The notes: generated by a model not told the origin, from the letters alone. DNA of 64,000 bases from Haloferax sp. Atlit-12N (GCF_003383095.1 NZ_PSYW01000001.1:496001-560000), one strand, 5' to 3'. Counted from the first letter of the stretch, positions 1-64,000 are shown. Numbers and translations: made by a program.

Positions 1-90
1 TCGCAGAGCTACAGTCAGAGCAATTCGGCCACGAACCGGCTGTTCGGCGCGTATTGGGGGACGCCGGAATTCGCCGATATCAACCACACC

Positions 91-3030
91 ATGAAAATAC
101 GAACGAAACTCATCGCGCTCTGTCTCGCCATCTCGCTGATACCCGTGTCAGTCGTCGGCGTTGCGGGCGTCCAAGGAATGAATAGTATTGGAGATTACGC
201 ACAAGGACAAAGCGAGGCGACGCTGGAAGGGCAGATTACGGGCGACCTGAACGGCACCGTCGCCGCCCGGCAAGAGGAGATACAGAACCTCCTCGACGCC
301 CGCCGAATCGACGCCCTCGCGCTGGCGGACTCGGCTCCGGTGCAGAACTACGAGGCCGCCCGGGCCGGGGAGATGGAACTCGTCCAAGAGCAGAGCCAAG
401 CGCAGTTGGGCTACATGGCGCTGCAGATGCGCGCCACCGTCGAGACCACGAAAGAGACCGTTCTTGCGAACCAGTACGGCGGACAGGACTGGGACGAACT
501 CACACCGACGGAGCAACAGCAGGTGAAAGACCGGGTCGAAGCGCGAATCGCCGGAACCGCCGGTGACGGCGTCCAACAGAGTGGGACGCTTTCCGACGCG
601 TTCTACCCCGGCTACGTCGGCTCGACCGGCTACGCGTTTATCCTCGACAGCGACGTCGACTTCGTCGTCCACCACAGCCTCGAAGACGGGGTCAATGCCG
701 TCGACGACGCCGGGATACCGGCGTTCAATCAGGTGCCCGCCGAAATCGAGTCGAACGCCGCCGTCCGCAACGGCGAGGACTGGGGCATCGTCGAGTACGA
801 ATGGGAAGACACCACTCAGGAGGGCAATCCCGTCGAAGAGAAGTTCGTCGCGTACGCCTACCACGAGGATTTCGACTGGGTGCTCGCACCGAGCGTCTAC
901 TACTACGAGCTGCAGACGGCCGCGGTCACCGACGCCCGCGACCAGATTAACGACTCGTTCCGGAGCTACCTCGACACCCGCGCCGTGACCATCGACGGCG
1001 AGGAACACCCCGCCTACGACGAGATTCTGTTCACCGACGAGAACGGACAGGGCATCGTCCAAGCGACGCGCACGGACGACGGCATCACCACCGAGTCGGT
1101 GGCCGGAACCTCGTTCGCGGACGAGGATTGGTTCCAGACCGCGACCGAACTTCAGGAGGGCGAAATCCAGGTGAGTGAGGTGATGACCGTCGACGGCGAG
1201 TCCGCCGTCTACGTCACCGCGCCGGTGTACCGCGGGGGAGAACTCGCGGGGACCATCACGCTCCAGTTCAACTTCGAACTCCTCAACACGCTCATCGACG
1301 ACATCCAGGTCGGTGAGACCGGTCACCTGACCATCGTGAGCGAGGACGGGAACCTCCTGACCGACTCGGCGGAGTCGCTCGGCTCCGCCGAGGCCGAAAT
1401 CGCGGATAACGTGACCGCAATTGTCGGCCAGAGCGGACTGACTACCTACGAGTCGGTCGGCGACGACGGGGAGTCGGCCCGCTACTTTGTCGGCTACGCG
1501 CCGCTCCACTTCGGAAACAGTCAGTACGAACTCGTCGCCACCGTCCCCGAGTCCGACGTGACGGCACCGGTCGAACAGCTCGGTCAGGCGATGAACGACC
1601 GAGCGGACATCGCCCGGAACATCATGCTCCTGTTAATCGTCGGTATCATCGTGGTCGTCGTCGGCGTCGGCTACGTCGCCGCGCGGTACTTCTCGGAGCC
1701 GATAGAGGCGCTCCGGGACCGCGCCCAGTCGCTCGCCCGCGGCCGGTTCGACGACGACGAGGACATCGACGCCAACGACGACGAACTCGGCGAACTCGTC
1801 GAGGCGTTCGACGACATGCAGGCGAACCTCCAACGGCAGGTCTCGGCGCTTCGGGCCGCCGGGACAGAACTCGGAGACGGCAACCTCGACCAGAACCTCC
1901 GGACCGACCTCCCCGGCGAGTTCGGCGCTATCATGACCGACCTCGACGCGGGGATTCAGAAGCTCCAAGACGGCTTCGTCGAGGTGCAGTCCGTCGCCGA
2001 CGAGTTCGCGGCGGTGAGCAACGAGACGGTGTCGAGCGCGAAGGAAATCGAGTCCGCGAGCCAGGAGACCGCGCGGTCGGTCGAGGAAATCGCCCACGGC
2101 GCGGAACAGCAGACCGAACGCCTCCAGACGGTCGCAAACGAGATGAACGACCTCTCGGCGACCATCGAGGAGGTCGCCGCCTCCGCCGACGGCGTCGTCC
2201 AGTCGGCGAATCAGGCCGTGTCGCTCGCCGACGAAGGGCGCGAGCACGCCGCGGAGGCGACCGACGAGATATCCACCATCGAGAGCGAGGCCGACGAGGC
2301 CGTCGAGCGGGTCGAAGCCCTCGGCGAGCAGGTGGGCGAGATCAACGAAATCGTCCAACTCATCAACGACATCGCGGAGCAGACGGACCTGCTCGCGCTC
2401 AACGCCTCCATCGAGGCCGCCCGCGCGGGCGAGGCCGGAGAGGGCTTCGCGGTCGTCGCCAACGAAATCAAGGCGCTCGCCAAGGAGGCCAGTCAGGCCA
2501 CCGACGAGGTGGAAGCCCAAATCGACGAGGTGCGCGACCGCGCCGACGACACGGTCGACGACATGCAGTCCATGCAGGAAAGCGTCGAGAGCGGCTCCGA
2601 GACCATCGGCGACGCCATCGAGATGTTCGACCACATCTCCGGGGCGATTCGCGAGGCCGAACACGGCGTCGAGGAGATTTCGCAGGCGACCGAGAACCAG
2701 GCCGTTTCGACCGAGGAGGTCGTCTCGATGGTCGACGACGTGTCGAGCGTGAGCGAGGAGACGACCTCGGAGACGGCGACTGTCTCCGCGGCGACCGAAG
2801 AACAGACCGCCGCGATAAACGAGGTGACGCGGAACATCCAGCAGGTGTCGGAGTCCGCCCAGTCGCTCAACGACCTCGTCGGACGGTTCGACGTCGGTCA
2901 GGGCGGACGCGGCGGCGGACGCGACGCGGCATCAGCCGAGGCGACTTCCGCCACGCCGCCGCAGTCGGGACCGCAGGCCGTCGCCGACGGGTCGGGTGAG
3001 GGGAGCGGTCCCTCGCCGTCGGACGACTGA
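91..3030 (+). CDS. Methyl-accepting chemotaxis transducer (Htr type)
   Basis: Membrane-bound receptor that would signal through CheW/CheA to the archaellum. Residues 7-27 form the first membrane helix. A large extracellular region follows (about 28-510, Cache-like by layout), then a second helix (about 511-533), HAMP segments (about 534-640) and a long coiled-coil signalling domain with the conserved tip EQTDLLALNASIEAARAGE near residue 762. A Gly/Ser-rich tail ends the protein. The ligand cannot be told from sequence. The chosen ATG places the first helix at the N-terminus as usual, but the same frame is open without a stop to the left edge, so a longer protein is not excluded. It converges on nuoCD. 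Confidence 0.93.
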   Translation: MKIRTKLIALCLAISLIPVSVVGVAGVQGMNSIGDYAQGQSEATLEGQITGDLNGTVAARQEEIQNLLDARRIDALALADSAPVQNYEAARAGEMELVQEQSQAQLGYMALQMRATVETTKETVLANQYGGQDWDELTPTEQQQVKDRVEARIAGTAGDGVQQSGTLSDAFYPGYVGSTGYAFILDSDVDFVVHHSLEDGVNAVDDAGIPAFNQVPAEIESNAAVRNGEDWGIVEYEWEDTTQEGNPVEEKFVAYAYHEDFDWVLAPSVYYYELQTAAVTDARDQINDSFRSYLDTRAVTIDGEEHPAYDEILFTDENGQGIVQATRTDDGITTESVAGTSFADEDWFQTATELQEGEIQVSEVMTVDGESAVYVTAPVYRGGELAGTITLQFNFELLNTLIDDIQVGETGHLTIVSEDGNLLTDSAESLGSAEAEIADNVTAIVGQSGLTTYESVGDDGESARYFVGYAPLHFGNSQYELVATVPESDVTAPVEQLGQAMNDRADIARNIMLLLIVGIIVVVVGVGYVAARYFSEPIEALRDRAQSLARGRFDDDEDIDANDDELGELVEAFDDMQANLQRQVSALRAAGTELGDGNLDQNLRTDLPGEFGAIMTDLDAGIQKLQDGFVEVQSVADEFAAVSNETVSSAKEIESASQETARSVEEIAHGAEQQTERLQTVANEMNDLSATIEEVAASADGVVQSANQAVSLADEGREHAAEATDEISTIESEADEAVERVEALGEQVGEINEIVQLINDIAEQTDLLALNASIEAARAGEAGEGFAVVANEIKALAKEASQATDEVEAQIDEVRDRADDTVDDMQSMQESVESGSETIGDAIEMFDHISGAIREAEHGVEEISQATENQAVSTEEVVSMVDDVSSVSEETTSETATVSAATEEQTAAINEVTRNIQQVSESAQSLNDLVGRFDVGQGGRGGGRDAASAEATSATPPQSGPQAVADGSGEGSGPSPSDD

Positions 3031-3076
3031 ACCGGCGACACGCGACGCCGCGCGACGCCGGCCGTCTCGCCGCCGA

Positions 3077-4771
3077 CTACCGGTCTACTTCTCCCATTAT
3101 CGTATCGAGGCTCCCGAGCGCCGCGATGAGGTCCGGGATGTACTCGCCTTCGGCCATCTCGGGGAGCGCCTGGAGGTTCGAAAACGACCCGCCGCGAATC
3201 TTGAAGCGGGCCGGGGTGTCGGTGCCGTCGGCGCGGATGTAGATACCGAGTTCCCCCTTCGCGGCTTCGACCGCGCGGTAGACCTCGGTGTCGTCGTCCG
3301 GTTTGATGGTGCGCGGGACGTTCGACTGGATGGTCCGCTCGTCGTCGGGCCAGTCTTCGAGCAGGTCGACGCACTGCGCGACGATTTTGGCCGACTCCTC
3401 GACCTCGCGGAGGCGAACGAGCAGGCGCGCGAAGTTGTCGCAGTCGTCCTCGACGGCGACCGCCCAGTCGAGTTCGTCGTAGTAGCCGTAGGGGTCGTCG
3501 CGGCGGAGGTCGTAGTCGATGCCGGATCCGCGGGCGACCGGCCCCGTCACGCCGTAGTCCTTCGCCACCTCGGGCGGGAGAATACCGGTCTCGAGCGTGC
3601 GAGCCTGCAGAATCTCGTTCGCCGTCAGGAGGTCGTGGTACTCCCGCAGTTTCCCGGGGAGGCCGTCGACGAACGTCCGAATCTTCTCGAAGAACTCCTC
3701 GCGGGGTTCGGGGAGGTCCCAGACGACCCCGCCGAGCCGGAAGTAGTTGAACATCAGCCGCTGGCCCGTGAGGTCTTCGAGGATGTTCTGGACGAGTTCG
3801 CGGTCCCGGAGCGCGTACTGAAACGTCGCGGTGAAGTCGCCGATGACGTCGAGGGCGTACGCGCCGACCGCGAGCATGTGCGAGAGGATGCGGCTCAGTT
3901 CGGCCGCCAGCGTCCGGAGCACCTGCGCGTACTCGGGCACGTCGATGTCCGCCAGCGCCTCGGCGGTGCGGGCGTAGGCCCACTCGTTCAGGAGGCCGCC
4001 ACCGCCCCAGTCCCAGCGGTCGGGGTACGGCATAATCTGGTGTCGGTAGGTTCCCCGCTGGCACATCTGCTCCTCGCAGCGGTGGATGTAGCCGATGTCG
4101 GGTTCCACGTCCGCGACCTGCTCGCCGTCCAGCGTGACCTGCAGGTGCATCACGCCGTGGGTCGCCGGGTGGTGCGGCCCGATGTTGAGAAGCATCGTGT
4201 TCGAGTCAGCGCGGCCGTCCTCGGCAAGCGGGTTCGCGTTCTCGTCGTACCGGACGACCTGCGGGCGCGTCTGGTCGTAGTCCAGCCCGAGCGGGTGACC
4301 CTGCCACGTCTCCGGCAAGAGGATGCGACGTAAGTCCGGGTGTCCCTCGTATTCGATGCCGACGAGGTCGTACGCCTCTCGCTCGTGCCAGTCGGCCGTC
4401 CGGAACACCGGCGCGGCGGACTCGCTGACGGGGTCGGAGCGGGGCGTCGGGACGACGACGCTCGCCTCTCGGGTCGGGTCGTCGTACGACTTCAGGTGAT
4501 AGATGGACTCGTAGCGGTCCTCGTACTCCTGGGCGGTCACACACGAGAGGTGGTCGAGGCCGAGGTCGTCGCGGAGCGTCGAGAGCGACGACTGCACCGC
4601 GTCGGGGCGAATCTGCACCGCGGGCGCGTGGACGTGTTCCTCGGTGGCGAGGACGGCGTCGCCCAGCGCCCGCCGGAGCGCGTCGGCGTCGAGGGAACCG
4701 GAGGCGTCGTCGGAGAGCGCGGCAGGGTCGTCGTGGGACTCGGGGGTCTGTCGCGGGCGTTCGAGTGACAT
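3077..4771 (-). CDS. nuoCD: NuoCD-like fused NADH dehydrogenase-type subunit C/D, standing alone
   Basis: A 564-residue fusion of the 30-kDa (NuoC) and 49-kDa (NuoD) subunits of complex I. The NuoC part (about 45-185) contains HEREAYDLVGIEYEGHPDLR. The NuoD part (about 190-564) contains the quinone-site motif GPHHPATHG, DIGYIHR, ELSRILSH and FNYFRLGGV. The first 40 residues are an acidic, Pro/Ser-rich extension. No other nuo gene lies nearby: a transducer converges on one side and a divergent regulator sits on the other. It may serve a Fpo/Nuo-like complex encoded elsewhere, or be a paralogue of an operon copy. Family assignment is firm; the role of a solitary copy is not. Confidence 0.93.
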   Translation of the reverse strand: MSLERPRQTPESHDDPAALSDDASGSLDADALRRALGDAVLATEEHVHAPAVQIRPDAVQSSLSTLRDDLGLDHLSCVTAQEYEDRYESIYHLKSYDDPTREASVVVPTPRSDPVSESAAPVFRTADWHEREAYDLVGIEYEGHPDLRRILLPETWQGHPLGLDYDQTRPQVVRYDENANPLAEDGRADSNTMLLNIGPHHPATHGVMHLQVTLDGEQVADVEPDIGYIHRCEEQMCQRGTYRHQIMPYPDRWDWGGGGLLNEWAYARTAEALADIDVPEYAQVLRTLAAELSRILSHMLAVGAYALDVIGDFTATFQYALRDRELVQNILEDLTGQRLMFNYFRLGGVVWDLPEPREEFFEKIRTFVDGLPGKLREYHDLLTANEILQARTLETGILPPEVAKDYGVTGPVARGSGIDYDLRRDDPYGYYDELDWAVAVEDDCDNFARLLVRLREVEESAKIVAQCVDLLEDWPDDERTIQSNVPRTIKPDDDTEVYRAVEAAKGELGIYIRADGTDTPARFKIRGGSFSNLQALPEMAEGEYIPDLIAALGSLDTIMGEVDR

Positions 4772-4836
4772 GGCGACTGATACCCGTTCGTTCGTCCGGT
4801 CGCCGGTTCGTCGTTCTGCCTCACGAGTGCGGCTGG

Positions 4837-4843
4837 TTTTTAT
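4837..4843 (+). promoter_or_regulatory. TATA box of the HTH-10 gene
   Basis: TTTTTAT lies 26 bases before the ATG at 4869, the spacing expected for a leaderless haloarchaeal transcript. This supports 4869 as the start rather than the upstream in-frame ATG at 4842, which falls inside the box. Confidence 0.6.
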
Positions 4844-4868
4844 GCCGCAGTCGAATCAATTCGCCGGC

Positions 4869-5531
4869 ATGAAATCGGTCAGGCTTCGCTTCACGCCCGA
4901 CGACGAACAGCTGCATCCGATGCACGAGTTCGTCGTCGAACACGAGGCGTTCGAGCGGACCGAACTCCACCACTGGAACCCGACGGTGACCGACAGGAAC
5001 ACCATCGTCTTCGAGGTCTTCGGGACCGACGTCGAGGCCTACGAGGCGGCGCTCGCGGAGACGGAGCGCATCCTGTCGTACGAACTCTCCCAGCTCCCCG
5101 GCGACTCCTTTTTCATCGTGGTCGACGAGCGGCTCGACGCGGCGGGGACGAAGCAGACGGCCGCCGTCACGCGGGGCGGGCTCATCGTCGTCCCGCCGGT
5201 CGTCTTCGACGGCGACGGGACGGTCTCGATGACGCTCGTCGGCACCGACGACGCGCTCCAGTCGGCGGTCGAACAGCTCCCCGAGGGCCGCGGCCTCGAA
5301 GTCGTTCGGGTGCGGGAGTACACGGGTCCGGGAAGCGTCTCGGCCGGGTCGCTGTCGCCCCGCCAGCGCGAGGCCGTCGAGATCGCCGTCGACTGCGGCT
5401 ACTACCGCGAGCCGCGGACCGGGTCGGTCGCCGACGTGGCCGCTCGGCTCGACTGTTCGACGAGCACCGCGGCGGAGCACCTGCGAAAAGCGGAGATGAA
5501 AGTCATGGCCGACCTCGTCGGCAGGTCGTGA
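4869..5531 (+). CDS. Bat-type (bacterio-opsin activator) HTH-10 transcription regulator
   Basis: A 220-residue regulator. The N-terminal 150 residues resemble the GAF/Bat-associated domain of bacterio-opsin activator-like proteins. The C-terminus is an HTH-10 domain starting at LSPRQREAVEIAVDCGYY, with the recognition region around VADVAARLDCSTSTAAEHLRKAE. It has no receiver or PAS domain, so it is one of the short Bat-like proteins common in haloarchaea. It is divergent from nuoCD across a 97-base gap and may regulate it, but that is inference. Its 3' end stands against the convergent R15P isomerase gene. Confidence 0.9.
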   Translation: MKSVRLRFTPDDEQLHPMHEFVVEHEAFERTELHHWNPTVTDRNTIVFEVFGTDVEAYEAALAETERILSYELSQLPGDSFFIVVDERLDAAGTKQTAAVTRGGLIVVPPVVFDGDGTVSMTLVGTDDALQSAVEQLPEGRGLEVVRVREYTGPGSVSAGSLSPRQREAVEIAVDCGYYREPRTGSVADVAARLDCSTSTAAEHLRKAEMKVMADLVGRS

Positions 5532-6485
5532 CTAGGGTTCGGCCCACGGTTCGCTGGTGCCCTCGCCGAACAGCTCCCGCATCAGGATGACGATGCTCTC
5601 CGGTGGGAACTGCCCGCGCTCGGTGACGATGGCGTCCACGTAACGCGGCGGCGTCACGTCGAACGCGGGGTTCTTCACGACCGGATTGCCGAGCTCCGCG
5701 AGCGTCTCGTCGTCGATGACCTCCGCGGTGTCGCGCATCTCGATATCGACGGTGTGGCCGGTCATCGTCCCCGGGTGGAGCTTGAGCGTCTGGGCGGCGA
5801 CCATGATTGGCGTCCCCCGGTCGCGGGCGTTGACCGCGAGGCCGCTCGTCCCGATTTTGTTGATGACGCTCCCGTCGGCCGCGACGGCGTCCGCGCCGAC
5901 GAGCACGTGGTCCACGTCGTTGAGGTAGCGGCGGGCCGCCGAGTCGACGATGAGCGTGACGGGCACGCCCAGTTCGTCGAGCCGCTTCGCGGTGATGTGT
6001 CCCTGATTTCTGGGTCGCGTCTCCTTGACGACGGCCTCGATGTGCTTTCCCTGTTCGACCGCCGCCTCGACGCACGCCAGCGCGTCCGTCGAGTGGCAGT
6101 GGGTCATGATGGTGTCGCCGTCGCGGAGGCGGTTCGCGCCGACCTCGCCGAGGTCGGCTTGGGCCCGTTCGAGGCGGGCGCAGAACTCGTCGGCAGAGTC
6201 GACGACGTTCTGTCGGAGCCCCTCGACGGTCGTACTCGACATGCCGCGGAGGACGTACCGGAGGGCGTTGGGGAGGCTCACGGCGGTCGGCCGCGTCTCG
6301 TAGAGCGCCCGTGCGGCCGCGCGGAGTTCGGCCCGGAACGCCTCGGCGTCGGCGGCGTCGCTCTCCGTCGCCTGCGTCCGGAGCGCCCGAGCGGCCGCGT
6401 CGGCGATGGTCGCCGCGCCGCGAATCTCCATCGTGTCGATTTCCGTCGCGGTGCGCCGGACCTCGGGATGTACGCGGTCGTCCAT
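5532..6485 (-). CDS. Ribose-1,5-bisphosphate isomerase (eIF2B-alpha-like fold)
   Basis: A 317-residue member of the eIF2B/MtnA/R15P isomerase superfamily. The archaeal enzyme converts ribose 1,5-bisphosphate, made by AMP phosphorylase, to ribulose 1,5-bisphosphate. The catalytic cysteine motif THCHSTDA and the later aspartate motif GADAVAADGSVINKIGT are both present, which favours R15P isomerase over a translation factor. The ATG at 6485 gives the expected family length; the ORF extends upstream without family similarity. AMP phosphorylase lies 49 bases upstream on the same strand, so the two probably act in sequence. No RuBisCO is seen in this window. Confidence 0.88.
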   Translation of the reverse strand: MDDRVHPEVRRTATEIDTMEIRGAATIADAAARALRTQATESDAADAEAFRAELRAAARALYETRPTAVSLPNALRYVLRGMSSTTVEGLRQNVVDSADEFCARLERAQADLGEVGANRLRDGDTIMTHCHSTDALACVEAAVEQGKHIEAVVKETRPRNQGHITAKRLDELGVPVTLIVDSAARRYLNDVDHVLVGADAVAADGSVINKIGTSGLAVNARDRGTPIMVAAQTLKLHPGTMTGHTVDIEMRDTAEVIDDETLAELGNPVVKNPAFDVTPPRYVDAIVTERGQFPPESIVILMRELFGEGTSEPWAEP

Positions 6486-6534
6486 GCGAGAACTACGGGC
6501 GTCGGACGCAAAAAGGTCGCCGCGGAGACGGCGT

Positions 6535-8013
6535 TCAGACCCGGTCGACGAGCGCCTCGTCGGGGTGTCGCACTCGAACGGTCTCGACCCGGTCGGTGAG
6601 CGCCTTCGCGTCGGCGAGTTTGTCTTCGGATTCGGCGTGGACCGTGAACAGCGTCTCGCCGCTGGCGGCCATCTCGCCGACGCGGCGGTGGAGTTCGAGG
6701 CCCGCGCCGGGGTCTCTCGGCGCGCCGGCCCGGCGAGCGACCTCGTTGACGAGACGGTTGTTGACGTGCGTGACCACGCCGTCGCGGTCGGCTCTGACTG
6801 CGACGGTGTGCCGCCCCGGCGAGAGGTCCGCGGCCTCAACGTCGGGGTCGCCGTTCTGCGCGGCGAGTATCTCGCGGAAGGTCTCTTCGGCCCGCCCGGA
6901 GTCGAGAATCTCGGCGGCGTCGGCGTCGACGCCGGTGGACTCGAACAGCAGGTCGGCGAGTCGAATCGCCTTCACCCGCAGGTCGTTCGGGCCGCCGCCG
7001 GAGAGCGTGGCGAGGACCTCGCGGGCTTCGAGCACGGGACCGACGCCGCGGCCGACCGGCGCTGCCCCGGTCGTGATGGCGCACTCGATGGCCATCCCGA
7101 GATGGTCGCCGACGCGGTTGAAGTCCTCCGCGAGTTCGCGCGCCTCGGCGAGGCTCTCGACTTTCGCGCCCTCGCCGTAGGGGATGTCGACGACGACGTT
7201 GGTCGAGCCGGCGCTCTGTTTCTTCGAGAGGACGGAGGCGATGAGTTGGCCCTTCGGGTCGATAGAAAGCGGCGTCTCGGCGCGGATGATTTGGTCGTCG
7301 ACCGGCGAGAGGTTCACCGCGCCGCCCCAGACGAGACAGCCGCCGGTCTTCCCGACGATATCGCGTATCTCCGCGACAGAGAACTCCACGTCGCAGAGAA
7401 CCTCCATCGTGTCGGCGGTGCCCGCGGCCGAGGTGACGGCCCGCGAGGAGGTCTTCGGAATCTTCAGCCCCGCCGCGGCGACGATGGGGACGAGAATCGG
7501 CGTGACGCGGTTGCCCGCGACGCCCCCGATGGAGTGCTTGTCGGCGATGACCGGCTCCTCCCACGCGATGGTCTCACCCACGTCCGCCATCGACTCCGTG
7601 AGGTGCATCGTCTCCTCCATCGACAGCCCGTTCGTGTAGGTCGCGGAGACGTACGCCCCGAGTTCCACGTCGGCGAGGCGCTCCTCGTAGATGTCGCGGA
7701 CGATTTGGGACAGTTCGTCGGCTTCGAGTTCGATGTCGTCGAGCTTCTTGCGGATGTAGTACACCGAGTCGGGTTGCGGCGCGACCGAGACCTCCACGTC
7801 GCCCTCGATGTGGCCGAGCCGGCGCGTCACGCCGAGCGTCCCCTCAGAGACGAGTTCGTCCGTCAGCTCCACGATGCCGATGGTCGTCCGCCCGTCTCGG
7901 CGCAGTTGGACGCGTTCGAGCGCGTGGACCCCGAGTTCGGCCGCGTCGCTCTCGTTCAGGAGGACCGTCGGCGACCGGGTGCCGATGTCGATGGGTTCGG
8001 CGACGAGTTGCAT
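6535..8013 (-). CDS. deoA: AMP phosphorylase
   Basis: A 492-residue enzyme of the thymidine phosphorylase family. In archaea it cleaves AMP with phosphate to adenine and ribose 1,5-bisphosphate. It has the archaeal N-terminal extension (about 1-85) that mediates multimerisation, followed by conserved blocks KHSIGGVAGNRVTP and SSRAVTSAAGTADTME and a C-terminal domain with GRHTVAVRADRDG. The gene lies directly upstream of R15P isomerase on the same strand with 49 bases between them, so co-transcription is likely. Together they feed nucleotide ribose into pentose bisphosphate metabolism. Confidence 0.93.
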   Translation of the reverse strand: MQLVAEPIDIGTRSPTVLLNESDAAELGVHALERVQLRRDGRTTIGIVELTDELVSEGTLGVTRRLGHIEGDVEVSVAPQPDSVYYIRKKLDDIELEADELSQIVRDIYEERLADVELGAYVSATYTNGLSMEETMHLTESMADVGETIAWEEPVIADKHSIGGVAGNRVTPILVPIVAAAGLKIPKTSSRAVTSAAGTADTMEVLCDVEFSVAEIRDIVGKTGGCLVWGGAVNLSPVDDQIIRAETPLSIDPKGQLIASVLSKKQSAGSTNVVVDIPYGEGAKVESLAEARELAEDFNRVGDHLGMAIECAITTGAAPVGRGVGPVLEAREVLATLSGGGPNDLRVKAIRLADLLFESTGVDADAAEILDSGRAEETFREILAAQNGDPDVEAADLSPGRHTVAVRADRDGVVTHVNNRLVNEVARRAGAPRDPGAGLELHRRVGEMAASGETLFTVHAESEDKLADAKALTDRVETVRVRHPDEALVDRV

Positions 8014-8073
8014 ACCCGAAGGTCGGACGAGAACGCCAATAAACCGGCCCCGAATCTCGGGGAGGGAGAACGC

Positions 8074-8499
8074 TTACGCGAGGTGGGCTTCGACGAGGTT
8101 CTTCAGGTCGTCGTAGCCGCGGACGCCGACGAGCTGTTCGACCGCCTCGCCGTCGGCGAACAGCACCATGGTCGGGACGCCCCGAACCTGGTACTGGGCG
8201 GCGAGTTCCTGGTTCGCGTCCACGTCGACCTTGGCGACCGCGGCGTCGGTGTTCTCCGCGAGCTTCTTCACCGTGGGTTCGAGCATCTTGCACGGCCCAC
8301 ACCAGTCCGCGTAGAAGTCCACGAGCACCACGTCGTTGGAGGAGACGGCGTCTTCCAGTTCCCCAACGCCGCCGACGTGAATCGGCTCTGCCGGGGATGA
8401 GGCGGCCTCTTTCGCCGAACTTCCGCCGTCACTGCGGAGCTTTGATTCGAGTTGTTCGCGTTTCTGCGTCCGGATGTCGTTCAGTTCTTCGTCGGACAT
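8074..8499 (-). CDS. Thioredoxin
   Basis: A 141-residue thioredoxin with the active site WCGPCK inside VDFYADWCGPCKMLEP and the cis-proline segment VRGVPTM. A charged N-terminal extension of about 50 residues precedes the fold. This extension is unusual beside bacterial TrxA (about 108 aa) but common in haloarchaea. There is no signal peptide, so it is a cytosolic disulfide reductase. The ATG at 8499 has a TATA-like TTATTA 24-29 bases upstream (8523-8528), which favours it over longer starts. Confidence 0.93.
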   Translation of the reverse strand: MSDEELNDIRTQKREQLESKLRSDGGSSAKEAASSPAEPIHVGGVGELEDAVSSNDVVLVDFYADWCGPCKMLEPTVKKLAENTDAAVAKVDVDANQELAAQYQVRGVPTMVLFADGEAVEQLVGVRGYDDLKNLVEAHLA

Positions 8500-8730
8500 A
8501 CCTACCGATACCGGCCGCGACCTAATAACGGTTTTGCACGATTCGAGCAATAATATCTGCAATCTATGAGTCGTAATAACAGTGCACATCGAGCGGCGCG
8601 ACGCTGTGACTCACGGTGAGTGTCTGGCGGGGAACGACGGAAAACGGCGGTGGAGAAACGTGGCGGGCACGACCGCGGTCGGGATGATTCGAAAGCGACT
8701 CCGAGCGTCGAGGCGGGTCGGAGCGCGCGG

Positions 8731-9024
8731 TCAGTCGACGTACAGCGAGTAGGTGATGACCGCGAAACCGACGAGCGTCAGCACCGAGTCGAAGAGCAGT
8801 CCGGTGGCGAGGTCGACGTTGAGAATCACGTCGAGCGCGCCGCCGAGCATCGCGCCGAGCGTGACGATACCGAAGCCGAGCGCGAGCGCCCGGAGCGACG
8901 CCGCCCCGGTGTTCCGGTACGCCTTGTAGCTGAAGTAGGTGATGAGCCCGCCGAGGACGAGGATGCCCGTCTTGATGACGATAATCATCGTCGTAATCGT
9001 CGGCGAGGCGCTGAGGTGCCCCAT
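8731..9024 (-). CDS. Small membrane protein paired with wHTH regulator (DUF7521-like)
   Basis: A 97-residue protein with three hydrophobic helices (about 11-32, 45-65, 72-95) and no soluble domain. Its ATG overlaps the stop of the upstream wHTH gene (ATGA), so the two are translationally coupled. This regulator plus three-helix protein pair is recurrent in haloarchaea. The likely role is membrane-linked sensing or modulation of the partner, but the function is not established. The DUF number is from memory. Confidence 0.8.
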   Translation of the reverse strand: MGHLSASPTITTMIIVIKTGILVLGGLITYFSYKAYRNTGAASLRALALGFGIVTLGAMLGGALDVILNVDLATGLLFDSVLTLVGFAVITYSLYVD

Positions 9025-9398
9025 CAGGTCTCCCTCCGGACCCGCGACCAGATGTCCGCGAGGCGTTCGTCGGGCGTCTGCTCCGGGCGGCCGACCGCGA
9101 CGTCGAAGTCGCGGTCCTCGTTGAGGGCGATTCGAACCTCGTCGAAGGCGACCTCGTAGGTCGTCGCGTGGTGACCGTCCGCGCGAATCTGAGTCCCCTC
9201 GGCGAGGAGCGCCGCGTCAGTGAGCAGGTCCAACTTCCTGTACGTCGTCGAAAGCGGGATGTCACACGTGTCTGAAATTTCACTTGCCGTCATGGGTTCT
9301 TCGAGTCCTCTGATGATGGCTCGTGCGTCCGCGTCGTCGAGCGCGTCGAGCACCGCCGTCAGTTCGGCCGACTCCATCGCGGACCGGTCGCGCGCCAT
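9024..9398 (-). CDS. Winged-helix transcription regulator (ArsR-like)
   Basis: A 124-residue protein with a winged helix at about 15-75: EEPMTASEISDTCDIPLSTT followed by YRKLDLLTDAALL. The C-terminal third is acidic and probably mediates dimerisation. It is translated first in an overlapping pair with the three-helix protein. Its TATA-like box (minus-strand GTTAATAAG, 9422-9430) overlaps the stop codon of the upstream OYE-type gene, so transcription of that gene runs straight into this promoter. The signal sensed is unknown. Confidence 0.85.
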   Translation of the reverse strand: MARDRSAMESAELTAVLDALDDADARAIIRGLEEPMTASEISDTCDIPLSTTYRKLDLLTDAALLAEGTQIRADGHHATTYEVAFDEVRIALNEDRDFDVAVGRPEQTPDERLADIWSRVRRET

Positions 9399-9425
9399 TA
9401 CTCAGATTGACCGACGAGAGCCTTA

Positions 9426-10772
9426 TTAACCCACCGGGTCGGGCTCATCGTCGTCCGCCGTCTCGGAGGCTGTATCGTACGCGCCCTCCATTCTGAGGGT
9501 TCCAGCCCGGGCTAACACCTCGGGCGTTCGACAGACGCCCGGCGCGCCCGTCGCCTGCGGCACCGCGCAGTTGTTGCAGTTCTCGCAGACGACCCGCGTG
9601 TCGACCGAGACCTCGCGACCGAGCAGTCGCGCTGGGAGTCCCGGTTCGGCGTAGAACGGCCGGGCCATCCCGACGGCGTCGCAGGCGTCGCCGAGCAGTC
9701 GGTCGATTTCGCCGCGCTCGCGGATGCCGCCCTCGCAGAGCACGGGCACCGAGACGGCGTCGCGGACGCGGCGGCACAGGTCCGCGTTCCACGCCGGGTC
9801 GAAGTCGTACCACGCCGCCTCGATTCGGTTGCCGAGTTCGACGAGTCGCGCCCGGAGCGGGCCGCCGAAGGCCGCGGCGTAGCCGTCGCGGTAGCGGTCG
9901 TCGCGCCACGCGCGGGCCGGGAACGACCCCCGGACGATGCTCGCGTCCCAGAACACCGACCCCGAAACGGGGACGAGCGCGTCGTAGCCGGCGTCGTCGA
10001 GGCGGCGGCAGATGTCGACCGCATCGTCCTCGGTCAGACGTTTGCGGATGCCGGGCGGCGCGGCCGTCTCGGCCGGCACTTTGGTCATGAGCGGCACGTC
10101 ACCGGCCCGTGCGCGGACCTCGTCGGCGACGACTTCCAGAAACCGGACGCCGTCGCCGAACTCGTCGTCCCGGCGGTTGTAGAACGGCGAGAGGAACTGG
10201 TGGACGATGCCCATGTTCGCGCCGGCGACGTGGACCACGTCGTAGCCGGCGTCGACGGCCATCGCCGCGGACCGGCCGAAGTCGGCCGCGAGGTCGTACA
10301 CCTCGTCGGTCGTCATGACGTGCGCATCGTAGTCGAGAAAGCCGAGGCCGTCGAGGAGCCTGAGGAGTCGCGGCGGCCGGGAGACGGCGAGTTGGCGCAG
10401 GTCGGGGTGGTCGCGCCGGTACGCGGCGTGCCACGTCTCCATGCTCCGCAGACCGCCGTACTCCAACTGGACCGCGACGGCCGAGCCGTGGTCGTGGATT
10501 CGCTCCGTCACCGTCGACAGCGACGCCGCGAACTCGGGGTCCGCGATTCGGGTCATCCCCGGCGCGGCACAGCCGCCCGTCTCGCGGACGATGGTCGCGC
10601 CCTGACAGATGAGCCCCGCACCGGCCCGCGCCGCGGGTTCGAGTTCGGCCGTGAGGCGCTCGGGCGCGTCGGCCCCGGTGCCCGCGCATTCGAGCACCGG
10701 CGCGCGGTAGAGCCGGTTTCGGAGCGTGAGCCCGCCGATGTCGAGCGGGTCGTCGAGCCGAGGAGTCGCCAT
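9426..10772 (-). CDS. OYE-family NADH:flavin oxidoreductase with Fe-S-type cysteine cluster
   Basis: A 448-residue TIM-barrel flavoenzyme of the old yellow enzyme/2,4-dienoyl-CoA reductase family, starting LDDPLDIGGLTLRNRLYRAP. The FMN-binding and catalytic blocks are modified but recognisable (VQLEYGG, HVAGANMGIVHQFLSPFYNR, VLCEGGIRERGEIDRLL). Near residue 400 a cluster C-x2-C-x2-C-x11-C is placed like the 4Fe-4S site of dienoyl-CoA reductases. The C-terminal FAD/NADPH domain of those larger enzymes is absent, so an external electron donor seems needed. The ATG at 10772 is chosen because upstream residues are not family-like. The substrate is unknown. Confidence 0.87.
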   Translation of the reverse strand: MATPRLDDPLDIGGLTLRNRLYRAPVLECAGTGADAPERLTAELEPAARAGAGLICQGATIVRETGGCAAPGMTRIADPEFAASLSTVTERIHDHGSAVAVQLEYGGLRSMETWHAAYRRDHPDLRQLAVSRPPRLLRLLDGLGFLDYDAHVMTTDEVYDLAADFGRSAAMAVDAGYDVVHVAGANMGIVHQFLSPFYNRRDDEFGDGVRFLEVVADEVRARAGDVPLMTKVPAETAAPPGIRKRLTEDDAVDICRRLDDAGYDALVPVSGSVFWDASIVRGSFPARAWRDDRYRDGYAAAFGGPLRARLVELGNRIEAAWYDFDPAWNADLCRRVRDAVSVPVLCEGGIRERGEIDRLLGDACDAVGMARPFYAEPGLPARLLGREVSVDTRVVCENCNNCAVPQATGAPGVCRTPEVLARAGTLRMEGAYDTASETADDDEPDPVG

Positions 10773-10836
10773 GAGGACGACATGGCGCGCGAGCGACGTA
10801 AATCGAATCGACGCGACGCTCGGTCGCCGGGTCAGT

Positions 10837-10989
10837 TCACCAACTGGTCCCGCCGCCGATATCGATAATCGCGCCGCAGCGCCCGCACTCCGAGACCTGC
10901 AGGGGGTCCGAACTGGCGTGTCTGACGACCACGTCGCCAAGACCCGCGGGGGAGCCGCACCGCTTGCAGACCGGGCGTTTCGCCGTCAT
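10837..10989 (-). CDS. Small zinc-ribbon protein
   Basis: A 50-residue protein with two CxxCG knuckles, CKRCGSPAG and CGRCGAII, spaced as in a four-cysteine zinc ribbon. It starts at MTAKRPV and ends GGGTSW. Such small zinc-finger proteins are abundant in haloarchaea, and several affect growth, swarming or biofilm in Haloferax, but this one cannot be tied to a function. It is divergent from the desuccinylase-like gene. Confidence 0.75.
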   Translation of the reverse strand: MTAKRPVCKRCGSPAGLGDVVVRHASSDPLQVSECGRCGAIIDIGGGTSW

Positions 10990-11114
10990 CTGTGGATACA
11001 CATCTCTCGGAGAGACAGACGACTGCGGCGGAGATAGCCGTATTGTCCCGATTCTGTCCGGACGGGCCCCGAAGCCGGTCAACCTTCTTACCCGTCGGCT
11101 CCGATGACCGTTCC

Positions 11115-12143
11115 ATGGACCCCGAACCGTTCAGGTACGACTCGGAGGTGCCGCCGGGCGAGGTGCGACACCTCAGGTACGAAATCAGCGAGACGTACCT
11201 CGGCGACCCCGTCGAGATTCCCGTCACCGTCATCAACGGCGAGCAGGGCGGGCCGTCGGTCTTCATGACCGCGGCGCTCCACGGCGACGAACTCAACGGC
11301 GTGAAGGTGATGCAGGAGGTCGCAAGCCGGTACAACCCAGCCGATATCCACGGCACCATCGTCTGCATCCACGTGGCGAACGTCCCGGGCTACCTCGCCC
11401 AACAGCGCTACATCCCCATCTACGACCTCGATCTGAACCGGTCGTTCCCCGGTCGCGACGGCGCGAACACGGCCGAGCGCATGGCGAACCAGATTTACCG
11501 CCGGTTCGTCGAGCCCTGTGACCTCGGCATCGACTTCCACACCTCGACGCGCAACCGGACGACGATGTACCACGTCCGCGCCGACATGAGCCGCCCCGAG
11601 GTCGCCCGCCTCGCGCGGTCGTTCGGCGCGAACCTCATCCTCTCGGGCGAGGCCGAGGCGAGCTCGCTCCGCACCGTCGCCACCAACGACGGGATTCCGA
11701 CCATCACCGTCGAGATGGGCCGCGCCCACCGCTTCCAGCCGGCGATGGTCGACCGCGCGCTCGAAGGCGTCGAGAGCGTCCTCGCCGAGTACGGCGTCCT
11801 CCCGGACGAGGCGGTCAGCTGGCCGGGCTGGACGCGCGTCATCGACTCCGCGACGGACAAGACGTGGCTCCGCGCCGACGTGGGCGGCCTCGTCGAGATG
11901 CAGTACGGCGACGTGCCCCTCGTCCACGAGGGCGACACCATCTGCACCATCTCGGACCACTTCAAGACGAGAGAAAAGCGCGTCTCGGCCCCCTTCACCG
12001 GCCTCGTCGCCGGCGTCCTCCAGAACCCGGTCGCCGCGCCCGGCCACCCGCTGTGTCACCTCGTCAGCGTCGACGACGCGACGCTCCGCGAGATAGAGCG
12101 CGAAATCGAGGCGGGCGAGTTCACGGAACGCCCGTGGAGTTAG
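11115..12143 (+). CDS. Succinylglutamate desuccinylase/aspartoacylase-family zinc hydrolase
   Basis: A 342-residue member of the M14-like AstE/AspA family. Zinc-binding and catalytic elements are visible: LHGDELNG (His and Glu ligands), LNRSFPGR and DFHTST (third ligand). A C-terminal beta domain (about 265-342) has a lipoyl-like stretch with VSAPFTGLVAGVLQNPVAAPG. Members remove N-acyl groups from amino acids or small peptides; in haloarchaea they often accompany RimK-type ligases, but none is adjacent here. The ATG at 11115 is chosen on family length. Confidence 0.88.
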   Translation: MDPEPFRYDSEVPPGEVRHLRYEISETYLGDPVEIPVTVINGEQGGPSVFMTAALHGDELNGVKVMQEVASRYNPADIHGTIVCIHVANVPGYLAQQRYIPIYDLDLNRSFPGRDGANTAERMANQIYRRFVEPCDLGIDFHTSTRNRTTMYHVRADMSRPEVARLARSFGANLILSGEAEASSLRTVATNDGIPTITVEMGRAHRFQPAMVDRALEGVESVLAEYGVLPDEAVSWPGWTRVIDSATDKTWLRADVGGLVEMQYGDVPLVHEGDTICTISDHFKTREKRVSAPFTGLVAGVLQNPVAAPGHPLCHLVSVDDATLREIEREIEAGEFTERPWS

Positions 12144-12182
12144 GGCGAACGTGGTGAACGCGTCGCCGACGACGCCGCTCGG

Positions 12183-12386
12183 TCAGGCGTCCGCGCCGAC
12201 CTGCTCGTGAGTGTGGTGGAAAAACCGGACGTGCGGCCGCCCGTCGCGTTCGACCGGTTCGAAGCAGACGCGCCGGTACCGCTCGTTGTCGAGGAGGTTG
12301 ACCAACAGGCCGCGGTCGTGGAGCGAGACGGAGTCGTAAGGGGTCGAACAGACCGGACACAGTTCCGGGTCGGCCGCGTCGCCCAC
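12183..12386 (-). CDS. Small zinc-finger protein
   Basis: A 67-residue protein with CPVC near the N-terminus and later Cys and His residues (RRVCFEP, FFHHTHEQ) that could complete a metal site. It starts with GTG two bases after the stop of the macro-domain gene, so the two are likely one transcript. The layout resembles other haloarchaeal zinc mini-proteins. Function is not recognised. Confidence 0.65.
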   Translation of the reverse strand: MGDAADPELCPVCSTPYDSVSLHDRGLLVNLLDNERYRRVCFEPVERDGRPHVRFFHHTHEQVGADA

Positions 12387-12388
12387 TA

Positions 12389-12907
12389 CTATTCCTCCGT
12401 CTCCGTCCCGACCGCATCGGCGACCCGCAAAATCGTCTCGAACTCGTCGTCAGCGTAGGCGATGAACCGAACGTCGCGGAGCGCGGTCGGCTCGAACGAC
12501 CGGAGTTCCTCGCAGATGAGTCGCGCGCCGTCGGCGAGGTCGAACCCGGCGACGCCACAGCCGAGCGCCGGAATCACGAGCGACTCGCAGCCGTGGTCGT
12601 CCGCGGCTCGCAGGGCGTTTCGCGTGGCGTCGCGGATGCTCTCGGCGGTCGCCTGCCCGTCCCCGTAGTGGGGCATCGCCGCGGCGTGAATCACGACCTC
12701 GGCATCGAGGTCGAAGGCGTCGGTGACGGCGACCGCGCCGAGGTCTATCGGCCCCTTCGCCATCGCGGCGTCGTTGAGTTCGGGACCGCCGCCGCGACGG
12801 AGCGCGCCCGCAACGCCCGAGCCCATCCGAAGGCTCGTCCCGGCAGCGTTCACCAGCGCGTCGGCCGACTGGGCGGCGATGTCGCCCTGTACGACGGTGA
12901 AGTCCAT
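12389..12907 (-). CDS. Macro-domain protein (ADP-ribose binding/hydrolase)
   Basis: A 172-residue stand-alone macro domain. The signature VNAAGTSLRMGSGVAGALRR matches the NAANxxLxxGGGVxGAI loop, and the second phosphate loop is seen in LVIPALGCGVAGFDL. Such proteins bind or hydrolyse ADP-ribose derivatives, for example O-acetyl-ADP-ribose or ADP-ribosylated targets. It sits one base downstream of the aldo/keto reductase gene and just upstream of the zinc-finger gene, so the three form a probable operon. Confidence 0.92.
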   Translation of the reverse strand: MDFTVVQGDIAAQSADALVNAAGTSLRMGSGVAGALRRGGGPELNDAAMAKGPIDLGAVAVTDAFDLDAEVVIHAAAMPHYGDGQATAESIRDATRNALRAADDHGCESLVIPALGCGVAGFDLADGARLICEELRSFEPTALRDVRFIAYADDEFETILRVADAVGTETEE

Positions 12908-12908
12908 G

Positions 12909-13754
12909 TCAGGCGAGTCGGTCCATGTCCTCGTCGTCGAGGTCGATGTGCGAGGCCGCCACGTTGTCGCGGAGGTGCGAAACGCTGGACGTGCCGGGGA
13001 TGGGGAGCATCACGTCGGCGCGGTGCAGAAGCCACGCGAGGGCGATTTGCTGTGTCGTTGCATCGTGTTTCGCCGCGACCGCGGAGACGGCGTCGGCCCG
13101 GTCGCCGAGGTCACCCGCGCCGAGCGGGTACCACGGGATGAAGCCGACGCCGTACTTCTCGCAGGCGTCGAGGCTGGCCTCGAACTCGCGGTCGCCGACG
13201 TTGAAGCGGTTCTGGACCGTGGCGATATCGACGATGTCGCGCGCCTCGTCGAGCTGTTCGACCGAGACGTTCGAGAGGCCGACGTGTCGAATCAGCCCCT
13301 CGTCTTTCATCTCGGCGAGCGCGTGGACCGAGTCCTCGAAGGCGACGTGCGGGTCGGGGCGGTGGAGCTGATAGAGATCGATGGTGTCCACCCGAAGGCG
13401 GTCGAGGCTCCCGAGGACGGCGTTCCGGAGGTAGTCGGGGTCGCCGTTTGGCATCCAGTCGCCGTCGGTGTTGCGGAGTAGTCCGCCCTTGGTGGCGACC
13501 ACGAGGTCGTCCGGATAGGGCGCGAGCGCCTCACCGATGAGGCGCTCGGAGACGGCGGGGCCGTAGGAGTCCGCCGTGTCGATGAGGTCGATGCCGTGGA
13601 CGAGCGACTCGTGAAGGACCTTCCGCGCGTTCTCCACGTCGTCCGGCTCGCCGATGATGTCGTCGCCGGTGATACGCATCGCGCCGAAGCCGAGTCGGTG
13701 AACCGTAAGGTCGCCGCCGATGTCGAACGTGCCGCTGGCGTTTTCGAGTCCCAT
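12909..13754 (-). CDS. Aldo/keto reductase
   Basis: A 281-residue NAD(P)H-dependent oxidoreductase with an (alpha/beta)8 barrel. The catalytic tetrad can be placed: Asp and Tyr in DTADSYG, Lys in VATKGG, and His in LYQLHRPDP. The cofactor-binding C-terminus includes IPGTSSVSHLRDNVAA. The ATG at 13754 starts the family-like region. Substrate cannot be predicted; it may reduce aldehydes or sugar ketones. It heads the run with the macro-domain and zinc-finger genes. Confidence 0.93.
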   Translation of the reverse strand: MGLENASGTFDIGGDLTVHRLGFGAMRITGDDIIGEPDDVENARKVLHESLVHGIDLIDTADSYGPAVSERLIGEALAPYPDDLVVATKGGLLRNTDGDWMPNGDPDYLRNAVLGSLDRLRVDTIDLYQLHRPDPHVAFEDSVHALAEMKDEGLIRHVGLSNVSVEQLDEARDIVDIATVQNRFNVGDREFEASLDACEKYGVGFIPWYPLGAGDLGDRADAVSAVAAKHDATTQQIALAWLLHRADVMLPIPGTSSVSHLRDNVAASHIDLDDEDMDRLA

Positions 13755-13873
13755 GGGCGGAGATTGGTCGCCAGACAGGTGTTCGTTTCGGCGGGGCGAA
13801 CGGGAGACGGCGGCGAGCGCATGGCCCCTGCAATCGCCGAAACCCACACCCGTCGTCGGTCCTAACGGCCGCC

Positions 13874-14560
13874 ATGGACCTCCTGTCGATGCGCTGGCGG
13901 CACACGCTGTTCGCCCACTGGCCGGTCGACCCCGAACTCGTGGAGCCCCGACTCCCCGACCGACTCTCGGTGGCCACCTACGACGGGCGGGCGTGGCTCG
14001 GCGTCGTCTCGTTCGACATGACGGACATCCGCCCGCGCGGGTCGCCCATCGGACTGGGGTTCCCCGAGGTGAACCTCCGGACGTACGTCGAACCCGCCGA
14101 CGGCGGCCCCCGCGGCGTCTACTTCTTCACCCTCGACGCCGCGGACCGCCTCGGCGTGGCGATGGCCCGACTGGGCTACCGGCTCCCGTACCACTACGCG
14201 AACATCTCGGTCGAGGAGCGAGACGGCGCGGTCGACTACGAGAGCTACCGGCCCGCGACGGCCGAGACGCCGGAAGCGCGGTTCGAGGCGACCTACCGGC
14301 CGACCGGCGAGGTCCGAACCCTCGACCCCGGGTCGCTCGACGCGTTCCTCGTCGAGAACTACCGCTTTTACACGGACGACTGGCCCGTCGTCATCGGCGA
14401 TATCGACCACGACCCGTGGCCGATACAGGACGTGGAAGCGGAGATTCGCGCGAACACGATGTTCGAGGCCTGCGGCTTCGACCACCCCGGTGGCAACCCG
14501 ATACTCCACTACGCGGCCGACCTCGACGTGACGGCGAAGCCGCCCGCCGTGCTTCGCTGA
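13874..14560 (+). CDS. DUF2071 (YqjF-like) protein
   Basis: A 228-residue protein of the YqjF/DUF2071 family, recognised from MRWRHTLFAHWPVDPELVEP, a long beta-rich body with FPEVNLRTYVE, and the FYFFTLDA-like segment at YFFTLDAADR. It has no membrane segment. Biochemical function is unknown for the family; a beta-barrel related to acetoacetate decarboxylase has been suggested for it. It is divergent from the aldo/keto reductase gene across about 120 bases and ends 37 bases from the convergent peptidase gene. Confidence 0.88.
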   Translation: MDLLSMRWRHTLFAHWPVDPELVEPRLPDRLSVATYDGRAWLGVVSFDMTDIRPRGSPIGLGFPEVNLRTYVEPADGGPRGVYFFTLDAADRLGVAMARLGYRLPYHYANISVEERDGAVDYESYRPATAETPEARFEATYRPTGEVRTLDPGSLDAFLVENYRFYTDDWPVVIGDIDHDPWPIQDVEAEIRANTMFEACGFDHPGGNPILHYAADLDVTAKPPAVLR

Positions 14561-14596
14561 CGCCGCGAACGCTCGCGCCGCTTATTGGCCGTCGTC

Positions 14597-16780
14597 TTAT
14601 TCGCCGCCGTCCGTATCCTCTGCCGTGTCGTCTGTCTCGACCGCCGGGTCGTGACGCTCGTACCAGTCGAGAATCTGTTCCAGTCGGTGGGTCGCCCGCT
14701 CGGGCGTCGAAATCGAGTGCTGTTCCTCCGGGTAGACGACGAGCTTGGCGTCGACTCCCTGCGCCTTCGCGGAGACGTAGAGCTGTTCGGACTGGCTCGG
14801 CGGACACCGCCAGTCTTGGCCGCCCGCCATCACCAGAAGCGGCGTGTCGATGTTCCCGGCGTCGGTGATGGCCGACGAGGCGTCGAGCGCCTCCGAGTTC
14901 TCCCACGGGAGGCCGAACTCGTATCTCGTCCACAGGTGGTTGTCGTCGGTGCCGTACGACGACCGGAGGTCGTAGATGCCGTGTTCGGGGGCGGCCGCCG
15001 TCAGGAGGTCGGTCTGGGTCACGAGGTAGCCCTGCGCGATGCCGCCGTAGGAGATGCCGTAGCCGAAGACGCGCTCCGGGTCGGTCCAGCCGCGGTCGAC
15101 GAGGTCCTCGACGCCAGCGACGATGTCGTCCACCTCGACCGACCCCCACTGTCCTCGGAGCTGTTCCGCGAAGTCGCGGCCGTAGGAGGTGCTCCCGCGG
15201 TAGTTCACCCGAACGACGAGATAGCCGCGGGAGGTGAACACCGGGTGGTCGAACCGGAACGCCGGTTCGTCGTAGGCGATGGGGCCGCCGTGGATGGCGA
15301 CGACCGTCGGGTGCGGGTCGGGGTCGTCGAAGTCGAAGTCGGCGGGCGCGTAGACGACGCCCTCGACCTCCCAGCCGTCGCTCTCGAAGCTGACCCGTCG
15401 AACCTGCGGCATCTCGTACTCGTCGGTGACGGTCTCGTTGAGCGCCGACAGCCGGGTGAACGACTCGGCGTGGGCCGCGTCGACCGCGTCGATGTCGGCC
15501 AGCGAGACGGCGTAGGCGTCCCACCCGTCGGCCGGGTCGGAGACGAGCAGGCCGGCCGTGTCGCCGGCGACGTGCAGTCCCTGTATCGCCCTGTGCTCTC
15601 CCTGCGCGTCGAACACGCGCTTGGGGGCGTCGCTGTCGGGGTCGAGTCGCGCGATTCGAGACTTCCCCTCGTCGGCGACGAGCGCGTAGAGTTCGTCGTC
15701 GCCCGCCCACGACGGTGAGGTCCCCAACGCGAGCGTCCGGTCGAGCGACGCGGAGACGGACCGGACCTCACCGGAATCGAGGTCGGCGACGCGGATTTCG
15801 CGCGGGATGTACCAGTTCTCGTAGTCGCCCGCCTGAAACGCGATTCGGGAGCCGTCGGGGCTCCACCGCGGCGTCCCGGTCGTGTGGCCGCCGCTCGTCA
15901 GCTTCCGGTCGTTCGAGCCGTCGGCGTCGATGACGAACAGGTCCTGTTCGAGCGTGTCGTCCGGACGGGCGGCGTCGCAGGAGACGTAGGCGATTCGGTC
16001 GTCGGGACCCCACGCGGGCTGGAGGCCACTGGCGTCGGCGAACGCGCCCGCGGCGGTCGCGTCGTCGAGGCGCTCCGTCTCGCCCGTGTCGAGGTCCACG
16101 ACGAACAGGTAGGCTGTCACCGTGTCGGTCCAGCCGACGCCGTTGATTTTGTGTTGGAGCCGCTCGGTCACGACCGGGCCGCCGTCCTTTCGCTCGTCGA
16201 GGTACTCGCGCTCTTCGTCGGTCGGGTCGCGCGCGGAGACGACGAGGCGGCCGCCGTCCGGCGACCAGTCGAACTCCGAGACGCCCTCGTCGAGGTCGGT
16301 GAGTTGGGTCGCATCACCGCCGAGTTCGAGGTCGAAACACCAGACCTGCGGCTTCGGGCCGTCCTCCCCACCGGCTGGTGGTTCGTCGTCGGAGTCATCC
16401 GAATCGTCGCCATCGGCGTCGTCGGCGTCGCCAGCGTCGTCAACGTCGGCGTCGCCAGCGTCATCAGCGTCACCTTCACTTTCTCTCTCGTCGTCCGCGC
16501 GACCGACCCGCCGAGAGAGGTCCTCGTCGCGGGCGGCGACGAACGCGAGTCGACTTCCGTCGGGCGACCACGACGGGGACGACGCGCCGGGGTGACGGGT
16601 GAGTCGGTGCGGCTTGCGGGAGCCGTCCGCGGGGACCACGAACAGGGAGGCGACGCGTTCGTCCTCGTCGGGGTCGCACTCGGTCGCGGTAAAGGCGACC
16701 GTCGACCCCTCCGGCGAGACGGCGACCTCGCCGGTGACCGAGAGGTCGCTGAACGCTTCGGGAGGGAGTTCTCCTGACAT
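14597..16780 (-). CDS. S9-family serine peptidase (prolyl oligopeptidase/acylaminoacyl-peptidase type)
   Basis: A 727-residue peptidase: N-terminal WD40-like propeller (about 10-440) with repeated PxWSPDGSRIAF-type blades, then an alpha/beta hydrolase domain. The catalytic triad is visible: Ser in GYGISYGGIAQG (about 577), Asp in AGGQDWRCPP (about 655) and His in EEQHSIS (about 687). There is no signal peptide, so it acts in the cytosol on short or acylated peptides. A highly acidic Asp/Ala/Gly insert of about 45 residues lies in the propeller near residue 100-145. The ATG at 16780 is chosen because the upstream ORF is not family-like. Confidence 0.92.
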   Translation of the reverse strand: MSGELPPEAFSDLSVTGEVAVSPEGSTVAFTATECDPDEDERVASLFVVPADGSRKPHRLTRHPGASSPSWSPDGSRLAFVAARDEDLSRRVGRADDERESEGDADDAGDADVDDAGDADDADGDDSDDSDDEPPAGGEDGPKPQVWCFDLELGGDATQLTDLDEGVSEFDWSPDGGRLVVSARDPTDEEREYLDERKDGGPVVTERLQHKINGVGWTDTVTAYLFVVDLDTGETERLDDATAAGAFADASGLQPAWGPDDRIAYVSCDAARPDDTLEQDLFVIDADGSNDRKLTSGGHTTGTPRWSPDGSRIAFQAGDYENWYIPREIRVADLDSGEVRSVSASLDRTLALGTSPSWAGDDELYALVADEGKSRIARLDPDSDAPKRVFDAQGEHRAIQGLHVAGDTAGLLVSDPADGWDAYAVSLADIDAVDAAHAESFTRLSALNETVTDEYEMPQVRRVSFESDGWEVEGVVYAPADFDFDDPDPHPTVVAIHGGPIAYDEPAFRFDHPVFTSRGYLVVRVNYRGSTSYGRDFAEQLRGQWGSVEVDDIVAGVEDLVDRGWTDPERVFGYGISYGGIAQGYLVTQTDLLTAAAPEHGIYDLRSSYGTDDNHLWTRYEFGLPWENSEALDASSAITDAGNIDTPLLVMAGGQDWRCPPSQSEQLYVSAKAQGVDAKLVVYPEEQHSISTPERATHRLEQILDWYERHDPAVETDDTAEDTDGGE

Positions 16781-16910
16781 GGCTCGAAACGTTCGACCGA
16801 GTGACAAATAGATTTGTGTCGGCGAACCGGGTGGCCGCGTGCGTCCGGTCTCCCGGTCCCGACCGAGCGAAGGTGAAACCTTCAAGCATCGCTGAACTAA
16901 CCCGACGGAC

Positions 16911-17357
16911 ATGGCACTCATCGACACCGTGATGGCAACGCTCCACCTCGTCGTCGGCGGTCTCTGGACGGGGAGCGTCCTCTTTTTCGCGCTTGCCGTG
17001 CTGCCGACCGCCCGCGCCGGGAACATCCGCGCCGCCGCGTTCGAATCGGTCGTCTCGCGCCTGACGATGTGGTCCCGCGGGGCCTCGCTCGTGATGTTCG
17101 CGACCGGCGGCCATCTCGCCGGCACGCGCTACACCGCCGAGAGCCTGCTCGGCACCGGCCGCGGCCACCTCGTCCTCGGGATGCTCGCGCTCTGGTTCGT
17201 CCTGACCGGCCTCGTCGAAGTCGGCCGGTCCCGCGCGAAAGACGGCCTCGCGGAGAAGAAGGTTCGAACGCCCGCCGAGAAGGCCGCACCGTTCTACCTC
17301 GGTGCCGCGCTCGTCGCCGTTCTCCTCCTCGTCGACGCCAGCCTGCTCCTCAACTGA
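16911..17357 (+). CDS. CopD-like four-helix membrane protein
   Basis: A 148-residue integral membrane protein with four helices (about 5-30, 55-72, 82-105, 125-147). The layout and residues such as HLVVGGLWTGSVLFF recall copper-resistance CopD-type or transporter-like proteins. Copper binding is not demonstrated by any motif here. It is divergent from the peptidase gene and followed by an AT-rich tract before the phosphoesterase operon. Confidence 0.75.
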   Translation: MALIDTVMATLHLVVGGLWTGSVLFFALAVLPTARAGNIRAAAFESVVSRLTMWSRGASLVMFATGGHLAGTRYTAESLLGTGRGHLVLGMLALWFVLTGLVEVGRSRAKDGLAEKKVRTPAEKAAPFYLGAALVAVLLLVDASLLLN

Positions 17358-17463
17358 CGCCGCCCCCGACTCCCGAGGACTCCGTAGAGTATCTATATCT
17401 ACATTCTAAAATATATATTCTGTACGACATGTTTATCATCTCGGTCTGGGTGAGTCCACGTGT

Positions 17464-17589
17464 ATGCACGGGGACGAGACGCGCGCCACCGAGTCGCCGC
17501 TTCGAATCGAGTTGTGTCCCGACACCGGGCGGATACGCGTCCACCGGGAGACCGCGCTGGGGACGTTCACGCGGACCATCGACCGATGA
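17464..17589 (+). CDS. Small acidic protein, first cistron of the phosphoesterase operon
   Basis: A 41-codon ORF starting MHGDETRATESPLRIELC and ending TFTRTIDR. Its stop overlaps the ATG of the phosphoesterase gene (ATGA at 17586-17589), and a TATA-like tttatc lies about 27-33 bases upstream (17431-17437) inside a marked AT-rich stretch. Composition and codon third positions fit a haloarchaeal gene. No family is recognised. Position and overlap suggest it is translated and coupled to the next gene. Confidence 0.6.
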   Translation: MHGDETRATESPLRIELCPDTGRIRVHRETALGTFTRTIDR

Positions 17590-18623
17590 GCCCGGACGCC
17601 CCGCCGACCATCGGGGAGACGCCGGTCGGAAAGTCGGTCGAGCGAGGTCCCGGCCCGATGCTCGCGCGCCTCGCACGGCCGGTCTCGGAGACGCCGACCC
17701 GGCTCGCGGTCGTCGCCGATCCGCACGTCACCCCGACAGGGTCCGGCACGTGGAAAGTCTACCACCGGAGCGAGACGCGGCTTCGGACCGCCGTCTCGAC
17801 CATCGCCGACCTCGACGTCGACGCGACGGTCCTCCTCGGCGACCTGACCCGCGACGGCCGGCCCGAGGAGTACGACGTAGTGGACGAAATCCTCCGCGAC
17901 CTGCCGGGGCCGCGGGTCGCGGTACCCGGCAACCACGACGTGCCGAAGCGCTGGGACGACTACGACGCTCCGACGCCGGCCGAGTTCGCGGCGCGCTACG
18001 CCGACGACGCCCTCCCGTTCGTCCGCCGGGTCAGCGGCGTCGATATCATCGGTCTCGACTCCGCCAGCGGCGGCGCAGACCTCGCCCTCACCGACACCCA
18101 CGAGGGGGCCGTTCCCGACTCCCAACTCCGCTGGCTCGACACCGTCCTCGCTGACGCGACGACCCCGGTCGTCGTCCTCCACCACAACGTCTTCCACCCC
18201 CGCCGCCACACCGGCCAGTTCCCCGACGCCGACTTCTACCAACTCCGCAACGCCGACGAACTCGCCGCAGTCCTCGCGCGCAACGACGTGCCGCTCGTGC
18301 TCTCCGGGCACATCCACTGGCCCGCGACGGCCGTGAGAGCCGGCGTCCGCGAACTCATCGCCCCGGCGACCTGCTCGTTCCCGCAGTCGTTCGTCGTGGT
18401 CGATATCGACCGCCGCGGGACGACCATCCGACTCGTCCCGCTCGCGGGACCGAAAGGCATGGCCGAGTCCTACACTCTCGCCGCCAGCGGGGCCGCCCAC
18501 GGACAGGGTATCGCCGCACACGCCGACCGAGGACAGCTGTCGGCGCTCCCGCTCGTCGACGAGCGGACGCCGCCGCGCCGGGTCGTCGGCTCGGACGTTC
18601 CGGGGGCGGTTCGATGGCGGTGA
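17586..18623 (+). CDS. Calcineurin-like metallophosphoesterase
   Basis: A 345-residue phosphoesterase with all five metal-site motifs in order: ADPHV (DxH), LLGDLTRDG (GDxx), PGNHD, LHHN and SGHIHWP (GHxH). The active site thus looks intact, with a dinuclear metal centre. The substrate is unknown; relatives act on cyclic nucleotides, phosphodiesters or nucleotide sugars. It has no signal peptide. It is the second gene of an overlapping three-gene operon, preceded by a 41-aa ORF and overlapping the next gene by 10 bases. Confidence 0.92.
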   Translation: MSPDAPPTIGETPVGKSVERGPGPMLARLARPVSETPTRLAVVADPHVTPTGSGTWKVYHRSETRLRTAVSTIADLDVDATVLLGDLTRDGRPEEYDVVDEILRDLPGPRVAVPGNHDVPKRWDDYDAPTPAEFAARYADDALPFVRRVSGVDIIGLDSASGGADLALTDTHEGAVPDSQLRWLDTVLADATTPVVVLHHNVFHPRRHTGQFPDADFYQLRNADELAAVLARNDVPLVLSGHIHWPATAVRAGVRELIAPATCSFPQSFVVVDIDRRGTTIRLVPLAGPKGMAESYTLAASGAAHGQGIAAHADRGQLSALPLVDERTPPRRVVGSDVPGAVRWR

Positions 18624-19390
18624 GTCTCGACCGCCTCGCCGACGCCCACAGCGCCCTCCGTGCCGAACGCCGCCGCTGCGTGGACGAACGCGAGGCGTTC
18701 CGGGCGTTCCGCCGCGAGGTCGCCGCGTCGCAGGCGACGGCATCGACTCCGAACCAAGCCCCAGCGGCCGCGACGCTCGTCGGCCAGCGGAGCGGGCGGG
18801 GCGGAACCGACGCCGCGCTCTCCGGCCTGCGCCGGAGCTACGAGCGGACCGTGATGTCCGTCCCGCACTACGACGAGGAGTACGGCGACTCCTTCGAAGC
18901 GAGCCTCGCCGCCGAGTTCGGCCCGGACGTGGCGACCGCGTTCCGGTCGGCGAGCGTCCTCTCGCCGCCGCTCCGGCGGACCGTCGCCGCGGCGGCCGCG
19001 TCGTCGCGAGACGAGCGCGAAAAGTTCATCGAGGTCGTCGACGAGGAGGCCGAGTCGGTGGCGTCGATGCGCGGCGAGGTGGAAGACCTCCTCGGGCGAC
19101 TCGACGACCTCGACCGGACGCCGCTTTCCGAACGCGGTTTCGACGCGCTGTTGGCGCTCTACGAGGACCTCTCGTCGCTCCGCGAGCGGCTCTCGGAGCT
19201 CGTCGCGGCGCGACAGAAGACGATTTCCCACCACCGGCGGGCGCTCTCCGGGCTGGTGCCGGACGTGACGGAGTTCCTCTACGCCGACCTGTCGGTCCGG
19301 TACCCGGTGCTCGCGACGCTCGCGGAGGTCGGCGCGACACTCGACACCGCGACCCGTCGGGTCGAACGCCGACTCGCCGCCACACCGTAG
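18614..19390 (+). CDS. Coiled-coil protein of unknown function (DUF7260-like)
   Basis: A 258-residue, mostly helical soluble protein with long stretches of charged heptad-like sequence (for example around REKFIEVVDEEAESVASMR and LSELVAARQKTISHH). It starts within the end of the phosphoesterase gene (10-base overlap), so it is translationally coupled. Similar proteins occur widely in haloarchaea; the DUF number is given from memory. No catalytic motif is visible. Confidence 0.7.
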   Translation: MAVSLDRLADAHSALRAERRRCVDEREAFRAFRREVAASQATASTPNQAPAAATLVGQRSGRGGTDAALSGLRRSYERTVMSVPHYDEEYGDSFEASLAAEFGPDVATAFRSASVLSPPLRRTVAAAAASSRDEREKFIEVVDEEAESVASMRGEVEDLLGRLDDLDRTPLSERGFDALLALYEDLSSLRERLSELVAARQKTISHHRRALSGLVPDVTEFLYADLSVRYPVLATLAEVGATLDTATRRVERRLAATP

Positions 19391-19410
19391 GCCGATTCCC
19401 GCGGCCACAG

Positions 19411-19417
19411 TTATTTA
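19411..19417 (+). promoter_or_regulatory. TATA box before the PH-domain operon
   Basis: TTATTTA lies about 30-35 bases before the ATG at 19446 of a 9-codon ORF, and about 55-60 bases before the GTG at 19472 of the first PH-domain gene. Transcription would begin around 19440, so the mini-ORF would be read first. Confidence 0.5.
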
Positions 19418-19445
19418 CCCGTTCGAAGAGACGCCGGAGTATACG

Positions 19446-19475
19446 ATGTTCACGCGCTCGGAGGGATTCCCGTGA
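19446..19475 (+). CDS. Nine-codon leader ORF
   Basis: ATG TTC ACG CGC TCG GAG GGA TTC CCG TGA encodes MFTRSEGFP. Its stop overlaps the GTG start of the next gene (GTGA, 19472-19475). Because the predicted transcript starts just before this ATG, ribosomes would load here and pass to the GTG by overlap. It could be a translation-coupling leader; it is too short to judge by composition. Confidence 0.35.
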   Translation: MFTRSEGFP

Positions 19476-19936
19476 ATCGCCTCCACCCCCGTATCCGTCT
19501 TCTCTGGGTCGCCCGAGCGGTCGTGTTCGCACTCGTCGTCGGCGGCGTAGCGACCGCGGCGACGCTGTTCGCGCCCGTCTCGATACCCACGTACGTCCCC
19601 GTCGCGGTCGGCGGCGTCTTCCTCGTCGTCGGCGTCGCCTTGGCCCTGCTCCGGTACCGGGCGTGGGGTTACGAGGTCCGCGACGACTCGCTGTATCTCC
19701 AGCGCGGCGTTCTCACCAAGGTCAACACCGTCGTCCCGTTCGTCCGGGTCCAGCACGTCGATTCGACCCGCGGCCCGCTCGAACGGCTCGTCGGCCTCGC
19801 GTCGACCGTCGTCTACACCGCCGGCTCCCGCGGCGCTGACGTGTCGGTTCCCGGGCTGACGCCGGAGGGCGCAGAAGACCTCCAAGACCGACTGAAGCGC
19901 CTCGCAATCGCGTCCGAGGGCGACGACGCGGTATGA
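19472..19936 (+). CDS. PH-domain membrane protein (YdbS-like)
   Basis: A 154-residue protein with two membrane helices (about 10-32 and 36-56) followed by one bacterial PH-like (bPH2) domain with YEVRDDSLYLQRGVLTKVNT and VPFVRVQHVDSTRGPLERL. Bacillus YdbS/YdbT homologues form a pair affecting resistance to antimicrobial peptides; here too a larger partner follows, overlapping by four bases. The GTG start is supported by the overlap with the 9-codon ORF and by the position of the first helix. Confidence 0.85.
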   Translation: MNRLHPRIRLLWVARAVVFALVVGGVATAATLFAPVSIPTYVPVAVGGVFLVVGVALALLRYRAWGYEVRDDSLYLQRGVLTKVNTVVPFVRVQHVDSTRGPLERLVGLASTVVYTAGSRGADVSVPGLTPEGAEDLQDRLKRLAIASEGDDAV

Positions 19937-21774
19937 CCCGGCTGTCGCCGCTCTCGGTGCCCTACCGGGCGGTCCAGCGCAGCGCCAGCATCGTCTTCGC
20001 GCTCGCCTTCTTCGCGTTCACCGGCGGGACCGCCTTCGGCGGCTTCCTCGGCGGCCTCGGCTCCGTCGCGCTCGTCGGCGTCGCTGTGGTCGCAATCGCC
20101 GGCTACGAACTCGCATACTTCCGTCGGTTCGAGTACGAACTGACGCCGGACACGCTGGACATCCGCTCGGGCGTGTTCTCCCGGCGTAACCGCGAGATTC
20201 CCTACCGTCGCATCCAGAACGTCGACATCTCTCGCAACGTCGCCCAGCGGCTGGTCGGCATCGCCGCCGTGAACCTCGAAACCGCCGGCGGCGGCGAGAC
20301 CGAGGGCAGTCTCCGCTTCGTCAGCTACGAGGAAGCCCGCCGCATCCAGTCGGAGGTCGCCCGCCTGAAACGCGGCGGCACCGACGGCGACGCGCCCGAA
20401 CCGGAACAGGAACTACTGTTCGAACTGACGCCCCGAGAGTTGGCCATCGTCGGCGCGCTGTCGTTCGACCTGCGGCTGCCCGGACTCGTCTTCGTGTTCG
20501 GGTCGACCGCCTTCCCCATCGTCGCCTCGTACGTGGACGTGCCGGTCCCCGCGGGGAGCGTCGCGGCCGCGGGTGTCGGCGTCGTCGCGCTGGGACTCCT
20601 CGTCGCGCTCGTCTCGTGGGCCGCCGGCTTCGCCTCCGCGGTGGTGAACTACTACGGCTTCCGGCTGACCCGCGTCGGCGACGAACTCCAGTACGAGCGC
20701 GGCCTCCTCCAGCGCTACAACGGGTCGATTCCGCTCGACAAGCTCCAGACGCTCACCGTCGAGGACAACCCGCTGAAGCGCCGGTTCGGCTACGCGACGC
20801 TCCTCGTGGAGACGGCGGGCTACGCCCCGAGTTCCGACGGGTCGAACGGGTCGGGCGGCGGCGGTCGCGGCTCCGAGGCGGCCATCCCGCTTGCGACCCG
20901 CGACCGCGTGCTCGGCCTCGTCGCCGACCTCGAAGGCATCGAGGAGCCGACGTTCGAGAGACCGCCGACGCGCATCCGCCGGCGCTACGCCGTCCGGTAC
21001 TCACTCGTCCTCGGCGTGGCGACCCTCGCGCTCTACGGGGCGAACCGGTTCCTCCCGCAGGAGATCCCGTGGTTCGTGCCGCTGGCGCTCGTCCCGGTGG
21101 CCGTCGTCGCCGGCGCGCTCCAGTGGCGGCACCGCGGCTACGCGCTCGATGAGAACCACTTCGTCACTCGAAACGGCTTCTGGAAGCGCGAGATGCGCTT
21201 TGTCCCCTACTACCGGGTGCAGACGGTCATCGAGCGCCGGACGATTTTCCAGCGCCGCTGGCGCGTCTCGACGGTCACGGCGGACACGGCCGGGAGCATC
21301 TCCCTCGTCGGCGGCGACGCGACCGCCGTGGACATCGAAGTCGCCGACGCGGCGGAGCTTCGGGAGACGCTGAACGACCGCCTCCGCGAGGCGCTTTCGG
21401 CGCGCCGCGAGGCCAGACAACAGTCCCGACAGGCCGCGCTCGACATCCGCGCCGCGGAACCGGACCGCGACCCCGACGAATCGGATTCGGGCTCGGACCC
21501 CGACACCAGGGACGACGTGAGCGAGACGCCCGAGTTCGTCGAGGAGGCCGAGCCGACGGCCACGGAAAACGAAGATGAAGGCGAGAGTGAGGACGAGGGT
21601 GAGGACGAACAAGAGCCGGACGACCCCTTCATCTGGGGCGCGTCGGCTGAGTCCGGAGACGACGAAGCCGAGTCGGACGCCGCGTCGGCCGATACCGAGT
21701 CGGAGAGCGACGGAGACGCCACCACGTCGGCCGATTCGGCGTCTGACGACGAGTCGAGTGATGACAGCCGCTAG
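19933..21774 (+). CDS. Multi-PH-domain membrane protein (YdbT-like)
   Basis: A 613-residue partner of YdbS-like. Three copies of a helix pair plus bPH2 domain are visible: YELTPDTLDIRSGVFSRRN with IPYRRIQNVDISRN; ELQYERGLLQRYNG with IPLDKLQTLTVEDNPLKRR; and NHFVTRNGFWKREMRFVPYY with YRVQTVIERRTIFQRRW. About six membrane helices lie between them. The last 120 residues are an extreme Asp/Glu/Ser tail (about 500-613), probably cytosolic. ATGA overlap with the upstream gene shows translational coupling. The biochemical role is unknown. Confidence 0.87.
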   Translation: MTRLSPLSVPYRAVQRSASIVFALAFFAFTGGTAFGGFLGGLGSVALVGVAVVAIAGYELAYFRRFEYELTPDTLDIRSGVFSRRNREIPYRRIQNVDISRNVAQRLVGIAAVNLETAGGGETEGSLRFVSYEEARRIQSEVARLKRGGTDGDAPEPEQELLFELTPRELAIVGALSFDLRLPGLVFVFGSTAFPIVASYVDVPVPAGSVAAAGVGVVALGLLVALVSWAAGFASAVVNYYGFRLTRVGDELQYERGLLQRYNGSIPLDKLQTLTVEDNPLKRRFGYATLLVETAGYAPSSDGSNGSGGGGRGSEAAIPLATRDRVLGLVADLEGIEEPTFERPPTRIRRRYAVRYSLVLGVATLALYGANRFLPQEIPWFVPLALVPVAVVAGALQWRHRGYALDENHFVTRNGFWKREMRFVPYYRVQTVIERRTIFQRRWRVSTVTADTAGSISLVGGDATAVDIEVADAAELRETLNDRLREALSARREARQQSRQAALDIRAAEPDRDPDESDSGSDPDTRDDVSETPEFVEEAEPTATENEDEGESEDEGEDEQEPDDPFIWGASAESGDDEAESDAASADTESESDGDATTSADSASDDESSDDSR

Positions 21775-21817
21775 CCGGCGTCGACCGGCGGCGGTGAAAA
21801 TCGCGACGAGCGGGGAG

Positions 21818-21824
21818 CTATATT
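21818..21824 (+). promoter_or_regulatory. TATA box of the carbonic anhydrase gene
   Basis: CTATATT lies 25-31 bases before the ATG at 21849, fitting a leaderless transcript and supporting that start over an upstream in-frame ATG at 21834. Confidence 0.6.
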
Positions 21825-21848
21825 GACGCGCGGGTGCAACGTAATCCA

Positions 21849-22544
21849 ATGACGCGAACAGTGCTGGAATCGCTCTTGGCCGGAAACGCGCGACACGTCG
21901 AGAGCCTCGGTGTCGACCACTTCGAGGGCGTCCGCGAGGCGCAGTCGCCGGCGGTCGTCTCGGTCAGCTGTTCGGACTCCCGCGTCCCCGCCGACGCGGT
22001 CTGGAGCGCCGACAAAGCCGGCGAGCTGTTCACGTCGGTCAACGTCGGCAACCAAGTGTGGACCGAAGTCGATGGAAGACTCGTCGTCAACGACGCCGTC
22101 GGCTACGCCGTCTCGGCGCTCAGGACGACCGACGTGGTCGTCCTCGGTCACACGGGCTGTGGCGCAGTGACGGCCGCCTACGAGACCGTCACAGGCGGGA
22201 GCGTCGGGGACCTACCTCCGGGGGTCGAAGCCGCCGTCTCGCGGCTCGTCCCGCTCGCCGAGGAGGCCCGCGAACTCGGCGTGTTCGACGCGGACACGCC
22301 GGGCGGCGAGGCGGTCAACCGACTCGTCGAGTACGCGGTCGTCCGGCAGGTCGAGTACCTCACCGAGAGCGACGAGGTACCCGAATCGACCGACTGCTGG
22401 GGCTTCGTCTACGACTTCCAGCGCGTCTACGGCGACGACGACGGCGCGGCCTACCTCGTCGCGGCCAACGGGGAGTCAGACCCCGAGGCGCTCGCCGACG
22501 TGGTTCCAGAAGAGTTTGAGGAACGCGTGCGGTCGATTCGGTAA
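21849..22544 (+). CDS. Beta-class carbonic anhydrase
   Basis: A 231-residue cytosolic zinc enzyme that interconverts CO2 and bicarbonate. The zinc ligands are seen in SCSDSRVPAD (Cys, with the Asp-Arg dyad) and GHTGCGAV (His, Cys). VNVGNQVW replaces the more usual RNAGN block, a substitution often seen in haloarchaeal members. The acidic C-terminal half carries an insertion rich in Glu and Asp. It stands alone with its own promoter. Immediately downstream the GC content drops sharply. Confidence 0.92.
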   Translation: MTRTVLESLLAGNARHVESLGVDHFEGVREAQSPAVVSVSCSDSRVPADAVWSADKAGELFTSVNVGNQVWTEVDGRLVVNDAVGYAVSALRTTDVVVLGHTGCGAVTAAYETVTGGSVGDLPPGVEAAVSRLVPLAEEARELGVFDADTPGGEAVNRLVEYAVVRQVEYLTESDEVPESTDCWGFVYDFQRVYGDDDGAAYLVAANGESDPEALADVVPEEFEERVRSIR

Positions 22545-22601
22545 GAGTAGGGTGCTACGAATCGTTCGAAGCGAGGTGGCTGTTTGTTAAGCTATGTCCA
22601 G

Positions 22602-23279
22602 TCAGATGCGCCACCCAGCACGGAAACAGCAAGTAGCACCGAATATCAAGGCAAGAAGACGAATGAACTCTTCTGCCCCTTCATTCGTTCCTCGATACGA
22701 GTAGAGGCTTCGGTCATAGTAATTGCCATTATACGAGATAACAGCGTGAGTTTTGTCCCAGAGGGCAAACCCTGCTAGTTGGTCGGTAGTGCGAACTCTT
22801 CTTTCCGAGATAAGGTGTCGAACGTCAGATGGGTACTGATACGCAGGGGTGGACGTAAGCTCAAGTGCCGTTTCATTTGAAACAGGGGTCAGTTCGACTT
22901 TGGTACTATCATTCTCGTAGCGCGTGACGTTTAGCTCATAGAACTCGTGTGAGGCATCCGGAAAGATTACAAGCTTTGTTTTTGGGCTAAATCCACGAGT
23001 AGCACGGTACGTGGTGTCAGAAACGACCTGTGGACCTTCGTCTCTAACACGGTATGTAAGCGCACACTCCTCACTAGAACTGTAGCACGTTTCGGTTGAA
23101 GCCACCCATGAGAGCCTCCCATCGAGTTCTGGTTCGTTTGGGCTGACTTCTTCAACAGTATACTGGTAGGTCCAAACACCCGGTATAGAGCCGAAGGGAA
23201 AGAAGACTGCTGAGATAAGTAGGATGATTCCGATAACGGCGAGAAGGGCACGACGGATTCGAGGGCCATGGAAGCGCAT
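22602..23279 (-). CDS. Low-GC membrane-anchored protein of unknown function
   Basis: A 225-residue protein with an N-terminal helix (about 9-30, LLAVIGIILLISAVFFPFG), an extracytoplasmic domain of about 160 residues with several N-x-S/T sites and paired cysteines (ETCYSSSEEC), and a C-terminal helix (about 203-222). Its composition (many AAA, TTT and AGA-type codons, about 45% GC) is unlike the neighbours, so it was probably acquired by transfer. No family is recognised. Function unknown. Confidence 0.75.
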   Translation of the reverse strand: MRFHGPRIRRALLAVIGIILLISAVFFPFGSIPGVWTYQYTVEEVSPNEPELDGRLSWVASTETCYSSSEECALTYRVRDEGPQVVSDTTYRATRGFSPKTKLVIFPDASHEFYELNVTRYENDSTKVELTPVSNETALELTSTPAYQYPSDVRHLISERRVRTTDQLAGFALWDKTHAVISYNGNYYDRSLYSYRGTNEGAEEFIRLLALIFGATCCFRAGWRI

Positions 23280-23543
23280 ACTAGTGATTAGTTTGACATT
23301 TTCTCCTCATATTATTCTTTCCCAAAAGAATGAACCGCCGGAAAGCCGGGTTTCAGATCACATACTTACCGAACGGCTGGTTCAGAAGTGAGTTCCTCAA
23401 TCAAACAGAAATACCGTGCTGAATACGCCCTCGATATTCAGCACACCGCCGCTTTCAGGACCGGGGAATTTCAACTGAGCCGAACAACAAAAAGAACCGA
23501 CTGATTTGACCCGCTTCGATTCCGGGCGACCCGCCGCTCTCCC
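23280..23543. other. Intergenic low-GC stretch with a palindromic repeat
   Basis: No ORF with coding character is seen. The segment is AT-rich up to about 23,480 and carries one 29-base inverted repeat (23416-23444). It separates the start of the low-GC membrane-protein gene from the end of the aldolase gene. Confidence 0.5.
23416..23444. repeat. Perfect inverted repeat GTGCTGAATA-N9-TATTCAGCAC
   Basis: Ten-base arms (23416-23425 and 23435-23444) pair perfectly around a nine-base loop. A near copy with one arm mismatch occurs at 50585-50612 and a single arm at 50101-50110, all in low-GC accessory DNA. It may be a remnant mobile-element end or a recombination/binding site. Confidence 0.7.
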
Positions 23544-24203
23544 TCAGTTATCCCGAGCGTCGTCGATGACGGTCGAGAACTCGCGGGCCGTCTCGGTGAT
23601 GGCCTCGAAATCACCGTTTTCGATGGCTTCGCCATCCATGAGCGCGCCGCCCGCGCCGACGACGACCGCCCCGGCGTCGATGTAGTCCGCGGCGTTGTCG
23701 AGGCCGACGCCGCCGGTCGGCATCATCGGAATCTGCGGGAGCGGCCCCTTCATGCTCTTGAGGTGGCCGGGGCCGAGCGAGGAGGCAGGGAAGACCTTCA
23801 CGAGGTCCGCGCCCGCGGAGTACGCGTCGGTCGCCTCGGTCGGGGTCATGATGCCCGGTGCGACGAGCGTCCCGTAGCGGTTGCAGGTCTCGACGACGCC
23901 CTCGTCGAAGTTCGGCCCGACGACGAACTCCGCGCCGGCCTGGATGGCCGCGTTGGCGGTCGGCGCGTCGAGGACGGTCCCGGCGCCGACGATGGCCTCA
24001 CGGTCCGAGAAGGACGCCGATACCTCGCGGATGAGGTCCATCGCGTCGGGGTTGTCGGCCGTGATCTCGTAGGCGGTGACGCCGCCCTCGTGGAGCGCGT
24101 CGGCCACGTCGATGATGGTGTCCGCATCCGCGCCGCGCATCACCGCGACGACGCCGCTGTCGGCGAGTCGTTGCATGTCCTCGTGTACGTCGAGTGCGAC
24201 CAT
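23544..24203 (-). CDS. KDPG/KDG-type aldolase (Eda family)
   Basis: A 219-residue class I aldolase of the bacterial 2-keto-3-deoxy-6-phosphogluconate aldolase family. The Schiff-base lysine is in DLVKVFPASSLG, the early glutamate in YEITADN, and the phosphate-binding loop in PTGGVGLDNAADYI. It would cleave 2-keto-3-deoxy-(phospho)gluconate or -galactonate to pyruvate and a triose (phosphate) in the semi-phosphorylated Entner-Doudoroff pathway of haloarchaea. Sugar specificity cannot be read from sequence. The ATG at 24203 starts the conserved region. It is divergent from the HtrA-like gene. Confidence 0.9.
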   Translation of the reverse strand: MVALDVHEDMQRLADSGVVAVMRGADADTIIDVADALHEGGVTAYEITADNPDAMDLIREVSASFSDREAIVGAGTVLDAPTANAAIQAGAEFVVGPNFDEGVVETCNRYGTLVAPGIMTPTEATDAYSAGADLVKVFPASSLGPGHLKSMKGPLPQIPMMPTGGVGLDNAADYIDAGAVVVGAGGALMDGEAIENGDFEAITETAREFSTVIDDARDN

Positions 24204-24407
24204 TGCTGTCTCGACGTTTACTACAGATAGTATTAAATTGGGGGCCTCGCGGCATCGTTTCGCTCGCGACCCGCGACCGCCGCCACCGACCGGGTCGCCA
24301 CACGGGACAGTCGTGTTGGCTGTCACCACGCGACACGCTCAAATCCGCTGGGCGCTAACCCGAGGTAAGCGACGCCCCGGCGGTATGTGCCGCCTCGTCG
24401 CACCACC

Positions 24408-25457
24408 ATGCCAACGTATCCCGATTTCGAAGCGCTGTACCGCGACGTCATCCCCTCGGTCGTCTCCGTCTACGTCGGCGGCCGCCGTCGACCCGGCGGG
24501 GCGGGGAGCGCCTTCGTCTACGACGACCGGCATCTCGTCACCAACGAGCACGTCTCGCGGCTCGCCGACGCCAGCGACGCCGGCCGGGTCGAACTCCGGT
24601 TCGCAGACGGGTCGTGGCGCGTCGGCGAGGTCGTCGGTTCCGACGCCTACACCGACCTCGCCGTCGTCGCCGTCGACGACCTGCCCGACGACGCCGTGGC
24701 GCTCCCATTGGCGGCCGAGAACCCCGCGCCGGGGCGGTCGGTCGCCGCGCTCGGCAACCCGTTGGGACTCGACGGCTCTATCTCGGCGGGTATCGTCTCC
24801 GGGTCGAATCGGTCGCTTCCCACCTCGAACGGCTTTGCCATCCCGGACGTGGTCCAGACGGACGCACCCATCAACCCCGGCAACTCGGGCGGGCCACTCG
24901 TCGGATTCGCCGCCGAAGAACCCGACAGCGACGACGCCGAGTTCGCCTACGAGGTCGTCGGCGTCAACCGCGCCAAACAGGGCGACAACATCGGCTTCGC
25001 CGTCTCGCCCGTCATCGCCAACCGCATCCTTCCGGCGCTCGTCGCCGACGGCCGCTATCGCCACTCGTACCTCCGGGCGCGCACCCTCGACGTGACGCCG
25101 ACCGTCGCCGAGGTGAACGGCCTCGACGCGCCCCACGGCGTCCTCGTCGTCGACGCCGCCGGTGCCGACGGTGACGAGGGATTCCTCCACGGCTGTCACG
25201 AATCTGCCGACTACCGCGGCACTGCGATTCCCGTCGGCGGCGACGTGCTCGTCGCTATCGAGGGCAACCCGGTCCGGACTCACGAGGAACTGATGCGCTA
25301 TCTCATCACCGAAACGCGTCCCGGCGAACCGGTCGCCGTCGGCATCGTCCGCGAGGGCGACCCGCTGACGCTCGTCGTCGAACTCGACGAGCGCCCCGCC
25401 GTCGACCGCGACGACCGGACTGGCGGGGACGGCGGCAGTCGCATCCCCGTGGAGTAA
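24408..25457 (+). CDS. HtrA/DegP-like serine protease with PDZ domain
   Basis: A 349-residue S1C-family protease. The catalytic triad is visible: His in VTNEHVSRLAD, Asp in YTDLAVVAV and Ser in NPGNSGGPLVG. A PDZ domain follows (about 240-335), with VLVAIEGNPVRTHEELMRYL. There is no signal peptide or membrane anchor, unlike most bacterial HtrA, so it appears to work in the cytosol. ATG 24408 is preferred over an in-frame GTG at 24387. The 204 bases upstream, shared with the divergent aldolase gene, hold no other gene. Confidence 0.9.
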   Translation: MPTYPDFEALYRDVIPSVVSVYVGGRRRPGGAGSAFVYDDRHLVTNEHVSRLADASDAGRVELRFADGSWRVGEVVGSDAYTDLAVVAVDDLPDDAVALPLAAENPAPGRSVAALGNPLGLDGSISAGIVSGSNRSLPTSNGFAIPDVVQTDAPINPGNSGGPLVGFAAEEPDSDDAEFAYEVVGVNRAKQGDNIGFAVSPVIANRILPALVADGRYRHSYLRARTLDVTPTVAEVNGLDAPHGVLVVDAAGADGDEGFLHGCHESADYRGTAIPVGGDVLVAIEGNPVRTHEELMRYLITETRPGEPVAVGIVREGDPLTLVVELDERPAVDRDDRTGGDGGSRIPVE

Positions 25458-25515
25458 GCGGACCGCGGCCGGACCAGAGAATAGAATTTTGACAGTTCCG
25501 GACGAACGTACGACT

Positions 25516-25917
25516 GTGCCTCCGACATCTACGACGCCGGCGGACGGCGGTTCGAACGTCGTCCCGCCGGACAAATCGCTGTTCGCCGAAATCGCGCCGC
25601 TACGGCTCGCCGTCGGCGTCGTCTTCTGCGCCTTCGCCGTCGGCGCGGTCGCGCTCGGCTGGCTCCCGCCGATGAGTGCCGACGTGGTCGGCATCGCGCT
25701 CCTCTGTGTCGTCTTCCTCGCCGGGGGGTTCGTCCCGTTCAACGAGACGCTCGCGTTCTACGTCGCGCAGGCCGCCGCGTTCCTCGTCTGGGGCGCACTC
25801 CGATTGGCGGTCGACGGCTTCGACGTGATTCCGCTCCTCTTGGGCGCGGCCGGGGCCGTTGGCCTCGCGGTCTACGGCCGGCGGGCGCTCCGCGACGGAC
25901 TCAGGGCGCTGGTCTGA
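25516..25917 (+). CDS. Four-helix membrane protein of unknown function
   Basis: A 133-residue protein with about 25 polar residues followed by four membrane helices (about 29-48, 55-73, 78-93, 98-117) and a short basic tail. The GTG at 25516 is preferred over TTG at 25489 because AGAATTTT at 25483-25490 lies at the expected TATA distance and overlaps the TTG. No family is recognised. Confidence 0.7.
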   Translation: MPPTSTTPADGGSNVVPPDKSLFAEIAPLRLAVGVVFCAFAVGAVALGWLPPMSADVVGIALLCVVFLAGGFVPFNETLAFYVAQAAAFLVWGALRLAVDGFDVIPLLLGAAGAVGLAVYGRRALRDGLRALV

Positions 25918-25951
25918 ATTGGGTCGGGTCGGGTCGGGCCGAGTCCGCGCC

Positions 25952-26383
25952 TCACTCCCTGACCGTCAATACCGGCACGTCGGCGAGCCTGACGACCCGT
26001 TCCGTCGTGCTCCCGAGAACCGCGTGTTCGAGCCCGGTCCGGCCGTGCGTCGCCATCACCACGAGGTCGGCGTCGCTCTCGCCGACCGCGTCGAGAATCT
26101 CCCGGTACGGCACGCCGATTCGGACCGTTGTCTCGCAGGGGACGCCCGCGTCCGTGGCGAGCGACGCGACCTCTTCGACCGCCATCTCGGCGGCGTCGCG
26201 GAGGCTCGCGCGCACTCGCTCGACTGGTACGTCGGCGGCCGTCCACAGTCCGAGGTCGCCGACGTCGATGACCGAGAGGGCGCGAATCGACGCGTCGTAG
26301 GCGCTCGCGAGGTCGATAGCACGACGGGCCGCCGCACGGGAGCGGGCGCTGCCGTCGGTGGGGACGAGAACGGTGCCGTACAT
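25952..26383 (-). CDS. Universal stress protein (UspA family)
   Basis: A 143-residue single Usp domain starting MYGTVLVPTDGSARSRAAAR. The nucleotide-binding signature G-x2-G-x9-G(S/T) is present in THGRTGLEHAVLGSTTERV, so it is of the ATP-binding type. Role is stress adaptation by unknown means. It is convergent with the four-helix membrane protein gene and is one of four Usp genes in the window. Confidence 0.92.
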   Translation of the reverse strand: MYGTVLVPTDGSARSRAAARRAIDLASAYDASIRALSVIDVGDLGLWTAADVPVERVRASLRDAAEMAVEEVASLATDAGVPCETTVRIGVPYREILDAVGESDADLVVMATHGRTGLEHAVLGSTTERVVRLADVPVLTVRE

Positions 26384-26520
26384 GTCATTCTATTGGTGTT
26401 CCAGACGTATCGCCTTTCGCCCCGGTGGCGCGGCCGGCGGGCCAACGCCGTCGCTCAGCGTGTTGGGAAACGGAGAATGGAGGTCAGCGGAGCCGGTCGG
26501 AGCCGTCGGTGACGAACCCC

Positions 26521-26742
26521 TCAGACGCGGGTGCGCGGCTTGGGGACGACCCGCCGGACGCCCGCGGCGGCCGCGACGAGCAGGCCGCCGAAGAGGACGG
26601 AGACGAGGAGTTCCGGCGCGACGGTCAGGCCTTCGATGCCGCCGAACGTTGCGAACAGCGCGTAGCCGGCGACCGCCGTGAGGGCGATGCCGATGACGAC
26701 CGCGAGGCCGATGCCGGCCTTCATCAAGTCGAGGTTGCTCAT
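26521..26742 (-). CDS. Small two-helix membrane protein
   Basis: A 73-residue protein with two membrane helices (about 10-34 and 45-63) and a basic end KPRTRV. The minus-strand box TTTATATT at 26771-26778 lies about 30 bases before the ATG and supports a leaderless transcript. Similar short proteins are common in haloarchaea; function unknown. Confidence 0.7.
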   Translation of the reverse strand: MSNLDLMKAGIGLAVVIGIALTAVAGYALFATFGGIEGLTVAPELLVSVLFGGLLVAAAAGVRRVVPKPRTRV

Positions 26743-26926
26743 GGTCGCTTGAGCCTACGCGAGACGACCGAATATAAACGGAGACTGCTTCCCAGCGACC
26801 GGGAAACTGACCGAGTGTCTCCCACGCTATCGTGGGGGTTTTATATCGGTTCGGCGGCCGTCGAATGGCGAGAGTCGCGGCGACGATGCGGAAAATCAGG
26901 CGTCGAAACGGCGTCCGGGTCGTCGG

Positions 26927-27121
26927 CTATGCGGCCGACTCCGACCCCTCGCCGTAGAGCCCGTACAGCACGAACAGCAGGGCGAGAAAGAGGAACTCGA
27001 TGACCGCCACGGCGATGAGCGGGAGCTCCACGTTGAAGAAGCCCGCCACCGTGCGCAGTTCGATGGCGACGGGGACGCTGAACGCGATGAGGATGAGCGC
27101 CCGCGCCTTCGTGAGCTTCAC
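26927..27121 (-). CDS. Small subunit of ba3-type oxidase (CbaC-like)
   Basis: A 64-residue protein with two membrane helices (about 7-28 and 34-56) and an acidic tail. Its GTG start overlaps the stop of the catalytic subunit gene (GTGA, 27118-27121), so it is coupled to it. In haloarchaeal genomes such a short gene regularly closes the ba3-oxidase operon. It probably stabilises the complex; no redox ligand is visible. Confidence 0.7.
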   Translation of the reverse strand: MKLTKARALILIAFSVPVAIELRTVAGFFNVELPLIAVAVIEFLFLALLFVLYGLYGEGSESAA

Positions 27122-28887
27122 GCGACGACCCCCCAGAGGGTGTTGAACGCGCTCGTGACCGTCGTCATCACGAGGTCGAAGCCGGCGGAGACGGTCGCCG
27201 GGACGGGGAGGCCACCGCCGAACAGCCCGCCGCCGTTCTGGATGATGCCGGCCAGCGGGAGCGTGTACGCGAGCACGACGAGGACCGCCGCGATACCGGT
27301 CCACATCGCGAGGTTGTCGAGGATGCGCGGACTTCCCTCAGGCCCCGAAAGCGGCTCGGGGAGGTAGGAGTCGACCGGCCGGTCGGACTCCTCGCCGAGT
27401 GAGGTCAGGAGGATGTTGAACAGGAACAGCACCACCGACAGGAACAGGAGCGTCCCGCCGAGGGCAATCTGCACCCGAAGCTCGAAGATGCTCCCGATGG
27501 GCGTCAGGAACTCGAAGTTCTGGTACTGCGGTTCGGCGGTGCGCCGCGGGATGCCGGCGAGGCCGGCGCGGTGCATCGCGTTCGACATGAACACCATGCC
27601 GACGAACCACATGATGACCTGCAGGAGGCCGATTGGGCGGCTGTAGAGCTTCGTGCCCGTGACCTGCGGGACGAGCCAGTACGACCCGGCCATCATCGTC
27701 AGCGCGACGGCCGTGCCGACGGTGAGGTGGAAGTGGCCCGGCACCCACAGTGTGTTGTGGATGAGGTAGTTGATGTTCATCCCGGCGTTGATCATGCCGG
27801 AGAAGCCGCCGGCGGCGAACATCGCACCCGCGAGCGCCATGCCGGTGAAGGCGGGGTCACGCCACGGGAGCGCTCCGAGCCAGCGGAGGTAGCCCTCACC
27901 GCCGCGCTGGCGCGCGCCGTGTTCGACGCTGGCGACGACGGTGAACGCCGTGAGCAGCGACGGGAGGAGCAGGAACATCGTGTTCGTCATGGCGATGAAC
28001 TTGAAGCCCTCTGCGATGCCCGGGTCGAGGTACTGGTGGTGAATCCCGACCGGGGTCGAAAGCAGAAGGAACAGGAGGAACACCACGCGAGCGAGCGGGT
28101 CGCTGAACAGTCGCCCGCCCGCGAGCTTGGGGAGCACGGTGTACCAAAGCAGGTACGCCGGCATCAGCCAGAAGTAGACGATGGGGTGGCCGAAGTACCA
28201 AAAGAGCGTCCGCGTCAGAAGCGGGTTGACGCTCTCGATGAGGCCGAGCGACCACGGGATGAGGAAGAACACCACCGAGACGGCGACGCCGAGGGTGGAG
28301 ATGTACCACATAATCATGGTCGTGAGGACCATGAACGTCTGCAGCGGGATGCGCTCGTCCGGGTGGTCCTGCCGCCACGCGCGGTAGGAGAGGAACCAGT
28401 CCGCGCCGGAGAGCCACGTCCCGACGATGAACATCGCGAGCCCGATGTAGAATATCGGGTGAGCCTGCAGGGGCGCGTAGAAGGTGAACAGCACGTCCGC
28501 GCTCATGCCGAGGTTCGGGACGAGGCCGCCGAGGATGGCGACGGTGGCCAGAACCGTTCCCGTCGTCATCAGGCCGACCCATGCCCACGAGAACAGCGCG
28601 CTCTCGGCGGGCCGGTCGAGGCTTCTGGCGACCGCCCAGTGGAACACCCCGCAGAGGAAGAAGATGGTGAAGACGATGGCGAGCAGCACGCCGTGGCCCG
28701 TCAGCAACGTGTAGTAGTCCGCGGAGTCGATGACGCGGAGGACGTTCGTCCGGTGGAGCGCCTGAATGAGGCCGAAGAAGGCGCCGATGCCGAGCGAGAC
28801 GAACGCGATGAGGAAACTCGCCTTGATGATTGCCGCCTCGTCGGGGAACTTATCGACGAACTCGCTGCCGCCGGATGCGGTCGCCAT
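27118..28887 (-). CDS. cbaA: Heme-copper oxidase subunit I, ba3/B type
   Basis: The 589-residue catalytic subunit that reduces O2 to water and pumps protons in the cell membrane. About 13 helices are visible. CuB and heme ligands lie in GHGVLLAIVFT, FGHPIVYFWLMPAY (with the HPxVYF B-family signature), GIHHQYLDP and GHFHLTVGTAV. The lack of the A-family glutamate motif XGHPEV, with V in its place, marks it as B-type. It is coupled by ATGA to the subunit II gene upstream and by GTGA to the small subunit downstream. Confidence 0.95.
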   Translation of the reverse strand: MATASGGSEFVDKFPDEAAIIKASFLIAFVSLGIGAFFGLIQALHRTNVLRVIDSADYYTLLTGHGVLLAIVFTIFFLCGVFHWAVARSLDRPAESALFSWAWVGLMTTGTVLATVAILGGLVPNLGMSADVLFTFYAPLQAHPIFYIGLAMFIVGTWLSGADWFLSYRAWRQDHPDERIPLQTFMVLTTMIMWYISTLGVAVSVVFFLIPWSLGLIESVNPLLTRTLFWYFGHPIVYFWLMPAYLLWYTVLPKLAGGRLFSDPLARVVFLLFLLLSTPVGIHHQYLDPGIAEGFKFIAMTNTMFLLLPSLLTAFTVVASVEHGARQRGGEGYLRWLGALPWRDPAFTGMALAGAMFAAGGFSGMINAGMNINYLIHNTLWVPGHFHLTVGTAVALTMMAGSYWLVPQVTGTKLYSRPIGLLQVIMWFVGMVFMSNAMHRAGLAGIPRRTAEPQYQNFEFLTPIGSIFELRVQIALGGTLLFLSVVLFLFNILLTSLGEESDRPVDSYLPEPLSGPEGSPRILDNLAMWTGIAAVLVVLAYTLPLAGIIQNGGGLFGGGLPVPATVSAGFDLVMTTVTSAFNTLWGVVA

Positions 28888-29426
28888 CAGTTCTCAGCCT
28901 CCCCTTGCGCCTGCTGTTGTTCGTACCAACTGTCGAATTCGTCTTGTTCCATAACCACAATCTTGCCTTCCATCACGTGGTGGCCGGAGCCACAGTACTC
29001 GTTGCAGAGCATCCCGTACTCGCCCGGTTCGCCGAACTCGACGGTGAACTCCGCGACCTGCCCGGGGATAGCCATCGTGTTCGCGTTCGTGCCGACGACC
29101 TCGAAGCCGTGGATGACGTCGGCGGCAGTCACGTGGAACGTGACCGTGCTACCGGCGGGAACGCGGAGCGGTTCGGTCGTGCCGGGTTCGAAGACGAACT
29201 GGCGAGCGACGACGTACACGTCGTAGCTGTTCTCACCGTTCCGTTCGATTCCGGGGTCGCCGAACTTCGGGTGCTGGTCGAGCGTCGCCGGGTCGACCGT
29301 GCCGCCCTTGTCGTCTATCATGTCGATACCCGCGCCGGCGGCCCCGTAGGTAATCGTCCCGATGAACCCGACGATGAGGACGAGCGCCAGCGCCAACCAG
29401 AGTTTCTCGTAGGCGTGAATCTCCAT
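28887..29426 (-). CDS. cbaB: Heme-copper oxidase subunit II (CuA domain), ba3 type
   Basis: A 179-residue electron-entry subunit with one N-terminal membrane anchor (about 9-30) and an extracytoplasmic cupredoxin domain. All CuA ligands are present: His in ADVIHGFEV and the CNEYCGSGHHVM cluster supplying two Cys, His and Met. The short single-anchor form is typical of ba3 oxidases, as in Thermus. Donors in haloarchaea are thought to be halocyanins. It overlaps the subunit I gene by ATGA. Confidence 0.94.
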   Translation of the reverse strand: MEIHAYEKLWLALALVLIVGFIGTITYGAAGAGIDMIDDKGGTVDPATLDQHPKFGDPGIERNGENSYDVYVVARQFVFEPGTTEPLRVPAGSTVTFHVTAADVIHGFEVVGTNANTMAIPGQVAEFTVEFGEPGEYGMLCNEYCGSGHHVMEGKIVVMEQDEFDSWYEQQQAQGEAEN

Positions 29427-29720
29427 CTATCCCACCACCGTGAGACCCCGTCCGAGGAACTCGACGAAGTACATGAACACCCACATGCCGATGAGAATCG
29501 CCATGTAGATGAGAACGAGCACGAGCGTCCCGACCGGGTCGAAGTCGTCGTGTCCGAGTTCGCGAACGATACCGTCGTCGGCCGTCCCGACGATGGAGTC
29601 GACCGGGGAGTCTGCCTGCCCGGAATCACCTTGGGAATCCGCGTTTGCTGGCACGCCGCCGTCGGTGGACGTGCGCGCCGCAGAGGACGCGGCTCCCTCT
29701 GCTGTCGAATCAACGGCCAT
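29427..29720 (-). CDS. Single-helix accessory subunit heading the ba3 oxidase operon
   Basis: A 97-residue protein: a Ser/Gly/Asp-rich N-terminal half of about 60 residues, then one membrane helix (about 66-88, GTLVLVLIYMAILIGMWVFM). Its TAG stop directly abuts the ATG of subunit II. A TATA-like box (minus-strand GTTAAAG near 29744-29750) lies about 25-30 bases upstream. It probably is a small structural subunit; it has no metal ligands. Confidence 0.7.
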   Translation of the reverse strand: MAVDSTAEGAASSAARTSTDGGVPANADSQGDSGQADSPVDSIVGTADDGIVRELGHDDFDPVGTLVLVLIYMAILIGMWVFMYFVEFLGRGLTVVG

Positions 29721-29819
29721 ACCCGGTCATGAGGAATAACGGGACTTTAACGCAACACCCCATTCCAACGCGGTGGGAATAGGCGAAATCAGAAACACCG
29801 TGGTCGCGAATGGACCGAT

Positions 29820-30038
29820 ATGGAACTCACGCCACGACGCGCCGGAACCGTCGCACTGCTCGCGCTCCTGCCAGCGGTCATCTTCGGCGTGACGAAAAAC
29901 CCCCTCGCGGGCGTCGTCACGGCCGTCAACGTGCTTCTCATCTCCGCAGTCATCTACTTCCTCATGAGCCCGACCGAGGGCGGCCACGACCACGACGGCG
30001 ACGCCGACTCCGAGACCGACGGCGAACACGCCGCGTGA
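29820..30038 (+). CDS. Small ba3-oxidase-associated membrane protein
   Basis: A 72-residue protein with two membrane helices (about 8-28 and 31-50) and a His/Asp-rich tail with GGHDHDGDAD that could bind metal. It is divergent from the oxidase operon and is followed one base later by the SafE-like gene. Haloarchaeal relatives are annotated as cytochrome-ba3 oxidase subunits. Metal handling is inference from the tail only. Confidence 0.7.
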   Translation: MELTPRRAGTVALLALLPAVIFGVTKNPLAGVVTAVNVLLISAVIYFLMSPTEGGHDHDGDADSETDGEHAA

Positions 30039-30039
30039 G

Positions 30040-30834
30040 ATGGACGGCGGCATCTCGCTCGGACTGCCGGCCGCGACGCCCGAAGCGGTCGCGTTCCTCC
30101 TCGTCGGCCTCTTCGGCGGGGCACACTGCCTCGGGATGTGCGGCCCGCTCGTCAGCGTCTACGCCGACCGCCTCGCCGACCGCGAGGGCGTCGATAGCCG
30201 GTCGCTCACGCTCCGACAGGTCCGCCAACACGCCCTGTTCAACGTCGGGCGGGCGCTGAGTTACGCGGCCATCGGCGCGGCCTTCGCCCTCGTCGGCGGC
30301 TTGTTTTTCGACGCCTTCGACTCGGTGGCCGCCGTCGGGAGCGGCATCCGCGCGACGACCGGCCTGCTTGTCGGGACCGCCATTATTCTCACCGGCGTCG
30401 GCTACCTCGTCGGCCAGTCGGCCGCCATCGACCGGTTCACCCCGACCGCGGTCACGCGCCTGTTCGGCCGCGTCAGCGGGTGGGCGACCGCCCGCGTCGA
30501 TAGGCTCGTCGGCGGGCCGCGAATCCTCGGCCTCGGAGCGATTCACGGCCTGCTCCCGTGTCCCATCATCTACCCGGCGTACCTCTACGCCTTCTCGACG
30601 GGCGAACCGCTCCGGGCCGCCGCCCTGCTCGGCCTGCTCGGCCTCGGGACGATACCGACGCTGTTCCTCTACGGGACGCTGCTGGGCCGCGTCTCGGCGC
30701 GCCGGCGGGCGATGCTTCACCGGGCGCTCGGGGCGGCGTTTCTCGTCCTCGGCTACATCCCGCTGTCCCACGGGCTGATGCTTCTGGGCGTGTCGGTCCC
30801 GCACCTTCACGTGCCCTTCTACCAACCGTTGTGA
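30040..30834 (+). CDS. SafE/TauE-like membrane protein (heme-copper oxidase assembly type)
   Basis: A 264-residue polytopic protein with about six helices. GAHCLGMCGPLV near the N-terminus matches the cysteine-pair helix of the UreH/SafE/DsbD-like transporters found beside CcoI in cytochrome oxidase gene clusters, and HGLLPCPIIYPAY is the matching second half-repeat. It probably moves copper or reducing equivalents for oxidase assembly. It lies between the small His-rich gene and the copper P-type ATPase, two bases before the latter. Confidence 0.85.
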   Translation: MDGGISLGLPAATPEAVAFLLVGLFGGAHCLGMCGPLVSVYADRLADREGVDSRSLTLRQVRQHALFNVGRALSYAAIGAAFALVGGLFFDAFDSVAAVGSGIRATTGLLVGTAIILTGVGYLVGQSAAIDRFTPTAVTRLFGRVSGWATARVDRLVGGPRILGLGAIHGLLPCPIIYPAYLYAFSTGEPLRAAALLGLLGLGTIPTLFLYGTLLGRVSARRRAMLHRALGAAFLVLGYIPLSHGLMLLGVSVPHLHVPFYQPL

Positions 30835-30836
30835 CG

Positions 30837-33290
30837 ATGTCGACTTCGACGCGGTCCCGCGGGTCGGCCGGCGGCGGAAGCGACGGCGGTGACGCCGAGG
30901 GCTGTGACCTCTGTGGCCTGCCGACGCCGACCCCACCCGTCACCGGTGACGAGGTCGACGGCGAGTTCTGCTGTCGCGGCTGTCTCGAAATCACCCGCGC
31001 GCTCGGCGACGCCGCGAGCGCCGACCCCGAGACGGTCGAGCGCGAACTCGCCGGCGAGGCCGACGAGGTGCCCGAGGACGCCGAACGGACCTACATGGCC
31101 GTCGAGGGGATGCACTGCGCCACCTGCGAGGCGTTCGTCTCGGGGACCGCGCGGACCTGCGAGGGCATCTACGCCGCGGAAGCCAGCTACGCCAACGACA
31201 TGGTCCGCGTCACTTACGACCCGGAGACCGCCGACTTAGACGGACTGTCGGGGACGCTGGCCCGCTACGGCTACGGCACGCGCGACCCCGAGGAACGCGA
31301 GGCGGCCGAGCGGTCCGACAATCAGGTCGTCCGGTTCGTCATCGGCGGCGGCGTCTTCGGCATGATGGTGATGCTGTGGTACGTCCTGTTTCTGTACCCG
31401 ACCTACGTCGGCTTCCAGTCGGTCGTCGAACTCGGCGTGTTCGACGGCATCTACATCCTCGGCAACATCTGGGTGATGACCTCCATCGTCCTGTTTTACA
31501 CCGGCTTTCCCATCCTCCGCGGGGCGCTCGTCAGCCTCCGGGCCGGCCAGCCGAACATGGACCTGCTCGTCTCGCTGGCGGCGACCAGCGCCTACGTCTA
31601 CTCGACGGCGGCCGTCCTCGTCGGCGAGACCCACGTCTACTTCGACGTGACCGTCGCCATCATCCTCGTCGTCACGCTCGGCAACTACTACGAGGACCGC
31701 ATCAAGCGGAAGGCCGCCGGGATGCTCTCGGACCTCGCGGCCTCCCGCGTCTCGGAAGCGCGCCGGAGGGTCGCCGACGACGCTGACGGCTCCGGCGACA
31801 CCGCAGTCGAGATGGTCGCGCTCGACGCGCTCGAACCGGGCGACCTCGTCGAGGTTCGGCCGGGCGAACGCGTCCCGGTCGACGGCACCGTCCGCGAGGG
31901 GACCGCCGCGGTCGACGAGGCGCTCGTGACCGGCGAGTCGATGCCGCGGACGAAGCGTCCCGGCGACGACGTGCTCGGCGGGACTGTCGTCACCGACCGC
32001 CCGCTCGTCGTCGCGGTCGGCGAGGACGCGACGAGCACGCTCGACCGACTGGTCGAACTCCTCTGGGACATCCAGAGCGCCCGCTCGGGCGTCCAGCGCC
32101 TCGCCGACAAACTGGCGACCATCTTCGTCCCGACGGTGCTCGTCCTCGCCGCCGTCGCCTTCGGCTGGACGCTCGTCCGCGGCGGCACGCCGACCGACGC
32201 GCTCCTCATCGGCCTCACCGTCCTCATCGTCTCGTGTCCCTGTGCGCTCGGCCTCGCCACGCCGCTGGCGGTCGCCTCGGGCATCAAGGAGGCCGCGAAT
32301 CGGGGCATCGTCGTCGCCTCCGAGGCCGTCTTCGAGGCCGTCCCTGACGTGGACGTGGTCGTCTTCGACAAGACCGGGACGCTCACCGACGGCGACATGG
32401 CGGTCCTCCGGATCGTCGGCGACAGCGGGTCCGCCGCCCTCGCCGCGGCCGCCGCGCTGGAACGCTTCTCCGCGCACCCGCTCGCGACCGCCGTCGTGGA
32501 GGCGGCCGAAGACCGAACCGAGGCGGCGGACGCGAACGCGTCGATTCCCGACGTTTCGGCCGACGACGTGACCGTCCACGACCGCGGCGTCTCCGGCCGA
32601 GTCGACGGCGACCATGTCGTCGTCGGCCATCCCTCGCTCCTCCGCGACGAGGGCGTGACGCTCGCGCCGGCCCACGAGGACGCCGTCGAGGCCGCCCGCG
32701 ACGAGGGCGCGGTGCCGGTCGTCGTCGGGTGGGCCGGGCGCTCTCGGGCGGTGCTCGTCGTCGGCGACGAACCGCGGGCCGCGTGGGACGACGTGGTCGC
32801 CGCCGTCGCCGACGACGGCCGGCGCGAGGTCGTGGTTCTCACGGGCGACTCCGAGCGCGCCGCGCGGCGTTTCCGCGACCACCCGGACGTGACAGACGTG
32901 TTCGCGGGCGTCCCGCCGGGGGCGAAAGCCGAGACGGTCGAACGCCTCCGCGCCCGGGGCACCGTGGCGATGGTCGGCGACGGGAGCAACGACGCGCCCG
33001 CGCTCGCCGCCGCCGACATCGGCATCGCGCTCGGCACGGGGACGGACATCGCGGGCGACGCCGCCGACGCGGTGCTGGTCGGCCGCGACATCGACGCGAT
33101 TCCCGAGGTGTTCTCGCTTTCGACCGGCGTGAACCGTCGCATCCGCGGCAACCTCACGTGGGCGTTCGGCTACAACGCGGTCGCCATCCCGCTGGCCGCC
33201 CTCGGCGTGCTCAACCCGCTTTTCGCCGCCGTCGCCATGGGTACGTCGAGCCTGCTCGTCGTCGCCAACTCGGCGCGGTCGCTCGACTGA
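30837..33290 (+). CDS. Copper-translocating P1B-type ATPase (CcoI-like)
   Basis: An 817-residue ATPase. The N-terminus carries a double cysteine metal site (CDLCGLP and CCRGC), then an HMA-like domain with MHCATC. The transmembrane CPC motif is in VSCPCALGLATPL, phosphorylation motif DKTGTLTDGD, the P1B His-Pro in FSAHPLA, and hinge GDGSNDAPAL. The CCRGC-type N-terminal domain and position after the SafE-like gene match CcoI, which exports copper for heme-copper oxidase maturation rather than detoxification. The ATG at 30837 is chosen over the long upstream ORF, which is a shadow of the SafE-like gene. Confidence 0.93.
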   Translation: MSTSTRSRGSAGGGSDGGDAEGCDLCGLPTPTPPVTGDEVDGEFCCRGCLEITRALGDAASADPETVERELAGEADEVPEDAERTYMAVEGMHCATCEAFVSGTARTCEGIYAAEASYANDMVRVTYDPETADLDGLSGTLARYGYGTRDPEEREAAERSDNQVVRFVIGGGVFGMMVMLWYVLFLYPTYVGFQSVVELGVFDGIYILGNIWVMTSIVLFYTGFPILRGALVSLRAGQPNMDLLVSLAATSAYVYSTAAVLVGETHVYFDVTVAIILVVTLGNYYEDRIKRKAAGMLSDLAASRVSEARRRVADDADGSGDTAVEMVALDALEPGDLVEVRPGERVPVDGTVREGTAAVDEALVTGESMPRTKRPGDDVLGGTVVTDRPLVVAVGEDATSTLDRLVELLWDIQSARSGVQRLADKLATIFVPTVLVLAAVAFGWTLVRGGTPTDALLIGLTVLIVSCPCALGLATPLAVASGIKEAANRGIVVASEAVFEAVPDVDVVVFDKTGTLTDGDMAVLRIVGDSGSAALAAAAALERFSAHPLATAVVEAAEDRTEAADANASIPDVSADDVTVHDRGVSGRVDGDHVVVGHPSLLRDEGVTLAPAHEDAVEAARDEGAVPVVVGWAGRSRAVLVVGDEPRAAWDDVVAAVADDGRREVVVLTGDSERAARRFRDHPDVTDVFAGVPPGAKAETVERLRARGTVAMVGDGSNDAPALAAADIGIALGTGTDIAGDAADAVLVGRDIDAIPEVFSLSTGVNRRIRGNLTWAFGYNAVAIPLAALGVLNPLFAAVAMGTSSLLVVANSARSLD

Positions 33291-33356
33291 GTTGCCTTCC
33301 CGAGACAGTCGCCGAAAGCGGACCAATCAAGTCGCTCCGCCCCGTCGGGAACGATA

Positions 33357-33677
33357 ATGACAGACGACCCCTTCTCGCTCGCCGTTCCGGAGGGGTGGAC
33401 CGTCGAGACCGACGTGGACACCGACGAGGCGAGCGCTAAGACCGTCTACGAGTCGCCCGACTCGGACCGACGCGTCACCATCACCGAGTTCGCGCGGGGA
33501 CTGACGCTCTACTGGTGGGTCGACATCTTCGCGTTCGCCGACGGGGAGTGGCACCGCCGCGAGGTGGGCCTCGGCGACTCCTACCGAGACGCGGACGCCG
33601 TGGGCGACGCCGCACAGGACGCGCTCGACCGACTCGCGTCGTCCAGCGAGCGAATCGAGTCGGTAGCTGACGACTGA
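33357..33677 (+). CDS. Small acidic protein of unknown function
   Basis: A 106-residue soluble protein, beginning MTDDPFSLAVPEGWTVETD, with a central beta-rich part (RRVTITEFARGLTLYWWVDI) and an acidic C-terminus. The stretch VPEGW recalls small lipoprotein-like or LpqN-type folds but no family can be named. It lies on the same strand between the copper ATPase and a Usp gene. Confidence 0.7.
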   Translation: MTDDPFSLAVPEGWTVETDVDTDEASAKTVYESPDSDRRVTITEFARGLTLYWWVDIFAFADGEWHRREVGLGDSYRDADAVGDAAQDALDRLASSSERIESVADD

Positions 33678-33706
33678 TTTATCACGGCCACTACACGACT
33701 GTATAC

Positions 33707-34183
33707 ATGTACCTCGTCGCCTACGACGGCTCTCGACTGGCGAACGCGGCGCTCGACAGAGCCGCGAAGTTCGCGTCGGCCACCGGCCACGACGTGCTCG
33801 CGGTCGCCGTCGTCCCCGACGATTCGAAATACGCCGTCGAGGCGGGGTGGGTCCCCTCACGAGAGGTTTTCGACCGGCAGACGGTCGTCGGAGAACTCCA
33901 CGAGACCGCGGTCGACATCGCGCCGTCGGCGTCGTTTCAGGCGGTCTCAGTCGGCAAGAACCCTGCGCCGGGAAACATCGTTTCGAAGCTCAGGACGGTC
34001 GCGTCTGAGATGGACGCGAGCGTCATCTTCGTCGGGAGCGAGAACGCGGGTCGCGTCGTCGTCCCACTGGTTAGCGTCGGCGGGAACGTCGCGAGCGACG
34101 ACGCCCACGACGTACACATCGTCCGCCACGCACCCCCGGAGATTCACAGGCGATTCCCGAAGTCGCACTTCTACCTTCCCTGA
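33707..34183 (+). CDS. UspA-like protein lacking the ATP-binding signature
   Basis: A 158-residue Usp-fold protein starting MYLVAYDGSRLANAALDRA. The C-terminal G-x2-G-x9-G(S/T) loop is degenerate (GSENAGRVVVPLVSVGGNV), so ATP binding is doubtful, unlike the other three Usp proteins here. The C-terminus is basic and aromatic (HRRFPKSHFYLP), unusual for the family. Function unknown. Confidence 0.85.
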   Translation: MYLVAYDGSRLANAALDRAAKFASATGHDVLAVAVVPDDSKYAVEAGWVPSREVFDRQTVVGELHETAVDIAPSASFQAVSVGKNPAPGNIVSKLRTVASEMDASVIFVGSENAGRVVVPLVSVGGNVASDDAHDVHIVRHAPPEIHRRFPKSHFYLP

Positions 34184-34252
34184 CGCCGCTCGGGGTCGGC
34201 GGACGCCGTCGTCGAGCCACCGTTTCATGTGTCGCGGCCGCGAACGTCAGGT

Positions 34253-34693
34253 ATGCGAGATATCAGGTACGTCTACACCGTCGGAACCGACCCGGAGACC
34301 GTCTCCGAACGGCTGTCGAACGCCTCGTCGGGCGTGCTGTCGTTGGCCGACTGCGGACGCTCCTACGCGATTCCCGCCCACGTCAGCTACGACGCCGACG
34401 GCGGTCGGCTCTTGTTCCGCCTCACCGACGACGGGCGAAGCGAGAAGTTCGCGTTCATCGAGGAGACCGAGGAGGCGACGTTCGTCTGCTACGAGGACGC
34501 GGGCAAAGACTCGTGGAGTATCATGGCCCGCGGGCCGATTCGCGTCCTCCCGGACGACGAGCGCCCCGACGCGACGACCATCAACGAACTGTTCGGCGGC
34601 GTCCGCGTGTTCGACGAGGAGGTCGACGACCTCGAGTTCCACCTCGTCGAACTCGAACTCGACGAGCTGACGGGCCGCGAAACCGCCAGATGA
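34253..34693 (+). CDS. Pyridoxamine 5'-phosphate oxidase-family flavin-binding protein
   Basis: A 146-residue split-barrel protein. Typical strands are IPAHVSYDADGGRLLFRLTD and EEATFVCYEDAGKDSWSIMA followed by RGPIRVL, which fit the small FMN-binding PNPOx-like proteins of haloarchaea. True pyridoxamine oxidase activity is unlikely at this length; flavin or heme-related binding is more usual. ATG 34253 is preferred over an upstream in-frame ATG at 34229. Confidence 0.8.
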   Translation: MRDIRYVYTVGTDPETVSERLSNASSGVLSLADCGRSYAIPAHVSYDADGGRLLFRLTDDGRSEKFAFIEETEEATFVCYEDAGKDSWSIMARGPIRVLPDDERPDATTINELFGGVRVFDEEVDDLEFHLVELELDELTGRETAR

Positions 34694-34724
34694 GCCGCCT
34701 CGCGGGCGTCGTCCTCGCAGGGAA

Positions 34725-35471
34725 TCAGTAAAACCCGACGACCGGCTCGTCGGCGGCGAGGGAGGTCGCCACGACCCGGTCGACGCGCGGATGTTCACAG
34801 AGCCATCTGGCGATTTCCTCGGCCGTCTCGGCCAGTCGCTCGTCGTCGACCATGTTGAGCACCGGGACGACCCGCGCCGTCTCGGGCACGTCTTTCATCC
34901 CGCCGCAATCGTTCGACAGCACGGCGGCCACGTCCCACTCGGATATCGGGTCGCCGACGGCCGTCCCCGACACGTCGGAGACGAGTTCCGGCCGGTGGAC
35001 GCGCTCGTCGGTGAGCGGTTCGCCGACGACCCGGACACTGGCGACCGGGCAGACGAGGTCGGCCGTGTCGGGGAGTTGCGGTTCGTCCTCGCCGGGGGCT
35101 TTCAGCCAGCGCGACCGCGCCCCGTCGGCCTTGACGAGCACCACGTCGTCGGTGGCGCGCGCGACTCGGTCGACCGTCGTCGGGCCGTAGCCGCGGTAGC
35201 GGTCGGGGCGCTCGCGCTCGGCGACGACGCCGAGCGGGCGGGTCGGCGTCTCCACGACGGCGGTCTCGGGGTCGTCGGTGACGACGACTTCGGCCACCTC
35301 GTCGTCGAAGATGGGGATACGGACGGTGCTCGTAACCACGCCGTCGAGGTCGCGGGCGAGTCGGTAGAGAAGCGACTTCTTGCCCCCCGCGCCGACGGCA
35401 CAGACGAGGTCGTCGGGGCCGATGCCGAGGGCGTCGGCGAGCGTCGGCAGCGACGCCGGTTGCTCAGTCAT
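34725..35471 (-). CDS. yqeC: YqeC-like molybdo/selenoenzyme accessory protein
   Basis: A 248-residue protein of the YqeC family, a putative accessory factor of selenium-dependent molybdenum hydroxylases. A P-loop-like motif GAGGKKSLLYRLA is near the N-terminus; VVLVKADGARSRWLKAPGEDEPQ style segments (in two parts) and CPVASVRVVGEPL match the family. Its start overlaps the end of the formate-dehydrogenase-like gene by eight bases, so the two are one transcript. This suggests a maturation role for that enzyme, which is an inference. Confidence 0.85.
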   Translation of the reverse strand: MTEQPASLPTLADALGIGPDDLVCAVGAGGKKSLLYRLARDLDGVVTSTVRIPIFDDEVAEVVVTDDPETAVVETPTRPLGVVAERERPDRYRGYGPTTVDRVARATDDVVLVKADGARSRWLKAPGEDEPQLPDTADLVCPVASVRVVGEPLTDERVHRPELVSDVSGTAVGDPISEWDVAAVLSNDCGGMKDVPETARVVPVLNMVDDERLAETAEEIARWLCEHPRVDRVVATSLAADEPVVGFY

Positions 35472-37533
35472 CGGCCGCCACCCCCGACTCGACCGTCACG
35501 CGGACGGCGCTGTGTTTGTACTCCGGTATCTTCGCGGTCGGGTCCAGCGCGTCGCCGGTCAATCGGTTCACGAGCGGCTCCGCGTAGTGGAACGTGGCGA
35601 AGACGGTCCCGCGGCGGACGGCGGGCGTCACCTCGGCCGCGACCGCGATTTCGCCGCGGTCGTTTTCCACGCGGACGGTCGCACCGTCTTCGATGCCGCG
35701 GGCAGCGGCGTCGTCCGGGTGAATTTGCAGGCTGTCCTCGCCGCGCATCCGCATCAGCACGCCCGACCGACGGGTGAGCGCGCCGCTGTTGAAGTGCTGG
35801 AGGACCCGCCCCGTCACGAGGACGAGTTCGCCGTCGGCGACGTGGTCAGCCGGGTCGACGTGTTCGACAACCCGGAACGGAGCGGTCTTCGACCCCGATG
35901 CGAACGTGTCGGCGTGAAGAATTGCCGTCTCCTCGGTCGCGCCCTCCGGGAAGGGCCAGCGCTGGCTCTCCGTGCCGATGCCGTCGTACGACATGCCGGC
36001 GTAGATAGGCGTCACCCGCCGGAGTTCGTCGAAGACGCCCTCGGGTGTCGCGGGCGCGTCGAGGCCGGCCACGCGGGCGGCGAACTCCCGGAGGATGTCG
36101 AGGTCGGCGCGGGCGTCGCCCGGCGGCGCGACGTTCCGGTTCATGCGGATGACCTGTCGGTCGGTGTTCGTCACCGTCCCCGACTTCTCGGCCCAGACGC
36201 TCCCGGGAAGCACCACGTCCGCGAATTCGACCGTCTCGGTCGGGAACACGTCGTGGACGACACAGAAGTCGAGCGCCTCGAACGCCTCGCGGACGCGGTT
36301 CGCGTTCGGCTCCGTCACGGCGGGGTTCTCGCCGAAGACGTAGGCCGCCCGCACCTCGTCGCCGAAGCGGTGGGTCGCTTCGACCTCCGTGAGCCCCGGG
36401 AGAGCGGGCGGTTCGAACCCCCACACGTCGGAAACGGCGGCGCGGGCCTCGTCGTCGGTGACGGGTCGATACCCCGGTAAGACGTTCGGGAGCGCGCCCA
36501 CGTCGCCCGCGCCCTGCACGTTGTTCTGCCCGCGGAGCGGGTTGACGCCGGTCCCCGCCTTCCCGACGTTGCCGGTCAGGAGCGGGAGGTTGATGAGCGC
36601 CTGCACGTTGTCGGTGCCGTAGTGGTGTTGGCTCATCCCCATCCCGGTGAAGATGGCCGCGCGGCCGGCCTCGCCGTAGGCTCTCGCGGCGGCGCGGAGG
36701 TCAGCGGGGTCGACGCCGGCGCGCTCGGCTTCCGCGTCGATGTCGAGCCCCGAGAGGTGCTCGCGGAGCGCCTCGAACCCCGTGGTCCGCTCGGCGACGA
36801 ACACCTCGTCGACCAGTCCCTCCTCGACGACGACGGCGGCCATCGCGTTGAGAAGCGGGATGTCGAAGCCCGGTTCGACCGGGAGGTGGATGTCCGCCGC
36901 CTTCGTCGTCTGGTTCTCGCGGGGGTCGACGTGAATCATCGTCGTCCCCGACTTGAGCGCCGGGAGCAGATACGACCGGAAGATGACCGGATGCTGTTCG
37001 GCGGGGTTCGCGCCGGTCACGAGGAACACGTCGGCCTCCCCGAGGTCCGAAAGCGAGTTCGTCATCGCCCCCGCGCCGAAGCGGTCGCCCATCGCCGCCA
37101 CCGTCGAGGCGTGACAGAGCCGCGCGCAGTTGTCGACGTTGTTCGTCCCGAGCGCCCGCGCCGTCTTCTGGAGCAGGTAGTTCTCCTCGTTCGTGCAGTT
37201 CGACGACGAGAAGAAGAACGCGGCGTCCGGCCCGTGGTCGGCGACGATTCGGGAGAACTCGCGTTCGATGCGGTCGAACGCCTCGTCCCACGTCGCCTCG
37301 ACGAGCCGACCGTTCACTCGCACCAGCGGGGTGGTCAGTCGCTCGTCGTGTTCGACCACGTCCCACGCCGCGGCCCCCTTGGGACAGAGTTCGCCCCGCG
37401 TGTTGACCGGGCCGTTCCACCCGACTGCGCTCCCGCGGTCGGCGTCGTAGCGGATGCCACAGCCGACGCCGCAGTACGGACAGACGCTCTCGCTCGATGC
37501 CGCTACCCGCTCAGGCACGCTGACACACCACAC
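35464..37533 (-). CDS. fdhA: Formate-dehydrogenase-like molybdopterin oxidoreductase, catalytic subunit
   Basis: A 689-residue enzyme of the DMSO-reductase family. The 4Fe-4S site is CPYCGVGCGIR plus CPKG. The molybdenum ligand position matches the cysteine in CARLCHASTVAAMG, so it is a Cys (not selenocysteine) form; the following His matches formate dehydrogenase. RGQNNVQGAGDVGALP, AEKSGTVTNTDRQV and the molybdopterin C-terminal domain (about 565-680) complete it. No beta or gamma subunit is adjacent. The start is one of two GTG codons (37533 or 37518). It is divergent from the cation ATPase across about 70 bases. Confidence 0.9.
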   Translation of the reverse strand: MWCVSVPERVAASSESVCPYCGVGCGIRYDADRGSAVGWNGPVNTRGELCPKGAAAWDVVEHDERLTTPLVRVNGRLVEATWDEAFDRIEREFSRIVADHGPDAAFFFSSSNCTNEENYLLQKTARALGTNNVDNCARLCHASTVAAMGDRFGAGAMTNSLSDLGEADVFLVTGANPAEQHPVIFRSYLLPALKSGTTMIHVDPRENQTTKAADIHLPVEPGFDIPLLNAMAAVVVEEGLVDEVFVAERTTGFEALREHLSGLDIDAEAERAGVDPADLRAAARAYGEAGRAAIFTGMGMSQHHYGTDNVQALINLPLLTGNVGKAGTGVNPLRGQNNVQGAGDVGALPNVLPGYRPVTDDEARAAVSDVWGFEPPALPGLTEVEATHRFGDEVRAAYVFGENPAVTEPNANRVREAFEALDFCVVHDVFPTETVEFADVVLPGSVWAEKSGTVTNTDRQVIRMNRNVAPPGDARADLDILREFAARVAGLDAPATPEGVFDELRRVTPIYAGMSYDGIGTESQRWPFPEGATEETAILHADTFASGSKTAPFRVVEHVDPADHVADGELVLVTGRVLQHFNSGALTRRSGVLMRMRGEDSLQIHPDDAAARGIEDGATVRVENDRGEIAVAAEVTPAVRRGTVFATFHYAEPLVNRLTGDALDPTAKIPEYKHSAVRVTVESGVAADD

Positions 37534-37601
37534 ACATAGTCGAACGTGTGACCCGAACGATATTCATCGTACCGCCGGCTGCGGCGGCGTGAAAATCGCC
37601 G

Positions 37602-40457
37602 GTGGACATACGTCCGCTCGTGTCGTTCAGTCGAACTGTGCACGAGCAGGTAACCGCCCATCGAGAGGTCGAGGACGCGAGCGGACGCGAGGACGTCCCG
37701 TGGCACGCGCTCGACTCCGACGCGGCGCTGGAGCGACTCGGGTCGAGCCGCGACGGCCTCGACGGCGACGATGCGGCCCGCCGGCTCGCCGAGGTGGGGC
37801 CGAACGAACTCGCCGACGAAGACGGCGTCTCGCCGCTTTCGCTCCTCGTCTCGCAGTTCACCGGGCCGCTCATCCTGCTGCTTTTCTTCGCCGCCGGCCT
37901 CTCGCTCGCCGTCGGCCTCCTGCCCGGCCGCGACCCGGGCTACACCGACGCCGCGCTCATCCTGCTCATCCTACTCGGAAACGGCCTGTTCGGCTTCGTG
38001 CAGGACTACCGGGCCGAGCAGGCGCTCGCGGCGCTCCGGGAGATGGCGACGCCGGACGCGACGGTTCGCCGCGGCGGCTCGATTCGGGCCGTCCCCGCGA
38101 CCGAGGTCGTCCCGGGCGACGTGGTCGTCCTCGAAGCGGGCGACGCCGTCCCCGCCGACGCCCGTATTCTCACGGCGGCCGACTGCCGCGCCGACGAGTC
38201 GACGCTGACCGGCGAGAGCGCCCCGGTGGACAAGGCGGCCGACCCCGTCGAGGCCGACGCGGCGCTGGCCGACCGGGAGAGCGTCCTCCACGCCGGGACC
38301 ACGGTCGTCAGAGGTCGCGCGGAGGCCGTCGTCGTCGCCACCGCGATGGACACCGAACTCGGAGCCATCGCCGACCAACTCGGGCAGGCCCGCCAGCGTG
38401 AGACGCCGTTCGAAATCGAGGTGGACCGCCTCGGCCGCCGAATCGGCGTCGGCATCGTCGCGCTCATCCTGCTCATCGCGGCGGTTCAGTTGTTCCTCAC
38501 CGCGACCGACCCGGTCGTCGTCCTCCTCGTCGCCGTCACGCTCGCCGTCGCGGCCGTCCCCGAGGGACTCCCGGCGGTCGTCACGCTCACCCTCGCGCTC
38601 GGGTCGCGGACGCTCATGGAGCGCAACGCGCTCGTCCGCAACCTCGCGGTCGTCGAGAGCCTCGGCGCGGTCGACTACATCGTCACCGACAAGACGGGGA
38701 CGCTGACCGAAAACCGTATGACCGTCACCCACGCGTGGCTCCCCGACGACCGGACGGTCGAACTGGACGGTGGTTCGGCGTCGTCTGGGACGGCCGCCGA
38801 AGACGGCGGCGCGTCGGCCGCGACCGACGCAGCGGCTGCGGCCGACTCGGCATCCGCGGCCGTCCCGGGTCCGAACCCCGAGTTGGACCCATCGCTCGCG
38901 GCGCTCCTGTCCTGCGGGGCTCGCTGTAACGACACCAAGGAACTCGACGACGGGGCCCACCGCGGCGACCCCACCGAAGTCGCGCTCGTGAACGCCGCCG
39001 CCGGCGCGGGCCTCGACGGCTCGCGCGACCCCGACGACAGGCTCCGCGAAGTCCCCTTCACCTCCGAGCGAAAGCGCATGTCGGTCGTCGTGGACGCGTT
39101 CGACGCGCCCGGCGACGGCCCCGTCGCGCTCGTGAAGGGCGCGCCCGAGGAAATCGTCGCGCGGTGCGACCGCGTCCTCGTCGACGGGGAAATCGAGTCC
39201 CTCACCGACGAGCGCCGCGAGCGCGTCGAAGCGACCGTGACCGCCTTCGCCGACGACGCGCTCCGCGTGCTCGGATTCGCGTACGCCTCCGAGGCGGACC
39301 CCGACGCCGACGACGAGACGCTCGAATCGGGACTGGTCTTCCTTGGATTACAGGGCATGACCGACCCGGCGCGCGAGGGCGTCGCCGAGGCGGTCGCCGA
39401 CTGCCGCGACGCCGGCGTACAGGTGACGATGGCGACCGGAGACACCCCGCGGACGGCCCGCGCCATCGCCCGTGAGGTCGGCATCGACGCCGACTCGGTC
39501 GTTACGGGCACCGAGGTGGCCGCCATGGACGACGAGGAACTCGGCCAGGTCGTCAAGGAGACCAACGTCTTCGCCCGTGTCGCGCCCGAGCACAAGGTCC
39601 GCATCCTCCGGGCGCTCCAGGACGCGGGCTACACGGTGGCGATGACCGGCGACGGCGTCAACGACGCGCCGGCGCTCGGTAATGCCGACGTGGGCATCGC
39701 CATGGGCGACCGCGGGACGCAGGTCGCACAGGGCGCGTCGGACGTGGTGCTCCGCGACGACAACTTCGTCACCATCCGCGACGCCATCGCGGAGGGCCGC
39801 GGCATCTTCGACAACATCCGCAAGTTCGTCAACTACCTGCTGTCGGCGAACGCCGGCGAGGTGTTCGTCGTCTTCCTCGGGACGCTCCTCGGCGCGGCGC
39901 TGTTCCCCGCGGTGTTCGCGTCCGAGTCGGCGCTCGTCATCACGCCCGTCGCGCTCCTGTGGCTCAACCTCGTCACCGACGGCTTCCCCGCGCTCGCGCT
40001 CGGCGCGGACCCCAAGTCGAACGACGTGATGCGCAGGCCGCCGCGACCCCGCGACGAGGGTGTCCTCGACCGCCGGACCGTCGCTTCGATTCTCGGTATC
40101 GGCGTCGCGCTCACGGGGGCCGGACTCGGCGTGTTCTTCTACGCGCTGTCTCGCTCCGGCGACCTCGTCGTCGCCCAGACGGTGCTGTTTACCTTCCTCG
40201 TCACCGCCGAGTTGGTCCGCACGCAGTCGGTTCGGCTCCGCTACCGGCTGTCGCCGCTTTCGAACCCGTGGCTCCTCGGCGCGGTCGGCCTGTCGCTCGC
40301 GCTCCACCTCGTGTTGCTCTACACGCCGGTCGCGGACCTCTTCGGCGTCGTCCCGCTGGGCCTCACGGAGTGGGGCTGGGTCGCGGGCGCGTTCGTCCCG
40401 TTCCTCGCCGCGAACCTGTGTCTGGTGTGGCTCAACGACCGGCTGTTCGACTCGTGA
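37602..40457 (+). CDS. P2-type cation-transporting ATPase
   Basis: A 951-residue P-type ATPase with ten helices and an N-terminal cation-ATPase domain (about 35-105). Motifs are complete: TGESAPVDK, VAAVPEGLPAVVTL in M4, phosphorylation site DKTGTLTENRMTV, KGAPEEI, and hinge GDGVNDAPAL. The PEGLP helix places it in the type II group (Ca2+, Na+ or H+ pumps); the ion is not decided. A 40-residue Ala/Gly/Ser insert after the phosphorylation site (about 385-425) is low-complexity. The start is uncertain: GTG 37602, or later GTG codons near 37620 or 37635. Confidence 0.92.
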   Translation: MDIRPLVSFSRTVHEQVTAHREVEDASGREDVPWHALDSDAALERLGSSRDGLDGDDAARRLAEVGPNELADEDGVSPLSLLVSQFTGPLILLLFFAAGLSLAVGLLPGRDPGYTDAALILLILLGNGLFGFVQDYRAEQALAALREMATPDATVRRGGSIRAVPATEVVPGDVVVLEAGDAVPADARILTAADCRADESTLTGESAPVDKAADPVEADAALADRESVLHAGTTVVRGRAEAVVVATAMDTELGAIADQLGQARQRETPFEIEVDRLGRRIGVGIVALILLIAAVQLFLTATDPVVVLLVAVTLAVAAVPEGLPAVVTLTLALGSRTLMERNALVRNLAVVESLGAVDYIVTDKTGTLTENRMTVTHAWLPDDRTVELDGGSASSGTAAEDGGASAATDAAAAADSASAAVPGPNPELDPSLAALLSCGARCNDTKELDDGAHRGDPTEVALVNAAAGAGLDGSRDPDDRLREVPFTSERKRMSVVVDAFDAPGDGPVALVKGAPEEIVARCDRVLVDGEIESLTDERRERVEATVTAFADDALRVLGFAYASEADPDADDETLESGLVFLGLQGMTDPAREGVAEAVADCRDAGVQVTMATGDTPRTARAIAREVGIDADSVVTGTEVAAMDDEELGQVVKETNVFARVAPEHKVRILRALQDAGYTVAMTGDGVNDAPALGNADVGIAMGDRGTQVAQGASDVVLRDDNFVTIRDAIAEGRGIFDNIRKFVNYLLSANAGEVFVVFLGTLLGAALFPAVFASESALVITPVALLWLNLVTDGFPALALGADPKSNDVMRRPPRPRDEGVLDRRTVASILGIGVALTGAGLGVFFYALSRSGDLVVAQTVLFTFLVTAELVRTQSVRLRYRLSPLSNPWLLGAVGLSLALHLVLLYTPVADLFGVVPLGLTEWGWVAGAFVPFLAANLCLVWLNDRLFDS

Positions 40458-41148
40458 GCGACCCGAGCGCGCCCATGAGTCGGTCGCGGTAGAGGTAGCC
40501 GAGGACCGACGCCGCGAGCAACGCGCCGACGAAGACCGCGGTGAGTTCGGCGTTTCCGTCGGCGGCGGCCGCGCCCGCGAGGTTCACGAGCAGGAAGCCG
40601 GGGAGCCGACCCACCGCCGCGACGAGAACGACCCTGCGAACCGGGATATCGGTGAGGCCGGCGGCGAAGCAGATGGCGTCGTCCGGGAGGCCCGGAACCA
40701 GAAACACGAGAAAGAGGACGGCCAAACCGTGGGTCTCCATCGCGTCGTCGAACACCGAGAGTGCGTCGGCGGTGACGACGCGCTCGACGTACGGACGGCC
40801 GAGCGCCCGCGCGAGACCCACCGCGAGCGCCGTGCCGAGGACGATGCCGACCATGCTGTAGACCGTTCCCCAGAGCGCGCCGAACAGGTAGCCGCTCGCG
40901 AACCCGAGCGCCTGTCCGGGGATGGGTGCGACGAGGACCTGCGCGATTTGCACGCCGACGAACGCGAGGGGTGCGAGCGCGCCGAACCCGAGGAGCCACG
41001 TCCGCAGCGCCGTCGGATTGGCGAGAAACGGGAAGTGGTCGACGAGCGTCGTGCCGGCGAGCGCGACGACGGCGACGACGACGACGGCGAGTGCGAGCGT
41101 CCGCCACCGGTCGCGCGGCGATTCGAAGAGTTCGGGGACGGATAACAC
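40432..41148 (-). CDS. TVP38/TMEM64 (DedA-superfamily) membrane protein
   Basis: A 238-residue polytopic protein with about six helices. The family core is LVAPIPGQALGFASGYLFG and FLVPGLPDDAICFAAGLTD, with re-entrant-loop Pro/Gly residues. Relatives are lipid scramblase-like or cation transport proteins. The GTG at 41148 is used; a TTG lies nine bases further up. It converges on the cation ATPase gene and their 3' ends overlap by 26 bases. Confidence 0.88.
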   Translation of the reverse strand: MLSVPELFESPRDRWRTLALAVVVVAVVALAGTTLVDHFPFLANPTALRTWLLGFGALAPLAFVGVQIAQVLVAPIPGQALGFASGYLFGALWGTVYSMVGIVLGTALAVGLARALGRPYVERVVTADALSVFDDAMETHGLAVLFLVFLVPGLPDDAICFAAGLTDIPVRRVVLVAAVGRLPGFLLVNLAGAAAADGNAELTAVFVGALLAASVLGYLYRDRLMGALGSLTSRTAGR

Positions 41149-41223
41149 GGGTGACAACTCACACGCCGCGGGGAAAAGCCCGGCGCGGGAGCGTTTTTGT
41201 GCCGAGACGACGTACTAATAATC

Positions 41224-41667
41224 ATGATGGATGCGATTCTCGTCGCCGTCGACGGCTCGCCGCTGTCGAAGCGAGCGTTCGAACAGGCCCTCGCGCACGC
41301 CGACTCGACGGTCGTAGCCCTACACGTCATCGACCCGACGGACCCCGGCTACAGCGCACCGCTCGACGTGGACATCAGCACGGAACCACTCCACGGCTCC
41401 GAGGAGTGGTACGAACGCGCCGACGAACTCGCAGAGGATATCTTCGACGAACTCGCGGCGCTGGCCGACGGGAGCGGCGTGGAACTCCGAACCGAGACCC
41501 ACCGTGGAGACCCCGCGCGGACCATCGTCGAATTCGCGCGCCGGGAGGGCGTCGACGCCGTCTACCTCGGCGGTCACGGCCGCACCGGCGAGACGGACCT
41601 GCTGTTCGGGAGCGTCGCCGAGTTGGTCGCCGGACGCGCGCCGATGAGCGTGATGGTCGTCCGCTGA
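41224..41667 (+). CDS. Universal stress protein (UspA family)
   Basis: A 147-residue Usp domain starting MMDAILVAVDGSPLSKRAFE. The ATP-binding loop is GHGRTGETDLLFGSVAELV. An insertion with ISTEPLHGSEEWYERADELA is typical of haloarchaeal forms. The start could be either of two adjacent ATGs (41224, 41227). It is convergent with the next Usp gene. Confidence 0.9.
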   Translation: MMDAILVAVDGSPLSKRAFEQALAHADSTVVALHVIDPTDPGYSAPLDVDISTEPLHGSEEWYERADELAEDIFDELAALADGSGVELRTETHRGDPARTIVEFARREGVDAVYLGGHGRTGETDLLFGSVAELVAGRAPMSVMVVR

Positions 41668-41708
41668 GAGCGTGATGGCGGCTCGCTAGTCGGTCGTCCC
41701 CGCGTCGG

Positions 41709-42137
41709 TCACTCGTCGTCGTCAGCCGGCGGCACGCACAGCACCGGCACATCCGAGAGTCTGACGACTCGCTCAGCGACGCTTCCGAGCAGGTATCGCT
41801 CCAGTCCGCTCGTCCCGTGGGTGCCCATCACCACGAGGTCGATGTCGCGTTCCTCGCCGTAGTCGATGATAGTCTCGTGCGGTAGGCCGACCCGAATCTC
41901 CGTCTCGACGGGGACGTCGCGGTCGGCCGCGCGGTCAGCGACGACACCGACCGCTGCCTCCCCGCGCGTCTGGGAATCGCCGTCATCGACGGGTGCGTCA
42001 GCGTGGCCGGTTCGAACGTCGACGACGTAGAGGACGTGGAGCGAGGCCCCGTAGGTCGCCGCGAGGTCGACCGCGTAGTCGGCGGCGCGGACCGCGTGGT
42101 CACTGCCGTCGGTGGGGACGAGGATGTGGTCGAACAT
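41709..42137 (-). CDS. Universal stress protein (UspA family)
   Basis: A 142-residue Usp domain starting MFDHILVPTDGSDHAVRAAD with the loop GTHGTSGLERYLLGSVAERV intact, so ATP-binding type. A minus-strand TTTTATTCG box near 42158-42166 lies 21-29 bases upstream of the ATG. The 200 bases on to the next gene hold no other coding sequence. Confidence 0.92.
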   Translation of the reverse strand: MFDHILVPTDGSDHAVRAADYAVDLAATYGASLHVLYVVDVRTGHADAPVDDGDSQTRGEAAVGVVADRAADRDVPVETEIRVGLPHETIIDYGEERDIDLVVMGTHGTSGLERYLLGSVAERVVRLSDVPVLCVPPADDDE

Positions 42138-42338
42138 GCCCTCACAGACGCGCGCCGAGCGAATAAAACCGAACCCGGCCGCGTCGTCCGGACGCCCCCG
42201 ACCGCGCCGTCCAGACTCCCACGCCCTCGGAGTCGACCGCCCCACGCGTCGCCCGCGCGTTTCCGATTCCCGGTCGGCGGGAAGGATGAGTTCGGCTTAT
42301 TCTCCCCCCGAGCGTATCTGTTACCGGTGGTGAGGAGT

Positions 42339-42809
42339 ATGCAGACCGACGGTGAACGGCGGGTAGAACTGTGGATTCGCCCGATTCGGGACGGCCTCGG
42401 GGAAGAACACCAGACGCTAGTCGTTCGACTCGAACGACTCGCTGACGAGGGGCTCGTCGACGACGTGTGCGTCCGGACGTGGGGTCGCGAGGTTGACGTG
42501 GAGTCCGACACCGCACCGACGAAACGAGACGCAATCGTCCGCGAGCGACTCGCCGAGTGTCGACTGTGGGCGCGAACGGAAGGGGTCGCGCTCCCGACGC
42601 TCGACGAGCACGCGACGGTCGGGTCGGGACGGATGGGTCCCGAACACGACGCGGTCGTCCTTCCGCCGACGCTGGGCATCGTCTTCCGCGACGACGAAAT
42701 CGAGGACGTCTATCCGCACGAGCGAGACGATGGGACTCGAACGCTCGCCGACTGGGTCGAGACCGCCGAGTCGTTCCTCGGTATCGACCGCGACCACGTC
42801 GAGGTGTAA
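42339..42809 (+). CDS. HTH_63-like haloarchaeal helix-turn-helix protein
   Basis: A 156-residue protein starting MQTDGERRVELWIRPIRDG. The N-terminal layout (RRVELWIR, then EHQTLVVRLERLADEGLVDD and VRTWGREV) and the C-terminal segment VLPPTLGIVFRDDEIEDVYP match a haloarchaeal family annotated as an HTH domain, recalled from memory. A regulatory role is likely but targets are unknown. ATG 42339 is chosen, with in-frame GTG codons a few bases upstream. Confidence 0.75.
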   Translation: MQTDGERRVELWIRPIRDGLGEEHQTLVVRLERLADEGLVDDVCVRTWGREVDVESDTAPTKRDAIVRERLAECRLWARTEGVALPTLDEHATVGSGRMGPEHDAVVLPPTLGIVFRDDEIEDVYPHERDDGTRTLADWVETAESFLGIDRDHVEV

Positions 42810-43164
42810 GCGGAGACGAGTCGCCGACTCGTGGCTGCGAAAAGAACGCCACCCGGTCGAAACCACCCGGTCGAAACGGTCAATTTTCGAACGATGAGTT
42901 CCGCGAGAAACGTCGCCACCGACAGACGCGGTTTCGGCGGCATAGGCGCGAGTTACTCGTCCCGAGACTGGGGTCAGAAAGTGGGCCCCGGGCAAGGCCC
43001 AACTGTGTCAGAGGCACCCCACTCGAACGACGGCTATCGTCGAGAGTGTGGGCGAATTATCGTTTCCTCGCCAGACATCTATACGTGGTCCCTGATGTAT
43101 CAGGGTCGTATATACGTTCGCGGCGAAGCGTCACCCTTACTCGGAGCCGTGTAGTGGTGGAGAT
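42810..43164. other. Intergenic region with tandem repeat and palindromic promoter
   Basis: No convincing gene. It holds a 14-base direct tandem repeat (42850-42863, 42864-42877; unit CCACCCGGTCGAAA), a GC-rich stretch, and near its right end a palindrome followed by a TATA box that should drive trm5. An ORF at 42831-43154 is basic and lacks halophilic composition, so it is not called. Confidence 0.5.
43090..43116 (+). promoter_or_regulatory. trm5 promoter: palindrome plus TATA box
   Basis: CCCTGAT-GT-ATCAGGG (43090-43105) is a perfect seven-base-arm palindrome lying one base before CGTATATACG (43107-43116), itself a palindromic TATA element. The ATG of trm5 is about 50 bases further, so this mRNA should have a short leader; GGAGAT sits just before the ATG. 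The palindrome is placed where a regulator would touch the BRE/TATA. Confidence 0.5.
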
Positions 43165-44151
43165 ATGAACGTCCCCTGCGTCCGCGTGCCCCGCGAGTCC
43201 GGCGAGGCGGCGCGCCGGCGCCTCGCCGACGCCGGCCTGCTCGACCACGACCACGAGATTACCGTCGCCGAGGGGACCCTCTACATCCCCGTCATCGATG
43301 CCGACGCCGTCCCCGACGACTTGGCTGTCGTCGACTTCGAACCCCCTACCCGCGAGACGCAGACCACGCCCGCCGACCTACTCGGCTTCGAACCCTCCTA
43401 CGAGCGCCTCGGCGACATCGTCATCCTCGACGAGGACGACCCCGACCGCGCCCGCGACATCGCCGACGCCATCGTCGCCTCGGACCTCAAGGCCGAGACG
43501 GTCGTCAACCGCGCCTCGAAGGTCAAAGGCGAACTCCGCATCCGCGACTGGGACGTGCTCGTCGGCGACTCGACCGAGACGGTCCACCGCGAGTACGGCC
43601 ACGAGTTCCGCCTCGACATCGGCGCGGTCTACTTCTCCCCACGCCTCGCGACCGAGCGCCACCGCGTCGTCGAGGCGGTTCGCGAGGGCGAGCACGTGTT
43701 CGACATGTTCGCCGGCGTGGGCCCCTTCGCCGTCCCGGCCGCCGCCGCGGGCGCGGAGGTCGTCGCCTGCGACCTCAACGAGGCGGCCGTCGAGTACCTC
43801 CGCGAGAACGCCGAGCGGAACGACGTGACCGACCGAATCACCGCGATTCACGGCGACGTGCGCGAGGTCGCCGCCGACTACGAAGGCTGGGCCGACCGGC
43901 TCATCATGAATCTCCCGCACAGCGCCAGCGACTTCCTCGATACGGCGGTCCGCCTCGCGAGCGACGAGTGCGTGATTCACCTCTACGATATCCAACACGA
44001 GGACGACCCGTTCGGACCGGGACTCGCCGCCGTCCGCGCCGCCGCCGAACCGACCTACGAGGTCGAAGTCGTGAACGAGCACGTCGTCCGGTCGTACGCC
44101 CCCCACGAGTACAACGTCTGTCTCGACGTTCGCCTGACGAAGCGGGCGTGA
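43165..44151 (+). CDS. trm5: tRNA (guanine-N1)-methyltransferase, Trm5 family
   Basis: A 328-residue class I SAM methyltransferase that makes m1G37 in tRNA, protecting the reading frame. The N-terminal domains (about 1-150) with FEPSYERLGDIVILDEDD match archaeal Trm5. The SAM motif is FDMFAGVGPFAVPAAAAGAE followed by CDLNEAAVEYLRENAERN, and the catalytic NPPY-like motif is MNLPHSA. It is the last core gene before tRNA-Thr. Confidence 0.93.
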   Translation: MNVPCVRVPRESGEAARRRLADAGLLDHDHEITVAEGTLYIPVIDADAVPDDLAVVDFEPPTRETQTTPADLLGFEPSYERLGDIVILDEDDPDRARDIADAIVASDLKAETVVNRASKVKGELRIRDWDVLVGDSTETVHREYGHEFRLDIGAVYFSPRLATERHRVVEAVREGEHVFDMFAGVGPFAVPAAAAGAEVVACDLNEAAVEYLRENAERNDVTDRITAIHGDVREVAADYEGWADRLIMNLPHSASDFLDTAVRLASDECVIHLYDIQHEDDPFGPGLAAVRAAAEPTYEVEVVNEHVVRSYAPHEYNVCLDVRLTKRA

Positions 44152-44194
44152 TAGGGCTGGTGCCGAACGGCAGACACCGGGTTGATTCGCAAGT

Positions 44195-44204
44195 CTTAAT
44201 TACG
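44195..44204 (+). promoter_or_regulatory. Promoter of tRNA-Thr
   Basis: CTTAATTACG lies 40-49 bases before the mature tRNA 5' end, consistent with a TATA element and a short 5' leader removed by RNase P. Confidence 0.45.
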
Positions 44205-44243
44205 TAACCGGGGTACGGAAGAATGCGTTCGAAAGCCCACCGC

Positions 44244-44316
44244 GCCGGTGTAGCTCAGCTGGCAGAGCGATTCCTTCGTAAGGAATAGGCCGAGGGTTCA
44301 AATCCCTCCACCGGCT
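44244..44316 (+). tRNA. tRNA-Thr (anticodon CGU)
   Basis: Seventy-three bases fold as a complete cloverleaf. The acceptor arms GCCGGTG and CACCGGC pair fully, the anticodon stem ATTCC/GGAAT encloses TTCGTAA with anticodon CGT, and the T arm is GAGGG-TTCAAAT-CCCTC. The discriminator is T, as in archaeal tRNA-Thr. There is no intron and no encoded CCA. The region to its right changes to accessory DNA, so the 3' end is the likely attachment site of an integrated element. Confidence 0.97.
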
Positions 44317-44350
44317 TCTACTGATTCCTTCACCATCCCACAACTCAACC

Positions 44351-44370
44351 CCGGAGACGAAGGTCTCCGG
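44351..44370. repeat. Perfect 8-bp hairpin beside the tRNA
   Basis: CCGGAGAC-GAAG-GTCTCCGG pairs fully around a GAAG loop. It lies 34 bases after the tRNA and 17 bases before the GTG of the 30-aa zinc protein. No T-run follows, so it is not an obvious terminator; it could be an operator, a recombination accessory site or an RNA structure. Confidence 0.65.
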
Positions 44371-44387
44371 TTCGGGGGTGGTCTCGC

Positions 44388-44480
44388 GTGACCGTCGACT
44401 GTCCCGCGTGCGGTCACGAGAGCGAGGTCCGATTTCGCTGTGAGCGCTGTGGATACGATCTCGTCGAGGAGGACCCCTGA
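44388..44480 (+). CDS. Thirty-residue zinc-ribbon mini-protein
   Basis: Starts GTG and reads VTVDCPACGHESEVRF, then RCERCGYDLVEEDP. Two CxxCG-type knuckles (CPAC and CERC) form a complete four-cysteine zinc ribbon in 30 residues. The TGA overlaps the ATG of the 701-aa gene (TGATG at 44478-44482), so it is coupled to it and is probably its partner or regulator. Easily missed because of its size and GTG start. Confidence 0.7.
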   Translation: MTVDCPACGHESEVRFRCERCGYDLVEEDP

Positions 44481-46585
44481 TGACCGAGGACGGCGGCAAG
44501 GTCATCGCGGAATTCTCTGCCCTCGACGACGCGGACCTCGTCACTTCGAACGAGGAGGACACAGTCGAGTCCGCAGTTGACAACGGATACGAGCCCGGCT
44601 CGACAGTCGACGACGAGTCGACCGATGTCGAGTTCGAGATGCCGGAGTTTGTCGCTGCCTGTCGCTACTGCCAGACGAGTTTCGGGACCGAGGAAGCCGC
44701 GCTCGAACACGAGTGGAACTGCGACCTGGAGCCGACCGGCGAATGTCGCTTCTGTGGCGGCACCCACATCCGGAAGGACGTTCGTGAGGACCACTTCTAC
44801 GCCTGTTCGGAAGCGGAAGCACACGAGCGCCGACAGAAGCGCGGTGTCCGCGCGCGGACGATGCGCGGTCAGGACTCGAAGACTGCGGTCTCGGGCCTAC
44901 GAAAGTTCCTCCTCCCGCAGCCGCACGAGTTCTCGGCGTACCTGAAGTGGGACGACGCGCTGTCGACTTACTTTGGGCTAGTCTCGCTGTACAAGATGCA
45001 CGACTTCGAGGAGTACGGTAATCTCCGCGCCGGCTTCGAGTTCGACGATGAGGAGTGGAACGTCGAGTTCGGCTACGCCGACAACCCCGGCCTCGCGACG
45101 CCCGACGAGGGAACCGACCTCGGTCGATGGGACTGGCGACTGGAGGATGTTCCTGAGTTCCTCATCCGCGTCTATCCAGCGGCCTACCAGTCATTCAACG
45201 ACGCGAAGGACGAGAACCGAAAGCGCGCGTACTTCCGCGTCCGACCGCGCTGGCCCGGAATTACCTCGAAGAGCGGGACGAACATCCCGAACCCGCACAA
45301 CATCCTCGGCGTCGACGTCGAGACGCGCGGGAGCTACTTCGATTTCGACCAGTACCCGAGCGTACTGTTCGAGGCGCTCCGCAAGCTTCGCGAGCGCCAA
45401 GACGAGTTCGGCTGGAACTCGTTCACGGGGATCGACTACCGGGCGCTCGATCCCGACGAAGTACACGAATCGTCGAACATCACCGACGCCGAGCTGTACG
45501 TGCGCGGCAAGAAGGGTGAGACCGGCAAGGTGTTCGCGCTGGACGGGACGCTTCACCGGATTTCGATGATTCTGGGTCGCGAGCGAAGCGGCTACTCGAA
45601 GAGCGTTCGCGACGACCGCGAATGCGCCGGCTACTACCACACGGCGACGATCTGCGCGATGCGTGCGTCCGAAGTCGTCGGTGGTCACCGACTTCCGAAG
45701 GAGTTCAAGCACTACCACATGCGGAACCCCGAGGCAGTCGCTGGGACCGAACTCGAAAACCCGAAGATTGGTGTCTCCTACCAGAACTCGCTGTACGACG
45801 ACACCCTCCGGTTCGACGATGTCGACCGACTCCACAACGAACTCGAAGAGGGACTGCTGAACGTCCTGAACTGGTCGGACTTGCCGGTGACGCCGGACCA
45901 CCAGATGTACGTCGCGGACGACTACTTCAGCGTCGACGGCGAGGCGCGGATGGTCAAAGTCATCGACAACCCGCTGCCGCGTATTGCGCAGCAGCAAGAC
46001 GACGAAGTCCGACTGTTCGCCGCCGCGAACAACCTCTACGAGACTGACGTCTCGATCGCCGACGAGTTGGTGACCGACGGCGGTCACATCTCGCCGGCCG
46101 ACCTCGCCGAGCGAATTGGCGTCCACATCGACACCGTCTATCGAGCGCTGAAGCGCCTCGGTGATCTGGTCATCCACGAGTACGGTCACGTCGAACTCGC
46201 TTCGAAGCACATCGCTGAGGGGATCGTCGAACACATCGAGTCCGCTCGACGCTCGGTCTCAGCGACGCTCGAGGAAGCGACGGACGACATCATCCGCGCC
46301 GATACGTACGGAGATGGGAACGGTCCATGGGAGCGCTGGCTTCGTAACTACGTCCGTGGCCGGCAGGACGGCCGTGACGACGATCGTGAACTACTCGAGC
46401 TTGCACCGCAGGCGACGCGTAAGGAGGTCAAGCGGATCCTCCGAACCGGCGCTGCGAAGTGGGCAGAGGTGACCGGCAACGAGATGAAGCAGTTCTCTGG
46501 TCGCTTCGCGGTCGTCGCCGACGCGTACGATTCCACCGGAAGAGTCACCTACAGTCTGGGTAAACTGCGTCAGCTCGTCGGCTGA
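44480..46585 (+). CDS. Zinc-finger/HTH protein, DUF7845-like
   Basis: A 701-residue protein. Near the N-terminus are two CCHC-type fingers: C61/C64/H77/C81 and C89/C92/H105/C109. The middle (about 200-500) carries a conserved block with FRVRPRWPGITSKSGT, GYYHTATICAMRASE, LPKEFKHYHMRNPEA and KIGVSYQNSLYDD, which I associate with the haloarchaeal DUF7845 family. A winged helix follows (about 525-575, ISPADLAERIGVHIDTVYRA). Such genes are frequent in haloarchaeal integrated elements. A DNA-binding role in replication or gene control is likely; no catalytic motif is recognised. Coupled to the 30-aa zinc protein. Confidence 0.8.
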   Translation: MTEDGGKVIAEFSALDDADLVTSNEEDTVESAVDNGYEPGSTVDDESTDVEFEMPEFVAACRYCQTSFGTEEAALEHEWNCDLEPTGECRFCGGTHIRKDVREDHFYACSEAEAHERRQKRGVRARTMRGQDSKTAVSGLRKFLLPQPHEFSAYLKWDDALSTYFGLVSLYKMHDFEEYGNLRAGFEFDDEEWNVEFGYADNPGLATPDEGTDLGRWDWRLEDVPEFLIRVYPAAYQSFNDAKDENRKRAYFRVRPRWPGITSKSGTNIPNPHNILGVDVETRGSYFDFDQYPSVLFEALRKLRERQDEFGWNSFTGIDYRALDPDEVHESSNITDAELYVRGKKGETGKVFALDGTLHRISMILGRERSGYSKSVRDDRECAGYYHTATICAMRASEVVGGHRLPKEFKHYHMRNPEAVAGTELENPKIGVSYQNSLYDDTLRFDDVDRLHNELEEGLLNVLNWSDLPVTPDHQMYVADDYFSVDGEARMVKVIDNPLPRIAQQQDDEVRLFAAANNLYETDVSIADELVTDGGHISPADLAERIGVHIDTVYRALKRLGDLVIHEYGHVELASKHIAEGIVEHIESARRSVSATLEEATDDIIRADTYGDGNGPWERWLRNYVRGRQDGRDDDRELLELAPQATRKEVKRILRTGAAKWAEVTGNEMKQFSGRFAVVADAYDSTGRVTYSLGKLRQLVG

Positions 46586-46720
46586 CGCGCTGTCTTCCGA
46601 GTGGCGACGCTGTTTTTTCGGTGAGCATGCGGAGCATTTTGCAGTATTTTCAGGAGATTATTGTTCGAAAAATTCTGGCGCTGTCTCGAGCCCGCAGCGA
46701 CCGCGACCGCAGTCACTTCG

Positions 46721-46743
46721 AATCAGGGGGGTCCCCCCTGATT
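46721..46743. repeat. Palindrome, 11-bp arms
   Basis: AATCAGGGGGG and CCCCCCTGATT are perfect complements around a single T. As DNA it is a near-continuous 23-base palindrome, as expected for a protein-binding or cruciform site more than for an RNA hairpin. Confidence 0.7.
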
Positions 46744-46753
46744 CTGCGTTAGC

Positions 46754-46775
46754 TGTGTGGCTAAAGAGCCACACA
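46754..46775. repeat. Hairpin, 9-bp stem
   Basis: TGTGTGGCT-AAAG-AGCCACACA pairs perfectly with a four-base loop; second of four hairpins in a row. Confidence 0.7.
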
Positions 46776-46788
46776 CCAAGATTACTTC

Positions 46789-46805
46789 AGCCACCTTCGG
46801 TGGCT
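46789..46805. repeat. Hairpin, 7-bp stem
   Basis: AGCCACC-TTC-GGTGGCT; third of four hairpins. It shares GCCAC with the second one. Confidence 0.6.
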
Positions 46806-46832
46806 TCAGATGAAACACTTGCAACGGAGGTC

Positions 46833-46853
46833 GCCGCGCCTACTCGGCGCGGC
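46833..46853. repeat. Hairpin, 8-bp GC stem
   Basis: GCCGCGCC-TACTC-GGCGCGGC; the fourth and most stable of the hairpins. Confidence 0.7.
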
Positions 46854-46977
46854 TTGTTGTTCCCAAGCAATCTCAAGAAATCTGTGGAGTGACTGGGCGC
46901 TATCTTTATGTTGAGATCGAGGTAGAAATCTTGACAGGCAAAATTTATTCTTCGTACCAGTTGAACTATCTCACACC

Positions 46978-47259
46978 ATGTTGAAGACTCGGCCAGCCCT
47001 CTACGAAGTCGTTGGGCAACAAAACAATCACCTCTGGTTAGAGGTATTGGTGGGCAAAGATGCCGGGATTCGGGTCTCCGTTCCACGCCGAAGTCGGAGA
47101 TATGAGAAGAAGGGCATACAGGAGCAAGTCCTCAAGTTGCAGGTTGACGAAGTACATGAGTTTGTGCTTGAAAGCGATGATACCAAAAGCCCAAACTGGC
47201 GAATCGCTGCAATTGACCCTGAAACCGATTCTGACGAGCAGACTCACGCTACGACTTAG
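46978..47259 (+). CDS. Small low-GC protein of unknown function
   Basis: A 93-residue protein starting MLKTRPALYEVVGQQNNHLW with a beta-rich, OB- or barrel-like alternation (LWLEVLVGKDAGIRVSVPRR) and an acidic tail. Codon use is much less GC-rich than the core genes. AT-rich DNA upstream (around AATTTATTC near 46,943) could supply a promoter. No family is recognised. Confidence 0.6.
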   Translation: MLKTRPALYEVVGQQNNHLWLEVLVGKDAGIRVSVPRRSRRYEKKGIQEQVLKLQVDEVHEFVLESDDTKSPNWRIAAIDPETDSDEQTHATT

Positions 47260-47382
47260 TCAGTCGGTGTTCCGTTTGTGGTATTGTCGTCTTTCTGTCT
47301 AGCTTCGCCAGTGCCACCCTGCTGTTTAGGTTGTTGGTCTCGACCCTAATACTTAGGAGCAAACTCGAAAATCGCAGTTACG

Positions 47383-48492
47383 CTAACTCGTGATCTGTGA
47401 GAGCTTTTCCAACGAGTTCTGTAGACCAAGCACCTCGTACTCGTCGATCCAGAACGTGTGAATCCCGTCCTCTGAGAGCGATTTGAGGAAGGGAAGATAG
47501 GATTCAGAGGGCCGTTTGGTGAATACCAGACACTTGACCAGCTCCATTCCACGCCGCTCTGGGTCGTTTTGGACATCGAAGTACCCGTACTCGTGGAGCT
47601 GTCCGATAGCCGTCCGAATCTGACTTCGCTCGTTTCCGTCGTGGATGAACTTCGCCTCGGCGAGTACGAGGTACCCATCTCGACTCGCGAGGATGTCGCT
47701 GTGTTTCGTCTCTCCCGAGTCAAACCCGGCATTTAGCAGGTGGTCCTCGAAGACGTCGAGTGCGTGCTCGTGTTCTACCCAGCCACTCATCGTTTGGTCG
47801 ACCGACGAGGAATAGCTCACCGTCTCTGATGCCGACTGCTCTGGGTCGAGATTTCTGTCACGGGAGCGTTCTCGAATCGACGACGAGTCTCGCGCCGATG
47901 TATCACCAGTTGCGTCTTGAGACTGAGGGCTCACTAGATCTTTTTGACTGTCACCCCGGAGTCGCTCAACGAGTAGTGGGAACAGCTTTTCTGGGTACTT
48001 GACGTTCCCGGGCGACCCCTGAGCGGGGATTCGATAGCCCGCTCGTTCGTCCATCTCTGCGAACGTAATCTTGTTCTGGTCGAGACGGTGTACATCGGCC
48101 ACCATCTCGTCAGTCGATTTGTCTGCGACAGGGACATCTCGGATCGAGTCGGTGTCACCGAACCAGTGAATCTCGGAGAAGTGAATGAGGAACGGGTAGT
48201 TCCCATCTTGATGGACTTCCTCCCACCATGCTGGCTCACTTTTCGTACTTTTCGCGCCGACCCGACCGAGCCCAATTACGGCTTTTCCAGCATCCTTCAC
48301 CTCTCTTCTGGGGACATCGAGAAACTTGGATGCTGACGCATGGAACAGGAATATCTCTCCCTCTTCGATTGCTTCCCATGCACCTTCCTTGTCCGGCCTG
48401 AAACCCCAGTAACCAGTATGATATGTCGTCAACCAGTGTTCGATCGGGCCCGTGAGTTTCCGAAAGCCATCTGTGAAAAAGTCCTCCTCCAT
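47383..48492 (-). CDS. Putative modification-dependent restriction nuclease (EVE-like + PD-(D/E)XK)
   Basis: A 369-residue protein from ATG 48492. The N-terminal half (about 15-170) has the layout of an EVE/PUA-like modified-base reader: GYWGFRPDKEGAWEAIEEGE, IFLFHASASKFLDVP and FLIHFSEIHWF. A Ser/Asp-rich linker (about 185-235) leads to a nuclease domain with D266 in KHSDILAS, E279 and K281 in LAEAKF, then QIRTAIGQLHEYGYF: a full PD-(D/E)XK core. This pairing is typical of type IV restriction enzymes that cut modified DNA. The start is supported by a TATA element 25-32 bases upstream. GC content is low. Target modification is unknown. Confidence 0.75.
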   Translation of the reverse strand: MEEDFFTDGFRKLTGPIEHWLTTYHTGYWGFRPDKEGAWEAIEEGEIFLFHASASKFLDVPRREVKDAGKAVIGLGRVGAKSTKSEPAWWEEVHQDGNYPFLIHFSEIHWFGDTDSIRDVPVADKSTDEMVADVHRLDQNKITFAEMDERAGYRIPAQGSPGNVKYPEKLFPLLVERLRGDSQKDLVSPQSQDATGDTSARDSSSIRERSRDRNLDPEQSASETVSYSSSVDQTMSGWVEHEHALDVFEDHLLNAGFDSGETKHSDILASRDGYLVLAEAKFIHDGNERSQIRTAIGQLHEYGYFDVQNDPERRGMELVKCLVFTKRPSESYLPFLKSLSEDGIHTFWIDEYEVLGLQNSLEKLSQITS

Positions 48493-48516
48493 GGAATCGA
48501 GAATAGCTGTCAGGCA

Positions 48517-48524
48517 ACTATAAG
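48517..48524 (-). promoter_or_regulatory. TATA box of the restriction-nuclease gene
   Basis: Minus-strand CTTATAGT lies 25-32 bases before the ATG at 48492, fixing this start in preference to the upstream in-frame ATG at 48534. Confidence 0.55.
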
Positions 48525-48662
48525 TGTTGCACACAATCGCCGGACGTGACAGGATGAACTAAACGAGTTCTTTAGGCACTAATCTAAACGACTGACCTCC
48601 TGACCCGGTTGGAATACGTATAGCGACTAACGCACACCCATTAGAATAATCTGAACTGTCCC

Positions 48663-48670
48663 AATATATT
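48663..48670 (+). promoter_or_regulatory. TATA box of the DUF7342-like gene
   Basis: AATATATT lies 27-34 bases before the ATG at 48697, as for a leaderless transcript. Confidence 0.6.
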
Positions 48671-48696
48671 TCTACACTCGGGCTGTAGTTTCGGCT

Positions 48697-49215
48697 ATGA
48701 GCGACGAGCCGAACCGACGATGGACAGACGGGTTGTCGGCGGCCGAGCGTGTTGAAGCGGTTGCACTTACTGTGAGTGAGCCGCAGACGGCGAACTGGAT
48801 CGCGTCTGAGGCCGAGGTTGCTCACGAAACGGCGAGTAAGTATCTCTCTCGGCTCGCAGACGATGGCAAACTAATCGCTGATACGCGCGGCCAACAGACC
48901 ACCTACGAGCCCGACCCGATCAGCCAGTACCTCAGCGAAATGCGCGAGCTCTACGAGGCGCACTCGCCCGACCAGCTCGCCGCGAGCCTCGAAGAGATGA
49001 ACGACCAAATTCGTTCGTGGAAGACAGAGTACGACGTCGAGACACCCAACGAATTGCGAGCGAGCCTACGCCAGGCAACAGACGAAGAAGACCAGCGCGA
49101 ACGCCGCCAGGCCGCTCGCGACTGGGAGCACCTCGAGACGCGGTCTCGACTCGTCGAGGACGCGCTCCGTCTCTATGATCGATTCCCGGGACAGGGACGT
49201 TCCGCCTCGGCATGA
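48697..49215 (+). CDS. Winged-helix protein, DUF7342-like
   Basis: A 172-residue protein. The N-terminal winged helix (about 15-75) includes ANWIASEAEVAHETASKYLS and RLADDGKLIADTRG. The C-terminal helical part, with SLEEMNDQIRSWKTEYDV and RDWEHLETRSRLVEDALRLY, matches a haloarchaeal family (DUF7342, number from memory) common in mobile elements. It is probably a transcription regulator. It has its own promoter and is divergent from the nuclease gene, convergent with the antitoxin gene. Confidence 0.8.
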   Translation: MSDEPNRRWTDGLSAAERVEAVALTVSEPQTANWIASEAEVAHETASKYLSRLADDGKLIADTRGQQTTYEPDPISQYLSEMRELYEAHSPDQLAASLEEMNDQIRSWKTEYDVETPNELRASLRQATDEEDQRERRQAARDWEHLETRSRLVEDALRLYDRFPGQGRSASA

Positions 49216-49256
49216 GAGGGTCCGGTATCGGCTCGTCGAGCCGTGATTCTCACAGA

Positions 49257-49661
49257 CTACGGCGCGGCGGTCCCGACGTTGTTGTTCGAGTTGTTGAACG
49301 GAAGGTCGATTTCGAGACCGTCGTAGACTAGCACGGGTTTCTTCGGGAGTCCGGGGCCACCGCCTTCGAAGTCGATGACGCCGATATCAGCCAGTTCAGT
49401 CAGGTTCCGGTGAACCTGCTTGTAATCACGGTCAACCAACTCTGCGGCTTCGCGGATGCTGTCCGGTTCAGCCTCAGAGATTGCCTCTAACAGTTCGAGG
49501 TTCTTCGGACTGAGCAGCCGACTGAGTTCGGCGAACGAGTCGAAGTTCAGCACCGGCTGAGCGTCATCGAGTTCCTCGCCTGCCTGTGCCGCCTTGAGCC
49601 GCTGTCTCGTGCGTTCGTCGAGGTCGTTCCCCTCACCAACCGTCACTTTGAGCTTCGTCAT
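49257..49661 (-). CDS. tumA: HTH antitoxin-type regulator (HVO_A0114/TumA-like)
   Basis: A 134-residue protein. A helix-turn-helix lies at about 60-105: LLSPKNLELLEAISEAEPDS and IREAAELVDRDYKQVHRNLT. This matches the haloarchaeal HVO_A0114 family of putative DNA-binding proteins. It follows the TumE-like gene by 24 bases on the same strand. By analogy with TumE/TumA pairs it would neutralise the toxin and repress the operon. An Asn-rich tail (NNSNNN) ends it. The pairing is established knowledge for the families; activity here is inferred. Confidence 0.75.
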   Translation of the reverse strand: MTKLKVTVGEGNDLDERTRQRLKAAQAGEELDDAQPVLNFDSFAELSRLLSPKNLELLEAISEAEPDSIREAAELVDRDYKQVHRNLTELADIGVIDFEGGGPGLPKKPVLVYDGLEIDLPFNNSNNNVGTAAP

Positions 49662-49685
49662 GTCGTGGTCACCTGTCGCGATTTC

Positions 49686-49991
49686 TCACGTTTCCCAGTC
49701 CCAGGAGACGGATGACATCTCCTCGGCCTCTTCTTTGAATCGGTCATAGAGCGTCAGCATCCCAGGGAAGTCGATGATCTCGACTTCAGACCCGGTGTGT
49801 CGCTCGTGACCCTTCGTCCGTTCGTGGGCGTTGTCGTACCGGAGGATGGTGTCCCCACCGAGGCTGCCGAAATGGAGGCTGTAGTCCCACCCACTAGGAT
49901 ACTTATCATCCTCCGTCTGGCGGATGGTTACATTGACGACGTACTCGTCTTTGACAGCCTTCCAATCTGCAATCGTGATGTAGGACGCCAT
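49686..49991 (-). CDS. tumE: TumE-like toxin
   Basis: A 101-residue protein of the TumE/DUF6516-like toxin family, with IRQTEDDKYPSGWDYSLHFG and the characteristic LRYDNAHERTKGHERHTG, in which conserved Arg, Asp, Asn and His residues line up with the family. The mode of action of the family is poorly known; a nuclease-type activity has been proposed. It is the first gene of a two-gene operon with the HTH antitoxin. Its promoter lies inside a palindrome. Confidence 0.72.
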   Translation of the reverse strand: MASYITIADWKAVKDEYVVNVTIRQTEDDKYPSGWDYSLHFGSLGGDTILRYDNAHERTKGHERHTGSEVEIIDFPGMLTLYDRFKEEAEEMSSVSWDWET

Positions 49992-50013
49992 CCGTCACCC
50001 TATGTTATTACCT

Positions 50014-50033
50014 CCATAGGAATAAGCCTATGG
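50014..50033 (-). promoter_or_regulatory. Operator palindrome enclosing the TATA box of the toxin-antitoxin operon
   Basis: CCATAGG-AATAAG-CCTATGG is a perfect palindrome with seven-base arms. Its loop, CTTATT on the minus strand, lies about 30 bases before the ATG at 49991 and is the only good TATA candidate. A further half-site CCTATG occurs at 49999-50004. A repressor bound here would block TBP directly, the usual autoregulation of such operons. Confidence 0.65.
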
Positions 50034-50100
50034 ACCGAAATACATACCCTGCGCAGACAGCTCTGTCAGAATTCTCAGTTACTGATAGGTTGTTGAGACC

Positions 50101-50110
50101 GTGTTGAATA
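50101..50110. repeat. Single arm of the dispersed GTGYTGAATA repeat
   Basis: GTGTTGAATA matches the left arm of the inverted repeat at 23416 with one change. No complementary arm is found nearby, so it may be a decayed copy. Confidence 0.4.
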
Positions 50111-50191
50111 CGGGTTTTTGTTATAACTCCAACAAGGGCGATCACTCCATAGAATGCAAGCACTAATCATAGCTGGTGAGTAGAATCAAGA

Positions 50192-50524
50192 GTGGACTCT
50201 CTAATCGATTTAGAGCCGTACGCTAGCGGAGACAAATCTGAAATCGAATTCCAGATTCGCCGGAATGTCGAAGATGAAGAAAACTCGTTCTGGGAGGCGA
50301 AGGTCTTGGAAGTTGCACCCATTCGATCGGCTGACTACCAAGATGTTCGCGGACTACAGAACGAAGGTTGGGAATACTTCGCAGTTGTTGAGTTCACGAC
50401 TGGTCTAGGGGATGGGAGATCAGAGTTGTTCGAAAACGGAGATGGAGAGATTTACTGGGGCGAATTGCGAGGTGACGAACTCGAGACAATTCATCAAGTA
50501 GCGATTGTAGGTGAAGTTGAGTAA
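50192..50524 (+). CDS. Small acidic low-GC protein of unknown function
   Basis: A 110-residue protein starting with GTG (MDSLIDLEPYASGDKSEIEF) with a beta-rich middle (ENSFWEAKVLEVAPIR) and GEIYWGELRGDELETIHQVA near the end. GC content is low. No family is recognised. It stands between the toxin operon and the MCM gene on the opposite strand to both. Confidence 0.6.
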   Translation: MDSLIDLEPYASGDKSEIEFQIRRNVEDEENSFWEAKVLEVAPIRSADYQDVRGLQNEGWEYFAVVEFTTGLGDGRSELFENGDGEIYWGELRGDELETIHQVAIVGEVE

Positions 50525-50584
50525 ACAACATACTCTTCCTATCGGTCTGTTCAACCCCCCTAGTGTGAAACAAAGAGTGATGTC

Positions 50585-50612
50585 GTACTGAATGCAGTCC
50601 TCTATTCAGGAC
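50585..50612. repeat. Second copy of the dispersed inverted repeat
   Basis: GTACTGAAT (50585-50593) and ATTCAGGAC (50604-50612) pair except at one position. It strongly resembles the perfect repeat at 23416-23444. It lies 63 bases from the end of the MCM gene. Confidence 0.55.
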
Positions 50613-50674
50613 GGCTTCGACAAACAAGCAGTCGCTGCTGATTTCAACAGAGTCTCACCACCCCAAAGAGACTC

Positions 50675-52591
50675 TCAAATCCCAACTTCTGCAGCGTCAG
50701 TCGTCGCCGTCTCGAACGAAGAATTATCCCCCGGTGCAATCCCGATATCAGCTAACGACCGTTCGATGAGCGGTTTCGCGCGCTCAACGTCGACCATCTC
50801 GACCGTCTCGGACAGTCGCATCCGCGCCGACGCCTCCGAAAGCCGCTGCAGCGCGTCGAGCTTCCGCGCCGTAATTGGCAACGGTGGCCCGTCGTATTCC
50901 TTTTCGCCCATCGCGGTCGCGTAGCGTTCCGGCAGCGATGTCTTCGTCTCGACGAACCACTCGCGCATCTCCCGGGCGACTACCGGGTCACGAACGACTG
51001 GCTGGACCTGCTTCGCGGCCGTGACGTAGGCGGTGAACTCGTCGCGGTCGAGTCGGACCGATTGACCCGAGTCGTCTTCGTCGACGTCTTCTCCGAGCGC
51101 ACGCCGACCAGCACGATTCCGAGAGCGGACCATCTTTTCGGAAATGTCCCGAATCTTCGCTTCGTCTTCCTCCGAGCGAATCGTGAAGATGAGGTCGAAC
51201 CGAGAGAGGAGCGGCGACTTCAGTTCGACCTGGTCGGCGATATCCTTCGACGGGTCGAAATGTCCACCCATCGGGTTCCCCGCCGCGAGGAGCGACGTTT
51301 CGGCAGGGAGCATCGCGTTCTTCCCCGCCTTCGAGACGTGCACCTGCTGGGATTCGAGGGCAGTATGAAGCGCATCGAGGTCGCTCGTCTCGCCCTTGTC
51401 GAGTTCGTCGACGACGGCGATTCCCTTGTTCGCTCGAACCAGCGTTCCCGCCTCGATGCTGAACTGCTCGGACGAGAACGAGTCTTTCACGATCGAGGCC
51501 GTGAGGCCAGCGCTCGACGAACCGGTCCCGTCGGTGAGCGCGCCGCGCGGTGCGACCTCGTAGGCCGCCTCGAGGAGCAACGTCTTCCCGGTCCCCGGGT
51601 CACCGAGGAGAAACATGTGCGAGTCGCCGCGGTGGTGGGTGCCGTCCCGTCCCGTTCGTGCCCAACCACCGAACTGCTGGAGCACCAGCGCCTCCTTGAC
51701 GTGCCGGTGGCCTTGATGTGACGGCGCGAACGAATCGACGAGGAGTTCGAACGTGTTCGGCGCTGCTGCAACCTCGTCGATTATCGCTTCGTACTCGGAG
51801 AGGTCGGCGTCCTCGAAGCCACCCTGTTCGACCGTGTAGCCCGTCCCGACGAGGTCCTTCTCGAACACCACGTCACCGGTGTACACCGGGTTCAAGCGGC
51901 CGAAGAACGTCGTCCGCGTCCCACCTTCGACTCGCGGGTCTCCCGCCAAGGTACCGGTGAGATGGATATCGATGTGCTCGGTCTCACCACGGGCGTTCTC
52001 GGGCGGCTCCTGCAGGCGAATCTTCTGGTAGTTTGTCCATTCGGACTGCGTCTCGTTCAGTCGGAATGGGCCCTGCATTTCACACCCCTGACAGCGGTGC
52101 GGTTCTTGGAGCGACCCGAAGCTGTGTTGCGGAATATAGGTCATCGTCCCGCACCGGAAGCACTCGAACGCCGCCTCCTCGACCATCGGATTGACCGCGG
52201 TCCGCTTCGTAATCTGGCCTTCGAGTGCCAGCAGTCGCCCAATCCAGTCTTCGGGGGAGAACCCTCCGACGTCGAACGTCGCGTCGTCCGGGAGGTTCAC
52301 GACCGAGACCGAGGCTCGCGCCATCGGTTTCTCACGTCCGGGAATATCGAACTCTCTGACGACGTCTTCGAGTCGTTCTAGCGTCGTCTCCGGACGGGCG
52401 ACGATATCGCTCGCGACGCCCGACACGGCCGCCAGCGAAAGCTCCGAATCGTCGTGTTCGGCCTCGTACCGCGCGATAGCTTGCCAATCGAGTTCGAGGC
52501 GCGTTTCCTCCGGATAGTCATTGGCCAACTCGTAGATGTCGTCGATCGCGACCGCGTTGAGGACCTCCTCGAGTCGCGCTTCGTAGTTCAT
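50675..52591 (-). CDS. mcm: MCM replicative helicase (mobile-element paralogue)
   Basis: A 638-residue MCM protein. The N-terminal zinc site is C144/C147/C167/C170. The AAA+ core has Walker A GDPGTGKT (330-337), Walker B IAVVDE (391-396), sensor-1 N439 in AAGNP and arginine finger R464 in LLSRFD. It should unwind DNA at replication forks. It is shorter than intein-bearing chromosomal MCMs and has no intein. Extra MCM copies in archaea are known to derive from integrated elements. It is the last gene of the minus-strand operon, joined by ATGA overlap, so the element probably recruits host replication factors around its own helicase. Confidence 0.93.
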   Translation of the reverse strand: MNYEARLEEVLNAVAIDDIYELANDYPEETRLELDWQAIARYEAEHDDSELSLAAVSGVASDIVARPETTLERLEDVVREFDIPGREKPMARASVSVVNLPDDATFDVGGFSPEDWIGRLLALEGQITKRTAVNPMVEEAAFECFRCGTMTYIPQHSFGSLQEPHRCQGCEMQGPFRLNETQSEWTNYQKIRLQEPPENARGETEHIDIHLTGTLAGDPRVEGGTRTTFFGRLNPVYTGDVVFEKDLVGTGYTVEQGGFEDADLSEYEAIIDEVAAAPNTFELLVDSFAPSHQGHRHVKEALVLQQFGGWARTGRDGTHHRGDSHMFLLGDPGTGKTLLLEAAYEVAPRGALTDGTGSSSAGLTASIVKDSFSSEQFSIEAGTLVRANKGIAVVDELDKGETSDLDALHTALESQQVHVSKAGKNAMLPAETSLLAAGNPMGGHFDPSKDIADQVELKSPLLSRFDLIFTIRSEEDEAKIRDISEKMVRSRNRAGRRALGEDVDEDDSGQSVRLDRDEFTAYVTAAKQVQPVVRDPVVAREMREWFVETKTSLPERYATAMGEKEYDGPPLPITARKLDALQRLSEASARMRLSETVEMVDVERAKPLIERSLADIGIAPGDNSSFETATTDAAEVGI

Positions 52592-52902
52592 CCGACCACC
52601 CCGAGTAGCGATGTCCAGTCGAACGACAGCGCCCGCTCGATCGCCATCGAGACGAGCTCACGGCCGCGGCCGACGTTGAGCGAGACGACCCCGACGACCA
52701 GCAGGCCGGCGAGCGTGAGAGCGACCACTTTCGCGTCGTGAGCGGCCGTCGACGCGACGCCGGCGACGAGCGACCCCGCTTTCGAGGCCTTGTGGACGTA
52801 GCTCACAGTAACCAGCAGGGCGAGCAGTCCCATCACCGAGACGCCCTCGATACCGAAGGCCGTGAACGCCGTTTCCAGCGTCGCTCGGATGGGGTCGGTC
52901 AC
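52588..52902 (-). CDS. Three-helix small membrane protein
   Basis: A 104-residue protein with hydrophobic segments at about 21-38 (VSVMGLLALLVTVSYVH), 56-74 (VVALTLAGLLVVGVVSL) and a weakly hydrophobic C-terminus. ATGA overlaps join it to the surface-glycoprotein gene upstream and the MCM gene downstream. Function unknown; probably a membrane component of the same apparatus. Confidence 0.75.
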   Translation of the reverse strand: MTDPIRATLETAFTAFGIEGVSVMGLLALLVTVSYVHKASKAGSLVAGVASTAAHDAKVVALTLAGLLVVGVVSLNVGRGRELVSMAIERALSFDWTSLLGVVG

Positions 52903-55664
52903 TTGTCGTCACCACCGATTCGGAAGACGTTCTCCGGGGTCTTCGCCTCGACAATCCGCGCTTGCCGCCGCGTGTACCACCAGTAGCCGAGGCCACCGAC
53001 GACGAGTAGTACGCCGAGGACCGACGCGAGCGGAAGCGCGGTGTCGAGCGCCGATTGAACCGGAGCCGTGATGGACTCCGGCGAGATGAGCAACACACCG
53101 ACGAAGCCGGCGACGACGAGCGCCAAGCGGACGAGCGGCCGTTCGTACACCGGCGTCGACCGCGTCGAGGACATCCGTCGCTCCGTGTACGCGATGGCTC
53201 CGGCGATGATGACCAACACGAGTGCGGCCACCAGTCCGGGGTTCAGTACCGGCATCGCGGGGATGTAGTCCTCGGCAGTACTCGTGACGGCTCCGCCACC
53301 ACCGGCGAAGAACCCACTTCCCCCCGACGCATTGGACGACTCCGACGACTTCCGGATGTGGAGAATCTCACCCGAGTCGTCGTCGGCCAAGACGACTGTC
53401 TCACCCGCAACTGCGGAATCACGTTGCGTCCCGGCGGTCGTCGAGTAGAGGAGATACGTGTCACCGGCCGACGGCGACAGGAACTCGTATGTCACGCCGT
53501 CGCCGGTGTGCGCTCCCGGTCGGACTGAGAGCTTGGGTTCCGTCGTCGACGGATTCGTGATTCGGAAGCGAGCTTCACCGGTCGCCACGTCTACTCGAAC
53601 GGGAATCGTCGAGACGCGGAACGTCGACGCATCCGACGCCTCCGGGAGGTAGAGACGGTGGTAACCCGTCGCGGTCACCTCGTCGTACTCGGTGTCGTCG
53701 AACGACTCGTTGTAGGTGTAGTGGAGTCGGTGTTCGTCCGGCGACCCGCCGAGCGAGATATACGAGTCGTTCGACCACGAGTCGAGTTGAATCTCGGAGT
53801 CGAGTCGCTCACCGAGCGGTGTCGGGTCTGTCACCGTGAGAGAGCCGTTCGAGACCACTAACCTCTGTCCCCTGGCACGGAGCGAGACTGAATCACCACC
53901 AGAAACCGAGCCCATATCAACGACCAGTGCTGTTCCGTCGAAGTCGTAATCCTTCGGTGCCACGGTGGACCAACTTCCGCCGTTGTACCGCTTCTCGATG
54001 GACCTGATTTGCGCGACGTTTCCGGCAAACGGAATCGAGAGGGTCACACCGGTTTGGTCACCGGTGAACGTCTTGGTGACGTTGTACGACTCTCGCCACT
54101 TCGAGGACTCGTAACTAACCGATTGCTGGTCGTGTGCTGTATGAGAGAGTGAGAGATTTACGCTCGGAGTCGGAGCGTCATCTGATACGGAACCGGCACC
54201 AACTCTGAAGCCAATATTGTTCTCCCCCGACTGGACCCACGATTCGTTTACCGACAGGTTCGCAGTCTGACCTTCAGACAGCGTCCCGGTGAATCCAGTC
54301 GAATGGTTGTTGATGATAACCGTCGGGTTCCTCGTCAAGGACACCTCCGTATAGTTGATTGTCACGTCGAGCTTCCCGGATCCTGACGCCGAAATCGTCG
54401 AAGTCGACGGAGAGAGCTCTATCGAACCACTCTGTTGAATTGTCGTTGATCCGACCGAGAACGAACCACCATCACCGTCAGCGGTGATAGTCATGGAGTC
54501 AGTAGACGTTCCAGTATAGACTCTAATATTGTCGCCGTCTGCGGTTTCACCGCTTTGGTAGTCGTTGAAGTCGAAAACGATGTTCACAGAGTCATACGCC
54601 GACACATCCGTGTCGAAATATCGGGTCTGTGTAGAGCCAGAATATCCTGCGCTAAGTGACGTTCCAGTTGTTGTGATCACCGTTCCGTCAGCTTCCTCTA
54701 AGCGAACCTCAACACCGGAACCGATATCTGAACCCGTGTCCTGAACGTCAACCCTCACTTTGTCCAGGTACGACACCTCAGACACGTCAAGCGTTTTAGT
54801 GGTCGTCTCGCCTCCCGAGAGGTGGTAACCGCCTTTGTTGAACACTCTTGCAACAGGAGTCGCGGTTATCGATGCCGAATCAGCGAGATCAGACGCGAAG
54901 GAGATTGCCGCTGACGAACCACCTTCGACCGAGAATGTTTCCGACTCTGTCTCAGTCGACCGACTTCCCTCGACCATTGCGGTGAAATTGCTGACCGCAT
55001 CGACTGAGTTAACGGAGTAGGAAATTGTGGTCCCGTTCGTTGCGCCAAACGCGTTGACTCTGGTATCTCCCGAGAACGTCACCACGTTCGACGAGAAGTG
55101 CGCAACGTCGAACAACAACAGGCCGGCGTCGTACCGAACTGGCGACGACCACTCAGAACCGTCGTCGTGCGTCCCATAGATTCGCTCGGGAGTGTATCCG
55201 AGTGCGTCACGAACCGCACCGGCGTCTATCGCGACCGTCCGTCCAGTCGAGTGCACGTCGTCGCGCAGCACCAGTACGACCTCGCCACCACCGACAGTTG
55301 TACCGTTCACGTACCCCGACGCGCGACCGGGCGTCGTCGCGATGACTTCGAGCGACTCGGCGTGGTCCGATGCCATCACCGACCCTTCCAAGTCTGCAGC
55401 TCGGAGTGGTGGATTCGTACCGACTGGGAAGTCCTCTGAAACGTTCGCGTCAGGAACACCGACGAGACCACTCGGCACGGCCGCCGAGACGCCGACAAAC
55501 GGAACCAGTATCGATGCCACAATCATCGCGACCAGCAGGGCCGAGACCACCCGGTGGGGGCCCCCGAAAACCGGCCCCCGGGGGGGTTTATCCCAATCAT
55601 GATCATAATACGCGCGCGGGAGGCGTGTCAGAAAACCCGACAGTTTCCGGCGAATCCACCTCAC
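52899..55664 (-). CDS. Large surface glycoprotein with C-terminal membrane anchors
   Basis: A 921-residue exported protein. A cytosolic leader of about 37 residues precedes a signal/anchor helix (about 40-60). A beta-rich, Ser/Thr/Gly-rich ectodomain (about 62-800) has many N-x-S/T sequons. Three helices close it (about 806-828, 844-862, 877-901), with a short basic cytosolic tail ending FRIGGDDK. Size and layout suit a spike, S-layer-like or vesicle-coat protein of a mobile element. Overlaps (ATGA) tie it to the ATPase gene before and the small membrane protein after. GC drops inside the ectodomain (54.1-55.1 kb), a sign of fast change or a separate origin. Confidence 0.85.
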   Translation of the reverse strand: MRWIRRKLSGFLTRLPRAYYDHDWDKPPRGPVFGGPHRVVSALLVAMIVASILVPFVGVSAAVPSGLVGVPDANVSEDFPVGTNPPLRAADLEGSVMASDHAESLEVIATTPGRASGYVNGTTVGGGEVVLVLRDDVHSTGRTVAIDAGAVRDALGYTPERIYGTHDDGSEWSSPVRYDAGLLLFDVAHFSSNVVTFSGDTRVNAFGATNGTTISYSVNSVDAVSNFTAMVEGSRSTETESETFSVEGGSSAAISFASDLADSASITATPVARVFNKGGYHLSGGETTTKTLDVSEVSYLDKVRVDVQDTGSDIGSGVEVRLEEADGTVITTTGTSLSAGYSGSTQTRYFDTDVSAYDSVNIVFDFNDYQSGETADGDNIRVYTGTSTDSMTITADGDGGSFSVGSTTIQQSGSIELSPSTSTISASGSGKLDVTINYTEVSLTRNPTVIINNHSTGFTGTLSEGQTANLSVNESWVQSGENNIGFRVGAGSVSDDAPTPSVNLSLSHTAHDQQSVSYESSKWRESYNVTKTFTGDQTGVTLSIPFAGNVAQIRSIEKRYNGGSWSTVAPKDYDFDGTALVVDMGSVSGGDSVSLRARGQRLVVSNGSLTVTDPTPLGERLDSEIQLDSWSNDSYISLGGSPDEHRLHYTYNESFDDTEYDEVTATGYHRLYLPEASDASTFRVSTIPVRVDVATGEARFRITNPSTTEPKLSVRPGAHTGDGVTYEFLSPSAGDTYLLYSTTAGTQRDSAVAGETVVLADDDSGEILHIRKSSESSNASGGSGFFAGGGGAVTSTAEDYIPAMPVLNPGLVAALVLVIIAGAIAYTERRMSSTRSTPVYERPLVRLALVVAGFVGVLLISPESITAPVQSALDTALPLASVLGVLLVVGGLGYWWYTRRQARIVEAKTPENVFRIGGDDK

Positions 55665-57196
55665 GCGGTCTCACCCCCGGAACCGGAAGCCGACTTAAAT
55701 GACCGCGACGTCGACGGCAGCCGAGCGACGACGACTGATTCGTCGTCGTTTCGGCGCATCCTGACCACGACTTCCCCGTCTTCGACGACCGGTTCGTCGA
55801 AGGTCATGCCCTCGACCGGGGAGACGAGCTCGTCGCCGACCGCGCCGGTCGCGACCGAAATCCATCCCGAACCCGGATCGCGGACGTAGAGACGGTGGTC
55901 AACCTGGTTCTGCCACGACGCGAACACCGAGTCGTCGAACTCCGGTTCAGCTGGCGCGTCGGCCTCGGCCGCCATCGCCGTCGACGGGAGCTGTGTGGGT
56001 GCGCCGAGTCGGACGCGAAGCCACCGAGTCTCGTCTTCCGGCGCTTCGGCGACGTCTTTCCAGCCGAAGTAGCTGAACTTCGCCGTGTTGTAGCACAGGC
56101 CGGTTCCGATGGGAAGCCCCGACGTGAGGTCGCTCGTCATGGGGATGTTGTCGAAGCCGAGCGGCCACGTTCCGCGGACGTTCTTGACAGGGTTCGGCGA
56201 ACCGTCAGGCATCTGAATCCGCCACTTGAACTCGCGGCGAATCTTCTCGTGGACGTTCTCCTCGTAGTGGCCGAAGTAGAACTGCGAGAAGCGTGCCCGC
56301 CGCGACTCGGCCCACAGCGACCGCAGGAGTTCGATCTTGTCCCAGAGGCGTCTCCCCGGCGAGTTCCGCGCCGACTGCGGGACGAAGTCGCCGACCTCGT
56401 CGAAGATGAGCGCGGTCCAGCCGATGTGCGTGCCGTGTTCCGTGCGGGCGAGGATGAACGCGAACCACCAGTCGGTCAGCGGCGTCGCGTGGCGGCCTTC
56501 GGACGGGTCGGCCTCCCACGTCGGGACGAACGGAAGCGGCTCACCGACGCGTTGGGTCTCCTCTGTGAGTTCGCGGCAGCCGCTGAAACTCGGGTCCGGG
56601 TAGACGACGTTGAACGTCCCCGGCTGCTGCTCAGCGAGTTGGTCAACGAGATCGAGTACGTCCTCGTAGTATCGAACGTCGCGAGCGACGGCGTCGATGT
56701 CGGCATCGTAGCGACCCGCATCCTCGTCTTCCCACGTCGCCTCAACCGTCGCGTGCTCGGGGAGCCAAACCGTCGCCCAGTCCTTGAGCCGAAGCCACTC
56801 GGAGCGCGCGGGCGACCCGCGCCAGATGACTTTGTTCGCGTTCATCTCGTCGACGAACGGGAAGTCCTCCAACAGCCGAATCGCGAGCGACGCGGCCTTC
56901 GTCGACTTCCCCGACCCGCGGTCGCCCTTGATGAAGGCGTCAGTTCCGCGCGGCGTCGTCGTGACGGTCGGGTCCCGCTCGTGGACGACGAGGTCGGGAT
57001 ACACGCCCGACTTCACCTGTCCCGGCTCAGGGACGTAGTCGTCCGGCTTGAACGGCGGGATGCCGAACTTCTGCCGCATCTCGTAGGCGTCCGTCTTCCA
57101 ATGCTTCGGTGCGGAGTGAGCGACCGCTTGTCGGGTTCGCTCACCCCAATCGTGCCCCGCAGGCGGGGTGGCGTTGTTCGTGACCATGTTATCCAT
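55661..57196 (-). CDS. P-loop ATPase of the HerA/VirB4/FtsK type
   Basis: A 511-residue ATPase. Walker A is GDRGSGKST (91-99) and Walker B is TALIFDEVGDF with D266/E267. RSLWAESRRARFSQFYFGHY after Walker B matches the sensor region of DNA- or protein-pumping ATPases. The N-terminal 80 residues and an Asp/Glu-rich C-terminus are specific. It has no membrane helix, so it would dock onto the membrane proteins of the operon. It could package, transfer or secrete DNA or protein; relatives are found in pleolipoviruses and in conjugation systems. It overlaps the 259-aa gene by eight bases and the glycoprotein gene by ATGA. Confidence 0.82.
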   Translation of the reverse strand: MDNMVTNNATPPAGHDWGERTRQAVAHSAPKHWKTDAYEMRQKFGIPPFKPDDYVPEPGQVKSGVYPDLVVHERDPTVTTTPRGTDAFIKGDRGSGKSTKAASLAIRLLEDFPFVDEMNANKVIWRGSPARSEWLRLKDWATVWLPEHATVEATWEDEDAGRYDADIDAVARDVRYYEDVLDLVDQLAEQQPGTFNVVYPDPSFSGCRELTEETQRVGEPLPFVPTWEADPSEGRHATPLTDWWFAFILARTEHGTHIGWTALIFDEVGDFVPQSARNSPGRRLWDKIELLRSLWAESRRARFSQFYFGHYEENVHEKIRREFKWRIQMPDGSPNPVKNVRGTWPLGFDNIPMTSDLTSGLPIGTGLCYNTAKFSYFGWKDVAEAPEDETRWLRVRLGAPTQLPSTAMAAEADAPAEPEFDDSVFASWQNQVDHRLYVRDPGSGWISVATGAVGDELVSPVEGMTFDEPVVEDGEVVVRMRRNDDESVVVARLPSTSRSFKSASGSGGETA

Positions 57197-57968
57197 TCGG
57201 AACGAATCGCTCCGTATTCGGCTGACTCGGGACCTCTGCGGCGCGGCCCGACACCTGTCGGACGCTCGCGTTGAACCCGGCGAGGAAGAACTCCGCTGCC
57301 CACGACTCGCGGAAGAACAGGCCGCGAGGGTCGTCCGAGAGCAGGAGCCGACGCACCGGGAGTTCGAAGTACGCGGCCTCGATGACCCCGGCGTCGACTT
57401 CGGCGTAACTCGCCTGGACGACTTCCTGTCCCCACTCGACGAACGCGTCCTCGTCGCGGAAGCCCCGGAGCAGTTCGTCGAGGAGCCCCGACATCCGCGA
57501 CTGGAGCGTGCCGAGTTCGGGCCGCATCGCCGGGTGGAGCTGTGCCTGTGCGTCCGGGATATCGCCGACCTCGTCGGTTCCGAGGTAGTCCTTCGCCGAC
57601 CACCGGAACTCGCGGTGAGCGCGGCGAATGGCCGGCAAGAGGTCCATCACGGCCATCGACCGCCGTATCTCGTCGGCGGTCGCGGATGAGAAGGGCTCGT
57701 CCGCGTCTCGAAGCGGCCCCCACGGCTCATCGAGGAGCGCCGACATCGACCCCGGCGAGGAAATGACGGCCGCGAACCAGTCGTCCTCGAGCGCACCGAG
57801 CGTGTGGACGGTGACTTCGGACATCCATCGGAGTACACCCGACCGCGACTCGAACCCGTCGAGCAGTCGCTGGAAGGCGTCGCGCTGGTCCGCCGAGAGC
57901 TTCGCCAGCGCGCGACGTGGCACGTCTTCGGTGTCGGCCGAGTCGGCCCGGCGGTAGGTGCTACTCAT
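57189..57968 (-). CDS. Helical soluble protein of unknown function
   Basis: A 259-residue acidic, mostly helical protein starting MSSTYRRADSADTEDVPRRA. No membrane segment or catalytic motif is visible; it has long amphipathic helices (DQRDAFQRLLDGFESRSGVL, ELGTLQSRMSGLLDELLRGF). The ATG at 57968 overlaps the end of the 594-aa gene by eight bases and is preferred over a longer in-frame start. Position just before the ATPase suggests a cytosolic coupling or adaptor factor; this is inference. Confidence 0.75.
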   Translation of the reverse strand: MSSTYRRADSADTEDVPRRALAKLSADQRDAFQRLLDGFESRSGVLRWMSEVTVHTLGALEDDWFAAVISSPGSMSALLDEPWGPLRDADEPFSSATADEIRRSMAVMDLLPAIRRAHREFRWSAKDYLGTDEVGDIPDAQAQLHPAMRPELGTLQSRMSGLLDELLRGFRDEDAFVEWGQEVVQASYAEVDAGVIEAAYFELPVRRLLLSDDPRGLFFRESWAAEFFLAGFNASVRQVSGRAAEVPSQPNTERFVPNG

Positions 57969-59745
57969 CGGGCCGTCCTCCGTCCGTGCTCGCCTGCGCG
58001 CCATGGTCGTCGCCGAGGTAGCGACGAGCAACGGTGTCCATCTGCGACGCCTCTGCGCGGTCAGAGAGGGCTTTGTTTTCCGCCTTGTTCTCGGCGCGCT
58101 CGGAGTGGTAGCGGTCGAACAGCGTCTCCCACGACTTCACGTTCCCAATCTGGTCGGCGTGCTGCAGCATCGCCGCAAGCGCGTTGCCGTAGTGGACTGG
58201 CGCGAGGTCGACGCCGAAACGACCGGAGACCGGGCGCATCACCTTCGTCGCGAAGAGGACGCCCCCGCCGATGAGGAGTCCGAGCGACGGCGAATCGAGG
58301 AGAACGCTTCCGAGGAGCCACGACGCACCGAGCGCGGCCACACCGCCGAGAATCGCCGTCGCGTTTACGTCGAGGCGACCCTCCTCGTCGCGGGAGATGA
58401 GTTCCGGGAAGCGAATCTCGTGGCGTTCGGGTTCGTACTCGACCGGACTCTGGGACTCGGGGTCGAGGAAGAACAGTTCCTCGTAGGGGCCGCCGTTCAC
58501 CTCGATAGACGTTTGCGGCCGGCCGTTCGTTGCCATGTCCGCTCGAGCGCCACGAGCGCGGGCGTAGAACCGCGCCAGTCCGCGTTTCACCGCCGACCGG
58601 ATGCCGTCCGGGCCGCGGACCATCCGCTGTGGGTAGACGTCGGCGATGAGTCGGCCGGGAACAGCGTCCATGTCGACCGTCTGTCGGCCCTGCGACCCGC
58701 CGTCCGTCGCGATGTCGTCCGCGAGTGGGTCGGGACGGTTGTTTCCGTCCTGCGGCGCGGCCTGACGGACCATCGAGTCCATCCCGTCTTTCGCCCGGAG
58801 ACGGACGAAGAGCGCGAGATAGCTGTCGTCACCGAACCACTCGGTCGCGAGGATGCCGAGGAAGATGCCCCCGATGACGCCGAGCATCCACGGCGCACGG
58901 ATGAGCGACGACGAGACCTGCCGCCAGAACACGACCATCGCGGTGCCGATGCCGATGAGCGCCAGTATCCACGCTAGAAGCGAGATGCCGGGATTCCCGC
59001 GGGCCTTCTCGACCGCGCGGCGACCAACGAACAGCGTCACCGACGTGAAGCCGGCAAAGGGGAACGCGATGAGGCCGATCGACCACGCCAGCCGCGATCC
59101 TTCCGAGTTCGTCTCGATGGGCTTCGCCGCCTTCGACGAGGCGTGGTAGAACATCCAGCGCTTTGCGCCGGGGTTGGCGAGACAGTTCGGTTCACCGGGC
59201 TCTTCGACACACATCGTCGTCCGAACCCGGTCGTCGTAGTGCGGCAGCAGGTCGATGCGAATCGGCTTCGAGTAGCCCGCCGAGACGGTGACCTTCTGGG
59301 AGTGTGTGGTGACGTTCTTCGCGACTTCCTCCTCGACGACGGTCCCGTCCGACAACTCCTTCGAGACGGTGCCCGCCTTCCAGTAGGCGATGCGAACGGT
59401 CACGTTCTGGGGTTCGACGCCGAAGGCGCGGCGGGACTCGAGTCGGACGTAGTTGCGGCGGACCGTCTCGCCGGGACTCATGAACGACCACATCGGCGAG
59501 TCCTCACCCTCGATGACCAGCAGTCCCGTCGGGAGCGACTTCACGCCGTACTGCCCGAAGCTTCCGCTCGCTCGGACCGAGTCGGGCGCGTTCGCCGGCT
59601 TCTGCCCGCGCTCGTTCAACTGTTCGAGGGTGAGCCCCGAGTCCGTCTCAGTCGCCGTTTCGTTGGACTGTGCGACCGCACCGACCGGAACCAACAGTGT
59701 GACCAGCACCAGCGCCAGCAGCGCGAGCCTCACGGGTTGTCTCAT
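57961..59745 (-). CDS. Exported polytopic membrane protein
   Basis: A 594-residue protein. It begins with a signal peptide (RLALLALVLVTLLVPVGAVA, about 6-25), then an ectodomain of about 200 residues with a Cys pair (TTMCVEEPGEPNC), three helices (about 225-245, 260-280, 290-310), a cytosolic loop of about 140 residues, two more helices (about 470-515) and a long charged cytosolic tail. Size and topology suit the core membrane channel or scaffold of a secretion, conjugation or virion-assembly apparatus. No family is recognised. It overlaps the next gene by eight bases. Confidence 0.78.
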   Translation of the reverse strand: MRQPVRLALLALVLVTLLVPVGAVAQSNETATETDSGLTLEQLNERGQKPANAPDSVRASGSFGQYGVKSLPTGLLVIEGEDSPMWSFMSPGETVRRNYVRLESRRAFGVEPQNVTVRIAYWKAGTVSKELSDGTVVEEEVAKNVTTHSQKVTVSAGYSKPIRIDLLPHYDDRVRTTMCVEEPGEPNCLANPGAKRWMFYHASSKAAKPIETNSEGSRLAWSIGLIAFPFAGFTSVTLFVGRRAVEKARGNPGISLLAWILALIGIGTAMVVFWRQVSSSLIRAPWMLGVIGGIFLGILATEWFGDDSYLALFVRLRAKDGMDSMVRQAAPQDGNNRPDPLADDIATDGGSQGRQTVDMDAVPGRLIADVYPQRMVRGPDGIRSAVKRGLARFYARARGARADMATNGRPQTSIEVNGGPYEELFFLDPESQSPVEYEPERHEIRFPELISRDEEGRLDVNATAILGGVAALGASWLLGSVLLDSPSLGLLIGGGVLFATKVMRPVSGRFGVDLAPVHYGNALAAMLQHADQIGNVKSWETLFDRYHSERAENKAENKALSDRAEASQMDTVARRYLGDDHGAQASTDGGRPDE

Positions 59746-59757
59746 TCGAGACGCACC

Positions 59758-60180
59758 TCAGAACGTCCCCCGCCGGAGGCCCACGATGCCGCCGATGCCG
59801 AGCGCGACGATGGCGATGCCGACGAACTGAATCGTCGACAGCGGGACGACGCCGGAGAGGCCGGCTGTCCCGACCACGCCGACGATGATGCCCGAGATGA
59901 GTTCCGGCGCGTTGACGAAGAGATCGCCCAGCGCGGCACCGAGGTCTCCCAGCGACATCCCGGCCTCGTAGAGACCGCCAAGGACGCCCACGGTGAGCGC
60001 CGAGAGGAATCCGACCCCGCCGCCGATGGCACGCTTGGAACGCGCTCCGACGCCAGCACCGACTTCTGAGGCGGTCTTCTCGTCTTCGTACTCCGCCCAC
60101 GCGAAGCCGATGAGCACCAGCGCCGCGAAGCCGCCGAGCACGGCCAGCCAGTTCGATGTCAGCAGTTCGAGGACGTTCAT
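59758..60180 (-). CDS. Four-helix membrane protein
   Basis: A 140-residue protein: helix at about 9-28 (WLAVLGGFAALVLIGFAWAE), a charged loop, then further hydrophobic segments at about 53-70, 90-108 and 112-134, ending GLRRGTF. The organisation recalls small pore or TrbC/VirB2-like membrane proteins, but no similarity can be shown by eye. It lies 12 bases before the 594-aa gene. Confidence 0.72.
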   Translation of the reverse strand: MNVLELLTSNWLAVLGGFAALVLIGFAWAEYEDEKTASEVGAGVGARSKRAIGGGVGFLSALTVGVLGGLYEAGMSLGDLGAALGDLFVNAPELISGIIVGVVGTAGLSGVVPLSTIQFVGIAIVALGIGGIVGLRRGTF

Positions 60181-60248
60181 CGACCCGCCTCCGTCGACGT
60201 CGGTTCTGTTTCCGTTCGATTCGTCGTCTGCGTGTTACTTCGTTGCAT
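60177..60248 (-). CDS. Possible 23-residue coupled ORF
   Basis: Reads MQRSNTQTTNRTETEPTSTE then AGR. Its stop overlaps the ATG of the 140-aa gene (ATGA) and its start lies 14 bases inside the end of the 91-aa gene, filling the only sizeable gap of this part of the operon. It is Thr-rich and too short to judge; it may only relay ribosomes. Confidence 0.3.
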   Translation of the reverse strand: MQRSNTQTTNRTETEPTSTEAGR

Positions 60249-60510
60249 TTCGTGAACTCCTAAGTTTGAACAGCGAAACCGCGAGCATCCCGAGCGCCGC
60301 CGCGAAGAACAGCGCGTTCCACGGCAGCGCCGGGAGCAGTTGGGGACCGATGAATCGCGTGAACAGCGACGCGATGCCGTACCAGTCGCCCGAGAGCAGG
60401 AACGCCGGGTCGAGCGTCACGAACGACTTGAGGTAGAGCACCGCACCGGCGAGGACGCTCCCGAGAACCGCCGCGCCTCGTTCGAGCGGGTTCTGTTGGT
60501 CGTCGCTCAC
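60235..60510 (-). CDS. Two-helix membrane protein
   Basis: A 91-residue protein from GTG 60510 (reads VSDDQQNPLERGAAVLG). Helices lie at about 11-30 and 60-83 (NALFFAAALGMLAVSLF). The GTG overlaps the stop of the 175-aa gene (GTGA), which fixes this start against the longer open frame. It resembles the neighbouring two-helix proteins in size and topology but lacks their shared motifs. Confidence 0.7.
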   Translation of the reverse strand: MSDDQQNPLERGAAVLGSVLAGAVLYLKSFVTLDPAFLLSGDWYGIASLFTRFIGPQLLPALPWNALFFAAALGMLAVSLFKLRSSRNATK

Positions 60511-61034
60511 GGGAGCAACCCTCCGAGACCGGGGACCGCATCGACGATGATCCGGACGACCAGATAGACGACGAGCGTCGCGACCGCCGCCAACAGCGCC
60601 GACGCGAACCCACCGGCAATCGGGGCGGCGAGGCCGGCGTCCATCAACGGACCTGCGAGGAGGTCGCGGAACATCGTCGGCAGCTCCAGAACCGGCGTGA
60701 GCCCCTCCCACGCACTCTCACCGGCCGTTCCGAAAGCTGACTCCATCACGGTGGTCGTCGTCGCGACCGCCCAGTCGACGGTCTCGAACGCGAACTCCGC
60801 GGGCCGGAAAAAGACGTTCGTCACGACCCACGTCCCGATGGTCGTCACGATGAACGTCGCCGGGGCTTTCAGGAACGACTCGAGTTGGTCCGGGTTGTCG
60901 GAGAACGACGTGAGCGTGCCCAAGACGCTGAGGCCGCCGTCGTCGCTCTCGCTGTCAGTACCGGTCCTCTGGTCGGGACCGGAAGGCGCACCGGAGTTGT
61001 TGTAGGTCTCGCCGCCGGTGTCCGGCGCGTTCAC
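60507..61034 (-). CDS. Two-helix membrane protein, paralogue A of three
   Basis: A 175-residue protein. A disordered, Gly/Ser/Asp-rich N-terminus starts MNAPDTGGETYNNSG; helices lie at about 62-80 (FIVTTIGTWVVTNVFF) and 143-165. Motifs AFGTAGES and LLAGPLMDAG correspond to AFGIGGEA and LLTGPFAELG of the 165-aa gene, and NAPDxxGG opens both, so the genes are diverged duplicates. ATGA overlap with the 118-aa gene upstream. Confidence 0.75.
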   Translation of the reverse strand: MNAPDTGGETYNNSGAPSGPDQRTGTDSESDDGGLSVLGTLTSFSDNPDQLESFLKAPATFIVTTIGTWVVTNVFFRPAEFAFETVDWAVATTTTVMESAFGTAGESAWEGLTPVLELPTMFRDLLAGPLMDAGLAAPIAGGFASALLAAVATLVVYLVVRIIVDAVPGLGGLLP

Positions 61035-61387
61035 GAGACGACCCTCCGAAGGTCCCAGATGGTCGCGACGATGACGAGCACGGCGACCGCTTCAAGGGCC
61101 AACAGCACCGGCGCAAACGGGCCGAACTCGACCGCCGCGATTGCCGCTGCTCGCCAACTATCGGCCACCACTCCCGCACTCTCGCCGAGCGCGTTCGAGA
61201 CGAACGCCGTCAGAAACCGCCCGACGAAGTTGATGAGCGCGACCTGCGCGCTCACCAGTACCGACAGCAGTTCGATTTGGACCGAACCGAAGAGCGTCAC
61301 AGCCGCCGCGAGAAGCGTTCCGACGAGTTGCTTGACTCGGATAGAGCCGTCGTCCGCGACGTACTGCTCGGCATCAGTTCCCGACAT
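61031..61387 (-). CDS. Two-helix membrane protein, paralogue B of three
   Basis: A 118-residue protein with helices at about 20-42 and 88-112. Near the C-terminus EFGPFAPVLLALEAVAVLVI and the end TIWDLRRVVS correspond to ELGPFLPWIAAVVAIGVVMI and TWYLDRRDSD of the 165-aa protein, indicating common descent. Its N-terminus lacks the NAPD stretch. Overlaps the 175-aa gene by ATGA. Confidence 0.75.
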   Translation of the reverse strand: MSGTDAEQYVADDGSIRVKQLVGTLLAAAVTLFGSVQIELLSVLVSAQVALINFVGRFLTAFVSNALGESAGVVADSWRAAAIAAVEFGPFAPVLLALEAVAVLVIVATIWDLRRVVS

Positions 61388-61451
61388 GAGTCACCCCCAG
61401 GTGTCGCCGGGAGCCGACCGCGCCGCGGTCGCGTTGCTGACCCACCGTCAT
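61374..61451 (-). CDS. Possible 25-residue coupled ORF
   Basis: Reads MTVGQQRDRGAVGSRRHL then GVTHVGN. Its ATG overlaps the stop of the 165-aa gene (TGATG at 61449-61453) and its end overlaps the start of the 118-aa gene by 14 bases. The basic composition is not halophilic, so it may exist only to relay ribosomes or be chance. Confidence 0.25.
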   Translation of the reverse strand: MTVGQQRDRGAVGSRRHLGVTHVGN

Positions 61452-61948
61452 CACTCCTCGTCGGTGAAGTCGCCGTCTTCGTCGTTTCCGATGACCGGCA
61501 GGTCGATGCCCAGGCCCGGCACGTCCGAGTCGCGGCGGTCGAGATACCACGTCAGGATCATGACCACACCGATGGCGACGACGGCCGCAATCCACGGGAG
61601 GAACGGCCCGAGTTCGGCGAACGGCCCGGTCAGGAGCGAATCCGCCGCCGATTGGAACGACGCCGAGACGAACTCCGCCGGGTCACGAGTCAGCGCGAAC
61701 ACCCACGCCTCGCCACCGATGCCGAAGGCGTCCAACAGCGTGACGGGGAGGTTGACGACCGACTCTCCGAGTGCGATGACCGCCGACCCGGCGAAGACGG
61801 CGATGCCGCTCACGGTCGCGATGAACGCCTGACCGAAGTTGTCGAATCGGTCGGCGAAGTCGATGTAACTCCGCGCGCCGTCCAGACGCGGCCCGCTCGA
61901 CCCGCTCGACGACGAACTGCCCCCAGAGGCGTCAGGCGCGTTCACCAC
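61451..61948 (-). CDS. Two-helix membrane protein, paralogue C of three
   Basis: A 165-residue protein starting at tandem GTG codons (VNAPDASGGSSSSSG). A Ser/Gly-rich N-terminus is followed by helices at about 40-62 (FIATVSGIAVFAGSAVIALG) and 117-137, and an acidic tail (NDEDGDFTDEE). It shares motifs with both the 175-aa and 118-aa proteins, so it links the set. It starts three bases after the stop of the 497-aa gene. Confidence 0.75.
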   Translation of the reverse strand: MVNAPDASGGSSSSSGSSGPRLDGARSYIDFADRFDNFGQAFIATVSGIAVFAGSAVIALGESVVNLPVTLLDAFGIGGEAWVFALTRDPAEFVSASFQSAADSLLTGPFAELGPFLPWIAAVVAIGVVMILTWYLDRRDSDVPGLGIDLPVIGNDEDGDFTDEE

Positions 61949-61951
61949 CGT

Positions 61952-63445
61952 TCAGGCCCCCGAGCGCTTCGATGCGATGCCGACGGTCGCAGCGATAGTC
62001 GCGAGGCCGGCGGCGATCCAGTTCGTAAAGCCGGAGAGGAACGAGAACCAGCCGCCGTCGCCCGACGAGAAGCCCGCGCCGCCGAGCGCCGACGGCTGCA
62101 TCGCGTCGTACTGGTCCTCGGTCACCTTGTACTCGTACTTGATGACCGTGTCCTGTCCGGGCTGGACGGTGTCGTCGAGCGTGACCGACGCATTCAGCGA
62201 CGTGTACAGCGCCGTCTTGTCCGTCCACGACTCGATATCCTCGAACGCGGTCGACTCCGAGACGCCCTCGGCAAGTTCGACCGAGAGGACGCGGTCACGC
62301 GTCACCGACTGCTCGTCGGTGAGCGCCGGGAACTGGTAGTCGAGGTCGTACACGTCCGGCAGCGCCATCCGGTACTGGACCGTGACGGTCCCGAAGTAGC
62401 CGGGGTACTTGTTGCCGGTTTCTTTGAACTTGACGTCGACGTCCTCGGCGTCGAGTCGCTCGGCCGTGAAGTTCGCGTCGAAGGTCAGCCCCTTGATGGC
62501 CGCCGAACTCGCCCACGACCCGAGCGAAGAGAGTTCGTTCACCGCGAGCGTTCCCGAGGCGTTCTTCTCGTACACGTCGACTGTCTCGAGTTCGTCGTCG
62601 TTGTCCGTATTCTCAAGGCGCGTGCCGAGCTTGTACTTCGAGAGCTTCTCGAGGTTCAGCATCGACATCGTCACGTCCGCGTCGCCGTCGCGGACGACGA
62701 CCTGCACCGATTCGAGCGTCCCGACGGAGCCGTCTCCCGCAGTAATGAGGTCCATCTGGCCCATCTGCTCTTGGAAGACGTAGCCCGAGCCGGTCGCGTT
62801 CGCGATGAGGTTCGAGCCGGACGTGCGAGACGTGTTGATTTCGGCCGCGTAGTAGTCACCGTCGTCGTCGACCGCGCGAAGTTCGACGACCGCGCCGGCG
62901 TCGAGTTCGGCGACGTCGACGGCGGTCGCGAGATGCTTCTTCTGGATGTCGCTGTCGATAGAGAAGTTCGAGAACTCGAAGACTGCCACATCGCCGCTCG
63001 TCTGCGAGGTCGTCGAGAACCGCACGCCGTCGACGCCGGACGCCGGCGAGTCGGACATGAGCGTCGTCGTGCCCACCGTGTCGGACTCGTTGACGGTCCA
63101 CTCGTTCGCGTCGAGTGCGGAGACGTTCTCCTTGTCGACCGGGAACGCACCGAAGTCCGCGGCGTCGACGTGCGTCGGGTAGAACGAGTACGGGTTGTCG
63201 ATCGAGTCGTTCACCTCGGCGTCCGCGAGGACGAGCTCACCGTCGTTGTTCTCGTAGCGGAGCGGTGAGTCCCACGAGGCGTTGTGCGTCGCCTTCGTGA
63301 GTTGGACGCCGTACTGCGGGTTCGGCGTCGCGTCCGCCGAGAAGTCGATCTCAGAGGATGCGTCGGTGGCCGCGGCCGGCGTGGTCAACAGGAGGACGGC
63401 CATCGCGACCGACAGGAGCGAGAACAGGCGACTACTCCCCGACAT
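61952..63445 (-). CDS. Exported surface protein with C-terminal anchor
   Basis: A 497-residue protein. A signal peptide (LFSLLSVAMAVLLLTTPAAA, about 7-26) leads into a beta-rich ectodomain with about ten N-x-S/T sequons, and a C-terminal helix (about 470-490, NWIAAGLATIAATVGIAS) anchors it. The middle (FTAERLDAEDVDVKFKETGN) and the late part (QPGQDTVIKYEYKVTEDQYD) have no recognised family. It may be a second envelope or vesicle protein beside the 921-aa glycoprotein. It overlaps the 131-aa gene by 14 bases. Confidence 0.8.
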   Translation of the reverse strand: MSGSSRLFSLLSVAMAVLLLTTPAAATDASSEIDFSADATPNPQYGVQLTKATHNASWDSPLRYENNDGELVLADAEVNDSIDNPYSFYPTHVDAADFGAFPVDKENVSALDANEWTVNESDTVGTTTLMSDSPASGVDGVRFSTTSQTSGDVAVFEFSNFSIDSDIQKKHLATAVDVAELDAGAVVELRAVDDDGDYYAAEINTSRTSGSNLIANATGSGYVFQEQMGQMDLITAGDGSVGTLESVQVVVRDGDADVTMSMLNLEKLSKYKLGTRLENTDNDDELETVDVYEKNASGTLAVNELSSLGSWASSAAIKGLTFDANFTAERLDAEDVDVKFKETGNKYPGYFGTVTVQYRMALPDVYDLDYQFPALTDEQSVTRDRVLSVELAEGVSESTAFEDIESWTDKTALYTSLNASVTLDDTVQPGQDTVIKYEYKVTEDQYDAMQPSALGGAGFSSGDGGWFSFLSGFTNWIAAGLATIAATVGIASKRSGA

Positions 63446-63827
63446 GGTTCACCCCCGCTGCGGCGGACCGGTAGGCGATGACGCCGAGTCCGGCGGCGGC
63501 ACTCGCGGTGACGAGCGCGGCGAACTGCATGCCGCCGCCCGCCGATGCCCAGAGCCACCCCGCAACCGACGCGAGCAGCATCGCTCCCGCCATCGCGTAG
63601 TCTCGGGTCTTGCCGGCGAGTCCGTAGCCGTCGACGCGACTCCGGGTGTGTGCGCGCACCCCGCCGTCGGCTTCGAGGTCGTCTTCGACGTAGGACACGC
63701 ACACGTCGGTCGGGAGTCGGACACGGGGGTCGGTGGCCGCGTCCACGTCGACTTCGATGTCTCCCTCGAGGTCGGAGACGGCCATTGCGTGGGTGTGCCC
63801 GTTCGCGGTGACTGCCACGTCACCCAT
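63432..63827 (-). CDS. Small membrane protein with acidic N-terminal domain
   Basis: A 131-residue protein. Residues 1-70 form a soluble acidic part (DLEGDIEVDVDAATDPRVRL), followed by two helices (about 77-95 and 100-119). The N-terminal half alternates like a small beta domain. It starts inside the end of the 47-aa gene (eight-base overlap). Function unknown. Confidence 0.7.
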   Translation of the reverse strand: MGDVAVTANGHTHAMAVSDLEGDIEVDVDAATDPRVRLPTDVCVSYVEDDLEADGGVRAHTRSRVDGYGLAGKTRDYAMAGAMLLASVAGWLWASAGGGMQFAALVTASAAAGLGVIAYRSAAAGVNHVGE

Positions 63828-63963
63828 CGAGCGGGTCCTCCGTCGACTCGATAGTTGCTTCGTCGGACGCGAAAAGCGACTCCCACTCTTCGACCTCCGA
63901 GCGTCGGTACTCGACGATTTCTCCGTGAACTCCAGTTGGAGTTCGGTCAGCTCCCTCAGTCAT
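63820..63963 (-). CDS. Small acidic protein
   Basis: A 47-residue ORF reading MTEGADRTPTGVHGEIVEYR and then a strongly acidic half with EVEEWESLFASDEATIEST. The stop lies within the start of the 131-aa gene and the ATG overlaps the stop of a further upstream frame (ATGA). Composition is clearly haloarchaeal. No family is recognised. Confidence 0.65.
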   Translation of the reverse strand: MTEGADRTPTGVHGEIVEYRRSEVEEWESLFASDEATIESTEDPLDG

Positions 63964-64000
63964 GGTTCGCCGGCGACCTCGTTCGGCGTCGCCGACGATT
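63960..64000 (-). CDS. C-terminal end of another cistron (partial)
   Basis: The frame enters from the right edge, reads SSATPNEVAGEP and stops with TGA at 63960-63962, overlapping the ATG of the 47-aa gene. The same ATGA pattern as at most other junctions suggests the operon begins beyond this window. Confidence 0.45.
   Translation of the reverse strand, partial: SSATPNEVAGEP

Follow-up and report, generated by a model that had tools for sequence, protein, structure and literature searches.

What does a haloarchaeal operon do that joins exported surface proteins, a series of small membrane proteins, a P-loop ATPase and an MCM helicase? The question arises from a 64,000-nucleotide stretch of the Haloferax sp. 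Atlit-12N genome (hereafter the window, which is part of a 1.55-Mb contig), in which a first reading made without database searches (the sequence-only reading) had proposed an enveloped virus, plasmid-vesicle or conjugation system. An uncharacterised, transfer-like module on a mobile element is indeed what we find, and sequence alone leaves these three modes unseparated.

A Tightly Coupled Operon of Membrane and Surface Proteins

Thirteen tightly coupled genes occupy the minus strand, running from 63827 down to 50675:

63432..63827, minus strand: g01, 131 aa, 1 TM segment (homologues, hydropathy), in a minority of loci
61952..63445, minus strand: g02, 497-aa exported, beta-rich surface protein (AlphaFold; weak Foldseek matches)
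61451..61948, minus strand: g03, 165-aa membrane protein, paralogue of g04 (profiles)
61031..61387, minus strand: g04, 118-aa membrane protein, paralogue of g03 (profiles)
60507..61034, minus strand: g05, 175-aa membrane protein, 1 TM segment by hydropathy (homologues)
60235..60510, minus strand: g06, 91 aa, 2 TM segments (homologues, hydropathy), present in the closest loci only
59758..60180, minus strand: g07, 140 aa, 4 TM segments (homologues, hydropathy)
57961..59745, minus strand: g08, 594-aa membrane protein with a signal, an ectodomain, about 4 TM segments and cytosolic parts (homologues, hydropathy)
57189..57968, minus strand: g09, 259-aa conserved soluble protein, no fold assigned (homologue profiles)
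55661..57196, minus strand: g10, 511-aa NTPase of HerA/FtsK fold (AlphaFold/Foldseek; phrog_22963; relation to the pleolipovirus NTPase)
52899..55664, minus strand: g11, 921-aa exported protein with N-terminal and C-terminal TM segments (homologues, hydropathy)
52588..52902, minus strand: g12, 104 aa, 2 TM segments, with a homologue (E<1e-4) at 21 of 35 loci
50675..52591, minus strand: g13, MCM helicase, 638 aa (PF00493, E=1e-69), an optional partner of the module

Five junctions are 4-nt ATGA/GTGA overlaps, and most of the remaining ones lie within a few bases. In nucleotides, the junctions are −14 (g01-g02), +3 (g02-g03), +63 (g03-g04), −4 (g04-g05), −4 (g05-g06), +54 (g06-g07), +12 (g07-g08), −8 (g08-g09), −8 (g09-g10, assuming the ATPase start at 57196, which homologues back), −4 (g10-g11), −4 (g11-g12) and −4 (g12-MCM). 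Hydropathy gives hydrophobic segments in seven small proteins (g01, g03, g04, g05, g06, g07 and g12); it also marks two long proteins as exported and g08 as a larger membrane protein. The sequence-only reading had described such an operon, joined by ATGA/GTGA or short overlaps; its count of 14-16 cistrons was slightly high, and its inventory (exported proteins of 497 and 921 aa, a 594-aa membrane protein, a P-loop ATPase, MCM and at least seven small membrane proteins) agrees with ours. We regard g03 and g04 as paralogues, since both profiles retrieve the same two genes at each locus.

MCM apart, no operon protein has a convincing Pfam family, and sequence-profile searches of the PDB with the module proteins returned nothing convincing. 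Predicted structures cover two module proteins, g10 and g02; for the other core proteins, Pfam, phrog, PDB profiles and hhalign gave no convincing match. The g02 model (pLDDT 84) is beta-rich, with weak Foldseek matches to the HFTV1 turret and to carbohydrate-binding modules, and is consistent with a role in surface recognition. Some g02 homologues carry Tat-like signals. We also considered g02 as a pleolipovirus spike, and no such spike is among the PDB fold matches listed.

The Operon Lies on an Element Integrated at a tRNA-Thr Gene

The operon is carried by a 44.6-kb element integrated in the tRNA-Thr(CGU) gene of the Haloferax chromosome, with a GC content of 0.56 against 0.68 and 0.65 in its flanks. 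Its left end and a toxin-antitoxin pair fall within the window:

44244..44316, plus strand: tRNA-Thr(CGU), integration target (ARAGORN; in congeners G011 and G002 the intact tRNA is followed by native sequence)
44304..44316, no strand: attL core CCCTCCACCGGCT, formed by the 3'-terminal 13 nt of the tRNA gene; a second copy is at 88869-88881 (extended coordinates, beyond the window)
49257..49661, minus strand: HVO_A0114-type winged HTH, probable antitoxin of the TumE pair (PF25212, E=7e-29)
49686..49991, minus strand: TumE-like toxin (PF20126, E=2e-14)

A tyrosine integrase gene at 87517-88824 (extended coordinates; PF00589, E=3e-14) adjoins the right end of the element. The site is empty, with the tRNA and no element, in G002 and G011, and in G011 the tRNA runs straight into what, in the window genome, lies after 88869. 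With an integrase, att repeats at the tRNA and an empty site in relatives, this is a site-specific integrative element. A 22-bp repeat at 88974-88995 was considered as the right att and ruled out, as the aligned empty site of G011 puts the junction at 88869-88881. An earlier integration has left a short relic in G011, and this relic recurs to the right of the window element; the repeat at 88974 belongs to the relic because it is present in G011 as well; for the same reason, an attP-like reading of the relic was withdrawn.

The module is present in 3 of 15 Haloferax genomes, and others have empty sites, so that it is not a locus common to all relatives, one outcome that would have spoken against the sequence-only reading. 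In Hfx. gibbonsii ATCC 33959 (G007) this tRNA, too, is occupied by a related element; that of G013 lies elsewhere. On the left side of the Hfx. gibbonsii element (G007:C7 near 40 kb, L132), at its end, some 90 bp that include the att core are duplicated in tandem, and an N marks the junction.

Besides MCM, the element has a gene of Orc1/Cdc6 type, toxin-antitoxin pairs and an island of defence genes. The island (extended coordinates 70607-85957; L005:8607 to L006:3957) encodes a type II restriction enzyme and two cytosine methyltransferases, as well as Cas4-like, CARF6 and Ppl-like proteins. A second toxin-antitoxin pair, an HVO_A0114-type HTH with a short partner, lies at 65923-66732 (extended coordinates), in a region 95% identical in DNA to the virus LSV-48N.

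A Rep-Arvir Initiator and a Candidate Origin

No rolling-circle Rep had been recognised in the sequence-only reading. One does lie in the window, outside the operon, together with candidate origin repeats downstream of it:

44388..44480, plus strand: 30-aa CxxC (zinc-ribbon-like) micro-ORF, read from the sequence, its stop overlapping the Rep start
44480..46585, plus strand: Rep-Arvir (DUF7845) rolling-circle initiator, 701 aa (PF25227, E=3e-96; phrog_3288, E=1e-115)
46720..46744, no strand: inverted repeat, candidate Rep binding site of the origin (layout as for the SNJ2 origin in PMC13107129)
46754..46775, no strand: hairpin TGTGTGGCTAAAGAGCCACACA, candidate nick site, identical in LSV-48N

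A 2026 study of the pleolipovirus SNJ2 reports that the DUF7845 family, named Rep-Arvir, initiates rolling-circle replication, with Tyr283 being essential (PMC13107129). Tyr412 of the window Rep, the catalytic residue, aligns with this tyrosine. A similar hairpin, GTGTGGCTAA..CCACA, occurs in HHPV3 and HRPV9. The sequence supports a rolling-circle-type Rep-Arvir initiator with its origin and integration at tRNA-Thr through the tyrosine integrase, and on this basis both mobility and replication of the element are well supported.

The Module Recurs in Conserved Order across Haloarchaea

Iterated profile searches over loci of related genomes show that 9 or 10 of the operon genes recur in conserved order at about 49 distinct haloarchaeal loci from many genera, with a near-constant order of g02, g03, g04, g05, g07, g08, g09, g10 and g11, often followed by g12. 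Among the 49 distinct ATPase loci left after removal of near-duplicates, g08 is found in 46, Rep in 36 (within the fetched stretch) and MCM in 10, all of these being lower bounds because many loci were covered incompletely. For 38 of the 43 loci, Rep follows on the downstream side of the ATPase gene and is encoded on the other strand. We had considered MCM as a defining part of the module and dropped it on this count; the helicase that the sequence-only reading gave to the module as its own is present in the window and not integral.

In a scan of named genomes, relatives of the ATPase were found in Haloferax, Halobellus, Natronomonas, Halorhabdus, Halorubrum, Haloplanus, Haloarcula, Halosimplex, Halobaculum and others, all haloarchaeal except one record labelled Rhizobium. 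In that record (L110, NZ_JAUDRZ010000015.1, labelled Rhizobium sp. S152), the module is nearly identical to that of Halobaculum litoreum, and the locus is probably a contamination or a mislabelling. Of 165 good-quality genomes sampled among relatives of the window, 33 encode a core module protein.

For seven tested genes, dN/dS between two Haloferax genomes is 0.13-0.25. As the gene order recurs in other haloarchaeal genera and the genes are under such constraint, the operon is not a chance arrangement. Between G000 and G007, dS reaches 0.65 in g10 and 1.18 in g09 (55661-57968); for the remaining genes tested it is 0.11-0.27. The contrast points to a recombination patch at g09-g10. Several loci elsewhere, G118b and G159 among them, have split or missing genes; the 37-kb contig G159:C4 was considered as a circle and has no terminal overlap.

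On a 163-kb plasmid of Halosegnis marinus (L009), the module is accompanied by a replication kit of another type, with MCM, Orc1/Cdc6 and a family B DNA polymerase next to it.

Relationship to Known Viruses and Plasmids

Foldseek matches the predicted structure of g10 (pLDDT 76) to HerA and to packaging ATPases, among them NTPase B204 of STIV2. Its homologues match phrog_22963 in 29 of 30 cases and phrog_1979, the pleolipovirus NTPase family, in 3 of 30 (best E=5e-6), and the window g10 itself has no phrog_1979 match; a tblastn search of the phage collection did not find the source of phrog_22963. With hhalign, g10 scored 95.5% against an 11-member pleolipovirus NTPase alignment, centred on the stretch from Walker B to a 'GH..kDvH..RR' motif. 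As controls, an apHPV-type 783-aa protein gave 0.4%, a pT26-2-type ATPase 3% and MCM 22%, and an Orc1-like protein gave 91% over only 28 P-loop columns. Since 28 columns of a generic P-loop can already yield 90%, the link is good but not overwhelming, and g10 appears to be a distant relative of the pleolipovirus NTPase rather than a member of the same family.

Betapleolipoviruses share with the window element a Rep-Arvir with an origin hairpin and, it appears, a distantly related NTPase, and those annotated as such (SNJ2, HRPV9, HRPV10 and HHPV3) have the same arrangement of an operon convergent with Rep. SNJ2, like the window element, also has integrase, Orc1/Cdc6 and toxin-antitoxin genes. 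However, betapleolipovirus genomes are 9-17 kb, whereas the window element is 44.6 kb with a far larger operon, an extra exported 921-aa protein and an optional MCM. No homologue of the pleolipovirus capsid, spike, VP3, ORF6 or ORF7 was found in the operon by hhalign (VP3 and VP4-type spike at background). Matches of g08 to pleolipovirus ORF6 and to the apHPV 418-aa protein were rejected, both being to the signal peptide only; the former is gone once the signal is removed. The putative pleolipovirus link comes from the ATPase, Rep with its origin and the gene layout; spike and membrane proteins do not contribute to it.

The pR1SE/apHPV plasmids encode their own membrane and surface proteins, a packaging-type ATPase and MCM or Cdc6, occur in integrated and free forms and carry defence cargo (PMC10818511); the window element has a comparable set of parts. 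We used pHTUR05 and pHALXA03, picked by gene order and S8 protease, to stand in for pR1SE-like plasmids, and found no profile match between the module and their proteins except MCM. Neither cluster 1 (ORF6-ORF9, including the S8 protease) nor cluster 2 (including the packaging ATPase; 0.4% for the 783-aa ATPase-like protein) has a match among the operon proteins in these two plasmids. The comparison with pleolipoviruses and pR1SE that had been proposed for the locus holds for the kind of system; by profile, no pR1SE-type protein was found, the optional MCM excepted.

The pT26-2 family of Thermococcales and Methanococcales encodes membrane proteins in a conserved block together with a HerA/VirB4/B204-like ATPase, integrates at tRNA genes and has MCM in some members (PMC6972569). 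Its set of parts is similar to that of the module, but gene order and hosts differ, and the best module match to the core genes t26-5p, 6p, 7p, 11p, 13p, 14p and 15p in one representative, the free pMEFER01, is about 3%.

The lemon-shaped Haloferax virus LSV-48N and the window element share the origin hairpin, a Rep 78% identical, a toxin-antitoxin region at 95% DNA identity and right-end genes at 68-70%. Rep, origin and toxin-antitoxin cassette form a shared chassis on which the particle genes differ, those of LSV-48N being unrelated to the module by profile, with P-loop matches only.

Most of the module is also found on pNG300 of Haloarcula marismortui, a free natural circular plasmid, with MCM between g09 and g10 and no DUF7845 Rep (neighbour clustering). 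We know of no described function for pNG300. Searches of IMG/VR (alignment and single-protein scans with an exact-pattern prefilter, hence weak negatives) and of the phage collection (tblastn) returned no relative of the module. No known chromosomal system matches the operon, an identity that would have told against a transfer module, and the open literature searched, which leaves out most subscription papers, contains no description of it. As far as these comparisons were run, the module lacks defining genes of the pleolipoviruses, apHPVs, pT26-2 family and LSV-48N alike, but judged by its parts it likely works similarly.

A Possible Apparatus for Spreading Element DNA

We see an even chance that this is a haloarchaeal virus-like plasmid in integrated form, belonging to an apparently undescribed family, with a membrane module that spreads the element's DNA. 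In such a scheme, the element would excise and then replicate from the Rep-Arvir origin, and the 10-gene core (g02-g05 and g07-g12) would be assembled in the cytoplasmic membrane as a membrane-based dissemination apparatus. Surface recognition would fall to g02 and g11, while g03-g05, g07 and g12 would give a patch of membrane its shape or its coat and g08 would form a transmembrane hub. As the NTPase of HerA/FtsK type, g10 would deliver or pump the element's DNA to this hub and load it into a budding, surface-decorated membrane particle, so that the element could spread without lysis. The most likely product would be a non-lytic membrane-enveloped particle or plasmid vesicle, similar to those of pleolipoviruses and pR1SE.

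The transfer function and its mode are what we infer, and three arguments favour a role in dissemination. The module accompanies the replicon and mostly keeps one orientation to it, whereas the stretch bearing the defence genes differs from element to element; elsewhere, replicons of this kin are coupled to genes for virus particles; and the set of components recalls pR1SE, pleolipoviruses and pT26-2, for which membrane transfer has been shown or proposed. Somewhat more tentatively, and a little short of even, we propose that the module founds a new haloarchaeal family of enveloped virus-like particles or plasmid vesicles, with structural genes unrelated to known ones except for the pleolipovirus-related NTPase, and that this family assorts with Rep-Arvir replicons common to pleolipoviruses and lemon-shaped viruses.

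The HerA-fold ATPase counts against this explanation insofar as it fits secretion or conjugation as well. The main alternative, a contact-dependent, conjugation-like machine in which the NTPase would pump DNA through a channel of g08 and small proteins while g02 and g11 hold mating cells together, could also use the polytopic membrane protein and the two adhesin-like exported proteins. Rep would be expected to nick DNA, DUF7845 is found on integrative and conjugative elements too according to PMC13107129, and the pT26-2 family, with its similar parts, was proposed as a novel DNA transfer system (PMC6972569). We nevertheless consider such a machine rather unlikely, and dissemination in enveloped particles more likely than conjugation: among the operon proteins scanned, none had a Pfam match to VirB4, VirD4, VirB6-type proteins, relaxase or pilin, though a HerA-fold ATPase is present; carrier plasmids are typed as non-mobilizable (PLSDB); and the ATPase profile is nearer to the pleolipovirus NTPase than to pT26-2 or pR1SE-type ATPases.

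The module might instead move no DNA and serve the host as envelope cargo, in a surface layer, adhesion, protein secretion or membrane-acting defence. The element does bear a defence island, HerA-type ATPases occur in defence systems and the module is under purifying selection. This is improbable in our view: the variable part between elements is the region with defence genes, and the module accompanies Rep (36 of 49 distinct loci, mostly in fixed orientation) and often MCM or Cdc6, and so behaves like backbone rather than cargo. Decay or domestication into a non-functional remnant would account for the split or missing genes in loci such as G118b and G159 and for the relics of earlier integrations at the host site, but in the window all 13 of 13 genes are intact under the low dN/dS given above, as are the Rep catalytic tyrosine and the origin hairpins, which makes a remnant very improbable.

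If the module moves DNA, as the enveloped-particle explanation supposes, it would represent a common, overlooked route of gene transfer in salt-loving archaea, defence islands included. Related replicons would then be combined with three dissemination modules, those of a pleomorphic virus, of a lemon-shaped virus and of the window element, a case in which the boundary between virus and plasmid can be tested directly in a genus open to genetic work, Haloferax. The NTPase also occurs by itself: pNG100 (L008) and pNG400 (L010) carry a g10-type NTPase without the rest of the module, and g10-type ATPases may therefore serve other small haloarchaeal plasmids.
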